64,000 nt of DNA from a virus: the IMG/VR virus record IMGVR_UViG_3300044612_001255, positions 44,292 to 108,291 of that record, one strand, 5' to 3'. Below, one piece after another: positions 1-64,000 of this stretch; position 1 is the first letter of the stretch, and each line of letters begins with the position of its first letter. The position numbers and the translations under genes were made by a program. Below the pieces are notes generated by a model that saw only the letters and a program-made list of their open reading frames with translations, searched no databases and had not been told where the DNA came from.

Positions 1-99
1 ACCTATGTATCTATTAAGACGATGAAATCCCATAGGAATACCATTATTCCTACCATTTAAACCATTGTCTACTTCTCTTTTAAGTGCTTCAAAACTCAT
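1..99 (-). CDS. N-terminus of a replication-module protein, truncated by the window edge
   Basis: An open frame starts with ATG at 99 on the minus strand and reads MSFEALKREVDNGLNGRNNG and onward to the window edge without a stop. Its ATG overlaps the TGA stop of the upstream 207-aa gene (ATGA), the pattern used throughout this arm. The visible part, ending in a GIPMGFHRLNRYIG-like stretch, resembles the lead-in to the ATPase core of phage RecA/DnaB-type helicases, but no Walker motif lies inside the window. The function is therefore only a guess from this short stretch and from the nearby polymerase. Confidence 0.6.
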   Translation of the reverse strand, partial: MSFEALKREVDNGLNGRNNGIPMGFHRLNRYIG

Positions 100-719
100 A
101 TGTCCACTGATCTTTTTGTTTGTGCGTTAGGTACTTCTACTCCTGTTTTAATCATTTCTATAAACGGCTCAAAACTTCTCTGTACAAGATAGGTGAAACT
201 ATTTTGCAAGAAACTGAGCTTATTATCACCACTTCGTATAGAAGCTTCCTTCTTTAGATATACATCTAGATTGGTAGCATCAACAATGTCCTGTGCAACA
301 TATTCCCCTTCAGCAAGAATCTTATTGAATTTGATTCTACAATCCTCTCTAGATCTCTTTAAAGCTCTTGACCCAGGAAACTTCTTTCCTTTATGCTCAA
401 AGTTATCTGTAGATGGAAATGCATTCCACCAGCTTTCAAAGTCTGATGATTTTTGCTTTAGTTTCTTCATAGGTTCTTTCACCTCTGAATCAGCAAATGT
501 TAACAACTCTCTTCCTATGTGTGTAATCTCTTGAGTTACATCAGAGACAAGACCTTTCCTGACTAAAGACTGGTAGAGGCCAGCTATCTTCATACTTCCA
601 TCTGTTAATGGTTGTATGTCAATATTGGCCTCTACAAGCTTTAATAAGAAAATGTGATCTAGACTATAGGATTGTTTGAGAAGTTGTTCAAAATGGGAGG
701 GTGTCACATTGAACTTCAT
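96..719 (-). CDS. Hypothetical protein, possible replication accessory factor (207 aa)
   Basis: The product is mostly charged and predicted alpha-helical, with no signal peptide or membrane segment. The middle (about residues 95-125) holds a W/F-rich stretch, ESWWNAFPSTDNFEHKGKKF, followed by a basic SRALKRSREDCR segment. I do not recognise the family. It sits between a possible helicase gene downstream and the polymerase operon upstream, so a role in replication such as a loader or primosome part is plausible from context only. Its stop overlaps the ATG of the next gene. Its start lies inside the 3' end of a 59-aa gene by 32 nt, so the three appear translationally coupled. Confidence 0.75.
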   Translation of the reverse strand: MKFNVTPSHFEQLLKQSYSLDHIFLLKLVEANIDIQPLTDGSMKIAGLYQSLVRKGLVSDVTQEITHIGRELLTFADSEVKEPMKKLKQKSSDFESWWNAFPSTDNFEHKGKKFPGSRALKRSREDCRIKFNKILAEGEYVAQDIVDATNLDVYLKKEASIRSGDNKLSFLQNSFTYLVQRSFEPFIEMIKTGVEVPNAQTKRSVDI

Positions 720-867
720 TGTTCTTCTTCTCTGTAGTTAGGATGATTTTTGCAGGTTTTCTTTTCTCATACTCGTGGTTTGCTTGTTCCACTTCTTCTA
801 TCTTCTGCAATCGTATAATAGCAGCTTCTCTAACATGTTCGTGTTCGTAATCTTCGTTTGTGTTCAT
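688..867 (-). CDS. Small charged helical protein (59 aa)
   Basis: ATG at 867 opens a 59-aa frame (MNTNEDYEHEHVREAAIIRL and onward) ending in TGA at 688. It is rich in Glu and Lys and likely one long helix. It overlaps the next gene by 32 nt, and its ATG overlaps the TGA of the 30-aa membrane gene before it, so it sits in an unbroken coupled chain from 1466 to 1. The function is unknown. The support is the chain of overlaps and the absence of any other gene in this gap. Confidence 0.55.
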   Translation of the reverse strand: MNTNEDYEHEHVREAAIIRLQKIEEVEQANHEYEKRKPAKIILTTEKKNNEVQCDTLPF

Positions 868-956
868 CGTTTTCTATCATGTTTAATTATAAATTCTACT
901 AATGCAATTAATAATGCAGTACTAAACAAAAAATAGATTAGAAGAAAACCAGCCAT
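864..956 (-). CDS. Tiny single-pass membrane protein (30 aa)
   Basis: ATG at 956, three bases after the stop of the 168-aa gene, opens a 30-aa frame. Residues 3-24 form one hydrophobic segment (GFLLIYFLFSTALLIALV and onward) followed by a basic tail (KHDRKR), which predicts a membrane helix with a cytoplasmic C-terminus. Its stop overlaps the next ATG (ATGA). Small membrane proteins of this kind are common in early regions of phages, but no function can be read from the sequence. Confidence 0.5.
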   Translation of the reverse strand: MAGFLLIYFLFSTALLIALVEFIIKHDRKR

Positions 957-959
957 TAC

Positions 960-1466
960 TCAAAGTGTTAGAAGTCCAAAGTTTTTATCAAAGAACTCGT
1001 ATGTTTCACGAGCTTTTGCACCGTTGAATCTAAAAACTTTTTTCAATATTCCAAGGGCATAGCTCTTGAATATTTCTTTTTGCTTCTTAGTTAGTTTCCA
1101 TTCTTTCTTCCATGATTGTTCTGTAACAGTGTTTGCCATTGTTTTACCAATAATATTGAACTGGTATTCCAGAAGATGTTCTGAAACATTTGTTCTATTT
1201 ATTGGAGGATGTGGAACATGTGTGAATTTTAAAAGCCTCACTTGGTTTTTAAACTCATCCACTTCCCAAACATCAATCATAGCATTTTCCTTAATAGGCA
1301 TTAACTTAATTGTGTCTGGCTTAGAATATATCACTACATGCACTACACCATACAGATCAAAGTATCTACTACCTCTTGCTATTGGAATCTTCATTGATCT
1401 TAAATGTACAGGAATAAAGTTAACAGGAGGTAGTGTTTCTATTTGTGTGTAAGATTTTTCTTCCAT
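960..1466 (-). CDS. Hypothetical protein directly downstream of the DNA polymerase (168 aa)
   Basis: A soluble basic protein with no recognised motif. Residues 12-45 look like a beta-rich N-terminal part and the C-terminal third is Lys-rich and helical (KKEWKLTKKQKEIFKSYALG). The ATG at 1466 lies two bases from the TAA of the DNA polymerase, so the two are almost certainly co-transcribed and co-translated. This suggests a replication partner, for example a DNA-binding or processivity role, but that rests on position alone. Confidence 0.75.
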   Translation of the reverse strand: MEEKSYTQIETLPPVNFIPVHLRSMKIPIARGSRYFDLYGVVHVVIYSKPDTIKLMPIKENAMIDVWEVDEFKNQVRLLKFTHVPHPPINRTNVSEHLLEYQFNIIGKTMANTVTEQSWKKEWKLTKKQKEIFKSYALGILKKVFRFNGAKARETYEFFDKNFGLLTL

Positions 1467-1468
1467 AA

Positions 1469-3436
1469 TTAAAATAAAGAAATTTGGTTAGGTATTCTTT
1501 CTACTTTCCGTTTCTTACCTTTTGTAACAATCTTCAGCACAAGACTTTCAGCCTTATCAATGTAATACTGATAATTGATATTCATTGATTTGACATCTGT
1601 ATTTGCAGGAAGATAGTTTACCACCTTGCACAACCAATCACCAGCCTCCACTTGAGAGCTGCTTGGTGCAGTTGAATCTGATTCTTGGTTCTTGATTTTC
1701 AATAGCTTCTCACCATCACCACCACTTGTTATGTAGTAGCGAATAAGCTTATTGTATACAGATGGTTCCATGCCTTTTCTATAACCTTCATAGTGAAAAT
1801 CACTTGTTGATTTCTGTCTTATGCAAAAATCATAAGGACTTCTATGAAGAAGAATAGTTTCAGCAATATCAATACCGTCAACAAAGTAACGCTCAAGAGC
1901 AAGAGGCACAATTCTGGCGGACTTGTTTTTATGAAGTTCGAAATCCGTGAGAAAATCCCCTTTCTTTTTAATTTCTCCATCTGTTTTGATTGCTAAATAG
2001 TCATTAACTGTTGAGAATATAATCTTCTTGTAATCAGCTCTTTCAAGCTCATATCCTGTAATCTTACACCACCAAGCATTAATCTTATCCATCTCAGCTA
2101 GTTTGCTTTTGTGGATTTGGATTGTAACACCATCAGTGTTTGCTGATATGACACGTATTTCTTTAGCTTCATACGCTTCAATGAGCATCATCAAGGACAA
2201 TTCTCCCGTAATAGTTGTAAACATAGTTAGTTGTCTATCATATATCCAACTATTCATGTCACTAGATTTACCATACACAGAGTTTACAGCAAGCTTCAAC
2301 GCACCAACAATACCTCTAATCTTCTTATCCTTCTTTGCAAAAGGCTTTAGTTCAAGACGCTTCTCATACATCTTTTTATAGCCTGTAAGAAACTCTTTAC
2401 CTAAATGATATGGATACTGTTTGTTGTTGATGATAATGGCAGGATAGTAGCTAGAAACGTCCCAGTCAATGATGAGATGATCTTCATCCTCCTCAAACAC
2501 TTCTGGTTTGTTTTCTGTGTGCAATCCACCCTTCATAAACGAATACACATTGTCATAAAAGTGTATGTGTTCTTTGAAATCATCTGTAAGCTCTAGACGC
2601 ATCTTCTTAATTTTCTTAAGAAACTCTGTGAGCTGAACAGTCTTGAACTGTACGTAAGTAGCTACACATTGGCTGATGAAGATGTATTTTCTAAAGTGAC
2701 CTTTTCTAGGAAGTGTTTTGATATCTATCTTCTTCTCTTCACAATAGTATTTCTTGATGATCTCATCACCAATCTTACTATCTGAATAGTTTATACATGG
2801 AATGTCAAACTCTTTCTCTATGTCAAGTCTCAATTGAACTTGATCATTACCCTTGTACAATGGATGTTCCGTTTCACCTATGGTTACTTTGTAGAATTCA
2901 TAAGTGGCCATAACATCATTCTTACAATACTGACGTGTGAGCTTTCTATCATCTAGAGTCATTCCCACCTTTGTGTGATGAATTGGCATCTCTTCAATGT
3001 TCTCAAGATCCATTTCAAACTCTAGTCTCTTTAGACTAACACGTCTATTCTTATTGTCAAAGTGATGTATCTTAAACAAATCAATCTGCTTTAGAGATAG
3101 TTCTTCTTCTCTGTATTCAGCAAACACATCATAATTAGCATCATGAATAACATCCTGTGCTTTCTGAGCAATCATACCTGCTACATCTAGATTAGATTTC
3201 TCTCCCCAGTCATGGCACTTTCTCAAGATCCATTCAACAACTTGGCAGTCAAATCTTAGATTGTTGTAGCCCACCCAATAGAAGTCTTTATACTTCTCTG
3301 AGAACTCTACAAACTTATCTAGATCGTATTTGCTTTTGCTCACTTCAAACTCATGATATGTGTCCTCGTGAGGAATATAAATCCCCACGAGAAACATTTC
3401 TTTCAGAGTTTCAATGTCGTAAATTAGAACATTCAT
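1469..3436 (-). CDS. Family B DNA polymerase with 3'-5' exonuclease
   Basis: Replicative DNA polymerase of the phage. The exonuclease domain comes first: Exo I YDIET (D7, E9), Exo II around N59-D63 (NNLRFD), and Exo III Y170-x3-D174. The polymerase part follows: a KGGLH element at about 302-306, motif A WDVSSYYP (D326), motif B KLAVNSVYG (K381-G389), and motif C SANTDG (N433-T434-D435). At 655 aa it is short for the family, so thumb and inserts are reduced. Motif C reads NTDG where the usual form is DTDS. The second, essential aspartate is kept, so activity is expected. It heads a coupled run with the 168-aa gene. Some crAss-like phages carry a family B enzyme and others family A, so this fits. 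Confidence 0.95.
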   Translation of the reverse strand: MNVLIYDIETLKEMFLVGIYIPHEDTYHEFEVSKSKYDLDKFVEFSEKYKDFYWVGYNNLRFDCQVVEWILRKCHDWGEKSNLDVAGMIAQKAQDVIHDANYDVFAEYREEELSLKQIDLFKIHHFDNKNRRVSLKRLEFEMDLENIEEMPIHHTKVGMTLDDRKLTRQYCKNDVMATYEFYKVTIGETEHPLYKGNDQVQLRLDIEKEFDIPCINYSDSKIGDEIIKKYYCEEKKIDIKTLPRKGHFRKYIFISQCVATYVQFKTVQLTEFLKKIKKMRLELTDDFKEHIHFYDNVYSFMKGGLHTENKPEVFEEDEDHLIIDWDVSSYYPAIIINNKQYPYHLGKEFLTGYKKMYEKRLELKPFAKKDKKIRGIVGALKLAVNSVYGKSSDMNSWIYDRQLTMFTTITGELSLMMLIEAYEAKEIRVISANTDGVTIQIHKSKLAEMDKINAWWCKITGYELERADYKKIIFSTVNDYLAIKTDGEIKKKGDFLTDFELHKNKSARIVPLALERYFVDGIDIAETILLHRSPYDFCIRQKSTSDFHYEGYRKGMEPSVYNKLIRYYITSGGDGEKLLKIKNQESDSTAPSSSQVEAGDWLCKVVNYLPANTDVKSMNINYQYYIDKAESLVLKIVTKGKKRKVERIPNQISLF

Positions 3437-3501
3437 ATGTTTGATTATACACCATTACTATTGGTTTTAAGTTTTTTCGTTAGTAAAATACACAATTTCA
3501 G

Positions 3502-4020
3502 TTAGTCTTGCAAGTATTCATCCCAATCTTGATCATCATCATATAGATCATCTATGAATTGATATTTCATTATCACTTCTTGGTCTTCTGTAATGGTGTA
3601 GATTGTACCATCTTGATCATAGGCTTGCTCATCAATGAGTATAGATATTTTACCACCATTGTTCTGAATGATCCAGTTCGCATCATCAATATCAAACTCT
3701 CTGATTGAATCGTCATCTTGATGAACCCATCCTATTTCTGGCGAATATGCCACAATTAAATCAGGCTCGTCAGGATTACCCATTTCTAGTGTAACCATTG
3801 GTTCAACAGGAAATCCATTCTTTGCTATAAAATTGTCATATTCTTCTTCAATGATGTCTTCTTCAAGAAGCCACAGTTCGACAAACTCTCTATCAGTTCC
3901 TGGATATAGGCTATTCATAAACCACATACCAGCCAATAAATCCTCAGGTTGGTAGAAGCTAACTTTGAAGTTAGCCTCTAACCACATGAGATGTCTCATA
4001 TCAAATAATGACCCAGCCAT
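3502..4020 (-). CDS. Acidic hypothetical protein (172 aa)
   Basis: Strongly acidic protein, with a C-terminus made mostly of Asp (DDLYDDDQDWDEY). It has many aromatic residues and looks partly beta-rich in the middle (about 70-160). No known motif. ATG at 4020 overlaps the 80-aa gene by 20 nt. An alternative ATG at 3999 lies one base beyond that gene's stop, and the sequence does not decide between them. The acidic tail is the kind seen in DNA mimics and inhibitors of host DNA-binding proteins, but that is only a suggestion. Confidence 0.7.
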   Translation of the reverse strand: MAGSLFDMRHLMWLEANFKVSFYQPEDLLAGMWFMNSLYPGTDREFVELWLLEEDIIEEEYDNFIAKNGFPVEPMVTLEMGNPDEPDLIVAYSPEIGWVHQDDDSIREFDIDDANWIIQNNGGKISILIDEQAYDQDGTIYTITEDQEVIMKYQFIDDLYDDDQDWDEYLQD

Positions 4021-4243
4021 TGTCTTTGTCTAGTTTATCTTGAATATCCATCCAATAATTATGACCTTCGTTTGATTTCTCCCAAACAAATGCAGAATAA
4101 AGAAATTCATTCTCGAATACATTCACAGTTGAAGGATCTATTAATACTTCTTGGCTTGCCATATTAGCAAAGAATTTGTCTGCATTGTCCTTGTCTAGAT
4201 ATACATCTGCCCAATGCTTGTAAGTGCTTAGTTGTTTTTCCAT
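4001..4243 (-). CDS. Hypothetical acidic protein (80 aa)
   Basis: Small soluble protein rich in Asp, Lys and aromatics, with no motif I recognise. It lies in the run of short minus-strand genes upstream of the polymerase. Its start overlaps the 51-aa gene by 16 nt and its end overlaps the 172-aa gene by 20 nt. The function is unknown. Confidence 0.65.
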   Translation of the reverse strand: MEKQLSTYKHWADVYLDKDNADKFFANMASQEVLIDPSTVNVFENEFLYSAFVWEKSNEGHNYWMDIQDKLDKDNGWVII

Positions 4244-4383
4244 GATGGGTCTGGTTTTCTTGCTTCGTTAAATATGTGATCAAATACTTCATTGAACCCA
4301 TAGGTTCCTTTAATTGTGCTTTTTACACCTGTTGGTGCTAAATCTCCTGGTCTTTCGATTTCTCGTGCTTTAAATAGTTTCAT
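4228..4383 (-). CDS. Small hypothetical protein (51 aa)
   Basis: ATG at 4383 opens MKLFKAREIERPGDLAPTGV and onward, ending with TAA at 4228. It fills the only gap between two neighbours and overlaps both, by 14 and 16 nt, which supports it as real despite its size. It is basic, with a Pro/Gly-rich N-terminal half and no membrane segment. The function is unknown. Confidence 0.5.
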   Translation of the reverse strand: MKLFKAREIERPGDLAPTGVKSTIKGTYGFNEVFDHIFNEARKPDPSWKNN

Positions 4384-4594
4384 CATCGTTTAACTTTTTA
4401 CGTGCTTTAAAATTTCTCTTTGCTGTTTCCATTGCCTCCACTTCTGTGTCAGCAAACCCTGTATCATACGTCCAATCATCATTGAACCAATACAACCATT
4501 CTCCTACATGTGACTGAAACACTCCTATTGAATCAATTGGAATATCTCTGCCATAAAATAGGCTCTTCGCTTGTTTTCCTAAATAGACTTCCAT
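4370..4594 (-). CDS. Hypothetical protein (74 aa)
   Basis: The first two thirds are beta-like and aromatic (GEWLYWFNDDWTYDTGF, residues about 31-47), followed by a helical charged tail (EAMETAKRNFKARKKL). The layout resembles small phage proteins with a single beta-hairpin plus helix, but I cannot name a family. It begins just past the intrinsic terminator at 4611-4633, so it is probably the first gene of the polymerase-proximal transcript or is reached by read-through. Confidence 0.65.
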   Translation of the reverse strand: MEVYLGKQAKSLFYGRDIPIDSIGVFQSHVGEWLYWFNDDWTYDTGFADTEVEAMETAKRNFKARKKLNDDETI

Positions 4595-4610
4595 AATGCT
4601 AAAATAAAAA

Positions 4611-4633
4611 TGTCCAGTGATTAAAACTGGACA
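4611..4633 (-). terminator. Intrinsic terminator on the minus strand
   Basis: Perfect 8-bp stem TGTCCAGT / ACTGGACA with a 7-nt loop. On the minus strand it is followed by TTTTTATTTT. It lies between the stop of the 65-aa gene (4635) and the ATG of the 74-aa gene (4594), so it separates two minus-strand units. Confidence 0.8.
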
Positions 4634-4634
4634 A

Positions 4635-4832
4635 TTATTCTTTTCCTTTTACAATATCCTTGAGTTGATTCCAGATATTCTCTGCATTCTCTCCCCAATA
4701 GTAATCACACTTACCATCCTCAATAGGCGGTTTCATAAACCAAGATTGATAATCACTTGGTTTAGCTGTAAATCTATAACATTTTTCTCTCTGGGGACAA
4801 TTTGTCCCCTTGCACATGGTTATGTCAGGCAT
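4635..4832 (-). CDS. Small Cys-containing protein, likely metal-binding (65 aa)
   Basis: Residues 7, 12, 18 and 42 are cysteines in the arrangement CKGTNCPQREKCYR ... KCDYYW, which looks like a small zinc or Fe-S site. Similar short proteins beginning MPD-x-T-M-C-x-G-x-x-C-P are widespread in phages of Bacteroidota, and none that I know has an assigned role. It ends two bases before the 4611-4633 terminator, and its start overlaps the 76-aa gene by 8 nt. Confidence 0.7.
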   Translation of the reverse strand: MPDITMCKGTNCPQREKCYRFTAKPSDYQSWFMKPPIEDGKCDYYWGENAENIWNQLKDIVKGKE

Positions 4833-5055
4833 CTTTTTCTTGTTTTAAATATTCTTCAAACATATCTTCATCTGTATAATGAAAATATTCTTCTGCTTTT
4901 TCATTCATCCTCATCCACATATAGAAATTAAGCATCTGCTCCTTCTCCATCTCTTTGGCTTCTTCATACCAGTCTAGGAAATCATGCATCTCCTTTGGAC
5001 TTATGTTTAGGTACATCACCTTTGATGCAAATAATTTAACTGCTGTCTGTTTCAT
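4825..5055 (-). CDS. Hypothetical helical protein (76 aa)
   Basis: Almost wholly helical, rich in Met, Glu and aromatic residues (EEAKEMEKEQMLNFYMWMRM), with no membrane segment of full length. Its ATG overlaps the TGA of the 50-aa gene (ATGA) and its end overlaps the 65-aa gene. The function is unknown. Confidence 0.65.
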   Translation of the reverse strand: MKQTAVKLFASKVMYLNISPKEMHDFLDWYEEAKEMEKEQMLNFYMWMRMNEKAEEYFHYTDEDMFEEYLKQEKDA

Positions 5056-5204
5056 AACTTATCAATTAGATTTTTTAAGTTCTCATCTGATGGGAAGTTC
5101 TCCTTGTCAGCATTCCAATACTCTAGATACTTGTCTCTGTGTATAGCGTACCATTTTTGTGTGTGTTCATTCCAATGAAACACATAATTCCAAATCTTTT
5201 CCAT
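5052..5204 (-). CDS. Small aromatic-rich protein (50 aa)
   Basis: ATG at 5204 opens MEKIWNYVFHWNEHTQKWYA and onward, with TGA at 5052 overlapping the next ATG. The leader is A/T-rich (ATAAATAAAAACAAT), the usual start context in this genome. The W-N-Y-V-F-H-W-N-E-H-T-Q-K-W-Y-A pattern is like small phage proteins that form one beta-sheet. I know no function for it. It is the first gene after the tRNA-like element. Confidence 0.6.
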   Translation of the reverse strand: MEKIWNYVFHWNEHTQKWYAIHRDKYLEYWNADKENFPSDENLKNLIDKL

Positions 5205-5285
5205 ATTGTTTTTATTTATAATAAGAAAGGCTACCTGCTAACAACTCACACCCTAATTGCAGGCAGGTAGGGTCCCTTAGCCTTG

Positions 5286-5420
5286 TAGTCAGGACAGGAT
5301 TCGAACCTGCACACACATCTAAGGTTATCTCAATGTGCCATTACTTTTAACAAGTAGTTCCAATGTGCGTCTTCCTATGTACTTCCCGTAATAACAGGGC
5401 ACACTTTCCGCCACCTGACC
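5286..5420 (-). tRNA. Aberrant class II (Leu-like) tRNA-like sequence with expanded loops
   Basis: On the minus strand the ends form a 7-bp acceptor stem (5414-5420 with 5287-5293). The T arm at 5294-5310 is canonical, GCAGG-TTCGAAT-CCTGT. The D arm carries the Leu-type boxes TGGCGGAA and AGACGC. A long variable arm closed by CACAT/ATGTG also fits a class II tRNA. However, the D loop holds about 28 extra bases including a CCC/GGG hairpin, and the anticodon arm (CATTG/TAATG) encloses about 17 nt instead of 7. The anticodon cannot be read safely. CCA is not encoded. It could be a decayed tRNA, a tRNA with insertions, or a tRNA mimic. Confidence 0.45.
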
Positions 5421-5430
5421 AAATTTACCA

Positions 5431-5634
5431 TTACTCTTCTAAGAATTCAATTTTTGTAGGACTTCCTGTAAGCTTCTTGTATTGTATCTGCGTCACCGCA
5501 GTTTTTGTAGCTTCACCATACGCTTTAACAGCAATCATTGCTGCCTTCAAGTCTTTCGACTGATCATACTTTGCTTTTGCATCGTCACCAATTTGTACAA
5601 GTTTTTCCCTGATTGATAGAATTTTCTGTGCCAT
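5431..5634 (-). CDS. Hypothetical helical protein (67 aa)
   Basis: Short basic protein, mainly two helices (SIREKLVQIGDDAKAKYDQS and an Ala/Lys-rich second half), no Cys and no membrane segment. It ends 11 bases before the tRNA-like element and may share its transcript. The function is unknown. Confidence 0.6.
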   Translation of the reverse strand: MAQKILSIREKLVQIGDDAKAKYDQSKDLKAAMIAVKAYGEATKTAVTQIQYKKLTGSPTKIEFLEE

Positions 5635-5651
5635 AGTTGTTTTTGATTATA

Positions 5652-6197
5652 TTATTTCAAAGCGTTGATATTGATATTATTTTCTTCACAAATTTTTCTT
5701 TTGAATTGAATAAGATTTTTTTGATGCTCGTAAAGTTCATCTGATAATTCAGAAATTGAAATATTTAAAGTGTTAGAAATGTACAATTTTGATAAAGATT
5801 CAACGTGAAGCTTCATTGTTCTCTTTTTATACAAATTGTATTTCTCACGATATTTTAATAAGCATTTGTTTTCTGAAATTTTACGATTCATTATTTTACA
5901 ACAATCACAATAATGATCATTCAATAACTTAACATGATTTTTACAATCATCAGTATTGCAGGATTTATATCCATAATGATTAATCATTAATTGTCCTTTA
6001 CTGTAAACTTTTTCTTTTATTCTAAATACTCTACTATTTGGCCCATAATTTTTTGAACCTTTTTTGAAATGACCTTTGATTAATGATTCTACATAGACTT
6101 TTTTTCCATTTCGAAGAATGTTGTAATTTTTAATAACTACACCATCTTCTCTGATTGAATACTGTTCATTTGTTCCTTCAATGAATTTTGTTTCCAT
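5652..6197 (-). CDS. Cys-rich basic protein, possibly a degenerate HNH/NUMOD-type endonuclease (181 aa)
   Basis: The N-terminus (residues 10-25, NEQYSIREDGVVIKNY) resembles the NUMOD4-like strand pair found before HNH homing nucleases. A cysteine cluster follows (C80, C85, C97, C99, C100), consistent with a zinc site. No clear H-N-H triad is visible, so a nuclease is only one option; a DNA-binding protein is another. The C-terminal 80 residues are helical and very Lys/Asn/Ile-rich. It appears more AT-rich than its neighbours and stands alone between a terminator and the tRNA-side genes, which would fit a mobile gene that moved in. Confidence 0.65.
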   Translation of the reverse strand: METKFIEGTNEQYSIREDGVVIKNYNILRNGKKVYVESLIKGHFKKGSKNYGPNSRVFRIKEKVYSKGQLMINHYGYKSCNTDDCKNHVKLLNDHYCDCCKIMNRKISENKCLLKYREKYNLYKKRTMKLHVESLSKLYISNTLNISISELSDELYEHQKNLIQFKRKICEENNININALK

Positions 6198-6232
6198 GAT
6201 CTTTTGATTTTATGATTGTAAACATGAAAATG

Positions 6233-6263
6233 AAAAGAGTCTAATCAATGACTAGACTCTTTT
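6233..6263 (-). terminator. Intrinsic terminator, able to act on both strands
   Basis: An 11-bp perfect stem AAAAGAGTCTA / TAGACTCTTTT with a 9-nt loop. The T run at the stem end is present on both strands. It lies between the small HTH gene (ending at 6311) and the Cys-rich gene (starting at 6197), so it most likely ends the 6.3-8.1 kb minus-strand unit. Confidence 0.8.
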
Positions 6264-6310
6264 ACCACTGGAAAGCACTGGCGACTTAGTTTAACATCAA
6301 ACCCTATTTA

Positions 6311-6466
6311 CTATCCTACTAATAAACGCTTCTTAAGCTGATAATACACTTGTGTAGGCTTTTTATTCATGTGCCAAGCCATCTCTTTAATTGTTAGCTT
6401 ATCTCGCCACAATTCTATGAGAGTGTCTACTTCTTCTTCTGTGAATACGCTCATAATTCTATTCAT
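6311..6466 (-). CDS. Small helix-turn-helix / SANT-like DNA-binding protein (51 aa)
   Basis: ATG at 6466 (or an in-frame ATG at 6454) opens a frame ending in TAG at 6311. The sequence FTEEEVDTLIELWRDKLTI followed by KEMAWHMNKKPTQVYYQLKK has the spacing of a three-helix Myb/SANT or HTH domain: acidic first helix, the W and L core, then a basic recognition helix. It is likely a regulator or a DNA-binding accessory. It is the last gene before the 6233-6263 terminator. With the upper start it overlaps the 55-aa gene by 8 nt; with the lower start a 4-nt gap remains. Confidence 0.6.
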   Translation of the reverse strand: MNRIMSVFTEEEVDTLIELWRDKLTIKEMAWHMNKKPTQVYYQLKKRLLVG

Positions 6467-6626
6467 AATAGCCCCATTGGATTAGTTTATCCTCTGGGGC
6501 TGTAACATGATATAAATCTTTAACTGGTTTTACATTAAATTTGACATTGAACTTGTCAGCAATAGCTCTAAAGTTCTCGATCTCCTCCTCTGTTAGTTTT
6601 ATTGTTTTGGTCTTTACGGGGCTCAT
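6459..6626 (-). CDS. Small hypothetical protein (55 aa)
   Basis: ATG at 6626 opens MSPVKTKTIKLTEEEIENFR and onward, with TAG at 6459. One amphipathic helix is followed by a short beta-like part (FNVKFNVKPV). It overlaps the membrane-protein gene by 59 nt, a larger overlap than usual here. Either both are real and nested, or the membrane gene's 3' end is the weaker part. The function is unknown. Confidence 0.5.
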   Translation of the reverse strand: MSPVKTKTIKLTEEEIENFRAIADKFNVKFNVKPVKDLYHVTAPEDKLIQWGYYE

Positions 6627-6822
6627 ACATGTATATTGTTAATAGAATCACTGATGACGCTATTACATGAGCCAGAAAGCCAAGAGATGGATGGAGAGTT
6701 ATTGTTCTCCATGTGATTATCATTGCTAGTGTGATCATGTAATACACAAATATGTAAAACGCTAAGATCAATGCAATAAAACTTATCATATTTTTCATAT
6801 GTTCTTTCAGTTGAGGCTTCAT
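6568..6822 (-). CDS. Two-pass membrane protein (84 aa)
   Basis: Two hydrophobic segments are clear: about residues 13-36 (SFIALILAFYIFVYYMITLA) and 47-65 (LGFLAHVIASSVILLTIYM). The tail is basic (EPRKDQNNKTNRGGDREL). An inner-membrane protein is predicted. Its ATG region overlaps the stop of the upstream 87-aa gene by 4 nt. A role in superinfection exclusion or membrane modification is possible, but nothing in the sequence decides it. Confidence 0.65.
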   Translation of the reverse strand: MKPQLKEHMKNMISFIALILAFYIFVYYMITLAMIITWRTITLHPSLGFLAHVIASSVILLTIYMYEPRKDQNNKTNRGGDREL

Positions 6823-7082
6823 AACCTAAATTTATTCATGAGCATTTCAATTAAATCTGATCTAGTAGTCTTAGTATTTCTAATCTCCACTTCATCACTA
6901 ACCACCTTGTAAATTACTTCACTTCGATGTCTGATATTACTATACCATCTGTTTGTTACAACTAATGGTGTTATCCCAGTAATATCACTTACACGTTTGA
7001 ATGCGTATGTAAGATTAGTAGGATAGAGCTTCACCATTGTAATGATGATTCTGTCGAGTTGTTCCTTGTTTTTAACTTTCAT
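6819..7082 (-). CDS. Hypothetical basic protein, possible DNA-binding (87 aa)
   Basis: Small basic protein with three or four predicted helices. The segment DITGITPLVVTNRWYSNIRH could be the turn and recognition helix of an HTH domain. It lies next to the ParB-like gene, overlapping it by 4 nt (ATGA type), which makes a DNA-binding role more plausible. The call is an inference. Confidence 0.65.
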   Translation of the reverse strand: MKVKNKEQLDRIIITMVKLYPTNLTYAFKRVSDITGITPLVVTNRWYSNIRHRSEVIYKVVSDEVEIRNTKTTRSDLIEMLMNKFRL

Positions 7083-7798
7083 GATTGTAACCAGTTAATA
7101 AATGTGCTTTCAAATGAATCCAAACTTAGTTTACTAATCTTATGGCAGTATTTTGCATAAGCTTCTGTAAATTTCTCTCTGTCGAAGATCTCTAAGGCCA
7201 TCACTACATTCAATGATAGCACCATTCTGTTAGATAGTGGTTTATACTTAGATAGTTCACCAGCATAACTAAATACTTCGTTAGCCTCTTTCAATCTTGT
7301 TATCTTGAAATTACCTTTCTTGATATTTTCAGACTGTGCATTTTTACTAACAGAAGAAAGTATCATTGCAACAGCAGTGATAGAATAAGGAGTTTTAGAT
7401 TTGATCTGTATTAAATCTAAATATTCCTTCTTACCAACATGAGCATATGATCTAATATAGTCCATGTTAATCCAAGCTTTCTGACTGTTGTTAAGACTTG
7501 ACACATATTCAACAAGTCCTTCAACATTTGAAAACCTGTTATCTAGAATAACACCATGAAATGGAATATTCAAATAAAGAGCTGTAATTGCTCTATTGTG
7601 TCCATCTACAATGTAAATTCTTTCAAATCCATCAAGTAGATTAGTCTTAATCATTAAAATGGGGACTGTAAATCCCCATTTGTTCATACTTTCAACTAAG
7701 TCTTTTCTAACCTTTGCATCTCTATTAAAAGGCATGCTATTTACTTTCTTATCAAATTCTTGTCTTGATGAGAAACTGACTAAAACTGCATTTTTCAT
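7079..7798 (-). CDS. ParB/sulfiredoxin-like N-terminal domain protein (239 aa)
   Basis: From ATG at 7798 the product carries the ParB-like core: KDLVESMNKWGFTVPILMIK (residues 32-51) and then IVDGHNRAITALYL with the D65-G-H-N-R69 motif. That motif lines the nucleotide site in ParB-family proteins. Homologues act as DNA-binding or CTP/ATP-dependent factors, and some phage versions modify DNA or regulate genes. The C-terminal 130 residues are helical and not recognised. A TTG at 7807 would extend the frame by three codons and touch the previous stop, but the ATG is the simpler start. Its 3' end overlaps the 87-aa gene by 4 nt. Confidence 0.8.
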   Translation of the reverse strand: MKNAVLVSFSSRQEFDKKVNSMPFNRDAKVRKDLVESMNKWGFTVPILMIKTNLLDGFERIYIVDGHNRAITALYLNIPFHGVILDNRFSNVEGLVEYVSSLNNSQKAWINMDYIRSYAHVGKKEYLDLIQIKSKTPYSITAVAMILSSVSKNAQSENIKKGNFKITRLKEANEVFSYAGELSKYKPLSNRMVLSLNVVMALEIFDREKFTEAYAKYCHKISKLSLDSFESTFINWLQS

Positions 7799-7803
7799 GG
7801 CTA

Positions 7804-8079
7804 TCAAGAGTTAAAGAGTAAATCAAAATGATTAACCACTTCATTCATTGTATCCCATTTGTAAACGAAATGAGATCCAACTTCCTGATGTACACTAATA
7901 GATAAAGGAATGAATGTACGTGTTAGAAAAACTTCTCCTCTCATAGCTTCAAACTCATCTTCTCCTGGATAGGAAAAGTAAAACGTGTTCTCGTGATCTG
8001 TAATCACAATGAACTTCTTTGCTGCATCAGGTGTATTGATGTCCATCAACACGTCTGCGATTGTTGTGTGTGCTTTCAT
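7804..8079 (-). CDS. Hypothetical protein (91 aa)
   Basis: Mixed alpha/beta small protein (KFIVITDHENTFYFSYPGED, residues about 22-41) with no motif I recognise. It opens the ParB-like unit. The ATG follows the leader AAAACGCAC, which also precedes the 42-aa membrane gene at 8309. A TTATATAGCATTA box (8125-8137) lies about 45 nt upstream and may be its promoter. Confidence 0.65.
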   Translation of the reverse strand: MKAHTTIADVLMDINTPDAAKKFIVITDHENTFYFSYPGEDEFEAMRGEVFLTRTFIPLSISVHQEVGSHFVYKWDTMNEVVNHFDLLFNS

Positions 8080-8124
8080 GTGCGTTTTTGCTTTAATTGT
8101 TTGTTTATTTGCTTTGATTTTTAC

Positions 8125-8137
8125 TTAATGCTATATA
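8125..8137 (-). promoter_or_regulatory. Repeated TTATATAGCATTA box, candidate minus-strand promoter
   Basis: The box on the minus strand reads TTATATAGCATTA. The same box occurs at 9829-9841 just before the 56-aa gene, and a looser copy (TTAGATAGTATTTA) lies upstream of the 34-aa and 101-aa membrane genes near 9050. All three sit in short noncoding gaps upstream of minus-strand starts. It differs from the TTTG / TAnnTTTG type on the late arm, so it could be an early-class promoter. Confidence 0.4.
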
Positions 8138-8180
8138 ATTGAGCAGTTTATTCTGATGCTCAGCAGACGCACAAATCACG

Positions 8181-8309
8181 TTAGAATATGATTTGTGGAT
8201 ATTGCTTAATAAACTCAATCCACCACACAATAAGTGCGCAGATTAAAATCCCTAACATGCTATAGAATACTATTGCATAGCTAAACTCTTTTTTAGTTAA
8301 TCTTTTCAT
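8181..8309 (-). CDS. Small single-pass membrane protein (42 aa)
   Basis: ATG at 8309 opens MKRLTKKEFSYAIVFYSMLG and onward, with TAA at 8181. A basic N-terminus is followed by one hydrophobic segment (about residues 11-34). The leader AAACGCAC before the ATG is shared with the gene at 8079. The gene fills most of the gap between 8079 and 8325. The function is unknown. Confidence 0.55.
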   Translation of the reverse strand: MKRLTKKEFSYAIVFYSMLGILICALIVWWIEFIKQYPQIIF

Positions 8310-8324
8310 GTGCGTTTGATTAAA

Positions 8325-8501
8325 TTAATCCTCTAATTCTCCAAATAACTCTCTCCATTCTACTGGATGAATACCAGATATGATAAACTCACGTTCATCA
8401 ACAGACAAATGAGGAAATGCATCTTGAGCAAGTCCTGATATGCCATCAACAAAATCATTCAACCTGATAAGTCTTACCAGATATAATACTCTGTTTTTCA
8501 A
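8325..8501 (-). CDS. Small conserved-looking phage protein with a TTG start (58 aa)
   Basis: No ATG fits this frame, but a TTG at 8501 overlaps the TGA of the upstream gene (TTGA), matching the coupled style of the arm. The product contains HLSVDEREFIISGIHPVEW, a pattern I have seen in small proteins of Bacteroidota phages. That conservation is the main reason to accept the unusual start. The function is unknown. Confidence 0.6.
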   Translation of the reverse strand: MKNRVLYLVRLIRLNDFVDGISGLAQDAFPHLSVDEREFIISGIHPVEWRELFGELED

Positions 8502-8713
8502 TTATCATAATCTTCAACGTCTGATTCAACATCTTCCCATTCTGTGTAATAAATTACATCATCAACATAAGCATCGTCAATATCTCTATATCCTCTGCTT
8601 ATGCACCATTGCAATGCATCTTTTTCATATTTGAAATAGACACATCCATCATCTCCCACCCATCCTTGATTCATTCCTTCACCTGTAATAGAACACTCTC
8701 TGGCATATTTCAT
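8498..8713 (-). CDS. Small phage protein of the TGEGMNxGW type (71 aa)
   Basis: The best start is ATG at 8713, which overlaps the stop of the upstream membrane gene (ATGA); an in-frame start at 8746 lies inside that gene. The N-terminus MKYARECSITGEGMNQGW and the later YYTEW are features of a small protein found in many Bacteroidota phages. In several relatives the first Cys pairs with others to form a zinc-ribbon-like fold, but here only two Cys remain. The C-terminus is acidic. The function is unknown. Confidence 0.7.
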   Translation of the reverse strand: MKYARECSITGEGMNQGWVGDDGCVYFKYEKDALQWCISRGYRDIDDAYVDDVIYYTEWEDVESDVEDYDN

Positions 8714-9015
8714 AAGAATACCAGAGAAAGTGTTCCAAGAATACAAATGATCATCAATGTAACAGCATGATTAAATGTCGTCTGATGAATCTTCTTTACA
8801 GCTTCTGTATAAGCCTCATCTCTTCTAATAATCGCATCAATGGCTGACCAATACAATGTAGAAATGAAGAATACAATAACAGTGATGAGAAACTGCTCAT
8901 CTGTTACACCCATATCAATTGCTGATCCTGTAAATACAAGAATACAAATAGATAAGACTCCTGCGAGCACAGCTGTTCCCATAGCTATAGCTCTAACTAA
9001 TTTTAATGTTTTCAT
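8710..9015 (-). CDS. Three-pass membrane protein (101 aa)
   Basis: The start at ATG 9015 is preferred over 9042 because it overlaps the stop of the 34-aa frame upstream. Hydrophobic segments lie at about residues 7-28 (AIAMGTAVLAGVLSICILVF), 39-58 (FLITVIVFFISTLYWSAIDA) and 83-101 (AVTLMIICILGTLSLVFL). The charged loop between the second and third is RRDEAYTEAVKK. It is probably an inner-membrane protein of early infection. No family is recognised. Confidence 0.65.
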   Translation of the reverse strand: MKTLKLVRAIAMGTAVLAGVLSICILVFTGSAIDMGVTDEQFLITVIVFFISTLYWSAIDAIIRRDEAYTEAVKKIHQTTFNHAVTLMIICILGTLSLVFL

Positions 9016-9116
9016 AAATAATGGATTAAAATTGGTAAACAATAAATACTATCTAATACGAGACATGTAGCAAATGCTTTCAATGTCTCAGTGCGTGTTC
9101 CCTTGAAATTGGGCAT
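9012..9116 (-). CDS. Possible tiny membrane peptide (34 aa)
   Basis: ATG at 9116 opens MPNFKGTRTETLKAFATCLV and onward, with TGA at 9012 overlapping the next ATG. The second half is hydrophobic. The only support is the overlap and the fit in the gap, so it may equally be a leader peptide or chance. Confidence 0.35.
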   Translation of the reverse strand: MPNFKGTRTETLKAFATCLVLDSIYCLPILIHYL

Positions 9117-9130
9117 GATACATAGTGTGA

Positions 9131-9310
9131 TCATAAGTCATGCATGTAAGATTGATCCAATTGCTCGTTTTCAAGATGCATTCTTTCTTCATACTCATGG
9201 ATCTCATCCCATTGTTGCTGCATATCATCAGCAAAATACTTATCAAGAGCATCCTTCTTTATAGAAGCAATAGTCTTAGGAAACAAGAAGGTTAAGATTG
9301 ATTTTAACAT
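9131..9310 (-). CDS. Small hypothetical protein (59 aa)
   Basis: From ATG at 9310 (MLKSILTFLFPKTIASIKKD and onward). A longer frame upstream would run through a (TAAA)n repeat and is unlikely. The N-terminus is a short hydrophobic/amphipathic helix and the rest is an acidic helix (EIHEYEERMHLENEQLD). The A/C-rich leader (AAACCCACACAACAAC) suits translation start in this host group. The function is unknown. Confidence 0.55.
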   Translation of the reverse strand: MLKSILTFLFPKTIASIKKDALDKYFADDMQQQWDEIHEYEERMHLENEQLDQSYMHDL

Positions 9311-9326
9311 GTTGTTGTGTGGGTTT

Positions 9327-9355
9327 AAATGAATAAATAAATAAATAAATAAATG
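9327..9355. repeat. Short TAAA/AAAT tetranucleotide repeat
   Basis: About six copies of ATAA/AAAT in a row, directly upstream of the 59-aa gene. A repeat like this can vary in length by slippage, which would change the spacing of the leader. Confidence 0.8.
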
Positions 9356-9514
9356 CAGGCTTTGCACCTGCTCGGGAGCATCTGACCCTCCAAATTATAA
9401 TATACATGTTGTTTCTTTCATCAAGGTTAACCCAATCTATTGTTGGAGTCAGAATCATACATCCTACTTGATTACTTACAACATGTGATACATTACAACA
9501 ATCCCTCTGCACTT
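9356..9514. other. Gene-free stretch with a GCAGG/CCTGC hairpin
   Basis: No convincing gene. A 5-bp stem with a 7-nt loop (GCAGG CTTTGCA CCTGC, 9355-9371) is followed by a GC-rich piece ending near 9397 that looks faintly like half a tRNA, but no T arm or acceptor pair is present. The rest shows nothing I can support. Confidence 0.4.
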
Positions 9515-9591
9515 AGTTGTAGCTTTATAGTCCTCTCTCTATCTAGTAAAGCTAGAAGATTAATGGAGTATACTCTTAATAGGCTACAACT
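9515..9591. other. Stem-closed 77-nt structured element (cloverleaf-like)
   Basis: The ends pair perfectly over 9 bp (AGTTGTAGC at 9515-9523 with GCTACAACT at 9583-9591). Inside are TCTAG-TAAAG-CTAGA (9542-9556) and the palindrome GAGTATACTC (9566-9575), giving a three-way or cloverleaf-like layout close to tRNA size. It has no T-loop consensus, so I do not call it a tRNA. It lies in a gene-free gap before a terminator. It could be a noncoding RNA, a decayed tRNA or a protein-binding site. Confidence 0.45.
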
Positions 9592-9610
9592 GAATGGTGC
9601 ATTGAAACAA

Positions 9611-9632
9611 AAGAGCCCCATTACAGGCTCTT
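9611..9632 (-). terminator. Intrinsic terminator after the 56-aa gene
   Basis: A 7-bp stem AAGAGCC / GGCTCTT with an 8-nt loop. On the minus strand it is followed by a T-rich run (TTTTGTTTC). It lies about 10 nt beyond the stop at 9643. Confidence 0.75.
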
Positions 9633-9642
9633 ATTGTCCATT

Positions 9643-9813
9643 CTAAGAAGATTCTTGCATAGCAATAGAATGTTCCATTTGAATCTTACCAGCTAATGCT
9701 TCAAGCTTCTTTGCCATCTGTCTAATAAACTCTTTATGCTCTATGTTAGAATAGACAGCTTCTTTACACTCACAAGAGAGTGCATATACCAATTCATCCA
9801 ATGACTTTTCCAT
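9643..9813 (-). CDS. Small acidic helical protein (56 aa)
   Basis: From ATG at 9813 (MEKSLDELVYALSCECKEAV and onward); an upstream extension to 9861 reads hydrophobic junk and is less likely. It has two Cys (C-E-C), is wholly helical and has no membrane segment. A TTATATAGCATTA box lies 16 nt upstream of the ATG and a terminator follows the stop, so it may be a single-gene unit. The function is unknown. Confidence 0.55.
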   Translation of the reverse strand: MEKSLDELVYALSCECKEAVYSNIEHKEFIRQMAKKLEALAGKIQMEHSIAMQESS

Positions 9814-9828
9814 TTTAATTTTCAGTTT

Positions 9829-9841
9829 AATGCTATATAAA
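9829..9841 (-). promoter_or_regulatory. Second copy of the TTATATAGCATTA box
   Basis: Same 13-nt sequence as at 8125-8137 and the same orientation, ending 15 nt upstream of the ATG at 9813. It is a candidate early promoter core. Confidence 0.4.
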
Positions 9842-9861
9842 ATGATGAATACTAAAATCAA

Positions 9862-10117
9862 GGTTTATGAAAACACCTCATTATTACGTGTGTGGTGTCA
9901 CTCCTACTCCATTACACACAACTATTTCTTAGCAAAGTACAACATGAAGTTTACAATTCCCCGTGTAAAACTTTATTAAATTGTACATTACCATAAAACC
10001 ATTGCATTTTACCTAGAGAATAGCAACTACACATCCTCACACCATATATAATACAACGCAACATGTATCATATACGTCTGATTTGCTCAGATGCATTGGA
10101 TGTGTAATAGTGCCTAT
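9862..10117. other. Gene-free stretch rich in inverted repeats
   Basis: No coding frame is supportable. It holds a bulged hairpin AAGTTTACA / TGTAAAACTT (9947-9973), and a 79-nt element closed by a 9-bp perfect stem (TACACATCC 10028-10036 with GGATGTGTA 10098-10106). That element contains TCTGA-TTTGC-TCAGA (10077-10091) and GTAT-CAT-ATAC. Noncoding RNA, origin or regulator-binding region are all open. Confidence 0.5.
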
Positions 10118-10149
10118 ACACGAGGAAAGGGCCTAAGCCCCTTCCGTGT
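10118..10149 (-). terminator. Strong hairpin terminator after the 135-aa gene
   Basis: A long GC-rich hairpin (ACACGAGGAAAGGGC / GCCCCTTCCGTGT with one or two mismatches) whose last base is in the stop codon of the minus-strand gene. The trailing sequence has few T residues, so it may also protect or process the RNA end. Confidence 0.7.
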
Positions 10150-10556
10150 TAACCTATTGCCTCTTCTAGCTCAACGATGTTAGCAGTGTCTGTGAAGTTC
10201 CCTTCAGAGTAACGCTTTGCTAAGCCTTCCACCTTCTTGTTGGAGAGATAACTTCCAACAGTGCTGTAGCCATCGAAGTCCCATAAATCTCTGGTGATTC
10301 TTGCGCCATCCTCGTCCACTCCTAAATCAACGCCTTTGCGTTCAATCAAATAGATTGCGCGAACCTTCTCACCTTTAGCAACAATATCTTTGGTAAAAGC
10401 ATCTTTGCTAGGTACTCTAAAGGTGATGCCTTTAACCTTGTAGACCTCATAGGATTCGTTAGCAAAGCCTTCCTTTTCGCTCTTATACTTCCTGGTAAGG
10501 ATGTGCTGAACTCTATCGATGTCCTGTCCTTCAATGGTTTTTTCTACGATGTTCAT
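10149..10556 (-). CDS. Hypothetical protein, probably highly expressed (135 aa)
   Basis: The start at ATG 10556 (MNIVEKTIEGQDIDRVQHIL and onward) is chosen because the leader before it, AAACCAAAAACAAAAACACATT, is the A-rich type that drives strong translation in Bacteroidota. An upstream extension is not needed. The product is soluble and mixed alpha/beta, with no motif I recognise. The gene is richer in G+C than its neighbours and resembles the capsid gene in codon choice, which suggests heavy expression. It has its own long 5' control region with palindromes and its own hairpin terminator. It is the first leftward gene from the divergent region and so probably an early, abundant product. 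Confidence 0.75.
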   Translation of the reverse strand: MNIVEKTIEGQDIDRVQHILTRKYKSEKEGFANESYEVYKVKGITFRVPSKDAFTKDIVAKGEKVRAIYLIERKGVDLGVDEDGARITRDLWDFDGYSTVGSYLSNKKVEGLAKRYSEGNFTDTANIVELEEAIG

Positions 10557-10587
10557 AATGTGTTTTTGTTTTTGGTTTACAGCAACA

Positions 10588-10600
10588 GGGGTACTACCCC
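10588..10600. promoter_or_regulatory. Perfect GGGGTA-C-TACCCC palindrome in the divergent control region
   Basis: A perfect 6-bp inverted repeat about 31 nt upstream of the ATG at 10556. It stands out as GC-rich in an AT-rich genome. Nearby are CCCT-A-AGGG (10614-10622) and a longer inverted repeat CCCCCA ... TGGGGG around 10647-10695. They could be operators or leader hairpins. Confidence 0.5.
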
Positions 10601-10751
10601 AACTTGCCAAATTCCCTAAGGGGTTTCAATTAGATGTAAGCTCCTCCCCCATTGACACAACACTTTTCCAAATTTTGAAAATTTTGGTGGGGGTCTTTTT
10701 CCCAATCGCCTCATAGTGCGGGGTGTTCATTAAAAAACAGAAATAATAAAA

Positions 10752-10784
10752 TTTGTTATTTTCACGGAGGATGTTTTATATTTG
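10752..10784 (+). promoter_or_regulatory. Bacteroidota-type promoter for the late arm
   Basis: TTTG at 10752-10755 and TATATTTG at 10777-10784, spaced by 21 nt, match the known Bacteroidota primary sigma pattern (TTTG, 19-21 nt, TAnnTTTG). AAACCAAT (10789-10796) follows near the expected start point, and the ATG of the first late gene is at 10803. This gives a leader of only about 12 nt. Confidence 0.8.
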
Positions 10785-10802
10785 TTATAAACCAATGGAC
10801 TA

Positions 10803-11150
10803 ATGATTGTACAACGATTAAAGAAGGGATTACAGAATGACACGGAAGTGTCTTACAGGTATTATTCTGTTCTTTCTGCATTGAATGATTTGGAGCTTAC
10901 AGACAGAGAGATTCAGCTTATGTCTTTCATTGCTGTTTCTGGAAGTATTTCTGTTCCTAGTAATAGGGAGAAATTCTGCTCAACATATGAGACAACAGGA
11001 GCAACGGTGAATAACATGGTGAGCAAGCTTAAGAAGAGAAATCTTCTTTTTAAGAAGGATGGAAAGATTGTTGTCAATCCGTTAATATCGTTAGATTTCT
11101 CCAGTGACATTACATTAGAGATAAAGATTTTGCATGAAGAAAAAGCCTAG
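10803..11150 (+). CDS. Winged-helix DNA-binding protein, first gene of the late arm (115 aa)
   Basis: The segment LTDREIQLMSFIAVSGSISV followed by ATVNNMVSKLKKRNLLFKKD and KIVVNP has the order of a MarR/RepL-like winged helix: helix, helix, recognition helix, then a beta wing. It may regulate the late arm or bind near the pac site. It sits right behind the main promoter and overlaps the IHF-like gene by 17 nt. Crassvirales genomes often keep a small HTH gene here before terminase; that is from memory of the group, not shown by the sequence. Confidence 0.75.
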   Translation: MIVQRLKKGLQNDTEVSYRYYSVLSALNDLELTDREIQLMSFIAVSGSISVPSNREKFCSTYETTGATVNNMVSKLKKRNLLFKKDGKIVVNPLISLDFSSDITLEIKILHEEKA

Positions 11151-11547
11151 TTCAATGTCCCATAGGGATTGGTTTGTTAAACAGCTTGCCAATTCTTTAA
11201 ACATGGATGTGAAGATTGTCGATCAAGTGATAAAGCATCAGTTTGACACAACGCTAGCAGCTCTACAGAAGAATAAGACAGTGGAGATTTCTGGATGGGG
11301 AACATTTAAATGGAACGATAGAGCTGCACAGAAGAGGCTTGATGTTTTAGATGAGAAGATTAGAAGTTTGAGAGACATGATTTCCAGCTCTGATAGTGAT
11401 GTTAAAACGGAGAAGTGGAATGATGATATTGATTACATGTTGTTGAGGCGTAAAGTATTAATGAATAAGATAAATGAGCTTAACACAGATTTACGAAGGT
11501 TGGAAAAACAAGCTGCTCCCAGAAGAAAGCCTAAAGGAACAGATTGA
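11134..11547 (+). CDS. HU/IHF-family DNA-bending protein (137 aa)
   Basis: Residues 8-60 follow the HU/IHF fold: two N-terminal helices (DWFVKQLANSLNMDVKIVDQ), then VEISGWGTFKW (V50-W60), matching the family's G-x-G-x-F strand. The beta-arm is replaced by a coiled, charged C-terminus (about 68-137), so DNA bending may differ from the host protein. Crassvirales carry IHF-like genes, which supports the call. It overlaps both neighbours (17 nt and 74 nt), so it is part of a tightly coupled set upstream of terminase, possibly helping genome packaging. Confidence 0.8.
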   Translation: MKKKPSSMSHRDWFVKQLANSLNMDVKIVDQVIKHQFDTTLAALQKNKTVEISGWGTFKWNDRAAQKRLDVLDEKIRSLRDMISSSDSDVKTEKWNDDIDYMLLRRKVLMNKINELNTDLRRLEKQAAPRRKPKGTD

Positions 11548-11755
11548 TCAAGTGTCAGCGGAGAGAATGAGCATATGCAATGATTGTAAGTTTCATTCTA
11601 AACATCACAAGACAATACGTTTAGATGCACATTGTGTACATTGTGGATGTACGTTGTCAGCTAAAACAAAATGCTTGTCTTGTGCATGTCCTACAGAGAA
11701 ATGGAAACCAGTGATGACAAGAGAACAAGAGGAGGAAATCGATGAGGCAGAATAA
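11474..11755 (+). CDS. Zinc-binding small protein (93 aa)
   Basis: Eight cysteines in pairs (C35/C38, C54/C57/C59, C67/C70/C72) form a likely two-zinc fold, ending in CPTEKWKPV. This C..C ... CxxCxC ... CxxCxC-P-x-x-K-W type recurs in phages of Bacteroidota next to terminase genes. The function is not known; structural or DNA-binding roles are both possible. The first 30 residues overlap the 3' end of the IHF-like gene in another frame, so an internal start at about residue 32 (MSICNDC) is a possible shorter version. Confidence 0.75.
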   Translation: MSLTQIYEGWKNKLLPEESLKEQIDQVSAERMSICNDCKFHSKHHKTIRLDAHCVHCGCTLSAKTKCLSCACPTEKWKPVMTREQEEEIDEAE

Positions 11756-11981
11756 AGAAATACGTTTTAGAAAAATCAGCTTGCAGCTACTCCTTGATAC
11801 ATTGACACATATATGGGACTCTGGAGCTGATTACGTTGACATCATTGGTATTCAAGGCGAAGATCAAGATGTCATTAATATTGTTGTACAAGAAGAATAC
11901 ATGTCAGAGGAAGAAGACATTGAAGAAGATGACGAGGATCCACCAACACTTTCTGATGAAGATATAAACAACTTGATATGA
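11742..11981 (+). CDS. Acidic small protein (79 aa)
   Basis: A short alpha/beta N-terminal part (residues 8-50) is followed by an extremely acidic tail (SEEEDIEEDDEDPPTLSDED). No motif is recognised. It overlaps the zinc protein by 14 nt and the next gene by 4 nt (ATGA), so it belongs to the pre-terminase chain. Confidence 0.65.
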   Translation: MRQNKEIRFRKISLQLLLDTLTHIWDSGADYVDIIGIQGEDQDVINIVVQEEYMSEEEDIEEDDEDPPTLSDEDINNLI

Positions 11982-12172
11982 ATAGAGCTATGATTGGACA
12001 AGAATCGATGTCCGTAATTGAAAGATTGGCAGCGTTGTGCGCCACGCCTGGTATTGATGACAAAACCAAGGAGATTGCTAATAAACAGATTCAGGAATTG
12101 CTTGGCGGTCCTGTTCAAACTTCTGTTACAGAGTTGAAGACAGCTGCTGCTGGTATTGTAACCCTATCATAA
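11978..12172 (+). CDS. Hypothetical small helical protein (64 aa)
   Basis: Helical protein with an Ala/Thr-rich tail, no motif. Its start overlaps the previous stop (ATGA), and its last base is the first base of the next ATG (TAATGG). Its conserved place before the terminase subunits suggests a packaging-linked role, which is inference. Confidence 0.6.
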   Translation: MNRAMIGQESMSVIERLAALCATPGIDDKTKEIANKQIQELLGGPVQTSVTELKTAAAGIVTLS

Positions 12173-12504
12173 TGGCTGCTCCAAAGAAAACTACGTACAT
12201 TAATACAGAGCTTGATTGGGCAGAGGAGCAGCTTTCTAGCTGGAAGCAATATGTTGATGCCAATCCCATGCATGAGCTTAAGGATAGGATTGAATGGAAA
12301 CCTACAGCTAAGGGTGGAATGTTGCCTATGGTGATTGCCAGTATTGAGAGTCAGGGTAAGTTTATTCAGGAGACAATGAAGAACTATCTAGCTCTTCTTG
12401 AGGTGGTGGATAAGCTGAGAGAAAAGGAAGAATCTAAAGTGGAAATACGTGGTAATGGTGAGCTTGGCTCAATGGCTGAAGATTTCCTTAAAGGTAGACG
12501 ATGA
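12172..12504 (+). CDS. Candidate small terminase subunit (110 aa)
   Basis: Basic and helical, of the right size and directly upstream of the large terminase with a 4-nt overlap. The middle has one long helix (ASIESQGKFIQETMKNYLAL) like the oligomerisation helices of small terminases. No HTH is obvious, so the call rests on position and size. It could also be an unrelated head-completion or chaperone protein. Confidence 0.55.
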   Translation: MAAPKKTTYINTELDWAEEQLSSWKQYVDANPMHELKDRIEWKPTAKGGMLPMVIASIESQGKFIQETMKNYLALLEVVDKLREKEESKVEIRGNGELGSMAEDFLKGRR

Positions 12505-14525
12505 ATTTAGAAAATGTTAAATACAGTGAGTGGTTGATTAACCAGCCACGCCTTCCTGATAAAACATCACAGGAATACAAGCCCTTCTTTGATTTTCATA
12601 AGAAGCTGTGCCTAGATGGATTTATAATGGATGGTGTGTTCATCAACCCTTTTCTGTATTGGCATTTGAATCTGTGGCATACAGAAGTGGATGTTATGGA
12701 TGATAGAGGACGCATCTATCAGAAATATGCCAATCCCTCACTCAGAGACAATGAATGGTTAGTGACAAATGAAATAGACAGAGCCCATGCTGAGAAGCGT
12801 GGGTTGGTCATTTTGGGTATTAGACGTTTTGCTAAGTCTGTCTTAGAAGCTAGCTACATTGCATGGGGTGCTACGTTTGATGAGAACTCACAGAACGTAA
12901 TTGCTGGCTTGAATGCTCCAGATATAAAGCTTATTACAGACAAGCTTGACAAGGGCCTCAACTTTCTTCCTGAATACTTCAGATGGCAACGTGTAGAAGA
13001 TAATTGGAAGAATCAAGTGACGTTAGGAATAAAGACAAAGAGTGGAGAGAGAATACCATTCTCTCAAATTCTTATTCGTAACTTAGATGAGGGTAATAAT
13101 GAAGAAGCTATTGCTGGTACAAAGCCACGAAAGCTTATCATTGATGAGATTGGTAAGGGGTCTTTTTTAAGAGGCTTACAGGCTGCTGTTCCTGGCTTTA
13201 CAACACCATTTGGATGGGGATGTTCTCCTATTCTTACAGGTACAGGGGGTGACATGAAGCGTTTTATGGATGCTAAATCGTTGATGTTTGATGTTGAGAA
13301 TTACAACTTTCTAACATACAACAATGAAGATGATACAAAACGTGTACATGGGCTATTCATTTCTAATAAATATAGAATGGAAGCCAAAGAAAATTCTACG
13401 TTAGGAGATTATGTAAAAGCTTCAAAGAATAGTGATCTTCGTAATGTAAAAATGTTAGTGTCTAATGAAGAGAAAGCTGATAGAATCACCACTGATAATT
13501 TAGAAAGATTAAAGAAAGCTGGAGATAGAGTGGCATTTCTAAAAGAGAAGATGTACTATCCACAAAAGGTGGATGACATATTCCTCAACGAAGACACTAA
13601 CATCTTCGATATAGAAGCTGCTAAGAGACAGAAAACCAGACTATTACAGAACGAAAGAACAGGAACACCTGTTATTTTATTTAATGACGAAGGAAAGATA
13701 GGACATGAGTTTACAGACAACATGCCTATTACAAACTTTCCTCTCAAGAGTACAGACAGAAAAGATGCTCCTATAGTGATATATGAATTTCCTATAGAGA
13801 ATCCTCCCTATGGATTATACGTTGCAGGAGTTGACCCCTACAGACAAGGACAGGCAAAGTATTCAACTTCATTAGGTTCTGTGTATATTTACAAGAGAAT
13901 GCACGATCTCACTGGTGAAAAATATCAGGATATGTTCGTAGCTTCGTACTGTGCAAGACCTGATAAGAAGGAAACGTGGGAAGAACAGGCTAGATTACTG
14001 ATTAAATATTACAACGCTAGAGCTCTTTGTGAAAATGACGATATTTCGTTCATTGAATACATGAAAAGCAAAGGCGATGCACACTATCTAGAGAAGCAAC
14101 CACAATGGTTGTTAGAAGTGATTCCTAACACTACTGTGAAACGAGAGTATGGAATTCACAGATCAGCTCAAAAAATAATTGACTATCTACATACATGTTT
14201 GAAGAGATACATGGAAGATGTTATTTATTCTGAGAAAGATGATAGTGGCGTTATAACTAGAGAAGTTACAGGGGTGAGTAAGATATTTGACCCAATGCTT
14301 CTTGAAGAAATTATCCAATACAACGATGAGGGAAACTTCGATAGGATTATAGCAGCAGAACTTGCTATAGCTCAGGCACTTAAGATGGACCCTATATTAG
14401 GAAAGATTGGAGGAACTACTGATGAACGAGTTAAATCGTTATATTCAAAAAAAGGAAAGAATAATAAGCTGTTTAGCAGCTCTAAAAATATGTTCAATAC
14501 GAGGAAAAATAAATTATTTTCATAA
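12501..14525 (+). CDS. terL: Terminase large subunit
   Basis: Packaging motor ATPase and nuclease. ATPase domain: Walker A-like GIRRFAKS (residues 106-113), Walker B LIIDEI (D215, E216). Nuclease domain of RNase H fold: VAGVDPY (D445), LCENDD (E511, D513) and a later acidic site near the C-terminus. At 674 aa it has the usual crAss-like length. The last residues are Lys/Asn-rich. It overlaps the small subunit candidate by 4 nt and the portal gene by 1 nt (TAATGG). It works at the portal vertex to move DNA into the head and cut it. Confidence 0.95.
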   Translation: MNLENVKYSEWLINQPRLPDKTSQEYKPFFDFHKKLCLDGFIMDGVFINPFLYWHLNLWHTEVDVMDDRGRIYQKYANPSLRDNEWLVTNEIDRAHAEKRGLVILGIRRFAKSVLEASYIAWGATFDENSQNVIAGLNAPDIKLITDKLDKGLNFLPEYFRWQRVEDNWKNQVTLGIKTKSGERIPFSQILIRNLDEGNNEEAIAGTKPRKLIIDEIGKGSFLRGLQAAVPGFTTPFGWGCSPILTGTGGDMKRFMDAKSLMFDVENYNFLTYNNEDDTKRVHGLFISNKYRMEAKENSTLGDYVKASKNSDLRNVKMLVSNEEKADRITTDNLERLKKAGDRVAFLKEKMYYPQKVDDIFLNEDTNIFDIEAAKRQKTRLLQNERTGTPVILFNDEGKIGHEFTDNMPITNFPLKSTDRKDAPIVIYEFPIENPPYGLYVAGVDPYRQGQAKYSTSLGSVYIYKRMHDLTGEKYQDMFVASYCARPDKKETWEEQARLLIKYYNARALCENDDISFIEYMKSKGDAHYLEKQPQWLLEVIPNTTVKREYGIHRSAQKIIDYLHTCLKRYMEDVIYSEKDDSGVITREVTGVSKIFDPMLLEEIIQYNDEGNFDRIIAAELAIAQALKMDPILGKIGGTTDERVKSLYSKKGKNNKLFSSSKNMFNTRKNKLFS

Positions 14526-17119
14526 TGGCAATCATTAGATATACCAAGGACGCAACCATACGATATGCCTATCTTAACATTTTCCCTGATCAATTCAAGA
14601 CAGAGAAAGAAAAGCAGGATGAGAGTTGGGTGAAAAACACGATGGATTATTTCGCAAACAAGTCGTATGCGGAATACATGAAGAGTCGTGATACATTTGT
14701 TAAAAACTATGACTTGGTGAAAGGAATTCTTCGTATGGAAGACTTCTACCAAGAGCCAGATGTAAAATCGTTTACAGAAATCTTACAAGCAGATTTAGGC
14801 TTACCAGCATATGTTAAGCACTATTCTATTGTAACCACTCCTATTAATAACCTTGTAGGTGAAATATCTAAGCGTCCAGATACATTTCGTGTAAAGGCAT
14901 TTGATGATGATAGCCAGTCTGAAGAATTACAATTCAAGACAGATGTGCTACAAGAGTTTATTATCTCTAAAGCCAAAGAAGGCATAATGCAGAAACTAGC
15001 TATGCAAGGTCAAGAGATTGACGAAGAGCAGCTAGAACAAATGACAATGGAGCAAGTGAAGGATCAACTAGATTCTTACACCTCTGTAGCAGAGAAGTGG
15101 GCTAACCACATTCTAACATGCCAGAAAGCAGAATTCAATCTTAAAGAAAAGAGCGAAGATGCATTTAGAGATCTTCTTATTTCTGCTAGAGAGTTCTATC
15201 ACATCTATGAAGATAACTCCAAACTTGGATTTAACATAGAAGTCGCCAACCCAAAGAACACATGGTTTTTAACAACACCAGATAGAAAGTGGATTTCTGA
15301 TCCAACAGGAAGAAACCAAGGAGCGTATGCTGCTGGTACTGTGCAAGTTATGGAACTTTCTGAAATTATTGAATCAATTCCTGACCTCACTAAAGACGAG
15401 ATTGATCACCTAAGAAGCTCATTGCAAGACTACGGACTCATCAACGTTCGTGAATCTAATCTTGGTAATCCTAATGCTGCTGATGGTATTGACTCTATTC
15501 AATATGACACATTCGATCCTCTTGTTCTTCAGACAAGAATGATGATTGAAAGTGAGATGAAAGAGAACAATGATGGACTAAAAGACTTCCTAGGACTAAC
15601 AACAAACGTATCTACATTTGGATATAAATATGTTGTTGTTAGATCATATTGGATTAGCAAAAGAAAGATTGGTAAACTTTCCTACCTTGATGAGATGGGT
15701 AATGAGCAAACCGTTCTTGTTGATGAAAACTACAAATCAAACACTATTCCTACACAAATCTCTCTTGAATGGGGTTGGATTAACCAATGGTATCAGGGAA
15801 CAAAGATTGGTCCAGATATCTACCACATCAAACCTCTTAAAATCCTTAACTATTGCCCTATTATAGGCACTACGTACGAGGTGAAGAACACAGAAGCTAA
15901 ATCACTAGTAGATTTGATGAAGCCATTTCAAGTGTTGTACAACATTTGTATGAATCAGCTTTACAAACTCCTAGAGAAAGAAATTGGTAACGTAGCTTCT
16001 GTAAACATTAGACGTGTTCCTAGACTAAAAGATGGAGATGATCAAGATTCTCTTGACGTATGGGAAATGGAGGCAAGAGAGCGTGGTATTATATTTGATG
16101 ATGACAGCCCAGAGAACACAAAGGCTGCTGTCTCTAACACCACCATTGCAAGAAACATAGACTTGACAAGAACAAACGAAATCCAGTCTAGATATAATCT
16201 TGCTCTTCAATTGAAGAACGAATGCTGGGAACTTATAGGCATCTCTAGACAGCGTTTAGGAAGCGTACAAGCGAGCGAATCTGCCACAGGTGTCAACACA
16301 GCTGTCAGTCAGTCATATGCCCAGACAGAGCCCCTATTCATCGCACACGAGTATGTATTAGGTCAGTTATACCAAGCTATTGTAGATGCAGCACAATATA
16401 TAGAAAGTGCTAAGCCAATGTCTACACTATCATACATTACATCAGAAGGAGAATCTGCATTTATACAAGTGAATGGTAATGATTTGAAGCTTCGTGATCT
16501 TAAAGTGTTTATTACAAATAGACCAGAGGATACACAAATGTTTAACGAGCTTCGTCAGCTATCTCAAGCAGTTATACAGAATGGTGGCACACTATATGAT
16601 ATAATAGAATTGTATTCTACTAAGTCTATGAGAGAGATGAAGAAGACATTCAAAAATCTCAAGGATCGTCAACAGATGATGCAAGACCAGCAGATGCAAC
16701 AACAGCAGCAACAGCTTGAGCAACAACAACAAATTGCAGCTGCTCAGATGCAGGCTCAACAACAGCAGCAGCAAGAAATGTTAGCTAACCAAAACTATCA
16801 GCAAGAACTTGATAGAATTAATAAGAAAGAAATAGCTCTTATTAATGCAGCTGCGAGAGGAGAAGCGGCAACACAAGATGTTGATGAGTCAGGCACTGCT
16901 GATATACTAGAGATATCAAACTTGTCTATGCAGCAGTCTAAAGCAGCTCAAGATTATCAATTGAAGATGCAAGACATTCAATCTAAAAACACTCAAGCTA
17001 TGCAGAAGCTACAACTTGAAAAAGAAAAGATAAATGTTGCTAGAGAGAATATGAAGAATGATGTTGAAGTGGCTAAAATAAATGCTTCTAATAGAGCATC
17101 TAAAAGCAATAAGAAATAA
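14525..17119 (+). CDS. Portal protein
   Basis: The 864-aa size, the place right after terminase, and the sequence type fit the crAss-like portal. It is a dodecameric ring that forms the DNA channel at one head vertex. The N-terminal half carries the clip and wing segments and the middle the channel (about 440-600). A Gln-rich helical stretch (about residues 715-765) forms a crown or coiled barrel at the C-terminus, with encoding DNA full of CAA/CAG. No cleavage site is obvious. The gene has no promoter of its own and shares the terminase transcript. Confidence 0.9.
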   Translation: MAIIRYTKDATIRYAYLNIFPDQFKTEKEKQDESWVKNTMDYFANKSYAEYMKSRDTFVKNYDLVKGILRMEDFYQEPDVKSFTEILQADLGLPAYVKHYSIVTTPINNLVGEISKRPDTFRVKAFDDDSQSEELQFKTDVLQEFIISKAKEGIMQKLAMQGQEIDEEQLEQMTMEQVKDQLDSYTSVAEKWANHILTCQKAEFNLKEKSEDAFRDLLISAREFYHIYEDNSKLGFNIEVANPKNTWFLTTPDRKWISDPTGRNQGAYAAGTVQVMELSEIIESIPDLTKDEIDHLRSSLQDYGLINVRESNLGNPNAADGIDSIQYDTFDPLVLQTRMMIESEMKENNDGLKDFLGLTTNVSTFGYKYVVVRSYWISKRKIGKLSYLDEMGNEQTVLVDENYKSNTIPTQISLEWGWINQWYQGTKIGPDIYHIKPLKILNYCPIIGTTYEVKNTEAKSLVDLMKPFQVLYNICMNQLYKLLEKEIGNVASVNIRRVPRLKDGDDQDSLDVWEMEARERGIIFDDDSPENTKAAVSNTTIARNIDLTRTNEIQSRYNLALQLKNECWELIGISRQRLGSVQASESATGVNTAVSQSYAQTEPLFIAHEYVLGQLYQAIVDAAQYIESAKPMSTLSYITSEGESAFIQVNGNDLKLRDLKVFITNRPEDTQMFNELRQLSQAVIQNGGTLYDIIELYSTKSMREMKKTFKNLKDRQQMMQDQQMQQQQQQLEQQQQIAAAQMQAQQQQQQEMLANQNYQQELDRINKKEIALINAAARGEAATQDVDESGTADILEISNLSMQQSKAAQDYQLKMQDIQSKNTQAMQKLQLEKEKINVARENMKNDVEVAKINASNRASKSNKK

Positions 17120-17186
17120 TAAAATATGGAAAAATTAACATTAATGCTATACGTATCAAAAAAACAACAATTTTGATTATTCCCTA

Positions 17187-17217
17187 TTTGATTATTTTAC
17201 AAACGAAAGTACATTTA
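17187..17217 (+). promoter_or_regulatory. Second late promoter, before the scaffold and capsid genes
   Basis: TTTG (17187-17190) and TACATTTA (17210-17217) are spaced by 19 nt, close to the Bacteroidota consensus with one mismatch in the downstream box. AAACCAAT follows at 17226-17233, as it does after the 10752 promoter. It lies in a 133-nt gap and would boost the scaffold and capsid genes. Confidence 0.65.
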
Positions 17218-17252
17218 TATCATACAAACCAATCAAATAATTAACTACATAT

Positions 17253-18494
17253 ATGGCAGACAACCTAGACACTCCGTCATTTGGTAACTTCGGTATTGAA
17301 GATACTATGGAAATGGGGATAGGTAACACACAGTTGTTGGACGATTTGTTTTCTCCAGAAACTTCTACAGAAGATCCTGATAAGTTAGAAACAATCATAA
17401 AGACAGCAGATGAACCAAAAGCTCCTAAAAAACCAGAAGTATCAAAAGGTAAAGAAGTTGTCCAAAAGCTAGATGGTGAGGAAACCACTCAACAAGATGT
17501 TTTAAAAAACTTTCTTGGAGATGATGAAGACGAAGAATCAGAAGAAGATGATGTTGTAACACCACCAACCAAAGCTAAAGCAGAAGCTGAAGAAGAGGAA
17601 GACGATGTTGCAGAATCACCATTTGTTTCTTTATCGAAGGACCTTTTCAAACTTGGTGTTTTTACACAAGATGATGATGAAGAGGATACAGTTATTGAAA
17701 CACCAGAACAATTCCTGGAAAAATTCAATGCAGAGAAGAAGAAAGGTGCAATCGAGATTGTTGACAACTTCATTAGTCAGTTTGGAGAAGATTACCAAAA
17801 AGCGTTTGATGCCATATTTGTAAAAGGAGCAGATCCTAAAGATTATTTTGGCGTATATAACAATGTAGTGAGCTTTGCTGAATTGGATTTGTCAGTTGAA
17901 GACAACCAAGTTAGAGTTATCAAACAAGCCTTGACAGATCAAGGATTCGATAATGAAGATGTCACTACAGAAATTGAAAGACTTAGAAACTACGGTGATT
18001 TAGAAACAGTTGCTAGCAAGCATCACAAAGTGCTTGTTAAGAAGGAAGCAGCAAAGTTGCAACAGATGGAGCAACAAGCTGAACAACAACTTCAGCAGAA
18101 AGCAATGGTTCGAAATCAGTATATTCAAAACGTTCAGTCTGTCCTCCAAGACAAATTGAAAACAAAGGAGTTTGATGGAATTCCATTAAACCCCAAATTG
18201 GCATCAGAACTACAAGACTTCCTTTTGGTAGACAAGTACAAAACTCCTTCAGGTGAAACCCTGACAGATTTTGACAAGACTATCCTGGAACTTAAGAGAC
18301 CTGAGAACCACGCTGCAAAAGTTAAGCTGGGACTTCTTCTTAAGATTTTAGAAAAAGATCCTACGTTATCTACCATACAAAGAACAGGAGTGACTAAGAA
18401 GTCAACCCAGTTGTTTGAGGAAGTTGCGAGACAGACTAGTAAAAAACCTGGTTCTGGTGGCAATTCTGGAAAAGCGAACTCATGGTTCTTATAA
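17253..18494 (+). CDS. Candidate scaffolding protein (413 aa)
   Basis: Acidic in the first third (EDEESEEDDVV, EEEEDDVAE) and helical with Gln-rich coiled segments in the last third (EQQAEQQLQQKA, about residues 271-284). It has a basic end (KKSTQLFEEVARQTSKKPGS). That order, together with its place between portal and capsid genes and its own promoter, matches scaffolding proteins that guide capsid assembly. The basic C-terminal tail is where scaffolds usually bind the capsid. No protease motif is seen. The call comes from layout and composition, not from a recognised domain. Confidence 0.65.
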   Translation: MADNLDTPSFGNFGIEDTMEMGIGNTQLLDDLFSPETSTEDPDKLETIIKTADEPKAPKKPEVSKGKEVVQKLDGEETTQQDVLKNFLGDDEDEESEEDDVVTPPTKAKAEAEEEEDDVAESPFVSLSKDLFKLGVFTQDDDEEDTVIETPEQFLEKFNAEKKKGAIEIVDNFISQFGEDYQKAFDAIFVKGADPKDYFGVYNNVVSFAELDLSVEDNQVRVIKQALTDQGFDNEDVTTEIERLRNYGDLETVASKHHKVLVKKEAAKLQQMEQQAEQQLQQKAMVRNQYIQNVQSVLQDKLKTKEFDGIPLNPKLASELQDFLLVDKYKTPSGETLTDFDKTILELKRPENHAAKVKLGLLLKILEKDPTLSTIQRTGVTKKSTQLFEEVARQTSKKPGSGGNSGKANSWFL

Positions 18495-18519
18495 ATTAAA
18501 TAAAACAAAGTAAAAAACA

Positions 18520-20073
18520 ATGGCAATTCAAACAATCCCAGGTTTAACTGGCTTTACCTATGCCCGTGTTGCGTCAATGGACAAACGTGCTGTAGGAAAG
18601 CTAACTGATTCAAATCACTTGGAGTCATTTCACTCTACTGAGCCAGCTGATTATGACAAGAAGATTATCTCCTTGTACACTCAGAGCTCATTGTATAGCA
18701 ATGACTTCCTTGATATGATCAACAAGTCCACTCCCTATTACATCGACAACAACAGCGATTCTTGGAAGTGGGATGTTCAAGTTCCTTACAAATTCCCTAA
18801 AATCATCGACATCCCTAGCTCTACTGCTGAGTTGAGCAAGCCAGGTATTGATGGCCAGGAGTTTCAGGTGGTATTGGACACTAACGAATTCTCTAAGAAC
18901 GCTATCGTTTCTGTAGGTTCTCGTCAGTATGGTCCAAGATGGTACGCTGTAAAAGATCCAGTTCCATGGAATGCAGGCTTCCTTTACACTTTCACATTGG
19001 TGTCTGATAACCCAATCATGGATTTTGTAAGCTCTACTTTCTTGCAAATTGGTATCGAACTAGAACTAGTTGATGCTGCAATTGGTGAATTTGATCAGGA
19101 CCTTCTTGGATTACCAAGACTTGGTGAGAAAATCACTATGTTCGAATCTCTTGGTTCTGGATATGGTTTTGAGCACCAAGTTACTGCATGGGCTGATGAT
19201 AAGACTATGCGTGATGCTTCTGGTAAACCTCTTGATATTTTGGTGTACGCTCCTCAGCGTAGAAACCAACTTCCTTTAACTCGTAATGATGTTAAGTGGG
19301 AGCCATTCGTAGAATTCATGTTAAGAAAAGCAATGCTTGAACTTAAGGTGAAGCGAATGATCTGGTCTAAGCCAGGCACTGTAAAAACTAATGGATCTAA
19401 GCAAGAATTGAAGCGTGTGTCTGCTGGTGTTTACCACAGAATGCGTAACAATGGTAACTTGGTACAATACAACCGTGGAGAATTCTCCGCAAACCTTATC
19501 CGTTCCGTATTTGGAGACTTGTTCTACAGACGTGTGGATGTTAAGGATAGAAGAGTTAAAATGTACACTAACGAAGCTGGCTTCGATGTGTTCCAGCAGG
19601 CTCTTAAAACAGATGCTTTGAACTCTGGTCTTACTTTCATGGCAGATAGCGGTAACCGTTACATGCAAGGAGAAGGACAGCACATCACTTACAACTTTGC
19701 ATTCGATGCAATGGTAACTCGTGAGACTGGTCGTGTTGAACTTATCCACTTGAAAGAACTTGATCTTCCTCAATCCAACTTGGAATTTGGACAGAACAAG
19801 AAGTCCACTCCTGTGTTCATGGTATTTGACGTATCTCCAATGTCTGATGGCTCTATGGTTAACAACATTCGTGAAGTACGTATGAAGGGTGCTCCTTCTA
19901 TGACTTGGGGCTATATCGATGGACGTAGACACCACTTAGGCTTTGCTAAGTCTCAGGGTATGTCTTCTGCCAACAAATTCCCAGGCTATGAAATCTGGAT
20001 GCAAGATCGTTGCGATGTATTCATCGAAGACTTGTCACGAACTGTTCTCATCGAAGAGATTCCACAGTTCTAA
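18520..20073 (+). CDS. Major capsid protein
   Basis: 517 aa, in the usual place and of the size of crAss-like capsid proteins. The end (GYEIWMQDRCDVFIEDLSRT followed by VLIEEIPQF) matches the C-terminal pattern I associate with Crassvirales capsid proteins of HK97 fold. It builds the icosahedral shell. Codons and G+C are visibly optimised compared with neighbours, as expected for the most abundant virion protein. The leader is A-rich (AAATTAAATAAAACAAAGTA) with no Shine-Dalgarno. A strong terminator follows 9 nt after the stop, so the promoter at 17187 plus this terminator form a scaffold-capsid unit. Confidence 0.92.
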   Translation: MAIQTIPGLTGFTYARVASMDKRAVGKLTDSNHLESFHSTEPADYDKKIISLYTQSSLYSNDFLDMINKSTPYYIDNNSDSWKWDVQVPYKFPKIIDIPSSTAELSKPGIDGQEFQVVLDTNEFSKNAIVSVGSRQYGPRWYAVKDPVPWNAGFLYTFTLVSDNPIMDFVSSTFLQIGIELELVDAAIGEFDQDLLGLPRLGEKITMFESLGSGYGFEHQVTAWADDKTMRDASGKPLDILVYAPQRRNQLPLTRNDVKWEPFVEFMLRKAMLELKVKRMIWSKPGTVKTNGSKQELKRVSAGVYHRMRNNGNLVQYNRGEFSANLIRSVFGDLFYRRVDVKDRRVKMYTNEAGFDVFQQALKTDALNSGLTFMADSGNRYMQGEGQHITYNFAFDAMVTRETGRVELIHLKELDLPQSNLEFGQNKKSTPVFMVFDVSPMSDGSMVNNIREVRMKGAPSMTWGYIDGRRHHLGFAKSQGMSSANKFPGYEIWMQDRCDVFIEDLSRTVLIEEIPQF

Positions 20074-20081
20074 TATAAAAT

Positions 20082-20108
20082 CTCCCCTCGTGTCAATCAT
20101 GAGGGGAG
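20082..20108 (+). terminator. Intrinsic terminator after the capsid gene
   Basis: Perfect 8-bp stem CTCCCCTC / GAGGGGAG with an 11-nt loop, followed by TTTTATT. Confidence 0.9.
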
Positions 20109-20126
20109 TTTTATTCCTCTTTAAAA

Positions 20127-20171
20127 CAGAGTGTGGGTCAGTGAGCCTAGCCATTTGATTGGTGCACTCTG
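20127..20171. promoter_or_regulatory. Inverted repeat in the leader of the post-capsid gene
   Basis: CAGAGTG (20127-20133) pairs with CACTCTG (20165-20171) around a 31-nt loop. AAACCAAT follows at 20178-20185, the same leader element as after the two late promoters. I see no full TTTG / TAnnTTTG match here, so a weak promoter or an RNA-processing hairpin are both possible. Confidence 0.45.
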
Positions 20172-20205
20172 CAAAACAAACCAATAATAATCAAATAACT
20201 ACGTA

Positions 20206-21174
20206 ATGGGTAAATTAGGGAAAATCTCCACGATTAAGAAGGAGTACAACAGTTCTGGCATGCAAACTATGCAAGGAGGATTATCACAAAGAGGGCTATC
20301 AAGAATTCCAGGAACTGGAGTTTTTAAATATCCTTACAAGGAACTTGATGGAAGATACAGAACAGGCTTAGATGCTGATGCTGCTTACATCAAAAGAATT
20401 GCTGATCCTACAGAGCGTGAGCTAGAAATTGAGCGTGTAACAGAATTAAGAGAGAAGCTTGAGAATGCTCTAGGAGGAATAGATCTTGGACCAAGAGCTA
20501 TTTTCTGGAACTACGGTTTATCAAAGTCTACAGACGACACTACTCATGTGCAAACTGTAAAACTTCTTGATGGTGACAACTACTTCGATTTAACAGTGCC
20601 TTTTCAAGAACTTGCTTTCTCTTGGTTGAGAGTTCATCCAACAGTTGCTAGTTCTTACCAAGCATGGGAAAGAGGTGACTATCCAGCAGATACACAATTC
20701 TACGTTGTAGATGATGATATCGAAAATGCTGTAATCTTCAAGAAGAAGCAATTGATCAACAAGGCAATCTCCAAGTTTGATACAATGACTCCTGAGAAGA
20801 AAAGAAAAGTTGCAAGACTTTTAGGACTTCCAGTTACAGAAGATTCCAAAGAAGATTTTGTATATAATCAAGTGGATAATATTCTCAAGCAGACTGAATT
20901 CAAAGCTGGTAAATACCAAGGATTGTCAACAATCGAAGTGTTTAACAGATTTGCAGACATGAAGGAAAATTTACTCCATATCAAAGATTTGGTTAAGCAA
21001 GCTATTGCACATTCAGTTTACAGAGTTAAGTCCAGCGGACGTGTCTTTGAAGGTGAATTTGAACTAGCAAAAGATGAAGAAGAGTTGGTGAAGTTCTTAG
21101 CTAATGATGATAATCAAGACGAACTAATCACTCTAGAACAAAAGTTGAAATCTAAGAAACTCGCTTCTGTATGA
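20206..21174 (+). CDS. Head-region structural protein (322 aa)
   Basis: Mixed alpha/beta protein with a Gly/Ser-rich start (GMQTMQGGLSQRGLSRIPGT) and helical end. I know of no domain, but proteins with this type of sequence lie right after the capsid gene in crAss-like genomes, so a head or connector role is likely. The stop overlaps the ATG of the next gene (ATGA). The leader resembles that of the scaffold gene (ACAAACCAAT ... ACTAC), which suggests shared timing. Confidence 0.7.
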   Translation: MGKLGKISTIKKEYNSSGMQTMQGGLSQRGLSRIPGTGVFKYPYKELDGRYRTGLDADAAYIKRIADPTERELEIERVTELREKLENALGGIDLGPRAIFWNYGLSKSTDDTTHVQTVKLLDGDNYFDLTVPFQELAFSWLRVHPTVASSYQAWERGDYPADTQFYVVDDDIENAVIFKKKQLINKAISKFDTMTPEKKRKVARLLGLPVTEDSKEDFVYNQVDNILKQTEFKAGKYQGLSTIEVFNRFADMKENLLHIKDLVKQAIAHSVYRVKSSGRVFEGEFELAKDEEELVKFLANDDNQDELITLEQKLKSKKLASV

Positions 21175-21902
21175 TACCTGTAGATAGTTTATTATATAAA
21201 ATTGATCAAAAACTAAATAAACTATCAACTAATGAGCATCAGCAGATTCAACTCGAAGATAAAGTACTTGCGCTTAACGAAGCTCAAATAAAGCTCATCA
21301 AACAAAAGGTTGATGGATTTAGTGTTGTTAGTGGTATGGGATTGGACTCTTTTAAAAAGCGTTACGAAGACCTACAAAGACTTGTAATTAATTACAATGT
21401 TGGCGTGTTAAATCTTCATCTCAAAAACCAAAAATTAAATCAGTGGGCAGCTGATATTGATTTACTTGATCCAAAGTACATGTTCTACATTGACAGTTAT
21501 GTTTTAGCTGACAAGGGCGTGTGTAAGGATCGACAAATTTGGATAAATAAAGATTTGGCAAAACATGGTGATTTGCAGTTCTTATTGAACAACATTCACT
21601 ATAAGCCATCGTTCGAATATCAAGAGACATTTAATTTTATCTCCTCAGATGAAATTAGTATATTCACAGACGGAACGTTCACTCCATCTGCAATATACAT
21701 CTCTTATATGAGATACCCCATCTACATTGATAAGGCAGGCTACATCAAGTTTGACGGTCAACCATCTACGGATGTTAATTGTGAACTTGAAGCCTATCTG
21801 GAAGACGAGTTAGTTGATTTAACTGTCCAGAATTTAGCAATGTATACAGAGAATGCAGCTGCGGTACAGAGTGCCCAGTTCAGAATACAAACAAATGAAT
21901 AA
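21171..21902 (+). CDS. Structural protein, possible head-tail connector (243 aa)
   Basis: A helical first third (LNKLSTNEHQQIQLEDKVLA) is followed by a beta-rich remainder. No motif is known to me. It is coupled to the upstream gene by an ATGA overlap and lies between capsid and appendage genes, the usual place of crAss-like head or connector proteins. The role is inferred. Confidence 0.65.
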   Translation: MIPVDSLLYKIDQKLNKLSTNEHQQIQLEDKVLALNEAQIKLIKQKVDGFSVVSGMGLDSFKKRYEDLQRLVINYNVGVLNLHLKNQKLNQWAADIDLLDPKYMFYIDSYVLADKGVCKDRQIWINKDLAKHGDLQFLLNNIHYKPSFEYQETFNFISSDEISIFTDGTFTPSAIYISYMRYPIYIDKAGYIKFDGQPSTDVNCELEAYLEDELVDLTVQNLAMYTENAAAVQSAQFRIQTNE

Positions 21903-21931
21903 ATAAACTTAAAAAACAAAAAACAAAAAAA

Positions 21932-23110
21932 ATGGCTGATTTCTCGTTAACCACCCTTTTTGTAGTTCCAGTAGGGCAAACTTCGCTCCCTAGTTCTGGT
22001 TCTACTCAGGATCTAACCGCTGGTCAAGTTGGTTTTTTCAGAAACGATTATAGTATTGCTACAGCTGGTAACATTGCAGCTGCGCCATACTTCTATGTAG
22101 CTCAAGGTAGACAAAACACCTACCTACAAGGCTCTAAGCGTTCTGATAAAATCAAGGGTTGTCCTTCTGGTTCAGGTTGCTCATCTAACGTAACTGAATG
22201 GTACAAAGTATCAGGTTGCGGTACTCCTGCTGTCCAAATCACTGATGTGACTAATTGGAACGTACAGTGTGGAGAAGTTGTGACTCTTACTCTAAGAGGT
22301 CACTCTAGTTATCTTGACACCTTGTATTTCAACGGTTTCACCCGTTCAGTAACTGTACAAGCTCCTTGCTGTGATTGTGGTGCTGATCCTTGTGCTGACG
22401 TTAACACTAACGCATTGATCAACCAGTTCATTTATCAATTGAACCTTGCAGCCCCTGGTAACAACCCTGACAACATTACATTGTCTGATTTCTATACTTT
22501 CGAAAACGTAGGTGGAACTATCCTTCGTATTTCTGGTAAGCCTCTTACTAAGTATGGTCAGCCTTGTGATATTGCTGCATTCCCTTGGGAATATGACAGA
22601 ATGTACTTCCGTACTTTTGTATATCAAGGTCCTGCTACCACTGCTGACTTCATTGTTGCTGACAACTGTGATATCGTAGCTGACCCTGTTGTTGTTCAGA
22701 GATCTTCTTACCCAACTGGTACTGCTGAAGAAATTGCTCAGCTTGAGAAGAACTTCTACAGCTATCAGGCTGGTTACTTGAAGCATTTGTTCAGAATGAA
22801 TGGATACAACGAGAACTTTGAGACTTATGTAAGCACTGGTACCATTTATGATACTTATTACATCAAGTTCAATCAGTATGATCGTTCTGCATATCAGTGG
22901 GGTGATTACATCTATGAGGATAGCATGGTAATTCTTGCTGCTCCTAATGCTGCCACTGTAGGTAATGCTGGTATTGCTGCTGCTGTGGAAGCCGTTCTTG
23001 AAGCTGCTCTTGGTACTGTAGTTGACAACAATGTTTGTATCACTACTACTACCACTACAACTTCTACGCCTCCAACAACTACTACCACTACTAGTACTTT
23101 AATTCCTTAA
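21932..23110 (+). CDS. Abundant head or appendage protein with poly-Thr C-terminus (392 aa)
   Basis: Beta-rich virion protein with several cysteine groups (GCPSGSGC, about residues 76-83; CCDCGADPC, about 146-154) that could form disulfides or bind metal. The last 25 residues are a Thr/Ser/Pro stretch (ITTTTTTTSTPPTTTTTTST). It has a very strong A-rich leader (AAAACAAAAAACAAAAAA), well-used codons and its own terminator, all signs of high copy number. Candidates are an auxiliary capsid or head-fibre protein. The Thr tail is of the same kind as the linkers in the fibre genes downstream but has no module after it here. Confidence 0.7.
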   Translation: MADFSLTTLFVVPVGQTSLPSSGSTQDLTAGQVGFFRNDYSIATAGNIAAAPYFYVAQGRQNTYLQGSKRSDKIKGCPSGSGCSSNVTEWYKVSGCGTPAVQITDVTNWNVQCGEVVTLTLRGHSSYLDTLYFNGFTRSVTVQAPCCDCGADPCADVNTNALINQFIYQLNLAAPGNNPDNITLSDFYTFENVGGTILRISGKPLTKYGQPCDIAAFPWEYDRMYFRTFVYQGPATTADFIVADNCDIVADPVVVQRSSYPTGTAEEIAQLEKNFYSYQAGYLKHLFRMNGYNENFETYVSTGTIYDTYYIKFNQYDRSAYQWGDYIYEDSMVILAAPNAATVGNAGIAAAVEAVLEAALGTVVDNNVCITTTTTTTSTPPTTTTTTSTLIP

Positions 23111-23140
23111 TAGTAGGTAAGTTAAAATTTCTAAAACCTA

Positions 23141-23181
23141 TGCCAGAGGATGAGAGGATTAGTTCTCAAAGTCCTCTGGCA
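23141..23181 (+). terminator. Intrinsic terminator with long stem
   Basis: Perfect 10-bp stem TGCCAGAGGA / TCCTCTGGCA with a further GAG/CTC pair in the loop, followed by TTTTATTTAT. It lies 30 nt after the stop of the 392-aa gene. Confidence 0.9.
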
Positions 23182-23198
23182 TTTTATTTATAACTCCC

Positions 23199-23765
23199 AT
23201 GCCAACTCTGAATTTAGATATTCTTGTAGTTCCAACATACAGCACGTTAACACTTGCTGTTGCGGATGCATCCACATATCCAACTACACCACCAAACGTT
23301 ACATCTCCATCTATTGAGATAAATGTTCCTAACTTTGGGATAGTAAATCTTCCATTTGTTGTTAATTCGTTGAATGTATTTACAAGTTCTAACTTAGGAA
23401 TTTCAACAGTTACTAACGATCCACTTCCTGATGGTATTTACTATCTAAAGTATTCAGTGGCTCCAGCAAACGTAAACTTTGTTGAAAGGACAATCATGCG
23501 TGTAGAAAGACTTCAAGAGAAGTTTGATGGAGCGTTTATGAGACTTGATATGATGGAGTGTGATAGAGCGATTAAAACACAATCTAAGGTGGAGCTTACA
23601 ACTATATCATTCTTTATTAATGGAGCTTTAGCAGCCGCAAATAATTGTGCTACAGTTGAAGCAAATAGATTGTATCTTCAAGCTGATAAAATGTTGAACA
23701 ACTTCTTAAGAAATAACTGTGGATGTTCAGGAAATAATTATGCAACAGTAACAACGTATTACTAA
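23199..23765 (+). CDS. Virion structural protein, two-part (188 aa)
   Basis: The N-terminal half is beta-rich (about 1-95, ending DGIYYLKYSVAP), the C-terminal half helical with an MMECDRAIKTQSKVEL segment and a CGCSGNNY end. This two-part pattern recurs in Bacteroidota phages among head-to-tail genes, so it is probably a conserved tail or hub piece. It begins a gene run in which every following product has Cys motifs. The exact role is unknown. Confidence 0.7.
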   Translation: MPTLNLDILVVPTYSTLTLAVADASTYPTTPPNVTSPSIEINVPNFGIVNLPFVVNSLNVFTSSNLGISTVTNDPLPDGIYYLKYSVAPANVNFVERTIMRVERLQEKFDGAFMRLDMMECDRAIKTQSKVELTTISFFINGALAAANNCATVEANRLYLQADKMLNNFLRNNCGCSGNNYATVTTYY

Positions 23766-23766
23766 T

Positions 23767-23895
23767 ATGGCAAAGTGTTCAAGATGCGGAGCAAGTGTTG
23801 GATGTGGATGTAATCTTAAAAACGGAATGTGTGCATTTTGTGCACAGAAGAAGAAGGATGAAATTACAGTTGTTCCACCATCAGATAAAAATTAA
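23767..23895 (+). CDS. Tiny Cys-rich protein, zinc-ribbon-like (42 aa)
   Basis: ATG lies one base beyond the previous stop. MAKCSRCGASVGCGCNLKNG then MCAFC gives six cysteines (4, 7, 13, 15, 22, 25), a probable zinc knuckle or ribbon. The tail is charged. Very similar tiny proteins occur between structural genes of Bacteroidota phages. It may be a virion anchor or assembly factor; the sequence does not say. Confidence 0.7.
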   Translation: MAKCSRCGASVGCGCNLKNGMCAFCAQKKKDEITVVPPSDKN

Positions 23896-23900
23896 AAGAA

Positions 23901-24167
23901 ATGTTACAACCTAGACTAACCTCTTGTCCTGAATGTGTTGATATTCCAACATTATTAGGGGATATTGAATGCAAGATTACAGAAGTTGCAAAGAATCTTT
24001 ACAATAACACTGTATTTGCATTGAATATGCCCATACCATTTACAACAATGATAGATCTTCTAAACTATAGAAGAATCTTGACATATAAGTATTGTAACCC
24101 AGATTACGCTAGTCAATTTAGCGTATGTCAAATAGCTAGTAAAGTAAAACTTCTAAAATATAAATAA
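23901..24167 (+). CDS. Small Cys-containing structural protein (88 aa)
   Basis: Begins MLQPRLTSCPECVDIPTLLG; the CPEC motif and DIECKI resemble a small protein common in crAss-like structural regions. It is helical after residue 20. The stop directly abuts the next ATG (TAAATG). The function is unknown; an adaptor for fibres is plausible from position. Confidence 0.7.
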   Translation: MLQPRLTSCPECVDIPTLLGDIECKITEVAKNLYNNTVFALNMPIPFTTMIDLLNYRRILTYKYCNPDYASQFSVCQIASKVKLLKYK

Positions 24168-25262
24168 ATGAGCTGCTCTAATTGCTTTAATGGATGCACA
24201 GAAATCATATCTGATCAGTGCGTAAGATATACAGGATTTAATATTCCTGCCCTTGGTATTTCCAATGGTGATACACTTGCCCATGTTGAATTACAAATTT
24301 CAACATTCATAATAGATTTGTCTACAGGTAATGGGATTATTCCTGTTATCGATCCAGCCGATCTCTGCTCATTGGTGAGTGGGTTTCTTCCAGTGTCTGG
24401 TGACATTACTCTCAATGATGTTATATCAGCATTGATTCGATCAATTTGCGCTTTAAAAACCAGTGTTACAGCAATTGAATCAACACTCACCACCCTTAAT
24501 GCCAATTACACAATTGGATGTCTTACAGGTGTAACATCATCGTCTGATACACACGACATTCTCCAAGCAGCTATTAACAAGTTGTGTTCAACAGCTACTG
24601 ATCTAACAGCACTAGAAATTGATGTTGATACAAACTATGTTAAGCTTGTTGATTTAAATGCGCTCATTCAAGCATATTTGAATAGTATTGCTCCATCTAA
24701 CTTGTACAAGAACAACATGGTACCATACATTGCTTATGAGTACTATGGTCCTCTTACAGGTTTTGATGTTACAGGAGCAGGTTCTGGACAATTTATAGAT
24801 GTGTATTTGTGTAATGGTAGTAATGGTACACCAGACAAAAGGGGACGTGTTGCTGTAGGAACTACAGATGGAAGTATGGCTGGAAGTATACCAATGAGTT
24901 CTATAGTTAATCCATCTACAGCAGGTAATCCAAGTTATTCACTATTTGGTTTAGCAGGTTTGAATAATGTGACCTTATCAGCTACTCAAATCCCTTCTCA
25001 CACCCACATAGCAACAACCAGTATTGTAGATCCTGGGCATGATCATACATTAGCTTACAAAAAAGGTCAAGCTGATCAAAATGAAAGTGGTGTGTCTGGT
25101 ACATTGTTGGACATGACACTTCCTAAAACACTTTCGACTATTACAAATAACAACAAAACAGGAATAATAGTTAGTGTTACAAATTCATCGACAGGTGGAG
25201 GATTAAGTCATAATAACATCCAACCTACAATAGGTGCATATTACATCATGTACATCCCATAA
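24168..25262 (+). CDS. Fibre with tail-collar domain (364 aa)
   Basis: The N-terminal anchor (residues 1-40) has a Cys cluster, CSNCFNGCTEIISDQCVRYTG, shared in form with the next gene. A helical shaft follows (about 75-185), then a collar domain: CNGSNGTPDKRGRVAVGT (about 214-231), QIPSHTH (about 273-279) and HNNIQPTIGAYYI near the end. The collar domain is found in tail and receptor-binding fibres and in microcystin-dependent-type proteins. It likely touches the host surface and could trimerise. The closest alternative is a head decoration fibre. Confidence 0.8.
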   Translation: MSCSNCFNGCTEIISDQCVRYTGFNIPALGISNGDTLAHVELQISTFIIDLSTGNGIIPVIDPADLCSLVSGFLPVSGDITLNDVISALIRSICALKTSVTAIESTLTTLNANYTIGCLTGVTSSSDTHDILQAAINKLCSTATDLTALEIDVDTNYVKLVDLNALIQAYLNSIAPSNLYKNNMVPYIAYEYYGPLTGFDVTGAGSGQFIDVYLCNGSNGTPDKRGRVAVGTTDGSMAGSIPMSSIVNPSTAGNPSYSLFGLAGLNNVTLSATQIPSHTHIATTSIVDPGHDHTLAYKKGQADQNESGVSGTLLDMTLPKTLSTITNNNKTGIIVSVTNSSTGGGLSHNNIQPTIGAYYIMYIP

Positions 25263-25266
25263 AACT

Positions 25267-25782
25267 ATGCCATTCAATACTAATTGCCCAGGGTGCGGAT
25301 CTTTAGGTCCATGTGGTTGCAGCGGTGATCAATGTAATTTTGTATCTTCTGAAAATGTTAAATATGTAGGTCCAAACCTAGCAGGAACAGGAATACAAAG
25401 TTGTGATGACCTCACAGTTGTATTGCAGAAGATTGACAATGCAATTGCTCTTATAGAAGCACAGATATCTCCAACACCACCTTTAACTACAACAACTAGT
25501 ACATCAGGTGCTCCAACTACTAGCACAACTAGTACAACAACTACAGGACCTGGATATTATTCTTGGTATTTAGGAGGATTAGCAAATATTGCAAATCCGT
25601 GTACGTCAGCTATACTACTGCCTATATTGTATACATCTGTTCCTGTACTAGCAAATGGTGTAGTTTTATACACCAACACTGCTCTAACAACTACTTACAG
25701 TGGTTATATTTACATAACCAATTTAAGTACTAAGTGGACAGTATCAAGTGGAGGAGTGTTGAGTGCAGCTACTTCTTGCTAA
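25267..25782 (+). CDS. Fibre or display protein: Cys anchor, poly-Thr linker, C-terminal module (171 aa)
   Basis: The start at ATG 25267 is chosen because MPFNTNCPGCGSLGPCGCSG begins with the Cys anchor. After DQC, NVKYVGPNLAGTGI matches the VRYTG-type N-terminal anchor of the upstream fibre, so the two share a virion-binding domain. A Thr/Ser linker (about residues 76-97) leads to a beta module ending TKWTVSSGGVLSAATSC. Modules of this G-x-x-L-Y ... W-x-V ... G-x-V ... C type are common in displayed proteins of Bacteroidota phages. It may bind host glycans. Confidence 0.7.
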   Translation: MPFNTNCPGCGSLGPCGCSGDQCNFVSSENVKYVGPNLAGTGIQSCDDLTVVLQKIDNAIALIEAQISPTPPLTTTTSTSGAPTTSTTSTTTTGPGYYSWYLGGLANIANPCTSAILLPILYTSVPVLANGVVLYTNTALTTTYSGYIYITNLSTKWTVSSGGVLSAATSC

Positions 25783-25800
25783 CCATTAAATTAAAAGTGC

Positions 25801-26055
25801 ATGTTTGTATTTATAACTCTTACATCAGCTGGAGCAGACGCAGGACCATTCAACCTTTATTCAAATGTTGATGGGTTTGTATCTGCATTTGCTGTAAATA
25901 TTCCTAAAGCAACTTTGCTAGCAGGATATGCTGCAACTGTTCCAGCTGGTACAACCACTGTAAGAATAATTAGTGCAGGAGTGTGTACAAACTTCATTGA
26001 TGTAGTTGTAGGTGCTACAACCACTACCACCACTACCACTACGGAAGTTGTATAA
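25801..26055 (+). CDS. Small displayed module, GPF type, with poly-Thr tail (84 aa)
   Basis: Beta-rich module with GADAGPFNLYSNVDG and VRIISAGVCTNFIDVVVG, followed by eight or nine Thr and a short end. It is a clear paralogue of the N-terminal module of the 152-aa gene at 33468: the CTNFIDVV stretch is almost identical even at the base level. The lone module suggests an exchangeable piece that is fused elsewhere to other domains. A terminator follows. Confidence 0.65.
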   Translation: MFVFITLTSAGADAGPFNLYSNVDGFVSAFAVNIPKATLLAGYAATVPAGTTTVRIISAGVCTNFIDVVVGATTTTTTTTTEVV

Positions 26056-26121
26056 GGTGTAGAATAAAACCAATTTTACGTAAATTAAATAAAACTCTAC
26101 TTTATTGGTTTTGTAGGTTTT

Positions 26122-26150
26122 CTCCCAGGCATTTAATGTCTGGGAGTTTT
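26122..26150 (+). terminator. Intrinsic terminator
   Basis: A 9-bp stem CTCCCAGGC / GTCTGGGAG (one G-T pair) with a 7-nt loop, followed by TTTTTATTT. It closes the fibre gene group. Confidence 0.9.
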
Positions 26151-26207
26151 TATTTGGAAAAATGATTAAATTTGAGTAGATATAACTCTGAAAATCAGCA
26201 ACACAAA

Positions 26208-26936
26208 ATGTCAACATTAAGAAAGCTAGTCTCTGACGTTAGGAGCACGCACAAAATCATATCAACAGATAGCCTCATCACAGACAGAGCAATTGCCTCT
26301 GAAGTGCGGAATAATGCACTATTGTTGATAAAAAGAGAAACCAACCTTAGAAAGCTCTGGGCAACAGATACACTTTTTACAACCATTCCATGTTTAGAAA
26401 TGTGCGAGGTGTCCATATCAGAATGTTGCAATTATGCAGATCCTTGTTCTGTTGCAAGATCAACATATCAACTTCCTAGAATATCTGAAGGAAATTATCA
26501 ATATGTAATCCAAGGTGTTTATTCAATAAACGCAATGTCTGGACAAGGCACTAAGATAAAAGAGATCACTGTCAATCGTTATCTCAACCTATTAAAACTT
26601 CCTGTTATTAGAAAAGAACAGTATTTCTGGATTTCAAATGGTTATCTTTATGTCAGCAACCCAGCATTGCAGGCTGTTAGATTTGTAGCTCTTTTTGAAG
26701 AAGACATACCTAATAGCATTATGTATCCTGAATGCGGATGCGGAACTCCAAGCTATACAACTGACCAGCTTTGTCAGAACCCTCTAGATAAAGAGTTTGC
26801 TCTTCCAGGATACTTGGAGAAGCAAGTGTTAGATCTAACATCACAGAAGATTCTTCAGACATACTTTAGTATAAAGACTGACATGACTGATGATGGAATA
26901 GATGGTCAATCACCAAATGCACCACAGTTTAGATGA
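26208..26936 (+). CDS. Tail ring / barrel protein of crAss-like type (242 aa)
   Basis: From ATG at 26208 (a longer TTG start at 26172 is less likely). Features are RETNLRKLWATDTLFTTIPC, then ECCNYADPCSVARS and LPRISEGNYQYVIQGVY, a pattern I recognise from crAss-like tail genes next to the IHF-type gene. In the crAss001 virion the proteins from this region form stacked rings under the portal. No enzyme motif is present. The stop overlaps the ATG of the IHF-fold gene (ATGA), and the leader is A-rich. Confidence 0.75.
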   Translation: MSTLRKLVSDVRSTHKIISTDSLITDRAIASEVRNNALLLIKRETNLRKLWATDTLFTTIPCLEMCEVSISECCNYADPCSVARSTYQLPRISEGNYQYVIQGVYSINAMSGQGTKIKEITVNRYLNLLKLPVIRKEQYFWISNGYLYVSNPALQAVRFVALFEEDIPNSIMYPECGCGTPSYTTDQLCQNPLDKEFALPGYLEKQVLDLTSQKILQTYFSIKTDMTDDGIDGQSPNAPQFR

Positions 26937-27412
26937 GAGTAACAATAGATTGGCGAAGTGCCTCAAAAGAAAACTACAATAATTTCAAGAGTGAGAAGCC
27001 TGAAATAAACCTCTCTTTCGATGACTGGAAGAGAGTTGTTTATGGCTTCAATGAAATGTTTGTTGAGCACATGCTTGAAACAGGGGAGAAGGTAAAACTC
27101 CCATGTGGAATAGGGGACTTTGCAATCAACAAAAAGAAAAGAGTAAGAACCACAATGGTTGATGGTAAAGAGTATATAAATCTTCCAATCGACTGGAAAA
27201 AAACTAGAGAGAAGGGAAAGTACATTTACAACTTTAACTACCATACAGAAGGATATTACTTTGGATGGAAGTGGTTTAAAAGATCTTGTAGATTTAAGTT
27301 TTCTGATTTATGGTTATTCAAACCAACTAGACAAAACTCTAGATTGATTAACCATTATTTGAAAGTTGATGAGAAGTACCAACATATTTATGCAACATGG
27401 AATCGTAATTAA
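26933..27412 (+). CDS. IHF-fold tail ring protein (159 aa)
   Basis: The middle, VKLPCGIGDFAINKKK, resembles the G-x-G-x-F strand of IHF/HU, and a helix lies before it (FDDWKRVVYGFNEMFVEHML). Crassvirales have IHF-type subunits at this place, reported as tail ring components rather than free DNA-bending proteins. The C-terminus is aromatic and basic (KWFKRSCRFKFSDLWLFKPT). The neighbours on both sides are tail genes, coupled at the start by an ATGA overlap, which favours the structural role. Confidence 0.75.
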   Translation: MRVTIDWRSASKENYNNFKSEKPEINLSFDDWKRVVYGFNEMFVEHMLETGEKVKLPCGIGDFAINKKKRVRTTMVDGKEYINLPIDWKKTREKGKYIYNFNYHTEGYYFGWKWFKRSCRFKFSDLWLFKPTRQNSRLINHYLKVDEKYQHIYATWNRN

Positions 27413-27414
27413 AA

Positions 27415-28389
27415 ATGGCATATTACTATAAATTTAACTTCGTAAGCCCAGATCCAATCTACTCAACTGTCAAAGAAGAATTAAAAAGCTACTTTGACAC
27501 AGGTGCTGTAGATGATTTGTTATTCCCCACCTATCTAGACAAATGTCTTAGAAAGCTGGGAAGAGCCACGTACGTGATAGCTGAATCAGCTCTTGTTGTT
27601 GATAATTTTGAAGCAAGACTTCCAGACAACTTTCACGCTGTTCGTGAAGCATGGATGTGCACAGTGATTAATGGCTTCCCATATCAAACAGCTAACTCAT
27701 TCTATTCTCAAGCATCTACACAAACCACTATACAGGTGAGCCCAATCACTACAGCTTGTTCTCCTGAAAGTCCTTGCTGTGGTAATGTAGGATGTGATGG
27801 ATCTTGTATGCCTGAGTTTATGCAGACTGTCTATAAAACAAATAATGAGACAGCAATGACCTATCAAAGACAATATCTTCTAAAGCCAGGAAACATTTCT
27901 GCAAGAGGACATTGTGATGTTAACTATACAGAAAACTGGGAAATGTATGGTCAAGGGGCTGTTCCAATTCATAACTTTACACCAGGTTCATCTACTTATG
28001 ATTCATTCGATATTAGAGACAACAAGTTTGTTACGAATTTCAGAAATGGCGTTGTCCATCTTGTTTTCTATGCTCAAGATTACGACAGTCTTGGAAATCA
28101 GCTTCTTCCTGATAATTATCGTATTAGAGAATATCTAGAACACTTTATCAAATACAAAGTGTTTGAAACGCTTGTTAACCAAACCAATGATGAAACCTTT
28201 AATCAGCTTCAGCAAAAACTTGTATATTACAAAGGACTTTCTGACGAAGCGTTTATCATGGCAGACATCGAAATTAAAAAACAAGATGTTTGGACAAAGC
28301 AGCGTAGAATAAGACAACAACTGAACAGATTTAATATGTACGAGCTTCCTAATAGAACTAATAGATACGGTAGGAGACGTAATAACTAA
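27415..28389 (+). CDS. Tail stabilisation / tubular protein, P22 gp4-like (324 aa)
   Basis: A helical start includes FPTYLDKCLRKLGRATYVIA and the loop ALVVDNFEARLPDNFHAV, typical of P22 gp4-type ring proteins that extend the portal channel. The middle has a Cys-rich insert (SPESPCCGNVGCDGSC, about residues 120-135). The end is basic (NRTNRYGRRRNN). It begins two bases after the ring gene's stop and ends six bases before the muzzle gene. Confidence 0.8.
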   Translation: MAYYYKFNFVSPDPIYSTVKEELKSYFDTGAVDDLLFPTYLDKCLRKLGRATYVIAESALVVDNFEARLPDNFHAVREAWMCTVINGFPYQTANSFYSQASTQTTIQVSPITTACSPESPCCGNVGCDGSCMPEFMQTVYKTNNETAMTYQRQYLLKPGNISARGHCDVNYTENWEMYGQGAVPIHNFTPGSSTYDSFDIRDNKFVTNFRNGVVHLVFYAQDYDSLGNQLLPDNYRIREYLEHFIKYKVFETLVNQTNDETFNQLQQKLVYYKGLSDEAFIMADIEIKKQDVWTKQRRIRQQLNRFNMYELPNRTNRYGRRRNN

Positions 28390-28395
28390 TAAGTT

Positions 28396-31300
28396 ATGGC
28401 TGAGCAAGAAGAAGGTAACGTCAGACAGGAGTATAACAATGCCACCACAGGTCTGAATTTGGATCAGTCACTGAATCAAATTCAAAAGGGAAGGCTAACT
28501 TATGCTCTTAATGCTGCTGTTGAAAACTTTGATTCTAATTCTGTAAATTACCAAAACGAACTTGGTAACGAATTCTGTATTCGTGTACCTGAAGGATCTG
28601 TTATTATTGGTGAACACTTCATTGTAGAGAAGAATAAACATATATTCTTTGTTACAAATCCCACCACAGGAGATAGCCAAATTGGCTACATGGATAATAA
28701 TGATTGTGTTTACAGAGTGTTAGTAAACGCTCTATGTTTAAACTTCAACATTAACTATCCTATACACAAGATTGTCCATAGAATCACAAACTGCAATACA
28801 GAGATTTATTGGACAGATGGCTACAATCCTAGAAGATACTTAGACATTGATGACATTCCTAAAATATTAAGATCAGGAAGTCCTCTTTGTAGTCCAATCT
28901 ATACAGATGATCTTGATTGTAATCAACTCAAACTACAGCCTAATTTTAACATTCCTGAGCTAACAATTATTGATGTTGTCAGTGGTGGAAATCTTATTTC
29001 TGGTACATATCAGTTTGCTGTTCAGTATTCTGATCCAGCTGGTAATCCTTTTACATCCTACTACTCGATCACCAATCCTACACCAATTGCTGATAAGTTT
29101 ATTATAACACCCAATTTCAATTACCCTGTAGGAAAGTCTATTGTTGTCAATGTTGATAACCTTGATACAACTGGACAGTTTGAGTATTTCAATCTTGCTG
29201 TAATTAAGACAATCAATGGTGTTTCATCTGTTGATCTGGTTGGTACATATTTTATTGACAACAGCAATAGACAAATCACTTATACAGGTCAATCAACAAT
29301 CATTCTTGACATTGCTGACATCTTTGAGAAGTTCCCATTCTATGAAATTGCTCAAGATTTAACAGCTGTACAAGATGTTCTTGTATGGGATCAGTTAACA
29401 TCTATTGATAGAATCAACTATCAACAAATTGCTAATAGTATTGATTTGCTATGGGAGACTTGGAGAATTCCTCCAACAGAAAACTACTCAGACGAAATAA
29501 ACGCAACAAACTTAAGAGGATATCTTCGTGATGAAGTGTATGCTTTTGAAATAGTTTTTCTTTTAAAGAATGGAAAACAAACAGATGGTTTCCACATTCC
29601 AGGAAAAGCTATCTCATCGTACGAACAATTATTACCAAATATTCCTGATACAAGTCCAGACTTCATAGGAGAACCAGACCCAGTAACACATGATGCACCG
29701 TATTGGAAGATTTATAACACAGCTTCTGTCACAGGATTCTCTCCAGAATATTCAACAAATGTTTCTTACAAGGGACCATATCAATTTGGGGAATTTGCCT
29801 ATTGGGAATCTGTTGAAGAATACCCATGTAACACAGACGTGTGGGGAAACCTTGCAGGACAAAAAATCAGACACCACAAGTTTCCAGATGTAAACATCTC
29901 ACCTATTTACGAAAGTAAAATCTTCTCAACATCACAATCAATGATGATGGGGAATGATGCTGTTTTCCCTATTGGTGTAAAACTTGATCCTTCTCAAATT
30001 TTAAACCTTATACAAGTATCAAATCTTACAGATGATCAGAAAGCTGACATTGTAGGATTTAAGATAGTTCGTGGTGATAGAAGTGTTAACAAGTCTATTG
30101 TAGCTAAGGGTATTCTTAGAAACGTTGGTGAATACACAAGAGAAGACCAGTCGTTTTATTTCCCTAACTATCCATATAACGATCTTAACGAAGATCCATT
30201 CCTTACAACAACAAACAATGCTTATCAGAGCGAGTGTGAACCATTTGATGTTTACATAACTAGTCTTGGTACAAATCCAGTTGATGGTTCTTCGTTAGCT
30301 AGAATTCAATATTATTCTTGTGAGAACAACAAAATTACGTACAAAGATTACACCTCTACACAAGATGATGTGATCTGTGCTGTTGGTAAGCCAACAATTA
30401 TTATTGGTGAAGGAGAAGTTGGGTATGCTAATTATGATATCTACACACTTGATGCTCCTGCTTTACAAACATTCACAGCATCTTATGATGATAGATTCTT
30501 GGGTCCAACAACACTTAGTGTTGGGGCTAACGAGGATACTGTTGAGGTGGTTGCTGGAACAGCAGTGATATGTATAGAAAATTGCGATAATACTTTTTGG
30601 AGTCCTCAAATAAGACTAATAGAACAAGTAAGATCTGCAACAGGCTGTGGTGGTACAACACTACTTGATGGTTTTAAAGATGAGAACAGATACAGACAAA
30701 TCTTCAACTCTCCAGAGACATCATTTGGTCAACCATTCTTAGCAGACATTCTTAAGCTAGAAAGTGTAATGTTTGGTGCAGGCAAAGCCCACTTTGTAGA
30801 AGTAAGAGACAACGCTAAATACAAACTGCTCAGTGAAGCTGCACAGAAGGCTGCTCTTGATAGTTCTGCAAAGCTTGGACAGATTACTACACCGTTCAGT
30901 GCAACAGCCATGTTCACTGCATATCAGTCTTATTTGACTATCTACGTTAATGGTATTACTAGAAGAAACTATGCATACTCATTTAACTCTATTGCTGATT
31001 ACAACTATGGTGTAGGTGTTCCTGATAATCAAGGAATCAAACAAAGAGAACTTGATATATCTAGATACTTAATCCCAGGTGTACAAGCTCTTGGTGATGA
31101 TCTTCCAATTAACAACTGGAACAGAGAAAGCTCTGTCTTTGTAAAAACAAACGAAGATACTACAGCTCTTCCCTATCCTGATCAGAGTCCAAACATGCTT
31201 TCTGGAACAATAAGTATTGTTACAGATAGATCAAGATTCACTATTTCAGAAATAGGAAATTGCTCAACACCAGCTAAAGAAGAACCGATACAGGTTGTTT

Positions 31301-33456
31301 CATATTATGCATCATTGAAAGATTCAATCATCAATCAGTGGGGACAAATCTATTCATATGAAACAATTGATACAGGTTATCAATACATAATTAACTCACC
31401 TAATCCATCCACTACTGTGTTTGGTGGTGATACATTCATTAGCAGATTTGCATTCAAAACAAAGCTTCCATTCTTTATTGACAATAGAGTGAACGCTCCT
31501 GATGATAGCGACATCTTTTATGATGAAATAGGTAATGTTGCCTATCCTAGATACTGGCACTCTGCAAGATCTATTCTCGAGAACTACAGCATTCCTGGAC
31601 AAGGAGTGATGGCTAACATCATTTCTTATAAGGCACACAACTTTGACTGTCCTAATGAGGTGGGAACAGATGTGATTATATCTACATCTACCACCACTAC
31701 CAGTACAACTGTTTCACCAAGTGGACCTGGAGAAGTGACACCAAGCTCAACCATCACATACTATGATGGCTACTTCTATCTGTTTGCTTATGGTATTCCA
31801 AACTTCTATTGTGAAAGCTCTTACAATGTTGATTTAAGACAAGCATTCAACAATAGAGAAGGAGAATTCTGGCCAAACGTTAGTACAGACATTCCAGATG
31901 ATTGGGTTCAGGAAAGTTTTGTGCCTATTGCACAAGACAACACTTACTTCTATAACACCACATTCTCTAAGCAAAACAAAGAAAATACGTTCACTCATTT
32001 GCCTCCTGACTGGGAATCAAGACTTTGCTTTACAAATTATCCATTTAGAACAATCTATTCTGATGCTCAAAACATTGATGCTGATAATAGAATAAACAAC
32101 TGGCTTATCTATAGAGCTATCTCTTATTTTGATTTCCCACAGAACTATGGAAATCTTGTAAGCTTAGATGGTATACAGAACAAAGCTATTCTAGCTAGAT
32201 TTGAGAACAAGTCACTATTGTACAATAATTTATTGACCATTGATACAAGCAACCCTCAAGCTGCTTATGTAGGTAATCCATTATTGTTCAGAAGTGCTCC
32301 TCCAATTGACTTTGCTGAAACTGATCTTGGATATGTAGGAAGTCAGCACAAGATGCTTTTGAAGATTCCTCAAGGTCAAGTTACAGTGGATTCAAAAAGA
32401 GGACAAGTGTTCTTAGTACAAGGAACACAAGTGAATGACTTGTCTGCATTTGGATCAGGAATGAACAGATTCTTTGTTGAGCATCTACCATTCATGATTG
32501 ATAATAACTTCCCAGATGTGAATATTGATAATCACTTCAAGGGAATAGGACTACATGGTGTTTATGATGCTGTATATGATAGAGTGATTATTACAAAACT
32601 TGATTATGCACCAAAGTCAAATAACATTCTGTATGATCCAGTTGAACAAAGTTTCTACATCAATAACATTGTTAATGGCCTAACTATTAGACAAGATGTT
32701 AGTCTTAGTGATGAAGAATACTTCTGCAACGTATCCTGGACACTATCTTTCAACATGAACACAAAGAGTTGGATAAGTTTTCATAGCTATATCCCAAACT
32801 TCTACATTGCAGAGAATAACTTCTTCTATTCTGGACAAAACAATTGCTGTGAAGACTTTGATTTCTTAGTGGGTGTATTGGTTCCTAATCCAACCACTAC
32901 TAGTACAACATCAACAAGTACGTCTTCTACATCAACCACTACAACAACAATTGCTCCTTTGCAGTGTAACATTACAGCTACAGTTATAGAAACAAATTGT
33001 TCTCTAGCTGGAACTGGAGTGATTCAACCTTTAAATTGTAATTTGGAAGGAGAAGGTGAATATGTTAATACAACTACTACTACCACATCAACCTCTACCT
33101 CTACAACTACAACAACTACTAGTTCTACAACTACTACCACAACATCAACTTCTTCAACAACCACTACAACTACAACTGCTGCACCAACTACAACAACAAC
33201 TACCACTGCCACCCCAACAACAACTACAACAACTACAGCTTCACCATATAGTGGAGGTTGTGGAAAATATACGTTATTTGACGAAGGGGATCCTGCTGGA
33301 TCAACATTTGAATATTATGCTTTCCCAAGTGGCACTTTAACTACAGTGAGTGTTCCATTTGGTGGAACAGGAGTGGTAGTTCAGGCTTACACAATTCCAG
33401 GAATAATATTAATATCAGGAGATGGTGGTTCATCAGGACCTACAGAATGTACATAA
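28396..33456 (+). CDS. Muzzle-like tail protein with poly-Thr linkers (1,686 aa)
   Basis: Very large beta-rich protein whose N-terminus, KGRLTYALNAAVENFD (about 31-46) and NYQNELGNEFCI, is the pattern I associate with the crAss-like muzzle (P22 gp10-like tail tip). It forms the tail end through which DNA and cargo pass. Three Thr/Ser linkers lie at about residues 1095-1106, 1498-1520 and 1557-1616. The last has more than 40 Thr and leads to a small module (GGCGKYTLFDEGDPAGSTFE and onward) at the very end. In relatives the C-terminal part ends with a domain seen here in a separate gene (33928-34794), so this copy looks rearranged by insertion of display modules. Confidence 0.8.
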   Translation: MAEQEEGNVRQEYNNATTGLNLDQSLNQIQKGRLTYALNAAVENFDSNSVNYQNELGNEFCIRVPEGSVIIGEHFIVEKNKHIFFVTNPTTGDSQIGYMDNNDCVYRVLVNALCLNFNINYPIHKIVHRITNCNTEIYWTDGYNPRRYLDIDDIPKILRSGSPLCSPIYTDDLDCNQLKLQPNFNIPELTIIDVVSGGNLISGTYQFAVQYSDPAGNPFTSYYSITNPTPIADKFIITPNFNYPVGKSIVVNVDNLDTTGQFEYFNLAVIKTINGVSSVDLVGTYFIDNSNRQITYTGQSTIILDIADIFEKFPFYEIAQDLTAVQDVLVWDQLTSIDRINYQQIANSIDLLWETWRIPPTENYSDEINATNLRGYLRDEVYAFEIVFLLKNGKQTDGFHIPGKAISSYEQLLPNIPDTSPDFIGEPDPVTHDAPYWKIYNTASVTGFSPEYSTNVSYKGPYQFGEFAYWESVEEYPCNTDVWGNLAGQKIRHHKFPDVNISPIYESKIFSTSQSMMMGNDAVFPIGVKLDPSQILNLIQVSNLTDDQKADIVGFKIVRGDRSVNKSIVAKGILRNVGEYTREDQSFYFPNYPYNDLNEDPFLTTTNNAYQSECEPFDVYITSLGTNPVDGSSLARIQYYSCENNKITYKDYTSTQDDVICAVGKPTIIIGEGEVGYANYDIYTLDAPALQTFTASYDDRFLGPTTLSVGANEDTVEVVAGTAVICIENCDNTFWSPQIRLIEQVRSATGCGGTTLLDGFKDENRYRQIFNSPETSFGQPFLADILKLESVMFGAGKAHFVEVRDNAKYKLLSEAAQKAALDSSAKLGQITTPFSATAMFTAYQSYLTIYVNGITRRNYAYSFNSIADYNYGVGVPDNQGIKQRELDISRYLIPGVQALGDDLPINNWNRESSVFVKTNEDTTALPYPDQSPNMLSGTISIVTDRSRFTISEIGNCSTPAKEEPIQVVSYYASLKDSIINQWGQIYSYETIDTGYQYIINSPNPSTTVFGGDTFISRFAFKTKLPFFIDNRVNAPDDSDIFYDEIGNVAYPRYWHSARSILENYSIPGQGVMANIISYKAHNFDCPNEVGTDVIISTSTTTTSTTVSPSGPGEVTPSSTITYYDGYFYLFAYGIPNFYCESSYNVDLRQAFNNREGEFWPNVSTDIPDDWVQESFVPIAQDNTYFYNTTFSKQNKENTFTHLPPDWESRLCFTNYPFRTIYSDAQNIDADNRINNWLIYRAISYFDFPQNYGNLVSLDGIQNKAILARFENKSLLYNNLLTIDTSNPQAAYVGNPLLFRSAPPIDFAETDLGYVGSQHKMLLKIPQGQVTVDSKRGQVFLVQGTQVNDLSAFGSGMNRFFVEHLPFMIDNNFPDVNIDNHFKGIGLHGVYDAVYDRVIITKLDYAPKSNNILYDPVEQSFYINNIVNGLTIRQDVSLSDEEYFCNVSWTLSFNMNTKSWISFHSYIPNFYIAENNFFYSGQNNCCEDFDFLVGVLVPNPTTTSTTSTSTSSTSTTTTTIAPLQCNITATVIETNCSLAGTGVIQPLNCNLEGEGEYVNTTTTTTSTSTSTTTTTTSSTTTTTTSTSSTTTTTTTAAPTTTTTTTATPTTTTTTTASPYSGGCGKYTLFDEGDPAGSTFEYYAFPSGTLTTVSVPFGGTGVVVQAYTIPGIILISGDGGSSGPTECT

Positions 33457-33467
33457 TAATATAAATT

Positions 33468-33926
33468 ATGAATATACTACTAACATTAACAACAGCTGGG
33501 ACAGACACGGGCCCATTTAATCTCTTCTCTGATGTAGATGCTTACAATACAGCATTTGAAACAGGCGTACTTAAATCAGCTCTTGTAGCTGGTTACTTAA
33601 CATCGCTTGCTCCTATTGGTACTGCAATTGTTCGTATTCAATCTACGGGTTCTTGTACAAACTTTATTGATGTAGTTCTTACTAATGTGACTACCACTAC
33701 AACAACAAGTACGTGTCCTACATATTATGAACTTGAAGGATGTGATCCAGCAGATTATGCATTTACATTACTTGTACCAAATCTTGGTGCGGGTCAACGA
33801 TATGTTCTTCCTGGCCCACCAATTAAGTATTATACATACTCAGGAGCAAGTATAACTACTTGTACAGTTCCAGTTCCATATAACAGTTCTATTATACAAA
33901 CACTAGATATAGGATGCCCGTCATAA
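33468..33926 (+). CDS. Displayed protein: GPF module, short Thr linker, second module (152 aa)
   Basis: Residues 1-75 (GTDTGPFNLFSDVD and CTNFIDVVL) are a paralogue of the 84-aa protein at 25801. A short Thr stretch (about 76-82) leads to a second module, YYELEGCDPADYAFTLLV and onward, ending IIQTLDIGCPS. It lies 12 nt after the muzzle stop and two nt before the next gene. It is probably a receptor or decoration module that sits with the tail tip. Confidence 0.65.
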   Translation: MNILLTLTTAGTDTGPFNLFSDVDAYNTAFETGVLKSALVAGYLTSLAPIGTAIVRIQSTGSCTNFIDVVLTNVTTTTTTSTCPTYYELEGCDPADYAFTLLVPNLGAGQRYVLPGPPIKYYTYSGASITTCTVPVPYNSSIIQTLDIGCPS

Positions 33927-33927
33927 C

Positions 33928-34794
33928 ATGTCAAAGACAATCACTATAAAGCTAACAAAAACAGGCCCTAACTCAGGGCCTTTCACCATCACAGATGCGT
34001 ATGGGAATGTTATTGCCTCAGGTGTAACACTTTCACAAGTGACTACAGGGATTAGTTTCATTGTAGATGATAGTGTTAACTTGATTACAATCACATCTGA
34101 AGGAAAATGTGCTTATGAAAAATCATTTGCTGTTACAACTATTACACAAGATCAATATCAAAACACTCCTTTAGAAACTATTCAAACAGCCTGTGTATGG
34201 AGACATCTTAATAACCATGCAATATATAATGTATTCTATGGATATACAGAACCATACATTATTGAATATCCTTTTGCATATCAATACCAAGATGAGATAT
34301 TACAGAATGTGAAAGATTACACTAAGGTGTACAAATACTTTAATGATCCGTATGGTATATCAAATGATGTGTCAAGAATAGAACTTGACAATATATGGTT
34401 TAACAAATCTGTTCTTTACAATGGACAACAGAGTACAGGTGTATTGGAGCTGGTACCAAAACCAATAAACAATTTGAAATCCTACTTACAATATCCTATA
34501 TTAAATGCTGAAAGCAAGACTATTACATTTACCAAGAGTGATAACTTCTATCAGTATAATACATTCTGGTCTGTAGTTAAAGACAAGAGCATACCACTCT
34601 TTGTTAGAACATGTCAATCACTTTCTCTTGATAAAGAAGTGAATCAAATCAATATGGACTATGGACCAAGATCATTTAAGAAAGAACCTCTGAGAGCTAA
34701 GGAATTGAAAATCAGACACATTCTTGATAATAAATCAGACGCTCATTTAGTTTCACAATTCATCATCGCACCCGCACAGATTAGTTACAAGTAA
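33928..34794 (+). CDS. Tail tip protein with GPF-type N-terminus and muzzle-type C-terminal domain (288 aa)
   Basis: The first 75 residues (KTGPNSGPFTITDAYGNVIA and onward) look like a third copy of the GPF module. The rest contains YKYFNDPYGISNDVSRIELD, NIWFNKSVLYNGQQSTGVLE and LRAKELKIRHIL ... VSQFIIAPAQISYK. I associate that part with the C-terminal end of crAss-like muzzle proteins. Here it is a stand-alone gene. It probably still assembles with the muzzle. The split could be an original layout or the result of module insertion. Confidence 0.65.
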   Translation: MSKTITIKLTKTGPNSGPFTITDAYGNVIASGVTLSQVTTGISFIVDDSVNLITITSEGKCAYEKSFAVTTITQDQYQNTPLETIQTACVWRHLNNHAIYNVFYGYTEPYIIEYPFAYQYQDEILQNVKDYTKVYKYFNDPYGISNDVSRIELDNIWFNKSVLYNGQQSTGVLELVPKPINNLKSYLQYPILNAESKTITFTKSDNFYQYNTFWSVVKDKSIPLFVRTCQSLSLDKEVNQINMDYGPRSFKKEPLRAKELKIRHILDNKSDAHLVSQFIIAPAQISYK

Positions 34795-34795
34795 T

Positions 34796-37765
34796 ATGAA
34801 AGGATGGTTAGATAACTTTGGTAAAGCAGACAACGCTAATGATTCAAACGTTAGCCTTCCTGAAGGTTTTGTTGGACTAGGATATAACACTAAAGGAAGA
34901 AACTATTCTCCTGCATGGGGAGGACAGTTTCAAGGTGGTGGAAAACTTATTCCAGTTTCTCCAATGCAACAGATCACTGGCGAAACACCTACTATTTCCC
35001 CAACTGTCCCATATTTACAAACAAAAGATCCAGCAGAGTTTTATAAGTCTTGGATTCAAAGTCCTGAATATGAACGAAGATTAAAATCTACAGGATACTC
35101 AGATGTTCCTAATAAACAAAGGGTTGATGAACTTTCACAAATAGAACAGGTCAAAAAAGAAAGACTAGGACTTTTAGAAAATATTCAACCTTTAGAATAT
35201 GATCCATCTAAAAGATCTGAAGCTATAATTGATTATTACGATGGGTCAACTATAAATGTAAATCCTTCAGATTATAAAACCTTTTCTAAACAATCTGTTG
35301 AAGCACACGAAATTGCACATGTTGCCACTCCTACAAGTACAATGTCTAATGACGAGTTTGGAATTTTTATGGGATCTATGCTTCCTTTAAAAAAACCTAT
35401 AGTGTCTGGTGTACAAGGATCTAAAGAAAGAGAGGCTAGTAAAGAAGCTGTTGGAGATTTTGAACACTTGGGAAAACCATGGGAAGCAAAAGCTGATTTA
35501 GACGCTCTTCGATTCATGATGTACGACAAAGGCATCTATGATATTACAAAAGGAAAGAAGTTTACAGAATCAGATTTTGAAAAAGCAAAACAAAGTTTTG
35601 GGAAAGAAAGAGTTTTCAAAAGATTCACTGATAGAATGGGCAAGAAGAACTTTGTCAACTTGATGAACACTATTGCTAAAGCAGATGGTGAAGAAGAATT
35701 ACCAATGGCAATGGGTGGTATGTCTATTCCTGGTTCTGTAGGATTCACATACGCACGTACAGCTGGTTCTGCTCCTAGTAAAGGAAAGTATGCAAAGAAG
35801 ACGATGGCTTCTGCACAGAATGGTATTATGTCTCCAATGTTATTGGCAAGAAATGTTTTAAACTATTTCTATCCTAATGAAGAAGCTGCACCAACTGTAG
35901 AGGCAGCACCGTCAGACTATAAGAAGGGATTAACAAACGAGCTTCTACAAAGACAAGCATATAAAGAATCAACATTCAATCCAGCTGCTGTTTCCCCAGC
36001 GGGATACAAAGGTCTTACACAGATTGGAGAAGGTGTTTTAGAAGATTATTCTAATAAGAAAGGTGGAAAGAAACTAGATCCATTCAATCCAAAAGATGCT
36101 GTAGAGCTACAGAAGTTTGCAATGAATGATTTATACAATGCTAGCTTCATCAACAAACCTGATCAATCTGATAGTGTAAGAATTGCAAAAACTCTAGCTG
36201 CCTATAATTGGGGAAGAGGGAACCTATCTAATTATCTCAATGAACAAAAGAGTAAGGGTGTAGATATATATGATTCTTACGATTGGTTAAACAACCTTCC
36301 AAAAGAAACTAGCGATTATGTAAATAAGATTCTTCTCCAGGAAGATCCATCATTTAATAAGAACTATAAGAAAGCTTCTACAAATCCAAAATACGAAGAG
36401 GTGACATCTCTGTATGATCAGAAGAAGTTTGGTGGCGACATCCCTTCTGCACAGAATGGTCAAGAAATGAAATTCTATCAGAATGGATTGGATTGGAAAC
36501 CAAAGAGTATGCAGGATGGTGGAATAACTAAAGACAATCAAGGATATTGGAATCCAGAAAATTGGGGAAAGCCTGTAGAAATAGATTCTAATGACATAAC
36601 AATGGAAGGTGTATACGAACCCCTTCTTGGTGTGTCTGACACTGGTGACACTAAGCTAATGAAGCCAGGAAAGAATTATAAATTCAAGGGTAAGAAAGTT
36701 AGAGAGTATCCTGTAGCCCAGTATGGAAAAGGCATACCATTTAAAGATGCTGCTAATAATCCAAAAGATCCAGCAGATCCTATTCGTAAAGATTTGGCAC
36801 CACCTATTAGACCAAAAGCATCTTTTGAAGAACAGAAAAGAATAGCAAAGTTAGAACTTGATAAGTATGGTTATACATCAGACCAACGTAAGAATTACGT
36901 TAAAGGTAAATCTGAAAAAGCATTCAGGAATATTGTTCCTCAAGGATATGGAGATTTAACACAAACACTTGATAGAATTGATAGATATGAAAAAGATTTA
37001 GGAAGAGATCCAATGGAGACTCTATGGTATGGTTCAGAAAGTAGTTCAACAGGAAAACCAATATATTACGATCTTCCTAAAAGAGATGATGCTTTTGCTT
37101 TGTATCTAGGGTTGCCTCAAAAAAATAAAAGCTTTGGCATTTCTGAATATCAACCAGGCGATTCGAAAGAAAACAAATACTATTTCAAACCTAATTACTT
37201 AGATGAAAATTTAAAAAATCGTCTAGTTGCTTCATATTTTGACAATGTGGATGATAATGAAAATGTTTATATAGCAAATGAAAGAGGTGATGCTTTTCCA
37301 CAAAAAACTGATTCGTTGGAAAGGGAAGGAGTTCCTTTTGAAAATCCAATGTATGCTGAGTGGATGGTAGATAACCCTCTTGGAGATTTTAAAATGTCCA
37401 AGGGTAAAGATAAAAAGGGTCACTATATTTCTATTTATGATGAATGGGATTTGAATCCTTTTAAAGAAGGTAAAGGTTCATCAAGTAATCCAGCTGCTGC
37501 TACATTAAAAGCATTTGCTAAAATGAAAGGAGTAGACGTGAGTGATGACCTAGAAATTTCAAAGCTTTTTGGAGCTGGTAAACCTTTTGAGATATATGAT
37601 AGAATTTATTATGATCCAAAAACTAAAAAAGTGATTCCTGAGAAAAGAAATGGTGGTGGTGTGGGAATCAATCAATTAGATGCTCAACCCATGAAAAAAC
37701 TAAATCAATTACTTAACTTTACAAATAACCCAGACAAGGATAACTGGCTGGATAAATACAACTGA
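34796..37765 (+). CDS. Ejected cargo protein with HExxH peptidase and lytic transglycosylase domains (989 aa)
   Basis: Two wall-degrading signatures are seen. The first is a zincin motif HEIAH at 171-175 with a possible third ligand at E230 (WEAKADLDAL). The second is a lysozyme-like/SLT domain from about 375: KESTFNPAAVSPAGYKGLTQ with catalytic E391, then AAYNWGRGNLSNYL and a helical end near 520. The rest is low-complexity with AQNG-type repeats and a Lys-rich C-terminus. It likely travels in the virion and opens the peptidoglycan during DNA entry. Neighbours are cargo proteins. Codon use is ordinary. Confidence 0.8.
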   Translation: MKGWLDNFGKADNANDSNVSLPEGFVGLGYNTKGRNYSPAWGGQFQGGGKLIPVSPMQQITGETPTISPTVPYLQTKDPAEFYKSWIQSPEYERRLKSTGYSDVPNKQRVDELSQIEQVKKERLGLLENIQPLEYDPSKRSEAIIDYYDGSTINVNPSDYKTFSKQSVEAHEIAHVATPTSTMSNDEFGIFMGSMLPLKKPIVSGVQGSKEREASKEAVGDFEHLGKPWEAKADLDALRFMMYDKGIYDITKGKKFTESDFEKAKQSFGKERVFKRFTDRMGKKNFVNLMNTIAKADGEEELPMAMGGMSIPGSVGFTYARTAGSAPSKGKYAKKTMASAQNGIMSPMLLARNVLNYFYPNEEAAPTVEAAPSDYKKGLTNELLQRQAYKESTFNPAAVSPAGYKGLTQIGEGVLEDYSNKKGGKKLDPFNPKDAVELQKFAMNDLYNASFINKPDQSDSVRIAKTLAAYNWGRGNLSNYLNEQKSKGVDIYDSYDWLNNLPKETSDYVNKILLQEDPSFNKNYKKASTNPKYEEVTSLYDQKKFGGDIPSAQNGQEMKFYQNGLDWKPKSMQDGGITKDNQGYWNPENWGKPVEIDSNDITMEGVYEPLLGVSDTGDTKLMKPGKNYKFKGKKVREYPVAQYGKGIPFKDAANNPKDPADPIRKDLAPPIRPKASFEEQKRIAKLELDKYGYTSDQRKNYVKGKSEKAFRNIVPQGYGDLTQTLDRIDRYEKDLGRDPMETLWYGSESSSTGKPIYYDLPKRDDAFALYLGLPQKNKSFGISEYQPGDSKENKYYFKPNYLDENLKNRLVASYFDNVDDNENVYIANERGDAFPQKTDSLEREGVPFENPMYAEWMVDNPLGDFKMSKGKDKKGHYISIYDEWDLNPFKEGKGSSSNPAAATLKAFAKMKGVDVSDDLEISKLFGAGKPFEIYDRIYYDPKTKKVIPEKRNGGGVGINQLDAQPMKKLNQLLNFTNNPDKDNWLDKYN

Positions 37766-37766
37766 T

Positions 37767-40526
37767 ATGAAGGCTGAAATTTTAAAGATAGCAGGTGTTA
37801 AGTCTGAGAAAGAATTTTACAAAAAATTCCCTACAGAAGAATCTTTTATAAAGGTTCATGGGAAAGCTTTGAAGAAAGCTCAAATGGGAGCTATGATTCA
37901 AGGTAATCAATCCCCTCAGACTAATCCTCAACCAATCAACTTTCAACAGTTGTATGACCAGAATGATATGTATATCACTGGTTCGACACAAGACATGCGT
38001 AACAAGCAAGCTCAAGATCAAGCAAGCCTTGCTGCACAACAACAGGCAGCTAATAAGAAATCAGGAATTGCTGATGCGATTGGTCAGATAGGTAGCATGA
38101 TGGGTGGTAGTGGTAAAAATGGCAAAAAGTTAAAGAAGGCTCTTTTTGGAGATGAAACATTACCAATGGGTAAACCAGGCATGTTTGGCAATCTTGGTAA
38201 AGGTATTAGTGCAGGTGTTAGTAAAGCTGGTGGACCAATGGCTGTTGCTCAAGCAGCTGGTGATGTAGTTGGAGGATTCCAACAAATGAAGAATGAAAAA
38301 CAAATAATGAAACAAGCTCAGCAAATGGCTGGTGTAAGTGATGTTGCTCTTCAAGCTTCCATGACACGTCCTGAGCAAGTTCAGAAAAAATATGTACGTC
38401 CAGAAGACAATATTAATACAGGACAAGAGTTCTTTCCTATATATGGTACAGGAACTGTTCTAGCAAAGAATGGTACAGAAATAGCAAATACGTTTGCTCC
38501 TAATACTATTTATACAGATTTAGAAGAAGCTCAGAATGGCATAACCAAGTTTGCACAACAAGGTGGTGGAGATGCTCTTTCCCAACTCACTGCTGGACTA
38601 GGAAGTCCAAAGGGACAAGGTATTAGCGGTGGAGGAAAAATTGGAGGTGGTATTGGAAGTGTAGCAGGTACAATTATTGGTGGTCCAGTTGGAGGTATGA
38701 TTGGAAAGTTTGCTGGTCAAACTATTGGTAATGTCCTAGATAAAAAAGCTGAAAAGACAGAGGCTTTCAATGAAAAAACTCAAGGTAACATTGAACAGAT
38801 GGCTCTTGGTCAAGGAGCACAATCTCTTCAACAAGCAAACGCTTCTTATATGAGAGATGGTGGTATGGCAAATCCACAAGTAATTAATCAGTTTGGTAAT
38901 TACAAATTGAGTCAATTGTTACAACCTGATCCAACAATGGATACATTACGTGCAGGTGGGCATTTAAAAAGTTACACTCCTCCTAGCGAACGTGCAATGT
39001 ATACAGGAAGAGATAAGTTTGCCATGGGTGGTGATCTTAAAACTCATTGGGGTGGATATGCAGAACCTATGTCTTACAATCCATATCTTCCTGAAGGAGG
39101 AGAAACTGTAATGTTCAGAGGTCAGTCTCACGATGAGTCTGATGGAAAAGGTAATACAGGTATTGGAATCACTTATGGTGATAGTCCTGTAGAAGTGGAA
39201 AGAGGAGAACCAGCTATACAACTTAAAAATGGTACAGATGGAGACAATAGTCTTACTGTATATGGTAATTTAGAATTGTCAAAATCTAATGCTGAGCTGA
39301 TTGGTATGCCAGATCAAGCAAAAAGAAAGTATAAGAATATTGTTGATGATTTAAACAAGAAAGAACAGAAACAAAATAAAATTATAGAAAAGTCTGTTAC
39401 AGAACTTGACAAACTAGATTTAAACAATCCTTACAATATACTTTCTTTTGAATCTCGTAAAGCTAGTTTGCTTGGAGCTAATATGAATCTTAAAAAGATT
39501 GCTGATCAAAAAATAAAACTAGCTGACATGCAATCTGCAACCAATGACACTGCTGAAGAGTATGGTTTTGAAGCTGATGCTTTAGCAAAGGGTAAAGTGA
39601 AACAAGCTAAGAAAGGAGCTTCTATTAAGAAAGCTCAGGGTGGAACAGATGAGACATATGATGCTGCTAAAGATCTAGATGAAGCTGTTGTAACTGGTAC
39701 ACGACTTCCAACACTGCAAGAACTAAGAGATTTTAAATTGGAAAAAAGTAATCTTCCAAGAATTGCACCATTCAGCACAGCATCTAAAGAAGATGGTGAA
39801 TTTGATTGGATGACAATTGCTAATCAGATTCTTCCTTATCTAAGACCAAGTGATGCGGAAGAACTTGATCCACGTCAGCTATCTGGAGAGATGCTTGCTC
39901 TTGCTCAAAATCAATTAGAGCCTGTACAAGCACAAACTTTCCAGCCACAACTAAGCACACCTTATGATATTTCTCTTCAGGATATTATGAATAAGAACCA
40001 AGCTGATTACAGAGCTGCTGTAAGAAACACTGGATATAATCCAGCTGCATTAGCTATATTGAATGCACAAAAATACGCAGCTAATCAACAAGTGCTTGGT
40101 GAGCAGTTTAGATTGAATCAAGCTATGAGAGATAAGGTGTATGGTGAGAATAGAGCAATGCTTAACGAATCTAATCTTAAGAACCTCGGTATCCTTGATG
40201 AGCAATACGGAAGACAGCAACAAGCTCTTTCTAATACAAAAGCTACAGCACAAGCTGCTCTTAATTCTATCTCTGCTAAATATCTACAGAACGAAGCTTC
40301 AAATAGAGAGCTTCAAGCATACGAGAACCTTTACAATTTTAGATCTGGTCCAAAAGGAATAATGCAGAATATGAATCCTCTTGCTCAGTTCAACACTGCA
40401 TTAGGAAACTTATCGTCTGCTCAAATTGAAGAAGTGCTTAAACTTAAGAAAGACGAAGAAGCTAAAAAAAATAAGCCCACTGTTACAAAAAATGGTGGTC
40501 TTGTACGAGCAATTAAATCCATGTAA
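37767..40526 (+). CDS. Ejected cargo protein with glycine-zipper segment (919 aa)
   Basis: It begins two nt after the previous stop. A glycine-rich stretch at about residues 288-325 (GKIGGGIGSVAGTIIGGPVG and onward) has the small-xxx-small pattern of glycine zippers that insert into membranes. The C-terminal third is helical and Gln/Ala-rich (about 700-870), like ejection proteins. Several AQ-x-G motifs occur (37878, 38529, 38553, 39633). No enzyme domain is seen. A channel or conduit through the host envelope during ejection is the likely role. Confidence 0.7.
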   Translation: MKAEILKIAGVKSEKEFYKKFPTEESFIKVHGKALKKAQMGAMIQGNQSPQTNPQPINFQQLYDQNDMYITGSTQDMRNKQAQDQASLAAQQQAANKKSGIADAIGQIGSMMGGSGKNGKKLKKALFGDETLPMGKPGMFGNLGKGISAGVSKAGGPMAVAQAAGDVVGGFQQMKNEKQIMKQAQQMAGVSDVALQASMTRPEQVQKKYVRPEDNINTGQEFFPIYGTGTVLAKNGTEIANTFAPNTIYTDLEEAQNGITKFAQQGGGDALSQLTAGLGSPKGQGISGGGKIGGGIGSVAGTIIGGPVGGMIGKFAGQTIGNVLDKKAEKTEAFNEKTQGNIEQMALGQGAQSLQQANASYMRDGGMANPQVINQFGNYKLSQLLQPDPTMDTLRAGGHLKSYTPPSERAMYTGRDKFAMGGDLKTHWGGYAEPMSYNPYLPEGGETVMFRGQSHDESDGKGNTGIGITYGDSPVEVERGEPAIQLKNGTDGDNSLTVYGNLELSKSNAELIGMPDQAKRKYKNIVDDLNKKEQKQNKIIEKSVTELDKLDLNNPYNILSFESRKASLLGANMNLKKIADQKIKLADMQSATNDTAEEYGFEADALAKGKVKQAKKGASIKKAQGGTDETYDAAKDLDEAVVTGTRLPTLQELRDFKLEKSNLPRIAPFSTASKEDGEFDWMTIANQILPYLRPSDAEELDPRQLSGEMLALAQNQLEPVQAQTFQPQLSTPYDISLQDIMNKNQADYRAAVRNTGYNPAALAILNAQKYAANQQVLGEQFRLNQAMRDKVYGENRAMLNESNLKNLGILDEQYGRQQQALSNTKATAQAALNSISAKYLQNEASNRELQAYENLYNFRSGPKGIMQNMNPLAQFNTALGNLSSAQIEEVLKLKKDEEAKKNKPTVTKNGGLVRAIKSM

Positions 40527-40567
40527 TCTGGAGTATTACTACTAAATTTCATAAAAAAATAAACAAC

Positions 40568-43336
40568 ATGGCTTCATTTACAGATGCAATACCTCAGTTT
40601 AACCCATACATTCAACAGCTTCCTGTTGAGGCTATGGTTACTGTTGGTATGGAGAAGCAACAGCGTTACGACCAAGGGTTACAAAAGATCCAATCTCAGA
40701 TAGATCAAGTTGCAGGGTTAGACATATATAGAACAGAAGATAAGCAACTATTGCAATCTAAACTAAATGAGCTTGGCTCTAAACTGAAGACTGTTGCAGC
40801 TGCTGACTTTTCTAACTATCAGTTAGTTAACTCTGTAGCAGGAATGGCAGGAACTGTTATGAAAGATCCAGCAATTTTTGCTGCTGTTCAGTCTACACAA
40901 AATATCAAGAATAATGAGAAGTTAATGGAGGAGGCTAGACAGAAGAACGAGCTCACTCCTGATAACTTGGATTACTATAACAAAAAATTATTAGCATACG
41001 AAAACTCTGGACTCCTTGATGAAAGAGGAAAGCCTATAGTATTTAATGCTAAGTACGACCCTCACTTTGATGTAGATAAATTTACAAGAGAAACTTTCAA
41101 TGCAGTAAAGCCAAGTGGATTAACTTGGGATGAAGTGTTCACAAAAGATGTAGATGGTAAAACTGTATATTCTCCTGTAATGTTACAAATGGAGAAAGAA
41201 GGTATATTCCCTGAGACAGTAAGGCAAACCATTGATCAAATATTCTCAGATCCAAGAGTTGCAAAACAACTCCAAATTACTGGTGAATATAATTATAAAG
41301 GGCAAGATGCAAATAGTTTAAAAACTATGCTTGTAGGTCAACAGGATTTTAAAATAGCTGAAATCAATAATGAGATTCAAGACCTTACACTAAAAAAGAA
41401 TTCTACTGAAAATCTAGAAGAGAAAGGTAAAATTGATATTCAAATAAAAAATCTCAAAGACGAGATACTCCCTAAAATTAAAAGTAGTTACGCATCACTT
41501 CTTAAAGCAGCTGACTCTAACACTGAGGCTGTAAGAGGATATCTCTATGAGAATGATGTCAGAGGTAGATATACAAGCATGTTTGGTTATATGAAAACTA
41601 AACAGAATAGAGTGCAAGATCCTGATTGGAAAGCTAATTTCGACATGGAGAATGAAACTCAAAGAAGAAGAGAGTGGAGTGCAGACTATTCATATAGAGA
41701 AAGAAGAGATGAAATAGAAGATAAACAGTGGGAAGCTGAACAAGCTCTTGCACGTAAAAAAGCTGGTGAAGAAAGTGGAAGAAGGGCTCTTGGGGAAAAC
41801 TTTGATATAGATAACTTTGATCAAACTTATGATGCTGTAGCTACGCAATATGAAAATTATGATGCTGCATCTCAAGCATATACTAATTCAGGAAATGAAT
41901 TAATTTATAGATCATACTATTCATCTGATCCACAACAAAGAGCTAGACTACAAGATTTAATTAATCGTGGCAGCACTAGAGAAGAAGCCATTACAGCAAT
42001 GGTTGATCAAGATGCAAAAGCATCTAAAGTTGATGTTAATACATTTAGAACAAATAAAATAAACGAGTCTGTAGCAACACTAACTCGAAAAGGTTCTGGA
42101 AACATAGCAAAAGAATTATCAGATGCTATAGCTGTCTATACTCAATCTAGAAGAACTTTCGAAAATGCAAAAACTTCGAAAGATGAAATGGATAAAGTGG
42201 ATAATGGAGTGCTAGGCCAAACGCTTGGTAAGCTATATGAAGGTGATGAAATAAAACCACAAACTATAAAGTTTAGAGGTAGTGACATTACTTTATCCAA
42301 ACAAAATATTATTGATTTAGGTGTATATCTACGTGGTTACAAACACGTATATGGTTTTGCTATTGATGATACTGCTAGAGAAGCTGCAAAAGCTGCTAAG
42401 GTAAGACTCAGTGATCGAGGTTTAGATGGTGTTCTAGAATATGTAATGAGAACTAGAGGCTCGCAGTATGCAGGTGGTTTAGATATAGGTACTAAATTAG
42501 CTAGAACACTTGGCTCCCCGTTTGAAGTAGTAACAGATATATATTCTAACGTTATGGGAGAAACTGGTGAAATTAGTCCCTTGATTAATGAAGTTGATAA
42601 AGTGTATAACGCAATTAATAATTCAGCTTATTCAGAAGGTCTTCAGAAAAAAAGTGAGGTGGCAAAAAGATTTGTAACTCCTGCAAATTTGTCTACTGGT
42701 ATCTTTACAGATAAAGATGCAACTAATAATTTAATTCTATCTGATTTAAAAAGAGTAGCAGCTAATTATAGTGATGTTGGAAATTATTCTCCTGACTATA
42801 AAGATTTTATAGATCATGTATCAGATATAACAGATCCAAAAGAACTAACTATTAAAGCTGGTATTAAGTCTCTTCCAGGAGGGCAACAAGTTGTTGAACT
42901 AGTTGCGTTTGATGGGGGTGTACGAAAAGGCGGACTTACACTTCAGCCAGATGAAGCAGATAATTTTGTAGATACATCAAATCTTTATGTTTCTCAAGAT
43001 CAATTGATGGCTCAAAATGCCATGATTGCAAAGGGATTAAATTCAACATCTTATGGTGATGCAGATGATGTTGAAACATATATGAATAGAGATGCTGAAT
43101 TTCAAAAAATAAGAGGAGATTTTCCACAGTTACAAGGGCTCTCAGGCTATGATGTTATGGGAAATATAGTAAATTTGAATGGGAGATATTACGGGAAGGT
43201 TTTTGTACAGGATTTAACAAGTGGTAAACCGTACATGTTTACAACTGATGGATATGACTTCCCCACTGTCTATAATACCATGAGAGCTATCACACCTAAT
43301 GAAATTGGGAGAATTGTTAACACACCTACAAAGTAA
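40568..43336 (+). CDS. crAss-like cargo protein upstream of the RNA polymerase gene (922 aa)
   Basis: The N-terminus (FTDAIPQFNPYIQQLPVEAM followed by VTVGMEKQQRYDQGLQKIQS) is a pattern I recognise from cargo genes just before the giant RNA polymerase gene in crAss-like phages. Long helices make up residues 20-320 and the central part is Arg/Glu-rich coiled coil (about 360-400). No catalytic motif is visible. It ends three nt before the ATG of the giant gene. It is likely packaged in the capsid and ejected with the polymerase. Confidence 0.75.
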   Translation: MASFTDAIPQFNPYIQQLPVEAMVTVGMEKQQRYDQGLQKIQSQIDQVAGLDIYRTEDKQLLQSKLNELGSKLKTVAAADFSNYQLVNSVAGMAGTVMKDPAIFAAVQSTQNIKNNEKLMEEARQKNELTPDNLDYYNKKLLAYENSGLLDERGKPIVFNAKYDPHFDVDKFTRETFNAVKPSGLTWDEVFTKDVDGKTVYSPVMLQMEKEGIFPETVRQTIDQIFSDPRVAKQLQITGEYNYKGQDANSLKTMLVGQQDFKIAEINNEIQDLTLKKNSTENLEEKGKIDIQIKNLKDEILPKIKSSYASLLKAADSNTEAVRGYLYENDVRGRYTSMFGYMKTKQNRVQDPDWKANFDMENETQRRREWSADYSYRERRDEIEDKQWEAEQALARKKAGEESGRRALGENFDIDNFDQTYDAVATQYENYDAASQAYTNSGNELIYRSYYSSDPQQRARLQDLINRGSTREEAITAMVDQDAKASKVDVNTFRTNKINESVATLTRKGSGNIAKELSDAIAVYTQSRRTFENAKTSKDEMDKVDNGVLGQTLGKLYEGDEIKPQTIKFRGSDITLSKQNIIDLGVYLRGYKHVYGFAIDDTAREAAKAAKVRLSDRGLDGVLEYVMRTRGSQYAGGLDIGTKLARTLGSPFEVVTDIYSNVMGETGEISPLINEVDKVYNAINNSAYSEGLQKKSEVAKRFVTPANLSTGIFTDKDATNNLILSDLKRVAANYSDVGNYSPDYKDFIDHVSDITDPKELTIKAGIKSLPGGQQVVELVAFDGGVRKGGLTLQPDEADNFVDTSNLYVSQDQLMAQNAMIAKGLNSTSYGDADDVETYMNRDAEFQKIRGDFPQLQGLSGYDVMGNIVNLNGRYYGKVFVQDLTSGKPYMFTTDGYDFPTVYNTMRAITPNEIGRIVNTPTK

Positions 43337-43338
43337 CA

Positions 43339-46300
43339 ATGGAAGAAGAAAATGTTGTAAACCCTAAAGGAGTTTCTAATGAAATTCCTTATCCAATAAT
43401 TCCTAACAATCCTGGAAATCAAGTGCCTGGAGAACTTCCTTCTGCAAGGGAAGCTTTTGCCAAATTAGCTGAGCAAAATAGATTTACTGGAGCCCAGAAC
43501 ATTCCTATTTCTTCTTTCTATTCTGGGGGTAACAGATATGGAAAAACAAGACCATTTACTAATTTCGAAGAAATGGCTGCACAAAAGCAGTCTGGATTTG
43601 ATCAAGTTAGAAATGGTCTTGGAAAGGCAGTGGGTATTGCTGGTACGTCTTTCATATCTGGTACAGTTGGATTATTAAATGGTATAGGTTCTTCTATTGC
43701 TAACCAACAGTTTTCTAAACTGTATGATAATCCTACAACACAGTTTATGGATAGGCTTCAGAAGGGTATGGAAGACTATGCTCCTAACTATTATAGACAA
43801 GCTGAGACAGATGCTGAATGGTGGCAATCAGATAACCTACTAACTCCTAACTTCTGGGCAGATAAGGTTATAAAAAATATTGGTTATGGAATTGGTTCTA
43901 TAGCTGGTGGTGCTGCTTGGACTAAAGCATTCAAGTTAGTTGGTAAAGCAAATGCTTTAGTTAAACTTGGCAAAGGTGCAGAGACTGCTGCTACCATTGA
44001 GAAGGCTATGCAGGTTGTTCCTAGGGCACAAAAAATATCAGCTATTGAAGGTGCGTTAGGAAATCTTTCCCAAGGTATAAAGTCACAAATTACAAATAAT
44101 GGACAACGTACATTAACGTCTGTCATGGGTACGTTTGGTGAAGCTTCTATTGAATCTTTGCAAAAGTCAAATGAGTTTAGAGATAATGCTATTGCTGAAT
44201 TTAGAAGTCAAAATGGTATAGATCCAACAGGGAAAGATCTTGATGACATAAATGCATTTGCTGAGAAGGCAGGTAATTATGTATGGGGTATGAATACTAT
44301 TCTTCTAACTGCATCAAACTATATTCAACTTCCTAAAATCTTAGGTTCTTCTAGAAAGGTGGAGAAAGCATTCATCAATGACTTAACACAAAAAGGACTT
44401 GGTAAAGAGTTTATTGAAAAAACTGCAAAAACAAGATTTGGAAAAATAGTAGATACAACAAAAGGTTTGGGTAGATTCTTTATTCAACCAACAGAAGCTG
44501 CTGAAGAAGGGATGCAGTTTGCAATTGCTTCAGGTGTTGATGATTATTTTAACAGAGCCTACACTAATAGAGAAGATCTTGGAACATTCCTAGAAACTAT
44601 TTCTGGAGCAATGGGAAATGTATTTGGAGAAGGCATTGATAAAACTCTAAGTACAAAAGAAGGTATTGAAAGTATATTAATTGGTTCTCTTGCTGGAGGT
44701 ATTCAGCAAGCACCAATGTCTATTTATAGAGAAGGACTTACTGGCAAAGGTGGGCAAAGAAAAAGAAATACTGACATTGCTCTTAAGCAGCTCAATGAGA
44801 CAAACATTGCAGCATCATTAAAAGACCAAGCTAACTTCTTGGCTGTTGGTATAGGTTCTCAAACAATGCGTCAGCAGGCAATAGAGAACAATGATATTCT
44901 TTCAGAAAAAGATTACGAAGCTGATTACTCTCTATCATACTTGATGCCTCGTGCGAAGTATGGTAAGATGGAAAATGTTTATGAAGAACTTGAATACTAC
45001 AAAGAACAAGCATTAAATCCTCAAGGCTTTGCAGAATTGCAAACTGCTGGTGTAGCTTTTGAAAAAGAGTCACCTGCACAATTTGTACAAAGAATTGGAA
45101 ATCTTGAGAATACAGCAAAGGCTGTACAAAAGCACTACGATAATATTAATGAAACCTATGCAGGTGTTTTTAAGACAGATGCAGATGGTAAGATTATTGA
45201 AGATGCAAAAGGAAGGCCTATAAGAAAATACAATCCTGTAGTAGTGGATAAACTTGTTTATGCAGCAAGTAAGATTGATGACTATTCAGCAAGAATTCCA
45301 GGACTAACATCAGTGTTATCTAGTGCAGGTATTAATATTTCTACAATTCTAAATGATGTTCTAGTATCAGAGAAACCTACCATTGAAGCTGTAAAAGAAT
45401 CCATTGATCAAATCAATGCAATGGATGTTGTTAGCGATGTTAAGGATAACTTGAAAAGATCTCTATCAGACTTAATCGAAATGTCACTTAGAAGAAAAGT
45501 GTTCATTGATGATTATAATGATATAAAAAAGAATCCAGAAGTTTTTGAAGCTTTTAGTAGAGCTGAAAGGTTTCGTGAGAAAGGACCTGTAGATGTCACT
45601 CAACAAGAAGGTGGAAAGTCAGTAGTAAAAACTTTAAAGGTGGGCCAAGAGTATTCTTTGGCTGAGCCTATTAGACTTGAGAATGGTAAAATAACACTTG
45701 CTCCAAAGTTTACAATAATTTCTGAAACATTAGGTGGAGAGTTTGAGGTGAGACTTCCTAATGGTAAAGAAGTATTTCTTTCACCACTAGAGTTTAAAAC
45801 ATATAATATATCTGAAGAAGACAACACTTCCCAGGAATTTGAAAATGCATTGAATCAATCTATTGATGACGTACTTCAATATCCTGCCTTTAGAGACGTT
45901 ATTGAGAAGCCAGGAGAAAAGGTAAACAAACTTGCATACATTAACTCTCTTGGCAATCAAAAGCTCAGCGAAGCTGTTGTAAATAGATTTAAAAGACTTA
46001 CTAAAGATATTGTTGAATTAAAAGCTAAGCAGAAAGAAGTCGATAATAAAATAAAGGAACAAAGTTCTGACATTAATAGTCAACAAGATGAAGAGGCTCA
46101 AGCATCAACTGATCCAAAGGTTGAGCTGATTCCATTCGATACACGAATTGATACAGGAGAAACTGGTCCTTTAAAATCTGCTGCTAGATTCTTTAATGCA
46201 AGTAGTAATGAATCTGATGATCCTAATTATAAATATTACAATCCTAATCCTTCTCCACACATTATTCGTGCTAGAGTATTTTTGAATAATGCTAAGAGCA

Positions 46301-49300
46301 ATAAAAATAGAGATAAGTTTAGAGCTATAACATTTACGTACAACCAAGAGAATGATCTTGGACTTTCTGGAGTTACACAACTATCATACGGTGCTAATTG
46401 GGAAACTCAAAAAGGAACTGTCAATGACCTCATTGATGGATTCATAGCACAAGTGTATGTAGAGGTGGATGGCAAGAACAGATATTTTATTGACCAGAAT
46501 GGCAATAGAATAAAAGGTGCTGATGGTAAGGATGTGAAAGTGGGTCAACAAGTTGATCTAGGGAAAGTTGTATTTGAGACACGTCCTACAGCAAGAGAAT
46601 ACAATAGCGATAATAGCGATAGATTCAGAACTCGTCAGAAAGAAGAGTTTATGGATAATATGGAAACTTGGAAGCAGCAGAGAGAAATCTTGTTAGGCAA
46701 TCCTGCCAAACAAATGGCTCCAATGGCTGCAAAAGATCTTCCTACTAATTCATTCATGATCTCTAAAGGTTTTCCACTTATCACTGAAAAGGTAGATGGA
46801 AAATATGTTAAGAATAAAGTAGGTGACACCCTTATTACAGAGTCTCAAATTGAAACTCAATCAGGACTGTTGAAGATTTCAACAGGAACTCCTATTGTAC
46901 ACAGTGGTGAGAACATGAATGCTAAACCTGGAATAGTGTATCTACAAGATAGAGATATGCTACAGGTTCTTAATAATAACTTGTTAGGTGCTAAGAAAGG
47001 CAAGTCAGTGTATGAAGTGATTAAGTCACTCATCAATGACATGCAGCAACAAGCAGCTGATGATAAACCTATACAGTTAGATAGACAAAAACTTAAGTAT
47101 CTAGGATCTGTAATGATTTATGCACGTCCTACAAAAGACATGTTGAATAATCAATTATGGATTGATATTGATTCTATGTCTGTAATGCTTGGTAACAATT
47201 CATATTCATTCAGTGATTTCTTGAAGAATGAAGCAGACGTTATCAAAGCTTTCTCTAGCGTATATCATTCTGCAAATAAAAGATTACTAGATAAGGCTGA
47301 ACCTCATTACGAGTTTGTCTTCAAGGATGGTAAACTAGACTTTGTCAAGTGGCCAAACTATCAATCCTACTTACTATCTGGAACAGATAGATCTGTAGAT
47401 GAGGTACCATTTGTAACTAATGTTAGAAAGAAATCTGACGCACTTCCTTACAACTTTAGAGGTAAGTATGCATATATATCAAACTTCACTGTAGGTGAAA
47501 AGAATACAAACTTCACAGCCCCAGAAGCTCAAGAAGAAAAAGCTCCAGTAGCTCCTCCTATAGAAAGTAAGTCTGAAAGTAATTCTCCTTCAGAAGTAGC
47601 TGAAGCTCTTCCAGTTTTAAACGTGGGAGGATTCACGCTTAACAATGGTTCTACGAATATTGTAGAAGTGTCTAAGCAGCCTATTGAATTCATTGGAACA
47701 GTGAATGAGAAGGGACAGATTAAAGTGGATTTAGATTTTAGAACAGAAGCAAATCAAAAATCTTTTGAGAATGTTGCTGCTGTAATTTCAGAAGAAACAT
47801 TAAATACATATAGAGCAGCTATTCCTCAGCTGAATGAAAGTTCTTCCAAAGAAGATACTATTGTTGAATTCTTTAGATATCAAATAACAGCTAAGATCAA
47901 CAAAGCTCTTAAGGCTCAACAAGAAGCTTCAGCTCCTGCTGCTCCAGTTGTTCCTGCTTCTGATATAGAAGCTAAGAAATTTGATATAGAAAGTTTATTT
48001 AGTATAAATGCCCAGTCTATAATAGATAACAAAGCAGATATACTTTCTAATCCTACTAAATATGAAACTACTCAAACTGTAGGAAATGTTACAACAGAAC
48101 AAACTGTAGACGTTTCAAAAGGAAACATAACAGTTATACAACGTATCTCATCTAATGATAAATCAATATCTTTTTCTAATCGTATTTATTTAAGTTCTAA
48201 GGGTGAAGTTTCTTCTATAATATCTAGAGAAGGGGGAATATCTTTCTTTAAAGATAAGTCAGGGGTTGTTAATGAAGAAGCCAAATTAAAAATGGTAAAT
48301 CTTGCGGAAACAGTAAAAAATTACTTCCCTGAAATCTTTAGTAAAATAGAAGAATATGCTAAGAAGTATAAAGGATTTGTAACTAGTACTGATAACTTTA
48401 GAGAAACTGTTAGACAAACAAAATTTATAGATGCTTTTGATTCTTTCTTATATAATAAAGATTTACTATCAGATGCAGACTTTGCAAGAATAACTTTACA
48501 TAATGCAGAACTAGCTGCTCTAGAAGGTGCTGCATCTACTGAACAAGTATCTAGTAAACAAGTAGAACTAGATCAATATTTAGAGAATGTAGATTACAGA
48601 CCACAAAGCTTAGATCTAGTTGTGTCTAATAGTGGTGTTGATAAATACACAGTTATCGAAGCTGCTAAAAATGTAGAAGAGGCTTCTAATAAAAAATATG
48701 GATTTGGTAGCATTATTCATACACTTAAAGTAACAGGAGGTAATTTAAACTATCCAAATACAACGAAGCCTGAGAGAGAAAGAATACGTTTATATAACGA
48801 AGAACTTGCAAAACTTACAGGCAAACCTGTTGAACAACCAACACCTCCTGCACAACAACCAGCAGCTGAAGCACCTCCAAAATCTAACAAAGGTAAATTC
48901 AAGTCTGGATACAGTGATACAAGAGCTGTATCAAAAGGAGAACTATTTGCTGAGAGAATCTCTGACAGAGACATTAAAGCATTTAAAAAATGGCATGCTG
49001 AGAAAGTACCATTCATACCTTATGAAATCCTTGAACAGATTTACAAATCACTTGATGGTATTGTTGCATGGGGTGTGTTTGAAGGAGGAGTTGCTAAGTT
49101 CTTCAAACGTGGTTTGCGTGGTACAGAGTATCATGAAATATTTGAAGCTATATGGAAGGGATTTCTTTCAGAATCAGAAAGAGCTGCACTCATTGATGAG
49201 TTTAAAAATAGACCTGGTTACTTCTTAGATAGAGAGTCTGGTCAACAGATTGCTTTTTCTGAAGCTACAGACAGACAAGTTAAAGAACGTATTGCTGACG

Positions 49301-52300
49301 ACTTTGCTGACTACAGACTAGGAAAGCTTCCAGCTAGAACATTGTCTGAAAAGATTAAAAGATTCTTCAATGCTATCATTGAGTTCTTCAAAAGCTTTGT
49401 TAACAATCCTTCTTTGAAGCAACAACTCTTTGATGAGATTGAAGCTGGAAGATTTAAAGAGTCAGTACTTCCTGATTATGTAAAAACAGCTCAGCCTGAA
49501 TATAGACCAGTTATGAAACTTCCTGATGGAGCTATTCTATCAGAAGATGAAGCGTACAACATTGTTCAGGACATGGTTATCAGTACATCTGGATATCTGT
49601 TAAACAGAGGGAATGATGATACTGTTGCTAACGTATTTAATATAAAAGGTGTAACTGGAACTGAGGTTTATAATTTTATTAGAAATATTTACGAAGGGAC
49701 TGGTAACTTACAAGCTCTTGGTGACAAACTATTCAATGAGCTGTTCTTGAGAAGTGTTGATAATTTAAGACCATTAGGTGTTAACATTGATACAGATTCT
49801 TTAATATCAGTGAATGATGAGCAAGGAAACAATAGATTGTATTCTCCAGAAGCATTTGAAGTGGACTTGATGAAGAACGCTAGTTTTGCTATCAAGTATA
49901 TACTAGCTACATTACCTTCTGCTAGTAAAAGTGAGCTAGATCCAGAAACAGGTTTGCCTGCTTTGAAAACTGGTGCAGTGGGTCTTCCTGTTCTTTCTAA
50001 TTTCAATAGAACATTTGCTACCCTACTTTCCAAACTTTCTAACACTCCTATTTCAAAGATTCCAGCAAAGTTGATGGAGCTGTACAAGAATGATGGTAAC
50101 TACTATAGAGTTGCTCGATCATTGAATGGTAACATGTCTGCTGAAGATGCTGAAGAACTATTTGATTTTGGAAACTTCACAGACAATGATTGGAGATTAT
50201 ACATCCAATTTGTTCAAGCATTTAATAAGAGTAGACCAGATGCAACTGTTGAGGAAAGAACAGCTAGTCCTGAGGGTGTAAGTGTTATCACTAAGCCAGC
50301 AGACAAGTCATCAGCAATCAATGTACAGAAGTACAACTGGCTTTCTAACATTAAGGTGCTTGGTAGACAAGGTGGTTCAATCATTGATCAGAAGAATCAA
50401 AACTTCTTCATTGACACTGAGCATTCTAAATATCCTAAGAAGAGACCTTCTACAAATACTGAGAGACTTGAGTTTCTAGCAAACATAGGTATTACATTTC
50501 CTGGTGCAGCAATTTCAAACAAAGATGAATTTGTAGATGCGGTTAACAGAATTTACGAATACGGAAGTAAGAACTTAGCAAACTTTAAAAAATTCTTAGG
50601 TGCAGACAGCTCAATCACTAAGCTTGCTGTAATGTATGTTGATTCTTTAAACCCAGATCAAGATACTACAAGATTCAATGTTGAGAACAAACGAACTGGA
50701 AACTATTCAGATAGCAATGCTGTGTCTGTATTTGAAGAAGACTTCAATGATGCACAGACACTTGATGAGTTATTTAAAAAGCGTCCTGAACTAAAAGACG
50801 CTTTCTCACAGAATAGTTTAATCATCAAGAAGGGTGGACTATTCTTTGATAAAGAAGGTAACAAAATCAAAGGTAAGATTCTAAAGATTGGTGTCGTAGA
50901 TGGCATCTCTGAAGAAGATGGTGGAACAACTGTTTCTGGATTAACAGAAGGAGAAAGATTCAGCGTAGAGATAAATCAAAACGTAAAAGGAAACTATTAC
51001 ATTCTTGTACCAGCAGACTCTGCTACAGAAAGAACTTACAACATTGGTAACCAGATCAAGTTTGAAAATACAAACACTGAGATAGGTGACTCTGAGTTCT
51101 TTGATATAATGCGTTCCTATCTAGATGACGAAATTAATCTTGCTCTAGACTGGAGAAACAGAAGCAAACTTTCAGCTGTAGGAGACAGAGCTAAAGAGCT
51201 TCGTTTCTTTAAAGAAATTCTAAGCCCATCATTAGTAAAAAGTATTGAAGGTGTAATTGCAAAAACTAAACTTTCTAAAGAAAAAGCACTTGCAGAAATC
51301 TCTAAGATTCTTAGTGATAATAAGAGTGAGGTGGAATCTTCTATTAGAGAAACTATAGCATATCAAAATGATAAGCTTAACAAAGCACTAACATCTACTG
51401 GTGAGGTTTCTCAAGTTGATGAGAACAGCGTTGACTTCTCATATCTTGATTCAGAATTTGCTGAGAAAAATAAGATTGACAAGAATAAAATCAGTAATGA
51501 AGATTACAATAAGTTTTTGTCATTCCTTAACATGAATCAAATGATTTCCAACATTGAACTTCACAAGTTCATCTTTGGTGATCCTTATCAGTTCGAAGTC
51601 AAGAATGGTAATCTTGAAGAAACCAAGCGTATCAAATCATGGCTTTCTCCAAGAAGAAAAACATTTGATAGTGAGGCAGCAAATGATTTCTTGAATAAGA
51701 AATACAATAAAGTTACTGATGATATTGTCCTATCTGGAAATGATATCACCAGACACAACTTTAACTCTTATGTAAAGACAGTAACATTAACTGATCCAAC
51801 TCCTCAGTCTAGATATTTAAATTCATTTGGGAACTATAAAGAATCTGATGGTTTCTCTCTTATTGGAATAGGAACATTCAGAGAAGTTAAATGGAAGAAT
51901 GCTGAGTGGCCAAAAGAAGCTGAGAATTGGTATCAATGGCAAATGGCATACACTAGACAGAAGCTTTCTAAAATCAAGAAAGCTGATGGAAAGTTTGTAT
52001 ACAACTATGGCAAGAACTCAGCACTTCAAAATCATGATGCAGCTCTGATTCAGAAACCAGAACCATACTATGTTCTAGAAGTATTGAAGCCAATTGTATC
52101 TGGAGCAAAACCAGAACTTGGTAGAATTGAAGGAACCATTGATAAGTTCTCTCAAATGCCATTGTTCTTTAAGGCAATTGAAGGAACGCATTTACAAGAC
52201 CTATACACTCAAATGTTAGAAGAGGGTGTAGGATATGTTGTGTATAGATCTGGTAGAAAAGAGGGTGTGAGAGATACACACAATGTTTATAATGGTAATG

Positions 52301-55300
52301 GTACATTCAACTCTTCAAACTTTGGTGGTAACACTATTGAGAATGTTGCGTGGAGTACTTATGGTATTCAAGTTGAAAACAGTTACGAAGAAGGCAAGCA
52401 ACAGACTAGAGGTAGTCAGCCAATGAAGAACGCATCTTTGGATATGTTCCAATATGGTAAGTCTGTTATGGATGGTGCACAAGAATTGTATGATGATATT
52501 ACAAAAACTCACGATGAGTTCCACCAGTTCCAGTATGAGAAGTTCTTAGAGAATCTTGGAATTGAAGACTTGGGTGATTTATATAGAATTAAAGATGCTA
52601 AGAAAGTTTCTCAAACTCTTGAATATGAACTTCTAAGAAGAGAAGCTTCTGAAAACGTAATCGATACAATTCGTCTGAATGAGAATGGTCAGTTTGGAAT
52701 TCCATTCGAAGCTTCTTCTGCATACGAAGACATTAGAAGTGTATTGTTTTCAATAATAAACAAGTCGTTGATCTCTCCACCAATGGAGGGTAAACCTCAC
52801 GTACAGGTTGCAGCTACACTTTGGGAGAATAGAGACAAGGGAAGAAGAATACTAAGAAAGACAAAAGATGGATACGTAGAGATTAGTAAAGATGAATACG
52901 AAAAACTATCTGATGAAAACAAGAAAGGTGTTGTACTTTCCAGTGACACTCTTAAGTTCTATGAAGATAAGCCAGGAGAAAGACACATTGAAGTAATGAT
53001 TCCAAACTTCTGGAAGAGATACTTTAAAGGAATGTCTGATGAGCAAATTCTAGAATATCTTAATAAGCCAGAGAACCAAAAAATCTTGTTTGGTATAGGA
53101 TTTCGTATTCCTCACCAAGCAGCTTCTTCTACAGAAGTATTTAAGGTTAAAGGGTTCTTACATCCATCTATGGGATCTACAGTTGTTGTTCCTTCTGAGA
53201 TTGTACAGAAAGCAGGATCTGACTTTGATATTGATAAGCTCAACATGTATCTGAAAGCAGTTTATGTTGATCAGAATGGAGACGTAAAACTTATAGAGTA
53301 CAAGGGTAGCAAAAAAGCTACTATGGACTTCTATGCAAAAGTTTATGATGAGCAGATCAAAAATGAAATAGAAGATATTGAAGCTGGCGATGAGTTTAGA
53401 AACAACTTAATTGAAGTTTTTGAAATTCTTGAATCTATAGAAGATCCTTCTTCAATGACTGGTGAAGCATTGAAATCTCTTCTTGGTGATAAACTTTCCA
53501 AATTCTATACTAAAAAACAACAGACGATTAACAACATTATCAATGTTGCTCTTTCTAAAAAGCAAAGGCCTTCTGATTACATTGGTGATCAGGTGGGTAG
53601 AATGGCTGATAAATATGCAAAGCTAACAGAGAAGCAGTTAAGCGAGTCTATGAAAAAAGACTTTGTAGACTTGATGTATAAGAAGTCTCTTGAGAATAGA
53701 TACTTTGAACTACTTCAAGAAATAGTTACTCTTCCTGAAAACTTTGAAAGACTACTGACTCCTGTTGGTGATGCTAATTTACCAGAGGTTGCTAAAGAAC
53801 TTGATAAAGCTAGACAAGATGAAGAAGCTACGTTTAAGAATAAACTTCTATCAAAGACATTCTTAACATCTCTCAGACATGCATTCTTGCTTGGTAAGAA
53901 GTGGGTGGGTATTGCTGCTGTTAACATTACAGGACATTCCATTGCACAGAAGATCAATGCTTATCTAGACCCAAGAAGACTTAATGATATAGATGCATAC
54001 GATGCTAGCTTCTTAGGGGACATGTCTCTTGCTGTCCCTCACAATACTGTAGAGGTGGATGGTCAGAAGATGATTGCTCTTGGTGGTAGAACCACTGCTT
54101 ATTCTAAGAAAGATAAAGAAGGTAAGAGTGTATTCGAGTTCATATCAGACAGACTATCTGGATATGCTACAGCATTCGTAGACGTTGCAAAAGATCCATA
54201 CATCATGAAGATCTTGAGAAGCGATTTGGTTGTTAGTACAGCAATGTTTATGGAACGCATAGGTGTTGGTGAACTTACGCCATATTTCTTGAATCAACCT
54301 ATCATCATCGACTACTTGAAGTATCTTGATAGAATTGGTAGTAGATCACTATTCTCTAAAAATAACATCGCAGAGATAGATGCTATGTATCCTATAGAAT
54401 TTGGTAAGAGCTACAACTTGAAACAAGACTTCGTTATAGATGAGAGTACAGGTTTGGTAGATTTTGAAAAATCAAAAGCAAACCTACTATCGTCTATTGA
54501 TATAACAGCTGAGAGAAATGATGAATTTAATCTTAAGCAGAGAGCTGTACTTAATGAGTTCCTCAGACTCTCTAAGATGGGTCAGTTTAGCTTTAAATTC
54601 ACTCAGGCATACAACTATGACACCACTCGTGTAAGAACCACTGAGAGCGTACTTAGAAAGGTTGCTAGAACAGAAGCTGCTGAAGAGAAGAATATTATTT
54701 CTTCAATCAATGATGTGTTCAAACAAACATTCATTGGTGATCAAAAAAGATTGATCATTGAAGAAGTGAAAGCATTGAGTGCGATATTCAAGCTAGACGC
54801 AGATGTGTTCTATAGCGTGATAGATGAGGTGATGAAACCTTTTGTTAACGATGAGTACATGTCAATCGATGACTTTGATAGAGTGGCTAGAAAGGTTAAA
54901 ACTTCATTCATTGATTACCTTACACAAAACAAGTCTACTAGATTCTCTAAGGAAATTATAGATGACCTAGTGATTGGTAAGAATAACATTGCAGTACAAC
55001 TTGCAAAGTTGCAAGATAAGTATGCAAGTAGTGAACTCTTATCAAACCTTGAACCTAGATTCTCTAATCACGAGGGTGGTGCAGTAACTGTTTCATTGAA
55101 GGTTAAACCAAAAGATGCTGCTTCTGTAAATAGATACATTGGATTGATGAGAGAACTTAAGTCTTATGAACCTGAGTTTTACAACAACTTGTTATTGGTT
55201 AACTTGTTACAAGGAACCTATGAAACAAAAATCAACATCAACAAAGTTATCCCTCTAGAAGATAGAGCTGAGATTATTGCTCCAGTGATTAGTTCAAATT

Positions 55301-58300
55301 ATTCATTTGAGAACATTAAAGACTTCTCTAGAAATGGTGCTTTCTTCAGAACTAATTTCTCTGACGATAAAGTGGTTCCTTTCTTTAGTCCAAGATACAA
55401 TGTGACTGAAGGAAATATTGATTATAAATCTTCAGGATTTGCTACAATGAAAGAAATTGGAGCTAAGCCTGGTAATGGTAAAGTGCTAAGACTTTCTAAG
55501 AAGTATGACAAGTTTAATCACTCTAACATGGACTTCTTGAAGGTAACTAGATACCAATATGCTAGAGGATATATTATTGATATCACTGGGGAGAAAAATC
55601 CAATGTCATACGATAATTTCAAAAAGCTTGTCCTAAATGGTGAGTTGTCAAAATCAGAAATTGTTGGATACCAAAAGGTAAAAGATTTGGCTGGAGCACC
55701 ATTAGAAGATGAAAAAGGTAACACCTATTTTAAAATGGTGAACTTGTATGGTGATGGTGATCTTGTTAAGATTTACAAAACAAATGGACTGCCTTCTGCA
55801 ATAAACAACAACACTTACAAGGTTGATAAGGAGATTCAAAACAGTGACATAATTGCATTTGTAAATAATGAAGTTATTAATCCTCTTGAAACAGCTGAGA
55901 AAATTGATGTTGCAGCTGAGCTAGCTCCTGTTCCAGAAGTTGCAACACCTATTACTAGTAAGGTTGAGCGCACTACAAGAATGATCAATAGATCAGAATT
56001 GAGAGCTAATCCTAAAACATTGTATTTATTTGGAGACAATGATTCTAGAAAAGGTCTTGGTGGTCAGGCTAAAGAAATGAGAAATGAGCCTAATGCAATT
56101 GGTATATCAACTAAAAAACTACCAGCCAGTTCAGAACAATCTTACAAAACTGATGCAGAACTTGATGTAAATAAAAAAATCATCAAAGATGATATTGATA
56201 AAGCAATTGCTGCATGGAGCACTGGTAAGTATAATAAACTTATAATTCCTCAACTAGGAGTGGGCTTAGCAGAGCTTCCTACAAGAGCTCCTCAAACATA
56301 TGAGTTTTTACAACAAGAACTTCAGAGACTTGAAAACTACATAAACGGTGTTCAAGAAGCTGCAACTCCTGTTGAAGAAGTTGAAGAAGTTGAGTTCACT
56401 ACAACAAAGCTATTCAAATACTTTGGAAGATTTTACAACATTGTAATTGATCAAGATGGTAAAGCAATTGATGTAGAAGGTTACAAAGGAAAGGAAGATG
56501 CCAAACAAAAGCTTCTTGATGCATATAAAGCAAATCCAAATGTTGACCCACAGAGCAACAAACCATTCTTTGCAGAAGATGCATTTATTGAAGAAGAGGA
56601 AGCACCTGAAGTGGTTAGTGGAAACTCATTTAAGTTTGAGGATGGCACTGTAATCAATACAGGAAACATCACTCTTAATGAACAACAGAAAGAAGCTTTG
56701 CAACTTGCTGTAAATGCAATCAAAAAGAACCAGACAAAGTTTGTTCTTAGAGGATATGCTGGAACAGGTAAGTCAACCATTTCTAAATTCGTAAGAGAAT
56801 ATTTACAGAATAGTAAATCATTCAAAGATGTAAGCTATGCATCTCCTACACATAAGGCAAATACCAATTTGCTAATTCAATTACTTCGTGGTAAAGTGTT
56901 TAACACAATGCCTTTCACAACAGCAAGTTTATTGAATAAAATTAAAGGAGAAGATGGTGACTTCATTGCTGGTCCAAAAGATAAAATGCCATACTCTGGA
57001 GTGTTAATTGTTGACGAAAGCTCAATGATTGATGCACAGGACTATAACTTATTGATGGGACTAGCAAAGAGAAAAGGAACAACCGTTATATTCATGGGTG
57101 ATCCAGCTCAACTACCTCCTGTAGGAAGCAGTCAATTGAGTAAAGCTCTACAGTTCTCATCTTCTGAGGATGGTGTAGAACTCACTCAAGTGATGCGTCA
57201 GCAAGGAGACAATCCTTTGTTAGATATTCTTACGAACATTCGTCAGAATCTAACTACAGTGGTTGACAGATTTAGCTTCAGCACTAATGTAAATGGTAGA
57301 GGAGAAGGTGTAGAGTTCACGAATGATTACTTGTCATTCAATGACAAGATGCTTCAATACTTCAAATCACCTGAGTATAAAGAAGATCCTACATACGCTA
57401 AGGTGCTCACTTACACCAATGCATCTGTTGCTAACTACAACAACTTAATCCAGTCTCAATTAGGACTTTCACCTTATGGTGTAGGATCTATCATGATGGG
57501 ATATGAGCAAGTTGGTCAGACACCTAACGTTCACAATGGTCAGGATTACAAAATCTTGGAGAGTCAGTATATCACTGATAGAGATGTAAAAGTGTTTGAT
57601 GGAAATGTTGGAAACAAATACTTCAACATTGAAGAGAAAGTTTCTGGATATAAGGTTCAAATGAGAAGAGTGTTCTCTAAAGAAGATGAGCAGTTACTAA
57701 ATGATACAGGTCAGACAGCTCTTCTTAGACCACTTGATGTGTTCATCATTAACCCTAATGATGATAGAAACCTTAAATTCATGGAGCGAGTGCTGGCATT
57801 CAAAAAGGTATTGAATGATAAAACAATTCCTTGGAAACTTCGACAAGATCCTCTTAATCAATTTGAAAGCTTCTTCAACACTTATCAGCTACCTGCTGAC
57901 ATGATCAGCTATAAAGGAAAAATTACAACTCTTCCTAAGTTGAAACAAGAGAATCCAGAGTTATTTAAAGTGAATAGACAAACAGGAAAAACTCTATTTG
58001 AAGAAACTGCAACTTCAGAAAGACCAATGCTTGCTAAGAACATTGACTATGGTTATGCTGTAACTTCTCACAAAGGACAAGGATCAACTTACCAGTATGT
58101 CTTTGATGACTATGAGAACATGGAGAACCCAGCAAACAACAGAGTTATTTCTGATGGAGATGTTAAATATGCTATTGAAAGACAACAATTGAAATATGTT
58201 GGACTATCTAGAGCATCAAAGATTGCATTTGTCTTTACTAGAAAGGCTGGTACTGATGAGCTTTATTCTTCACAAGAAATTCAATCTGAACCATCTTACA

Positions 58301-58503
58301 TTCCTGAAAGTCAAGAAAGCTTCGTACCTTGGTCTATTGAATCTGAAGGACAGGCATCAGGAGTTAGAAGTTTCTACGAATCCCTAACCCCTGACCAAAA
58401 GCTGAAATTAGGTTCTTTGCAAGACATTATTTCTGAGTATAATGAATTACCAACAGAAATTAGTGAGCGAACCTTTATAGAAATGTTAATGTGTAGACTA
58501 TAA
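43339..58503 (+). CDS. Giant virion polypeptide: cargo region, degenerate zincin, RNA polymerase, macro-like module, SF1B helicase (5,054 aa)
   Basis: Regions in order: a cargo-type start with hydrophobic glycine-rich segments (about 85-205); GTEYHEIFE at about 1929-1936, like HExxH but with Glu for the second His; a long RNA polymerase-like part with GSDFDIDKLN, whose D3295, D3297 and D3299 match the metal-binding DxDxD motif of double-psi beta-barrel RNA polymerases; YLFGDNDSRKGLGGQAKEMR (from 4229), a macro-like module; and an SF1B (RecD2/Dda-like) helicase with GYAGTGKST (4472-4480), VDESS (D4559), GDPAQLPPVG (4587) and SHKGQGSTY (4910). In the phi14:2 virus a related RNA polymerase is carried in the virion and transcribes early genes. 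The fusion is very large and may be cut after synthesis. Confidence 0.85.
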   Translation: MEEENVVNPKGVSNEIPYPIIPNNPGNQVPGELPSAREAFAKLAEQNRFTGAQNIPISSFYSGGNRYGKTRPFTNFEEMAAQKQSGFDQVRNGLGKAVGIAGTSFISGTVGLLNGIGSSIANQQFSKLYDNPTTQFMDRLQKGMEDYAPNYYRQAETDAEWWQSDNLLTPNFWADKVIKNIGYGIGSIAGGAAWTKAFKLVGKANALVKLGKGAETAATIEKAMQVVPRAQKISAIEGALGNLSQGIKSQITNNGQRTLTSVMGTFGEASIESLQKSNEFRDNAIAEFRSQNGIDPTGKDLDDINAFAEKAGNYVWGMNTILLTASNYIQLPKILGSSRKVEKAFINDLTQKGLGKEFIEKTAKTRFGKIVDTTKGLGRFFIQPTEAAEEGMQFAIASGVDDYFNRAYTNREDLGTFLETISGAMGNVFGEGIDKTLSTKEGIESILIGSLAGGIQQAPMSIYREGLTGKGGQRKRNTDIALKQLNETNIAASLKDQANFLAVGIGSQTMRQQAIENNDILSEKDYEADYSLSYLMPRAKYGKMENVYEELEYYKEQALNPQGFAELQTAGVAFEKESPAQFVQRIGNLENTAKAVQKHYDNINETYAGVFKTDADGKIIEDAKGRPIRKYNPVVVDKLVYAASKIDDYSARIPGLTSVLSSAGINISTILNDVLVSEKPTIEAVKESIDQINAMDVVSDVKDNLKRSLSDLIEMSLRRKVFIDDYNDIKKNPEVFEAFSRAERFREKGPVDVTQQEGGKSVVKTLKVGQEYSLAEPIRLENGKITLAPKFTIISETLGGEFEVRLPNGKEVFLSPLEFKTYNISEEDNTSQEFENALNQSIDDVLQYPAFRDVIEKPGEKVNKLAYINSLGNQKLSEAVVNRFKRLTKDIVELKAKQKEVDNKIKEQSSDINSQQDEEAQASTDPKVELIPFDTRIDTGETGPLKSAARFFNASSNESDDPNYKYYNPNPSPHIIRARVFLNNAKSNKNRDKFRAITFTYNQENDLGLSGVTQLSYGANWETQKGTVNDLIDGFIAQVYVEVDGKNRYFIDQNGNRIKGADGKDVKVGQQVDLGKVVFETRPTAREYNSDNSDRFRTRQKEEFMDNMETWKQQREILLGNPAKQMAPMAAKDLPTNSFMISKGFPLITEKVDGKYVKNKVGDTLITESQIETQSGLLKISTGTPIVHSGENMNAKPGIVYLQDRDMLQVLNNNLLGAKKGKSVYEVIKSLINDMQQQAADDKPIQLDRQKLKYLGSVMIYARPTKDMLNNQLWIDIDSMSVMLGNNSYSFSDFLKNEADVIKAFSSVYHSANKRLLDKAEPHYEFVFKDGKLDFVKWPNYQSYLLSGTDRSVDEVPFVTNVRKKSDALPYNFRGKYAYISNFTVGEKNTNFTAPEAQEEKAPVAPPIESKSESNSPSEVAEALPVLNVGGFTLNNGSTNIVEVSKQPIEFIGTVNEKGQIKVDLDFRTEANQKSFENVAAVISEETLNTYRAAIPQLNESSSKEDTIVEFFRYQITAKINKALKAQQEASAPAAPVVPASDIEAKKFDIESLFSINAQSIIDNKADILSNPTKYETTQTVGNVTTEQTVDVSKGNITVIQRISSNDKSISFSNRIYLSSKGEVSSIISREGGISFFKDKSGVVNEEAKLKMVNLAETVKNYFPEIFSKIEEYAKKYKGFVTSTDNFRETVRQTKFIDAFDSFLYNKDLLSDADFARITLHNAELAALEGAASTEQVSSKQVELDQYLENVDYRPQSLDLVVSNSGVDKYTVIEAAKNVEEASNKKYGFGSIIHTLKVTGGNLNYPNTTKPERERIRLYNEELAKLTGKPVEQPTPPAQQPAAEAPPKSNKGKFKSGYSDTRAVSKGELFAERISDRDIKAFKKWHAEKVPFIPYEILEQIYKSLDGIVAWGVFEGGVAKFFKRGLRGTEYHEIFEAIWKGFLSESERAALIDEFKNRPGYFLDRESGQQIAFSEATDRQVKERIADDFADYRLGKLPARTLSEKIKRFFNAIIEFFKSFVNNPSLKQQLFDEIEAGRFKESVLPDYVKTAQPEYRPVMKLPDGAILSEDEAYNIVQDMVISTSGYLLNRGNDDTVANVFNIKGVTGTEVYNFIRNIYEGTGNLQALGDKLFNELFLRSVDNLRPLGVNIDTDSLISVNDEQGNNRLYSPEAFEVDLMKNASFAIKYILATLPSASKSELDPETGLPALKTGAVGLPVLSNFNRTFATLLSKLSNTPISKIPAKLMELYKNDGNYYRVARSLNGNMSAEDAEELFDFGNFTDNDWRLYIQFVQAFNKSRPDATVEERTASPEGVSVITKPADKSSAINVQKYNWLSNIKVLGRQGGSIIDQKNQNFFIDTEHSKYPKKRPSTNTERLEFLANIGITFPGAAISNKDEFVDAVNRIYEYGSKNLANFKKFLGADSSITKLAVMYVDSLNPDQDTTRFNVENKRTGNYSDSNAVSVFEEDFNDAQTLDELFKKRPELKDAFSQNSLIIKKGGLFFDKEGNKIKGKILKIGVVDGISEEDGGTTVSGLTEGERFSVEINQNVKGNYYILVPADSATERTYNIGNQIKFENTNTEIGDSEFFDIMRSYLDDEINLALDWRNRSKLSAVGDRAKELRFFKEILSPSLVKSIEGVIAKTKLSKEKALAEISKILSDNKSEVESSIRETIAYQNDKLNKALTSTGEVSQVDENSVDFSYLDSEFAEKNKIDKNKISNEDYNKFLSFLNMNQMISNIELHKFIFGDPYQFEVKNGNLEETKRIKSWLSPRRKTFDSEAANDFLNKKYNKVTDDIVLSGNDITRHNFNSYVKTVTLTDPTPQSRYLNSFGNYKESDGFSLIGIGTFREVKWKNAEWPKEAENWYQWQMAYTRQKLSKIKKADGKFVYNYGKNSALQNHDAALIQKPEPYYVLEVLKPIVSGAKPELGRIEGTIDKFSQMPLFFKAIEGTHLQDLYTQMLEEGVGYVVYRSGRKEGVRDTHNVYNGNGTFNSSNFGGNTIENVAWSTYGIQVENSYEEGKQQTRGSQPMKNASLDMFQYGKSVMDGAQELYDDITKTHDEFHQFQYEKFLENLGIEDLGDLYRIKDAKKVSQTLEYELLRREASENVIDTIRLNENGQFGIPFEASSAYEDIRSVLFSIINKSLISPPMEGKPHVQVAATLWENRDKGRRILRKTKDGYVEISKDEYEKLSDENKKGVVLSSDTLKFYEDKPGERHIEVMIPNFWKRYFKGMSDEQILEYLNKPENQKILFGIGFRIPHQAASSTEVFKVKGFLHPSMGSTVVVPSEIVQKAGSDFDIDKLNMYLKAVYVDQNGDVKLIEYKGSKKATMDFYAKVYDEQIKNEIEDIEAGDEFRNNLIEVFEILESIEDPSSMTGEALKSLLGDKLSKFYTKKQQTINNIINVALSKKQRPSDYIGDQVGRMADKYAKLTEKQLSESMKKDFVDLMYKKSLENRYFELLQEIVTLPENFERLLTPVGDANLPEVAKELDKARQDEEATFKNKLLSKTFLTSLRHAFLLGKKWVGIAAVNITGHSIAQKINAYLDPRRLNDIDAYDASFLGDMSLAVPHNTVEVDGQKMIALGGRTTAYSKKDKEGKSVFEFISDRLSGYATAFVDVAKDPYIMKILRSDLVVSTAMFMERIGVGELTPYFLNQPIIIDYLKYLDRIGSRSLFSKNNIAEIDAMYPIEFGKSYNLKQDFVIDESTGLVDFEKSKANLLSSIDITAERNDEFNLKQRAVLNEFLRLSKMGQFSFKFTQAYNYDTTRVRTTESVLRKVARTEAAEEKNIISSINDVFKQTFIGDQKRLIIEEVKALSAIFKLDADVFYSVIDEVMKPFVNDEYMSIDDFDRVARKVKTSFIDYLTQNKSTRFSKEIIDDLVIGKNNIAVQLAKLQDKYASSELLSNLEPRFSNHEGGAVTVSLKVKPKDAASVNRYIGLMRELKSYEPEFYNNLLLVNLLQGTYETKININKVIPLEDRAEIIAPVISSNYSFENIKDFSRNGAFFRTNFSDDKVVPFFSPRYNVTEGNIDYKSSGFATMKEIGAKPGNGKVLRLSKKYDKFNHSNMDFLKVTRYQYARGYIIDITGEKNPMSYDNFKKLVLNGELSKSEIVGYQKVKDLAGAPLEDEKGNTYFKMVNLYGDGDLVKIYKTNGLPSAINNNTYKVDKEIQNSDIIAFVNNEVINPLETAEKIDVAAELAPVPEVATPITSKVERTTRMINRSELRANPKTLYLFGDNDSRKGLGGQAKEMRNEPNAIGISTKKLPASSEQSYKTDAELDVNKKIIKDDIDKAIAAWSTGKYNKLIIPQLGVGLAELPTRAPQTYEFLQQELQRLENYINGVQEAATPVEEVEEVEFTTTKLFKYFGRFYNIVIDQDGKAIDVEGYKGKEDAKQKLLDAYKANPNVDPQSNKPFFAEDAFIEEEEAPEVVSGNSFKFEDGTVINTGNITLNEQQKEALQLAVNAIKKNQTKFVLRGYAGTGKSTISKFVREYLQNSKSFKDVSYASPTHKANTNLLIQLLRGKVFNTMPFTTASLLNKIKGEDGDFIAGPKDKMPYSGVLIVDESSMIDAQDYNLLMGLAKRKGTTVIFMGDPAQLPPVGSSQLSKALQFSSSEDGVELTQVMRQQGDNPLLDILTNIRQNLTTVVDRFSFSTNVNGRGEGVEFTNDYLSFNDKMLQYFKSPEYKEDPTYAKVLTYTNASVANYNNLIQSQLGLSPYGVGSIMMGYEQVGQTPNVHNGQDYKILESQYITDRDVKVFDGNVGNKYFNIEEKVSGYKVQMRRVFSKEDEQLLNDTGQTALLRPLDVFIINPNDDRNLKFMERVLAFKKVLNDKTIPWKLRQDPLNQFESFFNTYQLPADMISYKGKITTLPKLKQENPELFKVNRQTGKTLFEETATSERPMLAKNIDYGYAVTSHKGQGSTYQYVFDDYENMENPANNRVISDGDVKYAIERQQLKYVGLSRASKIAFVFTRKAGTDELYSSQEIQSEPSYIPESQESFVPWSIESEGQASGVRSFYESLTPDQKLKLGSLQDIISEYNELPTEISERTFIEMLMCRL

Positions 58504-61500
58504 TGATCAGTTGTGTAAATAAAAACGATAAGAACTTCAAGGTTCTTGAGAAGGAATATGGAGCAGGCTTAGCAGAGGTGTTCGTAAGATCATACTCAAA
58601 AAGAGTCAAGCTTCTTCCTGATGGGGAATTCTATATTCCTACAAAAAAGGAATTCCTTGATTGGTACATGTCTGATAAAAAAACAATTGAATCAAAGATA
58701 AATTATATACTTAGTGAAAACCCAAGACTTTCAGAGAAGACTATCAAACAGTTATTGAAAGGTGTAATACACACATTGGGCGATACAAACTTCATCACCT
58801 CTGGATTTACAAACAGAGGATCTCTAGCTATTACAAGTGAGCAGTTAAAGACTGTCTTCACTCCAAACTATGAGATGATGAAACGTCTTGCTAGTAATCA
58901 TCCAGATATATTTGAAATAGTAAACACTAAGGTTTCTAATAGAAAGATTGTAAAGATTAAAGCATCCAAAGGTGAAGCATTACCTGTAGGAAGACCTGAC
59001 ATAAAAATTGGTGTTAAGTATTTTCCAAATGGAAATGTTACCAAAGTGGGAACTATACTGAATAAAATAAGCAATTCATCACACCCACTTAAAGAAGTTG
59101 CTCAGAAACTAAAAGGCTTTGTTCAAATAAATAATGTTGATGTAGAGTTAGTTGACACTACACACTTTCAAAATATTGCTCCAGGCGTTGAAAGATCTAG
59201 AGGATATTTTGACGTTGCAAAGAATAAAATATTCATTGCTAAAAATGCAAACGTGGCAAATGGATTATCTGAAACTGTACTTCTACATGAGATTCTCCAC
59301 GCATTCACATACTTTGCCCTTAGAGAAGATACTAATGTTCGTAGAGACTTTGAGAAGCTTTACGATGCAGCAATTGAATCACTTGGTAAATATGATGGTC
59401 AGTCGAAAACTGGCTATTACGCAAACTATACAATAGATGAATTTATTGTAGGATTGTTTACAGATGCAAAATTCATCACTGCTTTACAATCCGTACCACC
59501 AATTGATGGAATCAAATACACAAACCTATTTGAGGAAATCATGAATTACCTAATTAATATTCTAGGACTGAATTCAAATCCTAGTTTATATAATCAGGCA
59601 ATGTCTGTTGCTTCACAAATCTTGGACACTGAGTTTAGTAGAATTGAATTACAAAGACAGTTCTATGAATCTGGTCCAATGTTGCAAGTCAATGATGATA
59701 GAACTTTACCATCGTCAGCTTCTCCAAAAACTCTAGCATTAATTAAAGACTTTATAAAACAAATTGGTGTTGACATAAAGTTGTTGGAGAAAATTAGTGT
59801 TAATGGGCAAACACAAGATGCTAATGGTGCTGCCCAGTTAATGCAAAAACTTATATCTGTTGTAGAAGGAAAAGAAGCACAGGCTCTTCCAGAAGAAGCC
59901 ATGCACTTTGCTGTATCCATTATCAAGCAAACCAACCCTAAGCTTTACCAAAAGCTTATGAAAGAGATTAATGGATATGATATGCTCACACAAGTGTTTA
60001 AGACATATGGTAATAGTCCACTTTATCAAAAGGATGGAAAGCCTGATGTTGTTAAAATCAAGGAAGAAGCTATTGCAAAAGTTTTAGTTAACACAATCAT
60101 TTCCAAAGTTGAAAATACTAGAGAAAGTAAAGACGATGTATTGAAGGCTCAATCTTGGTGGTTGAATATTCTTGAGTGGTTGAAGTCTCTTGTCTATCAA
60201 AAGTCAGGATTTGATCAAGCTGCTATTGATGTCATTTCTGGAAAAGATATTGGAACAGCAGCTGATATTAGAGAGTCTGAAGACGCAACATTTCTACAGC
60301 AGTCTCAACAAGAAAAAGTTTATGACCTTATCAAAAGCATTTCTAATAAAATTGGTGAGCCAAAACTTAATGATAAAGGTGAACAGAGATACTTTATAGA
60401 TGGTAAGGAAATTAAGTTTCGTGTATCAGACTTTGCAAAAGGTTCTTATGAAAAATGGAAGAAGTCAAACAATCTTCCTAAAGATGAATACGATCAGTTT
60501 CTTGACGACTTAAGACAGGAAAAAGGAACAGCTGGACATGCTGACTTTCAACATGCGTTCAAACTATTTACTGATGAGGACGGATATTTTATTCAAGATA
60601 GTACAATTAGAAATGAAAATAAACTAGCTGATAACCATCAATCATTTACAGGAGATCAGGATATATACCTATCTATTAGAGACCACATAGAAGCGAGACT
60701 TGCATCCTACCCAGCTAAGACAAGATTCATGTCTGAGGTTACTATTTACGATGGTGTAAGTGTTGGTGGTACAATAGACTTTTTAGCAATTGAACCTGAT
60801 GCGAGTGTGAACATCCTTGATTGGAAGTTTATGAGCTTGAACACAGACTTCTATACTGATGTGCCTTGGTATAAAATTGAATCTTGGAACATTCAAATGA
60901 ATCAGTACAAGAAGATTCTTACTAAGAACTATGGTGTAGAACCAGCAAACTTCAAGGAAACACGAATGATTCCTATTCTTGCAAAATACTCAAAAGGTAA
61001 GAAGGATAAGCAAGGTGCTATAATTGAAGAACCTAGATTGACAGGAATCAAGATAGGTGATGTAGATGTTACTAAAGTTGAGGAAGATGAAATGTATCTC
61101 CTACCTGTAGCAACTCCTGATGAACTTACTGGAAGTAGAAATCTAGATAAATTTCTATCTAGATTAAATGACATGTACAGTATGTTGAAGAAGCAAAAAG
61201 CTGATCCTAATGATAGTAGAGAAAAGAAAGAATCACTAAATGCTTTATTTGGATCTATACGAAGACTTCAGATACAAAGAAATGTTAAACCTTTAATCGC
61301 TCAAGTTACACTTCTTAATAAGAAGATTGAAAAGTTAGTTGAGAGATATGAGAATGAATACAAGAATAAAGATTGGTCAGAAGTTGGAAATGATGAACAA
61401 GTTGAGGAAATCAAGAGTGCATTTCTAAAAGAACTAGATGATGCAGAGTTTGCAATGAAAACTTACATAGACATCAATAGGAGCTTAAGAGAAGTTGTCA

Positions 61501-64000
61501 AGGATGACAATGACTTGTACAATGAGCTTCTAAAAATTTCTGATGTTGCGAGTACATATGAAGAAAAACTTGAGAATATTAATAAAGAATTTGTAGCTGA
61601 ATCTGTAGCAAAGCCAGAAGGTTTCATGAACTTCCTAAGTCCTGAGAAACTTATATCATGGCTTAGTAGATGGTTTTCTTCTACGTCCACTGTACAAATT
61701 AAGTCTGTTCAATTGCTTTTCAGAAAGGCTAACAAGGCTCTTGGTAGAGCAAGCTACATGACAGAGGATGCTAATAGAAAGCTCTTTGATGTGAAAGAAA
61801 AGTTTTTAAGTTGGGCTAATTCAAAAGGCTTAAGTCAAAAAGAATTGTTCTCATACATTAAGAAGAAGGATGAGAACGAACTTATTGATCAGTATGATCC
61901 TGAGTTCTACAAACAGTTGAGCAAAGCTATAGCTAGTTCTGACATCGAATGGATGAAAGAGAACCTTGATCTAGAAGGTGTTAGAGAAGAACTTGAAAAA
62001 GAAAAAGAAAAAGAATACACCTATATTAAAAATAAAGGAGGTAGAGAGGGTGATATTGAACAACAAGCAGTAGATATTGCTAGAGAACAAAGACAAGCTG
62101 ATAGGAAGTATAATATTGATAACGATTCATCTTTAGGATGGTATTTAAGAGATTCTTTAAGAAAGCATCCTAAGAAAGATGTTTGGGAAACTGAAGAGTG
62201 GAAACGATTGAATAGTCCTGAGAATGCTCCAGCAAAAGAATTCTACGATTATATCATTGAACAGAATGATAAATTTGCAGACCTAAAATACATCTCTAAA
62301 AAAGAAGCTAGGGTGTTCCTTCCATTTGTTAGAAGTAGCATGATTGAAGCAGCCCTTACAGGAAAAGAATTATCACTTGGTGATAGATTCTTTAGAAGCA
62401 TTTCAGTTGATGAGGGAGATATTGGATTTGGTCAAAGAGATGAAGATGGTCAAATATTAAACACTGTACCAATTTATTTCACCACAAAGTTTAACGATGG
62501 TGATTACAGCGAAGACTTGTTTAGAAACATGGCTATATATAACGAAGCTGCGTTTAGATACAAATACCTTGTTCAAGTGGAAGATCAAGTTAGAGCTATT
62601 GCTAAGGTGGAACGTAACAAACAAACCATAGCAACATCTCTACTTGGTAGAGCTCAATTTGATGAATTCAACCAATTACAATACAATAAGGTTGGGTCAG
62701 CAGGATCTCTTACAAACGTTGAGCTTTTGGACAGTATGATTAAAGCAATTGTCTATGGACAAAAGTATGTTGACAATGCTCAACTAGATGCTGCTTTATT
62801 TAAGATTGGTGGGTGGGGTAAAACAATCAATGAGAAAATTGGCATAAAAGTTTTCCCAGAAAATCTAGAAGGAAGACAAGTGACGTTAAACAAAGTTGTT
62901 GAAAGTCTCAATAGCTCATTTAGTTTAGTCACTCTAGGCTTTAACGCTGGTTCATCCATCTCTAACTTATTTGGTGGTACAGCTCAGTCTGTAATCAACG
63001 CTGGTAAATATTTTAATAAGACTGATATTGTTGGAGCTGAATTCCAAATCTTCACTAACAAATTCAATGGTGAGGACAAGAATAAATACCTAAAAGCTTT
63101 AGCATACTTTCAACCCTTAACAGATAACTACAACAGAGAAATAGCTAAGCAACTTTCTGTTAATGTTGTTACAGATCAAGGAGTGCAAGACATCATAATG
63201 ATAGCAATGCAGAGTGCTGATAGAGCTGTTCAAACTGCTAACTTCTATGCATTTCTAAAAAATACAGTGGTAGTAGATGGTAAAGTGGTTAATGCTAGAG
63301 AATATCTTAGATCCCTACCTGAATATCAAGGTAGATTTAAAGGAACAACTGAAGATAGAGCTCAGTATGATCAAAAGTTTGAGCAAGATGTAAAGAAGTT
63401 AATCGAAGAAAAAGGTGTAATGAAACTTGCTAAAGTTGAGAACGGTGAATTCATTATTCCTGGTGTAGATAGACTTTCAAACAGTGTACTTGATGTAAGA
63501 AGAAAAGTACAACAACTTAGTAAGGATGCGTTAGGTAACCTCTCTGAAGATGATCTAAGAGCTATAAACTTAAACATCATTGGTAAGTCATTCATGGTGT
63601 TCAAGAACTGGATTCCAAGACCTATAGATGTTCGATTAGGAGGACTTAAATATAACTCTGCATCAGAAGCATATGAGTGGGGAAGGATGAGAATGATCAT
63701 GTCAATCATCTACAAGAATATAGCATCTAATAGAGATGGTCTTTGGGGACTTCTATCTGGAAATGATAAAGGGATGGATCTTATTAGAAGATCATTCGAA
63801 ATGAAAAACCAAGAACACTTTAGAGAAACAGGAGAATATCTTCAGATGACTGAGGACATGTTCATTGAACTGTTCCAGTCAAACGTTAAAGCAATGGCTA
63901 CTGATATGATATTCTTAACAACTCTACTAGTTCTTACAACACAAATCATCCCAGCAATGGCACCAGATGATGATGAGGATAAAGCTGTAGTTAACCAACA
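58503..64000 (+). CDS. Second giant cargo protein, truncated: zincin and PD-(D/E)XK nuclease motifs
   Basis: ATG at 58503 overlaps the previous stop (TAATG). The frame stays open for 1,832 codons to the window end. LLHEILHAFTYF has HEILH at 262-266, a full HExxH, with IDEFIVGLF about 50 residues on as a possible partner. GTIDFLAIE ... NILDWKF (D759, D773, K775) is a PD-(D/E)XK nuclease core of the RecB/Cas4 kind, preceded by HADFQHAF. The later part (about 1000-1830) is helical and contains a hydrophobic segment near the end (FLTTLLVLTTQIIPAM). It is likely delivered with the RNA polymerase. The peptidase could process the giant proteins; that is inference. Confidence 0.8.
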   Translation, partial: MISCVNKNDKNFKVLEKEYGAGLAEVFVRSYSKRVKLLPDGEFYIPTKKEFLDWYMSDKKTIESKINYILSENPRLSEKTIKQLLKGVIHTLGDTNFITSGFTNRGSLAITSEQLKTVFTPNYEMMKRLASNHPDIFEIVNTKVSNRKIVKIKASKGEALPVGRPDIKIGVKYFPNGNVTKVGTILNKISNSSHPLKEVAQKLKGFVQINNVDVELVDTTHFQNIAPGVERSRGYFDVAKNKIFIAKNANVANGLSETVLLHEILHAFTYFALREDTNVRRDFEKLYDAAIESLGKYDGQSKTGYYANYTIDEFIVGLFTDAKFITALQSVPPIDGIKYTNLFEEIMNYLINILGLNSNPSLYNQAMSVASQILDTEFSRIELQRQFYESGPMLQVNDDRTLPSSASPKTLALIKDFIKQIGVDIKLLEKISVNGQTQDANGAAQLMQKLISVVEGKEAQALPEEAMHFAVSIIKQTNPKLYQKLMKEINGYDMLTQVFKTYGNSPLYQKDGKPDVVKIKEEAIAKVLVNTIISKVENTRESKDDVLKAQSWWLNILEWLKSLVYQKSGFDQAAIDVISGKDIGTAADIRESEDATFLQQSQQEKVYDLIKSISNKIGEPKLNDKGEQRYFIDGKEIKFRVSDFAKGSYEKWKKSNNLPKDEYDQFLDDLRQEKGTAGHADFQHAFKLFTDEDGYFIQDSTIRNENKLADNHQSFTGDQDIYLSIRDHIEARLASYPAKTRFMSEVTIYDGVSVGGTIDFLAIEPDASVNILDWKFMSLNTDFYTDVPWYKIESWNIQMNQYKKILTKNYGVEPANFKETRMIPILAKYSKGKKDKQGAIIEEPRLTGIKIGDVDVTKVEEDEMYLLPVATPDELTGSRNLDKFLSRLNDMYSMLKKQKADPNDSREKKESLNALFGSIRRLQIQRNVKPLIAQVTLLNKKIEKLVERYENEYKNKDWSEVGNDEQVEEIKSAFLKELDDAEFAMKTYIDINRSLREVVKDDNDLYNELLKISDVASTYEEKLENINKEFVAESVAKPEGFMNFLSPEKLISWLSRWFSSTSTVQIKSVQLLFRKANKALGRASYMTEDANRKLFDVKEKFLSWANSKGLSQKELFSYIKKKDENELIDQYDPEFYKQLSKAIASSDIEWMKENLDLEGVREELEKEKEKEYTYIKNKGGREGDIEQQAVDIAREQRQADRKYNIDNDSSLGWYLRDSLRKHPKKDVWETEEWKRLNSPENAPAKEFYDYIIEQNDKFADLKYISKKEARVFLPFVRSSMIEAALTGKELSLGDRFFRSISVDEGDIGFGQRDEDGQILNTVPIYFTTKFNDGDYSEDLFRNMAIYNEAAFRYKYLVQVEDQVRAIAKVERNKQTIATSLLGRAQFDEFNQLQYNKVGSAGSLTNVELLDSMIKAIVYGQKYVDNAQLDAALFKIGGWGKTINEKIGIKVFPENLEGRQVTLNKVVESLNSSFSLVTLGFNAGSSISNLFGGTAQSVINAGKYFNKTDIVGAEFQIFTNKFNGEDKNKYLKALAYFQPLTDNYNREIAKQLSVNVVTDQGVQDIIMIAMQSADRAVQTANFYAFLKNTVVVDGKVVNAREYLRSLPEYQGRFKGTTEDRAQYDQKFEQDVKKLIEEKGVMKLAKVENGEFIIPGVDRLSNSVLDVRRKVQQLSKDALGNLSEDDLRAINLNIIGKSFMVFKNWIPRPIDVRLGGLKYNSASEAYEWGRMRMIMSIIYKNIASNRDGLWGLLSGNDKGMDLIRRSFEMKNQEHFRETGEYLQMTEDMFIELFQSNVKAMATDMIFLTTLLVLTTQIIPAMAPDDDEDKAVVNQ

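What the first reader, a model, noticed from the sequence alone, without database searches (positions are those of the whole stretch)
43339..58503. RNA polymerase, macro-like module and SF1B helicase fused in one 5,054-aa virion polypeptide
Established: crAss-like phages carry a giant double-psi-barrel RNA polymerase in the virion. Seen: in one unbroken frame, a DFDID motif at residues 3295-3299 is followed about 930 residues later by a macro-like module (YLFGDN at 4229) and then a full set of SF1B helicase motifs (4472-4920). Inference: the phage may inject transcription and DNA-unwinding functions as a unit, with the macro-like part reading or removing ADP-ribose on host targets. I do not know of a described function for this combination.
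Basis: partly seen in the sequence, partly recalled or inferred. Interest (0 to 1): 0.8.

Follow-up and report, generated by a model that had tools for sequence, protein, structure and literature searches.

The report
Phage RNA polymerase with swappable cargo tail
A virus that infects bacteria carries a giant RNA-making enzyme into the cell with an exchangeable toolkit on its tail, and the chain's only cysteine, at its very end, faces the only cysteine of the next injected protein, as if the two were coupled like train carriages.

Summary
Confirmed: one intact 5,054-aa frame holds a crAss-type RNA polymerase (homologous to phi14:2 gp66, PDB 6VR4), a DUF7831 module and a complete Dda/RecD2-like SF1B helicase. 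The 'macro-like' label failed every test made: Pfam Macro, PDB sequence profile and Foldseek. The exact trio is unique in my sample, but it is one case of a general design. After residue ~4180 the chain carries a variable payload; 36 of 83 sampled relatives have one (helicase, DUF7831, A1S_2505, NADAR, AlkB, ASCH-like, SLOG, ART-like, HExxH modules), 47 have none. RNAP-helicase fusions already sit unnoticed in named gut crAss phages (cr118_1, cr50_1). The N-terminal part is a fused crAss001 gp47 homologue, a known virion cargo protein. Unexpected: the chain has one cysteine, residue 5052. All 81 relatives with a readable junction have a cysteine within their last 8 residues, and 80 of the 81 next proteins have one at residue 3-5, usually their only one. 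The facing ends co-vary as matched types independently of the polymerase. Split versions in crAss001, phi14:2 and p-crAssphage have cysteines at exactly the extra junctions. Best reading: an ejected polymerase 'train', coupled end to end (probably by disulfides), carrying an exchangeable, probably counter-defence payload.

The parts
43339..58503 (+). giant virion RNA polymerase chain, 5054 aa, single Cys at residue 5052
43339..49698 (+). N-terminal part (res ~1-2120), homologous to crAss001 cargo protein gp47; PHROG_32390 at res 76-453
   Evidence: profile of 19 relatives vs crAss001 gp47 E=4.2e-74, colinear
49129..49152 (+). degenerate zincin motif YHEIFEAI (HExxE; HExxH in 10 relatives)
51016..54438 (+). 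RNAP catalytic region (res 2560-3700)
   Evidence: A3 profile vs 6VR4 E=3e-39, four colinear stretches; res 2933-3358 by phmmer E=1.9e-20
53221..53235 (+). catalytic DFDID, res 3295-3299, invariant in 19 aligned relatives
54436..55878 (+). conserved C-terminal RNAP-chain module, res 3700-4180; last part shared by relatives
55975..56316 (+).
   Evidence: PF25176 E=2.9e-34; AF2 pLDDT 87
56656..58278 (+). SF1B Dda/RecD2-like helicase, res ~4440-4980
58366..58500 (+). C-terminal coupler segment (res 5010-5054) ending FIEMLMCRL
   Evidence: covaries with N-terminus of next protein
58492..58494 (+). Cys5052 (TGT), only cysteine of the chain
58503..63998 (+). next protein (>=1832 aa, open at window end), start overlaps the giant's stop by 1 nt; MISCVNKN...; only Cys in the part seen is residue 4
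58512..58514 (+). Cys4 (TGT) of the next protein, predicted partner of Cys5052
37767..43336 (+). two upstream ~920-aa proteins (37767-40526, 40568-43336), zero Cys, probable ejection cargo without coupler Cys

Best explanation
The ORF is the virion-packaged RNA polymerase of a Crassvirales-type phage. It fuses a gp47-like cargo protein (first ~2,120 residues) to the g066-like catalytic chain, then carries an exchangeable payload (here DUF7831 plus an SF1B helicase) and ends in a short coupler. It is ejected into the host with the DNA, probably partly unfolded. Almost all cysteine has been removed, probably so that it cannot misbridge on the way through an oxidising virion or periplasm. Its one cysteine, at the C-terminal end, and the one cysteine at residue 4 of the next protein form a matched junction, most likely a disulfide that strings the cargo proteins into an ordered train and is reduced in the cytoplasm. 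The payload acts at once on arrival, before any phage gene is expressed. Most likely it protects or clears the incoming template from host nucleotide- or NAD-based defence and lesions. Shown by computation: fusion, homologies, payload exchange, Cys pattern, matched ends. Inferred: ejection of this chain, disulfide chemistry, payload function.
For: RNAP. gp47 fusion; gp47, gp49, gp50 are virion cargo by MS and must partly unfold (PMC10172136); phi14:2 g065-g067 MS-annotated. Payload exchange; DUF7831 is 74-79% identical where RNAP cores are ~25% identical. Couplers: C-terminal Cys 83/84, 80/81 vs 17/214 control ORFs; 81/81 and 80/81 at paired junctions, 77/81 next proteins with exactly one Cys, TGT and TGC both used; C-end/N-end similarity r=0.88, partial r=0.87 given RNAP core and partner body, null max 0.13. 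Break points differ by family and the Cys follow them: phi14:2, crAss001, p-crAssphage, Suoliviridae. In crAss001 the two ends lie on opposite strands ~11.6 kb apart.
Against: No direct evidence of a disulfide or of co-ejection; phages assemble in a reducing cytoplasm, so the bond would form late. At adjacent genes one recombination event moves both ends together, so covariation alone does not prove contact. Gut crAss chains (p-crAss gp44 8 Cys, cr130 gp79 26 Cys) are less cysteine-poor. 47 of 83 relatives have no recognised payload, so it is dispensable. p-crAss gp47 also ends in Cys without an evident partner. The next protein was linked to cr4_1 gp27 but not by sequence to g065/gp49.
Confidence: 0.62

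Rival explanations
1. One reading: RNAP, macro domain and helicase are injected as one functional unit; the macro part reads or removes ADP-ribose on host targets and the helicase unwinds DNA for the polymerase.
For: All three are in one open frame. DUF7831 has GLGGQA and PQLGVGLA loops in an order reminiscent of macro domains (own knowledge). Relatives carry NADAR or SLOG. Three other chains pair a different small module (A1S_2505) with SF1 at the same place.
Against: No Macro match; DUF7831 model has three strands, macro domains six (PMC9503650). Modules occur separately; the exact trio is unique among 83 chains.
Confidence: 0.15
2. The payload serves transcription or template handling itself: helicase for melting, displacement or recycling, and DUF7831 as a polymerase-associated nucleotide module, not counter-defence.
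For: DUF7831 is also inserted in family-B DNA polymerases (L137, L149), in an N4-type virion RNAP (L038/L145) and in DFDxD proteins (L161, L162). A SWI2/SNF2 helicase tracks RNAP in jumbo phages (PMC7824862). No second Dda-like helicase was found in the 108-kb record.
Against: Many relatives with the same RNAP lack any payload. NADAR, AlkB, ART-like and HExxH modules at the same site are not transcription factors.
Confidence: 0.3
3. The paired cysteines do something other than inter-chain disulfide bonding, for example a shared metal site or a packaging or processing signal.
For: Only sequence patterns are available; Cys pairs also bind metals.
Against: A two-Cys site is incomplete for zinc without conserved His/Cys. 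Ends are otherwise unrelated between types, yet matched between partners. Cys appear only at real chain breaks in three families. A DNA-level signal is unlikely: both codons used, gaps from -4 to +462 nt, ends unlinked in crAss001.
Confidence: 0.3
4. Assembly artefact or chance fusion in one contig.
For: Single metagenomic record.
Against: RNAP-helicase single frames in at least seven independent records, including annotated cr118_1 and cr50_1.
Confidence: 0.01

Closest known systems
Crassvirales virion RNA polymerase (phi14:2 gp66, PDB 6VR4; crAss001 gp47/gp50/gp49)
   Same: DFDID catalytic centre, colinear homology, position after the structural genes, gp47-like partner
   Different: gp47-like and catalytic chains fused; DUF7831 plus SF1B helicase payload added before the C-terminus
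cr118_1 gp14 (4,946 aa, annotated exonuclease V) and cr50_1 gp059 (DNA helicase)
   Same: RNAP and C-terminal SF1 helicase in one CDS, C-terminal Cys
   Different: no DUF7831; SF1 cores only distantly similar (cr118_1 26.8% identity to the window's)
cr130_1 gp79 (5,801 aa, TAG recoded)
   Same: giant RNAP chain with C-terminal DUF7831, here with NADAR
   Different: no helicase; 26 Cys
Polyvalent proteins of phages and conjugative elements (Iyer et al. 2017, PMC5512222)
   Same: giant, injected, multidomain, exchangeable enzymatic modules including ART-PolyVal
   Different: core here is a crAss RNAP; single-Cys coupling ends are not described there (own reading)
Viral NAD+-ADPr toolkit (PMC9503650)
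   Same: SLOG, NADAR, DUF4326-like combinations in phages, some head-packaged
   Different: that survey does not mention crAss phages (0 occurrences) or attachment to virion RNAPs
P23-45 tape-measure-fused virion RNAP (PMC10770324, title and abstract only)
   Same: virion RNAP fused into a giant structural chain
   Different: fused to a tape measure, different RNAP lineage

Membership tests
Crassvirales virion RNAP | DxDxD catalytic motif in homologous context | tested here: met
   DFDID invariant in 19 relatives; aligned with 6VR4
Crassvirales virion RNAP | two double-psi barrels in one chain | tested here: inconclusive
   AF2 model of res 2560-3700 poor, pLDDT 59, pTM 0.37; colinear homology to 6VR4 implies it
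Crassvirales virion RNAP | crAss-like genome context | tested here: met
   terminase hits crAss-like phages and Cellulophaga phages, best is a Leptolyngbya phage; portal hits crAss-like phages; MCP only a Leptolyngbya phage at 26%
Crassvirales virion RNAP | present in the virion and injected | not testable with these tools
   homologues gp47 and gp50 detected in virions (PMC10172136)
SF1B helicase (Dda/RecD2-like) | motifs I-VI and family profile | tested here: met
Macro domain superfamily | match to Macro profile | tested here: not met
   PF01661 no match at E<=1 in the window's record and six relatives
Macro domain superfamily | fold match to solved macro domains | tested here: not met
   good DUF7831 model, no PDB hit at E<=0.001
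Macro domain superfamily | ADP-ribose binding or hydrolysis | not testable with these tools
   -
DUF7831 (PF25176) | Pfam gathering score | tested here: met
   117.9 vs 27 bits
Polyvalent proteins | giant chain with several effector-type domains exchanged between elements | tested here: met
Polyvalent proteins | delivery into the host | not testable with these tools
   near absence of Cys is consistent with it

The most novel reading that the evidence does not exclude
Crassvirales phages eject their RNA polymerase proteins as a covalent train: each chain is almost cysteine-free except at the ends facing its neighbours, where matched docking segments form a disulfide that is released in the reducing cytoplasm. 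This makes a redox-controlled coupling that fixes order and stoichiometry and lets an exchangeable payload ride on the polymerase.
Probability: 0.5. Interest if true: 0.88.

Novelty: new variant of a known kind. Interest (0 to 1): 0.77.

Why it matters
How several giant proteins leave a capsid through a narrow tail in a set order is an open question; the crAss001 structure paper could only suggest that order depends on packing and protein-protein interactions. A near-universal pair of terminal cysteines with matched docking segments makes that question directly testable in cultured phages. The payload survey also shows that gut and environmental crAss-like phages hang exchangeable enzymes on a protein that arrives before any phage gene is expressed, and that some public records name only the tail domain of these polymerases.

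Tried and rejected
AF2 of RNAP res 2560-3700: too poor to use, no fold search done. Foldseek of DUF7831 against PDB: nothing significant; against BFVD only DUF7831-type proteins score well, including crAss phages cr130_1 and cr131_1 and giant viruses, with a weak hit to phage tk.4 (TM 0.50, E 3.4) not accepted. PDB profile with DUF7831: chance TIM hits. Viral scan with the helicase region: no relative. Thioredoxin in the own record: none. A macro-profile comparison with more macro sequences was started (E. coli YmdB) and dropped for cost. A DNA-level cause for the cysteines was considered and rejected (mixed codons, variable gaps, unlinked genes in crAss001). Literature: no held paper found that describes coupler cysteines or these RNAP tails; subscription papers, including the phi14:2 RNAP paper, could not be read.

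Full report
OBSERVATION. The frame 43339-58503 is open, starts with ATG and encodes 5,054 residues. The window is the right 64 kb of a 108,291-base virus record. The genome is crAss-like: terminase and portal match crAss-like phages, although the best terminase hit and the only capsid hit are to a Leptolyngbya phage.

RNAP. Residues 2933-3358 match phi14:2 gp66 (6VR4) at 1.9e-20. A profile of 15 relatives reaches 3e-39 with four colinear stretches spanning 6VR4 residues 805-1682 and the DFDID. AlphaFold2 of this region was poor, so the barrels themselves were not shown here. The first ~2,120 residues are homologous along nearly the whole length of crAss001 gp47, a virion cargo protein (E 4.2e-74; PMC10172136). 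The chain is therefore a fusion of two proteins that are separate in Steigviridae.

MIDDLE AND C-TERMINAL MODULES. The 'macro-like' part is DUF7831 (2.9e-34). It gives a good model (pLDDT 87) but no significant PDB fold match, no PDB profile match and no Macro HMM match at E<=1 in seven records. The loops resemble macro loops by eye only. The helicase is complete and closest to Dda/RecD2.

THE PAYLOAD IS EXCHANGEABLE. The conserved chain ends near residue 4180. Across 83 distinct relatives (the window included), 47 have no recognised module beyond it and 36 do: DUF7831 9 (partly selected through a DUF7831 search), HExxH 8, SF1 helicase 7, NADAR 5, AlkB 5, an unnamed module 5, A1S_2505 4, ASCH-like 4, DUF4326-like 2, SLOG 1, ART-like 1. 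NADAR, AlkB (four of five), helicase, DUF7831, SLOG and A1S_2505 are supported by Pfam or NCBIfam above cut-off in representatives; ASCH-like, DUF4326-like and HExxH are my reading, and ART-like is a sub-threshold Pfam hit. L050 carries AlkB-NADAR-ASCH-helicase. Three chains carry A1S_2505 plus helicase where the window has DUF7831 plus helicase. DUF7831 is 74-79% identical between chains whose RNAP cores are about 25% identical, so it moves independently. It also occurs in an N4-type virion RNAP protein, in DFDxD proteins, in polyvalent-type giants and inside family-B DNA polymerases. Named gut phages already hold such fusions under partial names: cr118_1, cr50_1, cr130_1. The published surveys that I could read do not describe these tails.

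COUPLER CYSTEINES. The 5,054-residue chain has one cysteine, residue 5052. Of 84 distinct giant chains, 83 have a cysteine in the last 8 residues; the exception stops at a locus edge. Control ORFs of at least 250 aa in the same loci: 17 of 214. The next protein (mean 1,654 aa as seen) has a cysteine at residue 3-5 in 80 of 81 junctions, and 77 of 81 have no other cysteine. In the window this partner is the frame opening at 58503, MISCVNKN. The ends fall into types that match across the junction..EIGKLLKSIC with M.TCPN.NLDSWK..LV..SCVPF with M.NCNDKKKFKTSEASTK..DFKCKF with MSCQTGIKTAVEKYV..FIEMLKCRL with M..C.NK...FK.L...YG. With cysteines masked, end-to-end similarity correlates at 0.88, and 0.87 after removing RNAP-core and partner-body similarity; 2,000 permutations reach at most 0.13. 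Cluster AMI is 0.86 against 0.13 shuffled. Adjacent genes could exchange as one DNA segment, so this is strong but not proof of contact.

NATURAL EXPERIMENT. Families break the chain at different places. In phi14:2, g067 ends in its only Cys, g066 has Cys at 3 and 2179 only, and g065 has one at 3. crAss001 gp47, gp50 and gp49 show the same, with gp47 on the other strand from gp50. p-crAssphage gp45 ends SCM and gp44 starts MSC. Suoliviridae giants end in a Cys-containing tail (CKGK in cr4_1 and cr52_1) and the next protein starts with an early Cys. Where the window fuses gp47-like and g066-like parts, no cysteine remains at that joint. Other giant proteins of this kind also avoid cysteine: N4 gp50 has none in 3,008 residues examined, and L145 and L150 none. 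Upstream cargo-like proteins in the window have none and no coupler.

MECHANISM. Most likely the polymerase proteins are packaged and ejected as an end-to-end coupled series, with the payload placed between polymerase and coupler. A disulfide is the simplest chemistry: the virion and periplasm are oxidising and the cytoplasm reducing. The payload's immediate availability and its make-up favour protection against host nucleotide/NAD-based defence or template lesions; direct help to transcription is the main rival. Neither has been shown.

VERDICT. Observation confirmed; 'macro' not confirmed; fusion real but one variant of a modular design; the coupling cysteines are the more surprising result.

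Noticed in passing
L137:8891-11995, L149:7178-10417: DUF7831 sits between the exonuclease and polymerase domains of a ~1,035-1,080-aa family-B DNA polymerase in several phage contigs.
   Followed up: partly
L145:4847-19300 (same contig as L038): DUF7831 in one 4,818-aa frame with N4-type virion RNAP domains; the chain has zero Cys.
   Followed up: partly
L162:1-3681 and L161:2-11212: DUF7831 downstream of DFDGD and DFDKD motifs, possibly other double-barrel RNAPs; L161 also has an ART-PolyVal hit.
   Followed up: partly
window res 1931-1938 (49129-49152): Zincin-like motif is HExxE in 51 giants and HExxH in 10, so the predicted protease is probably degenerate in most.
   Followed up: partly
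L214:14506-26096 (cr108_1): RNAP gene split inside the catalytic motif: gp54 ends ..AGSD and gp53 begins LYDIDKMY about 290 nt later, as for an intron.
   Followed up: no
L015, L028, L037, L046, L057 tails: Unnamed recurrent tail module (..LETIVLNNLPKITP.SA.KETG..IIIDILSSGSKANY..) without a Pfam match where tested.
   Followed up: no
window 28396-33456, 33468-33926, 25234-25782: Three other tail or virion genes also end in Cys within the last 3 residues, but two checked contain other Cys.
   Followed up: no
window 34796-37765: Zero-Cys 989-aa protein with an endolysin domain, probably an ejected lysin.
   Followed up: no
L217 (p-crAssphage gp37, gp39): p-crAssphage encodes a thioredoxin and a truncated one; cr108_1 also has a thioredoxin. 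None found in the window's record.
   Followed up: partly
L212:10141-12714 (p-crAssphage gp47): 857-aa protein with a single Cys two residues from its end, but the next protein gp46 has no Cys.
   Followed up: no
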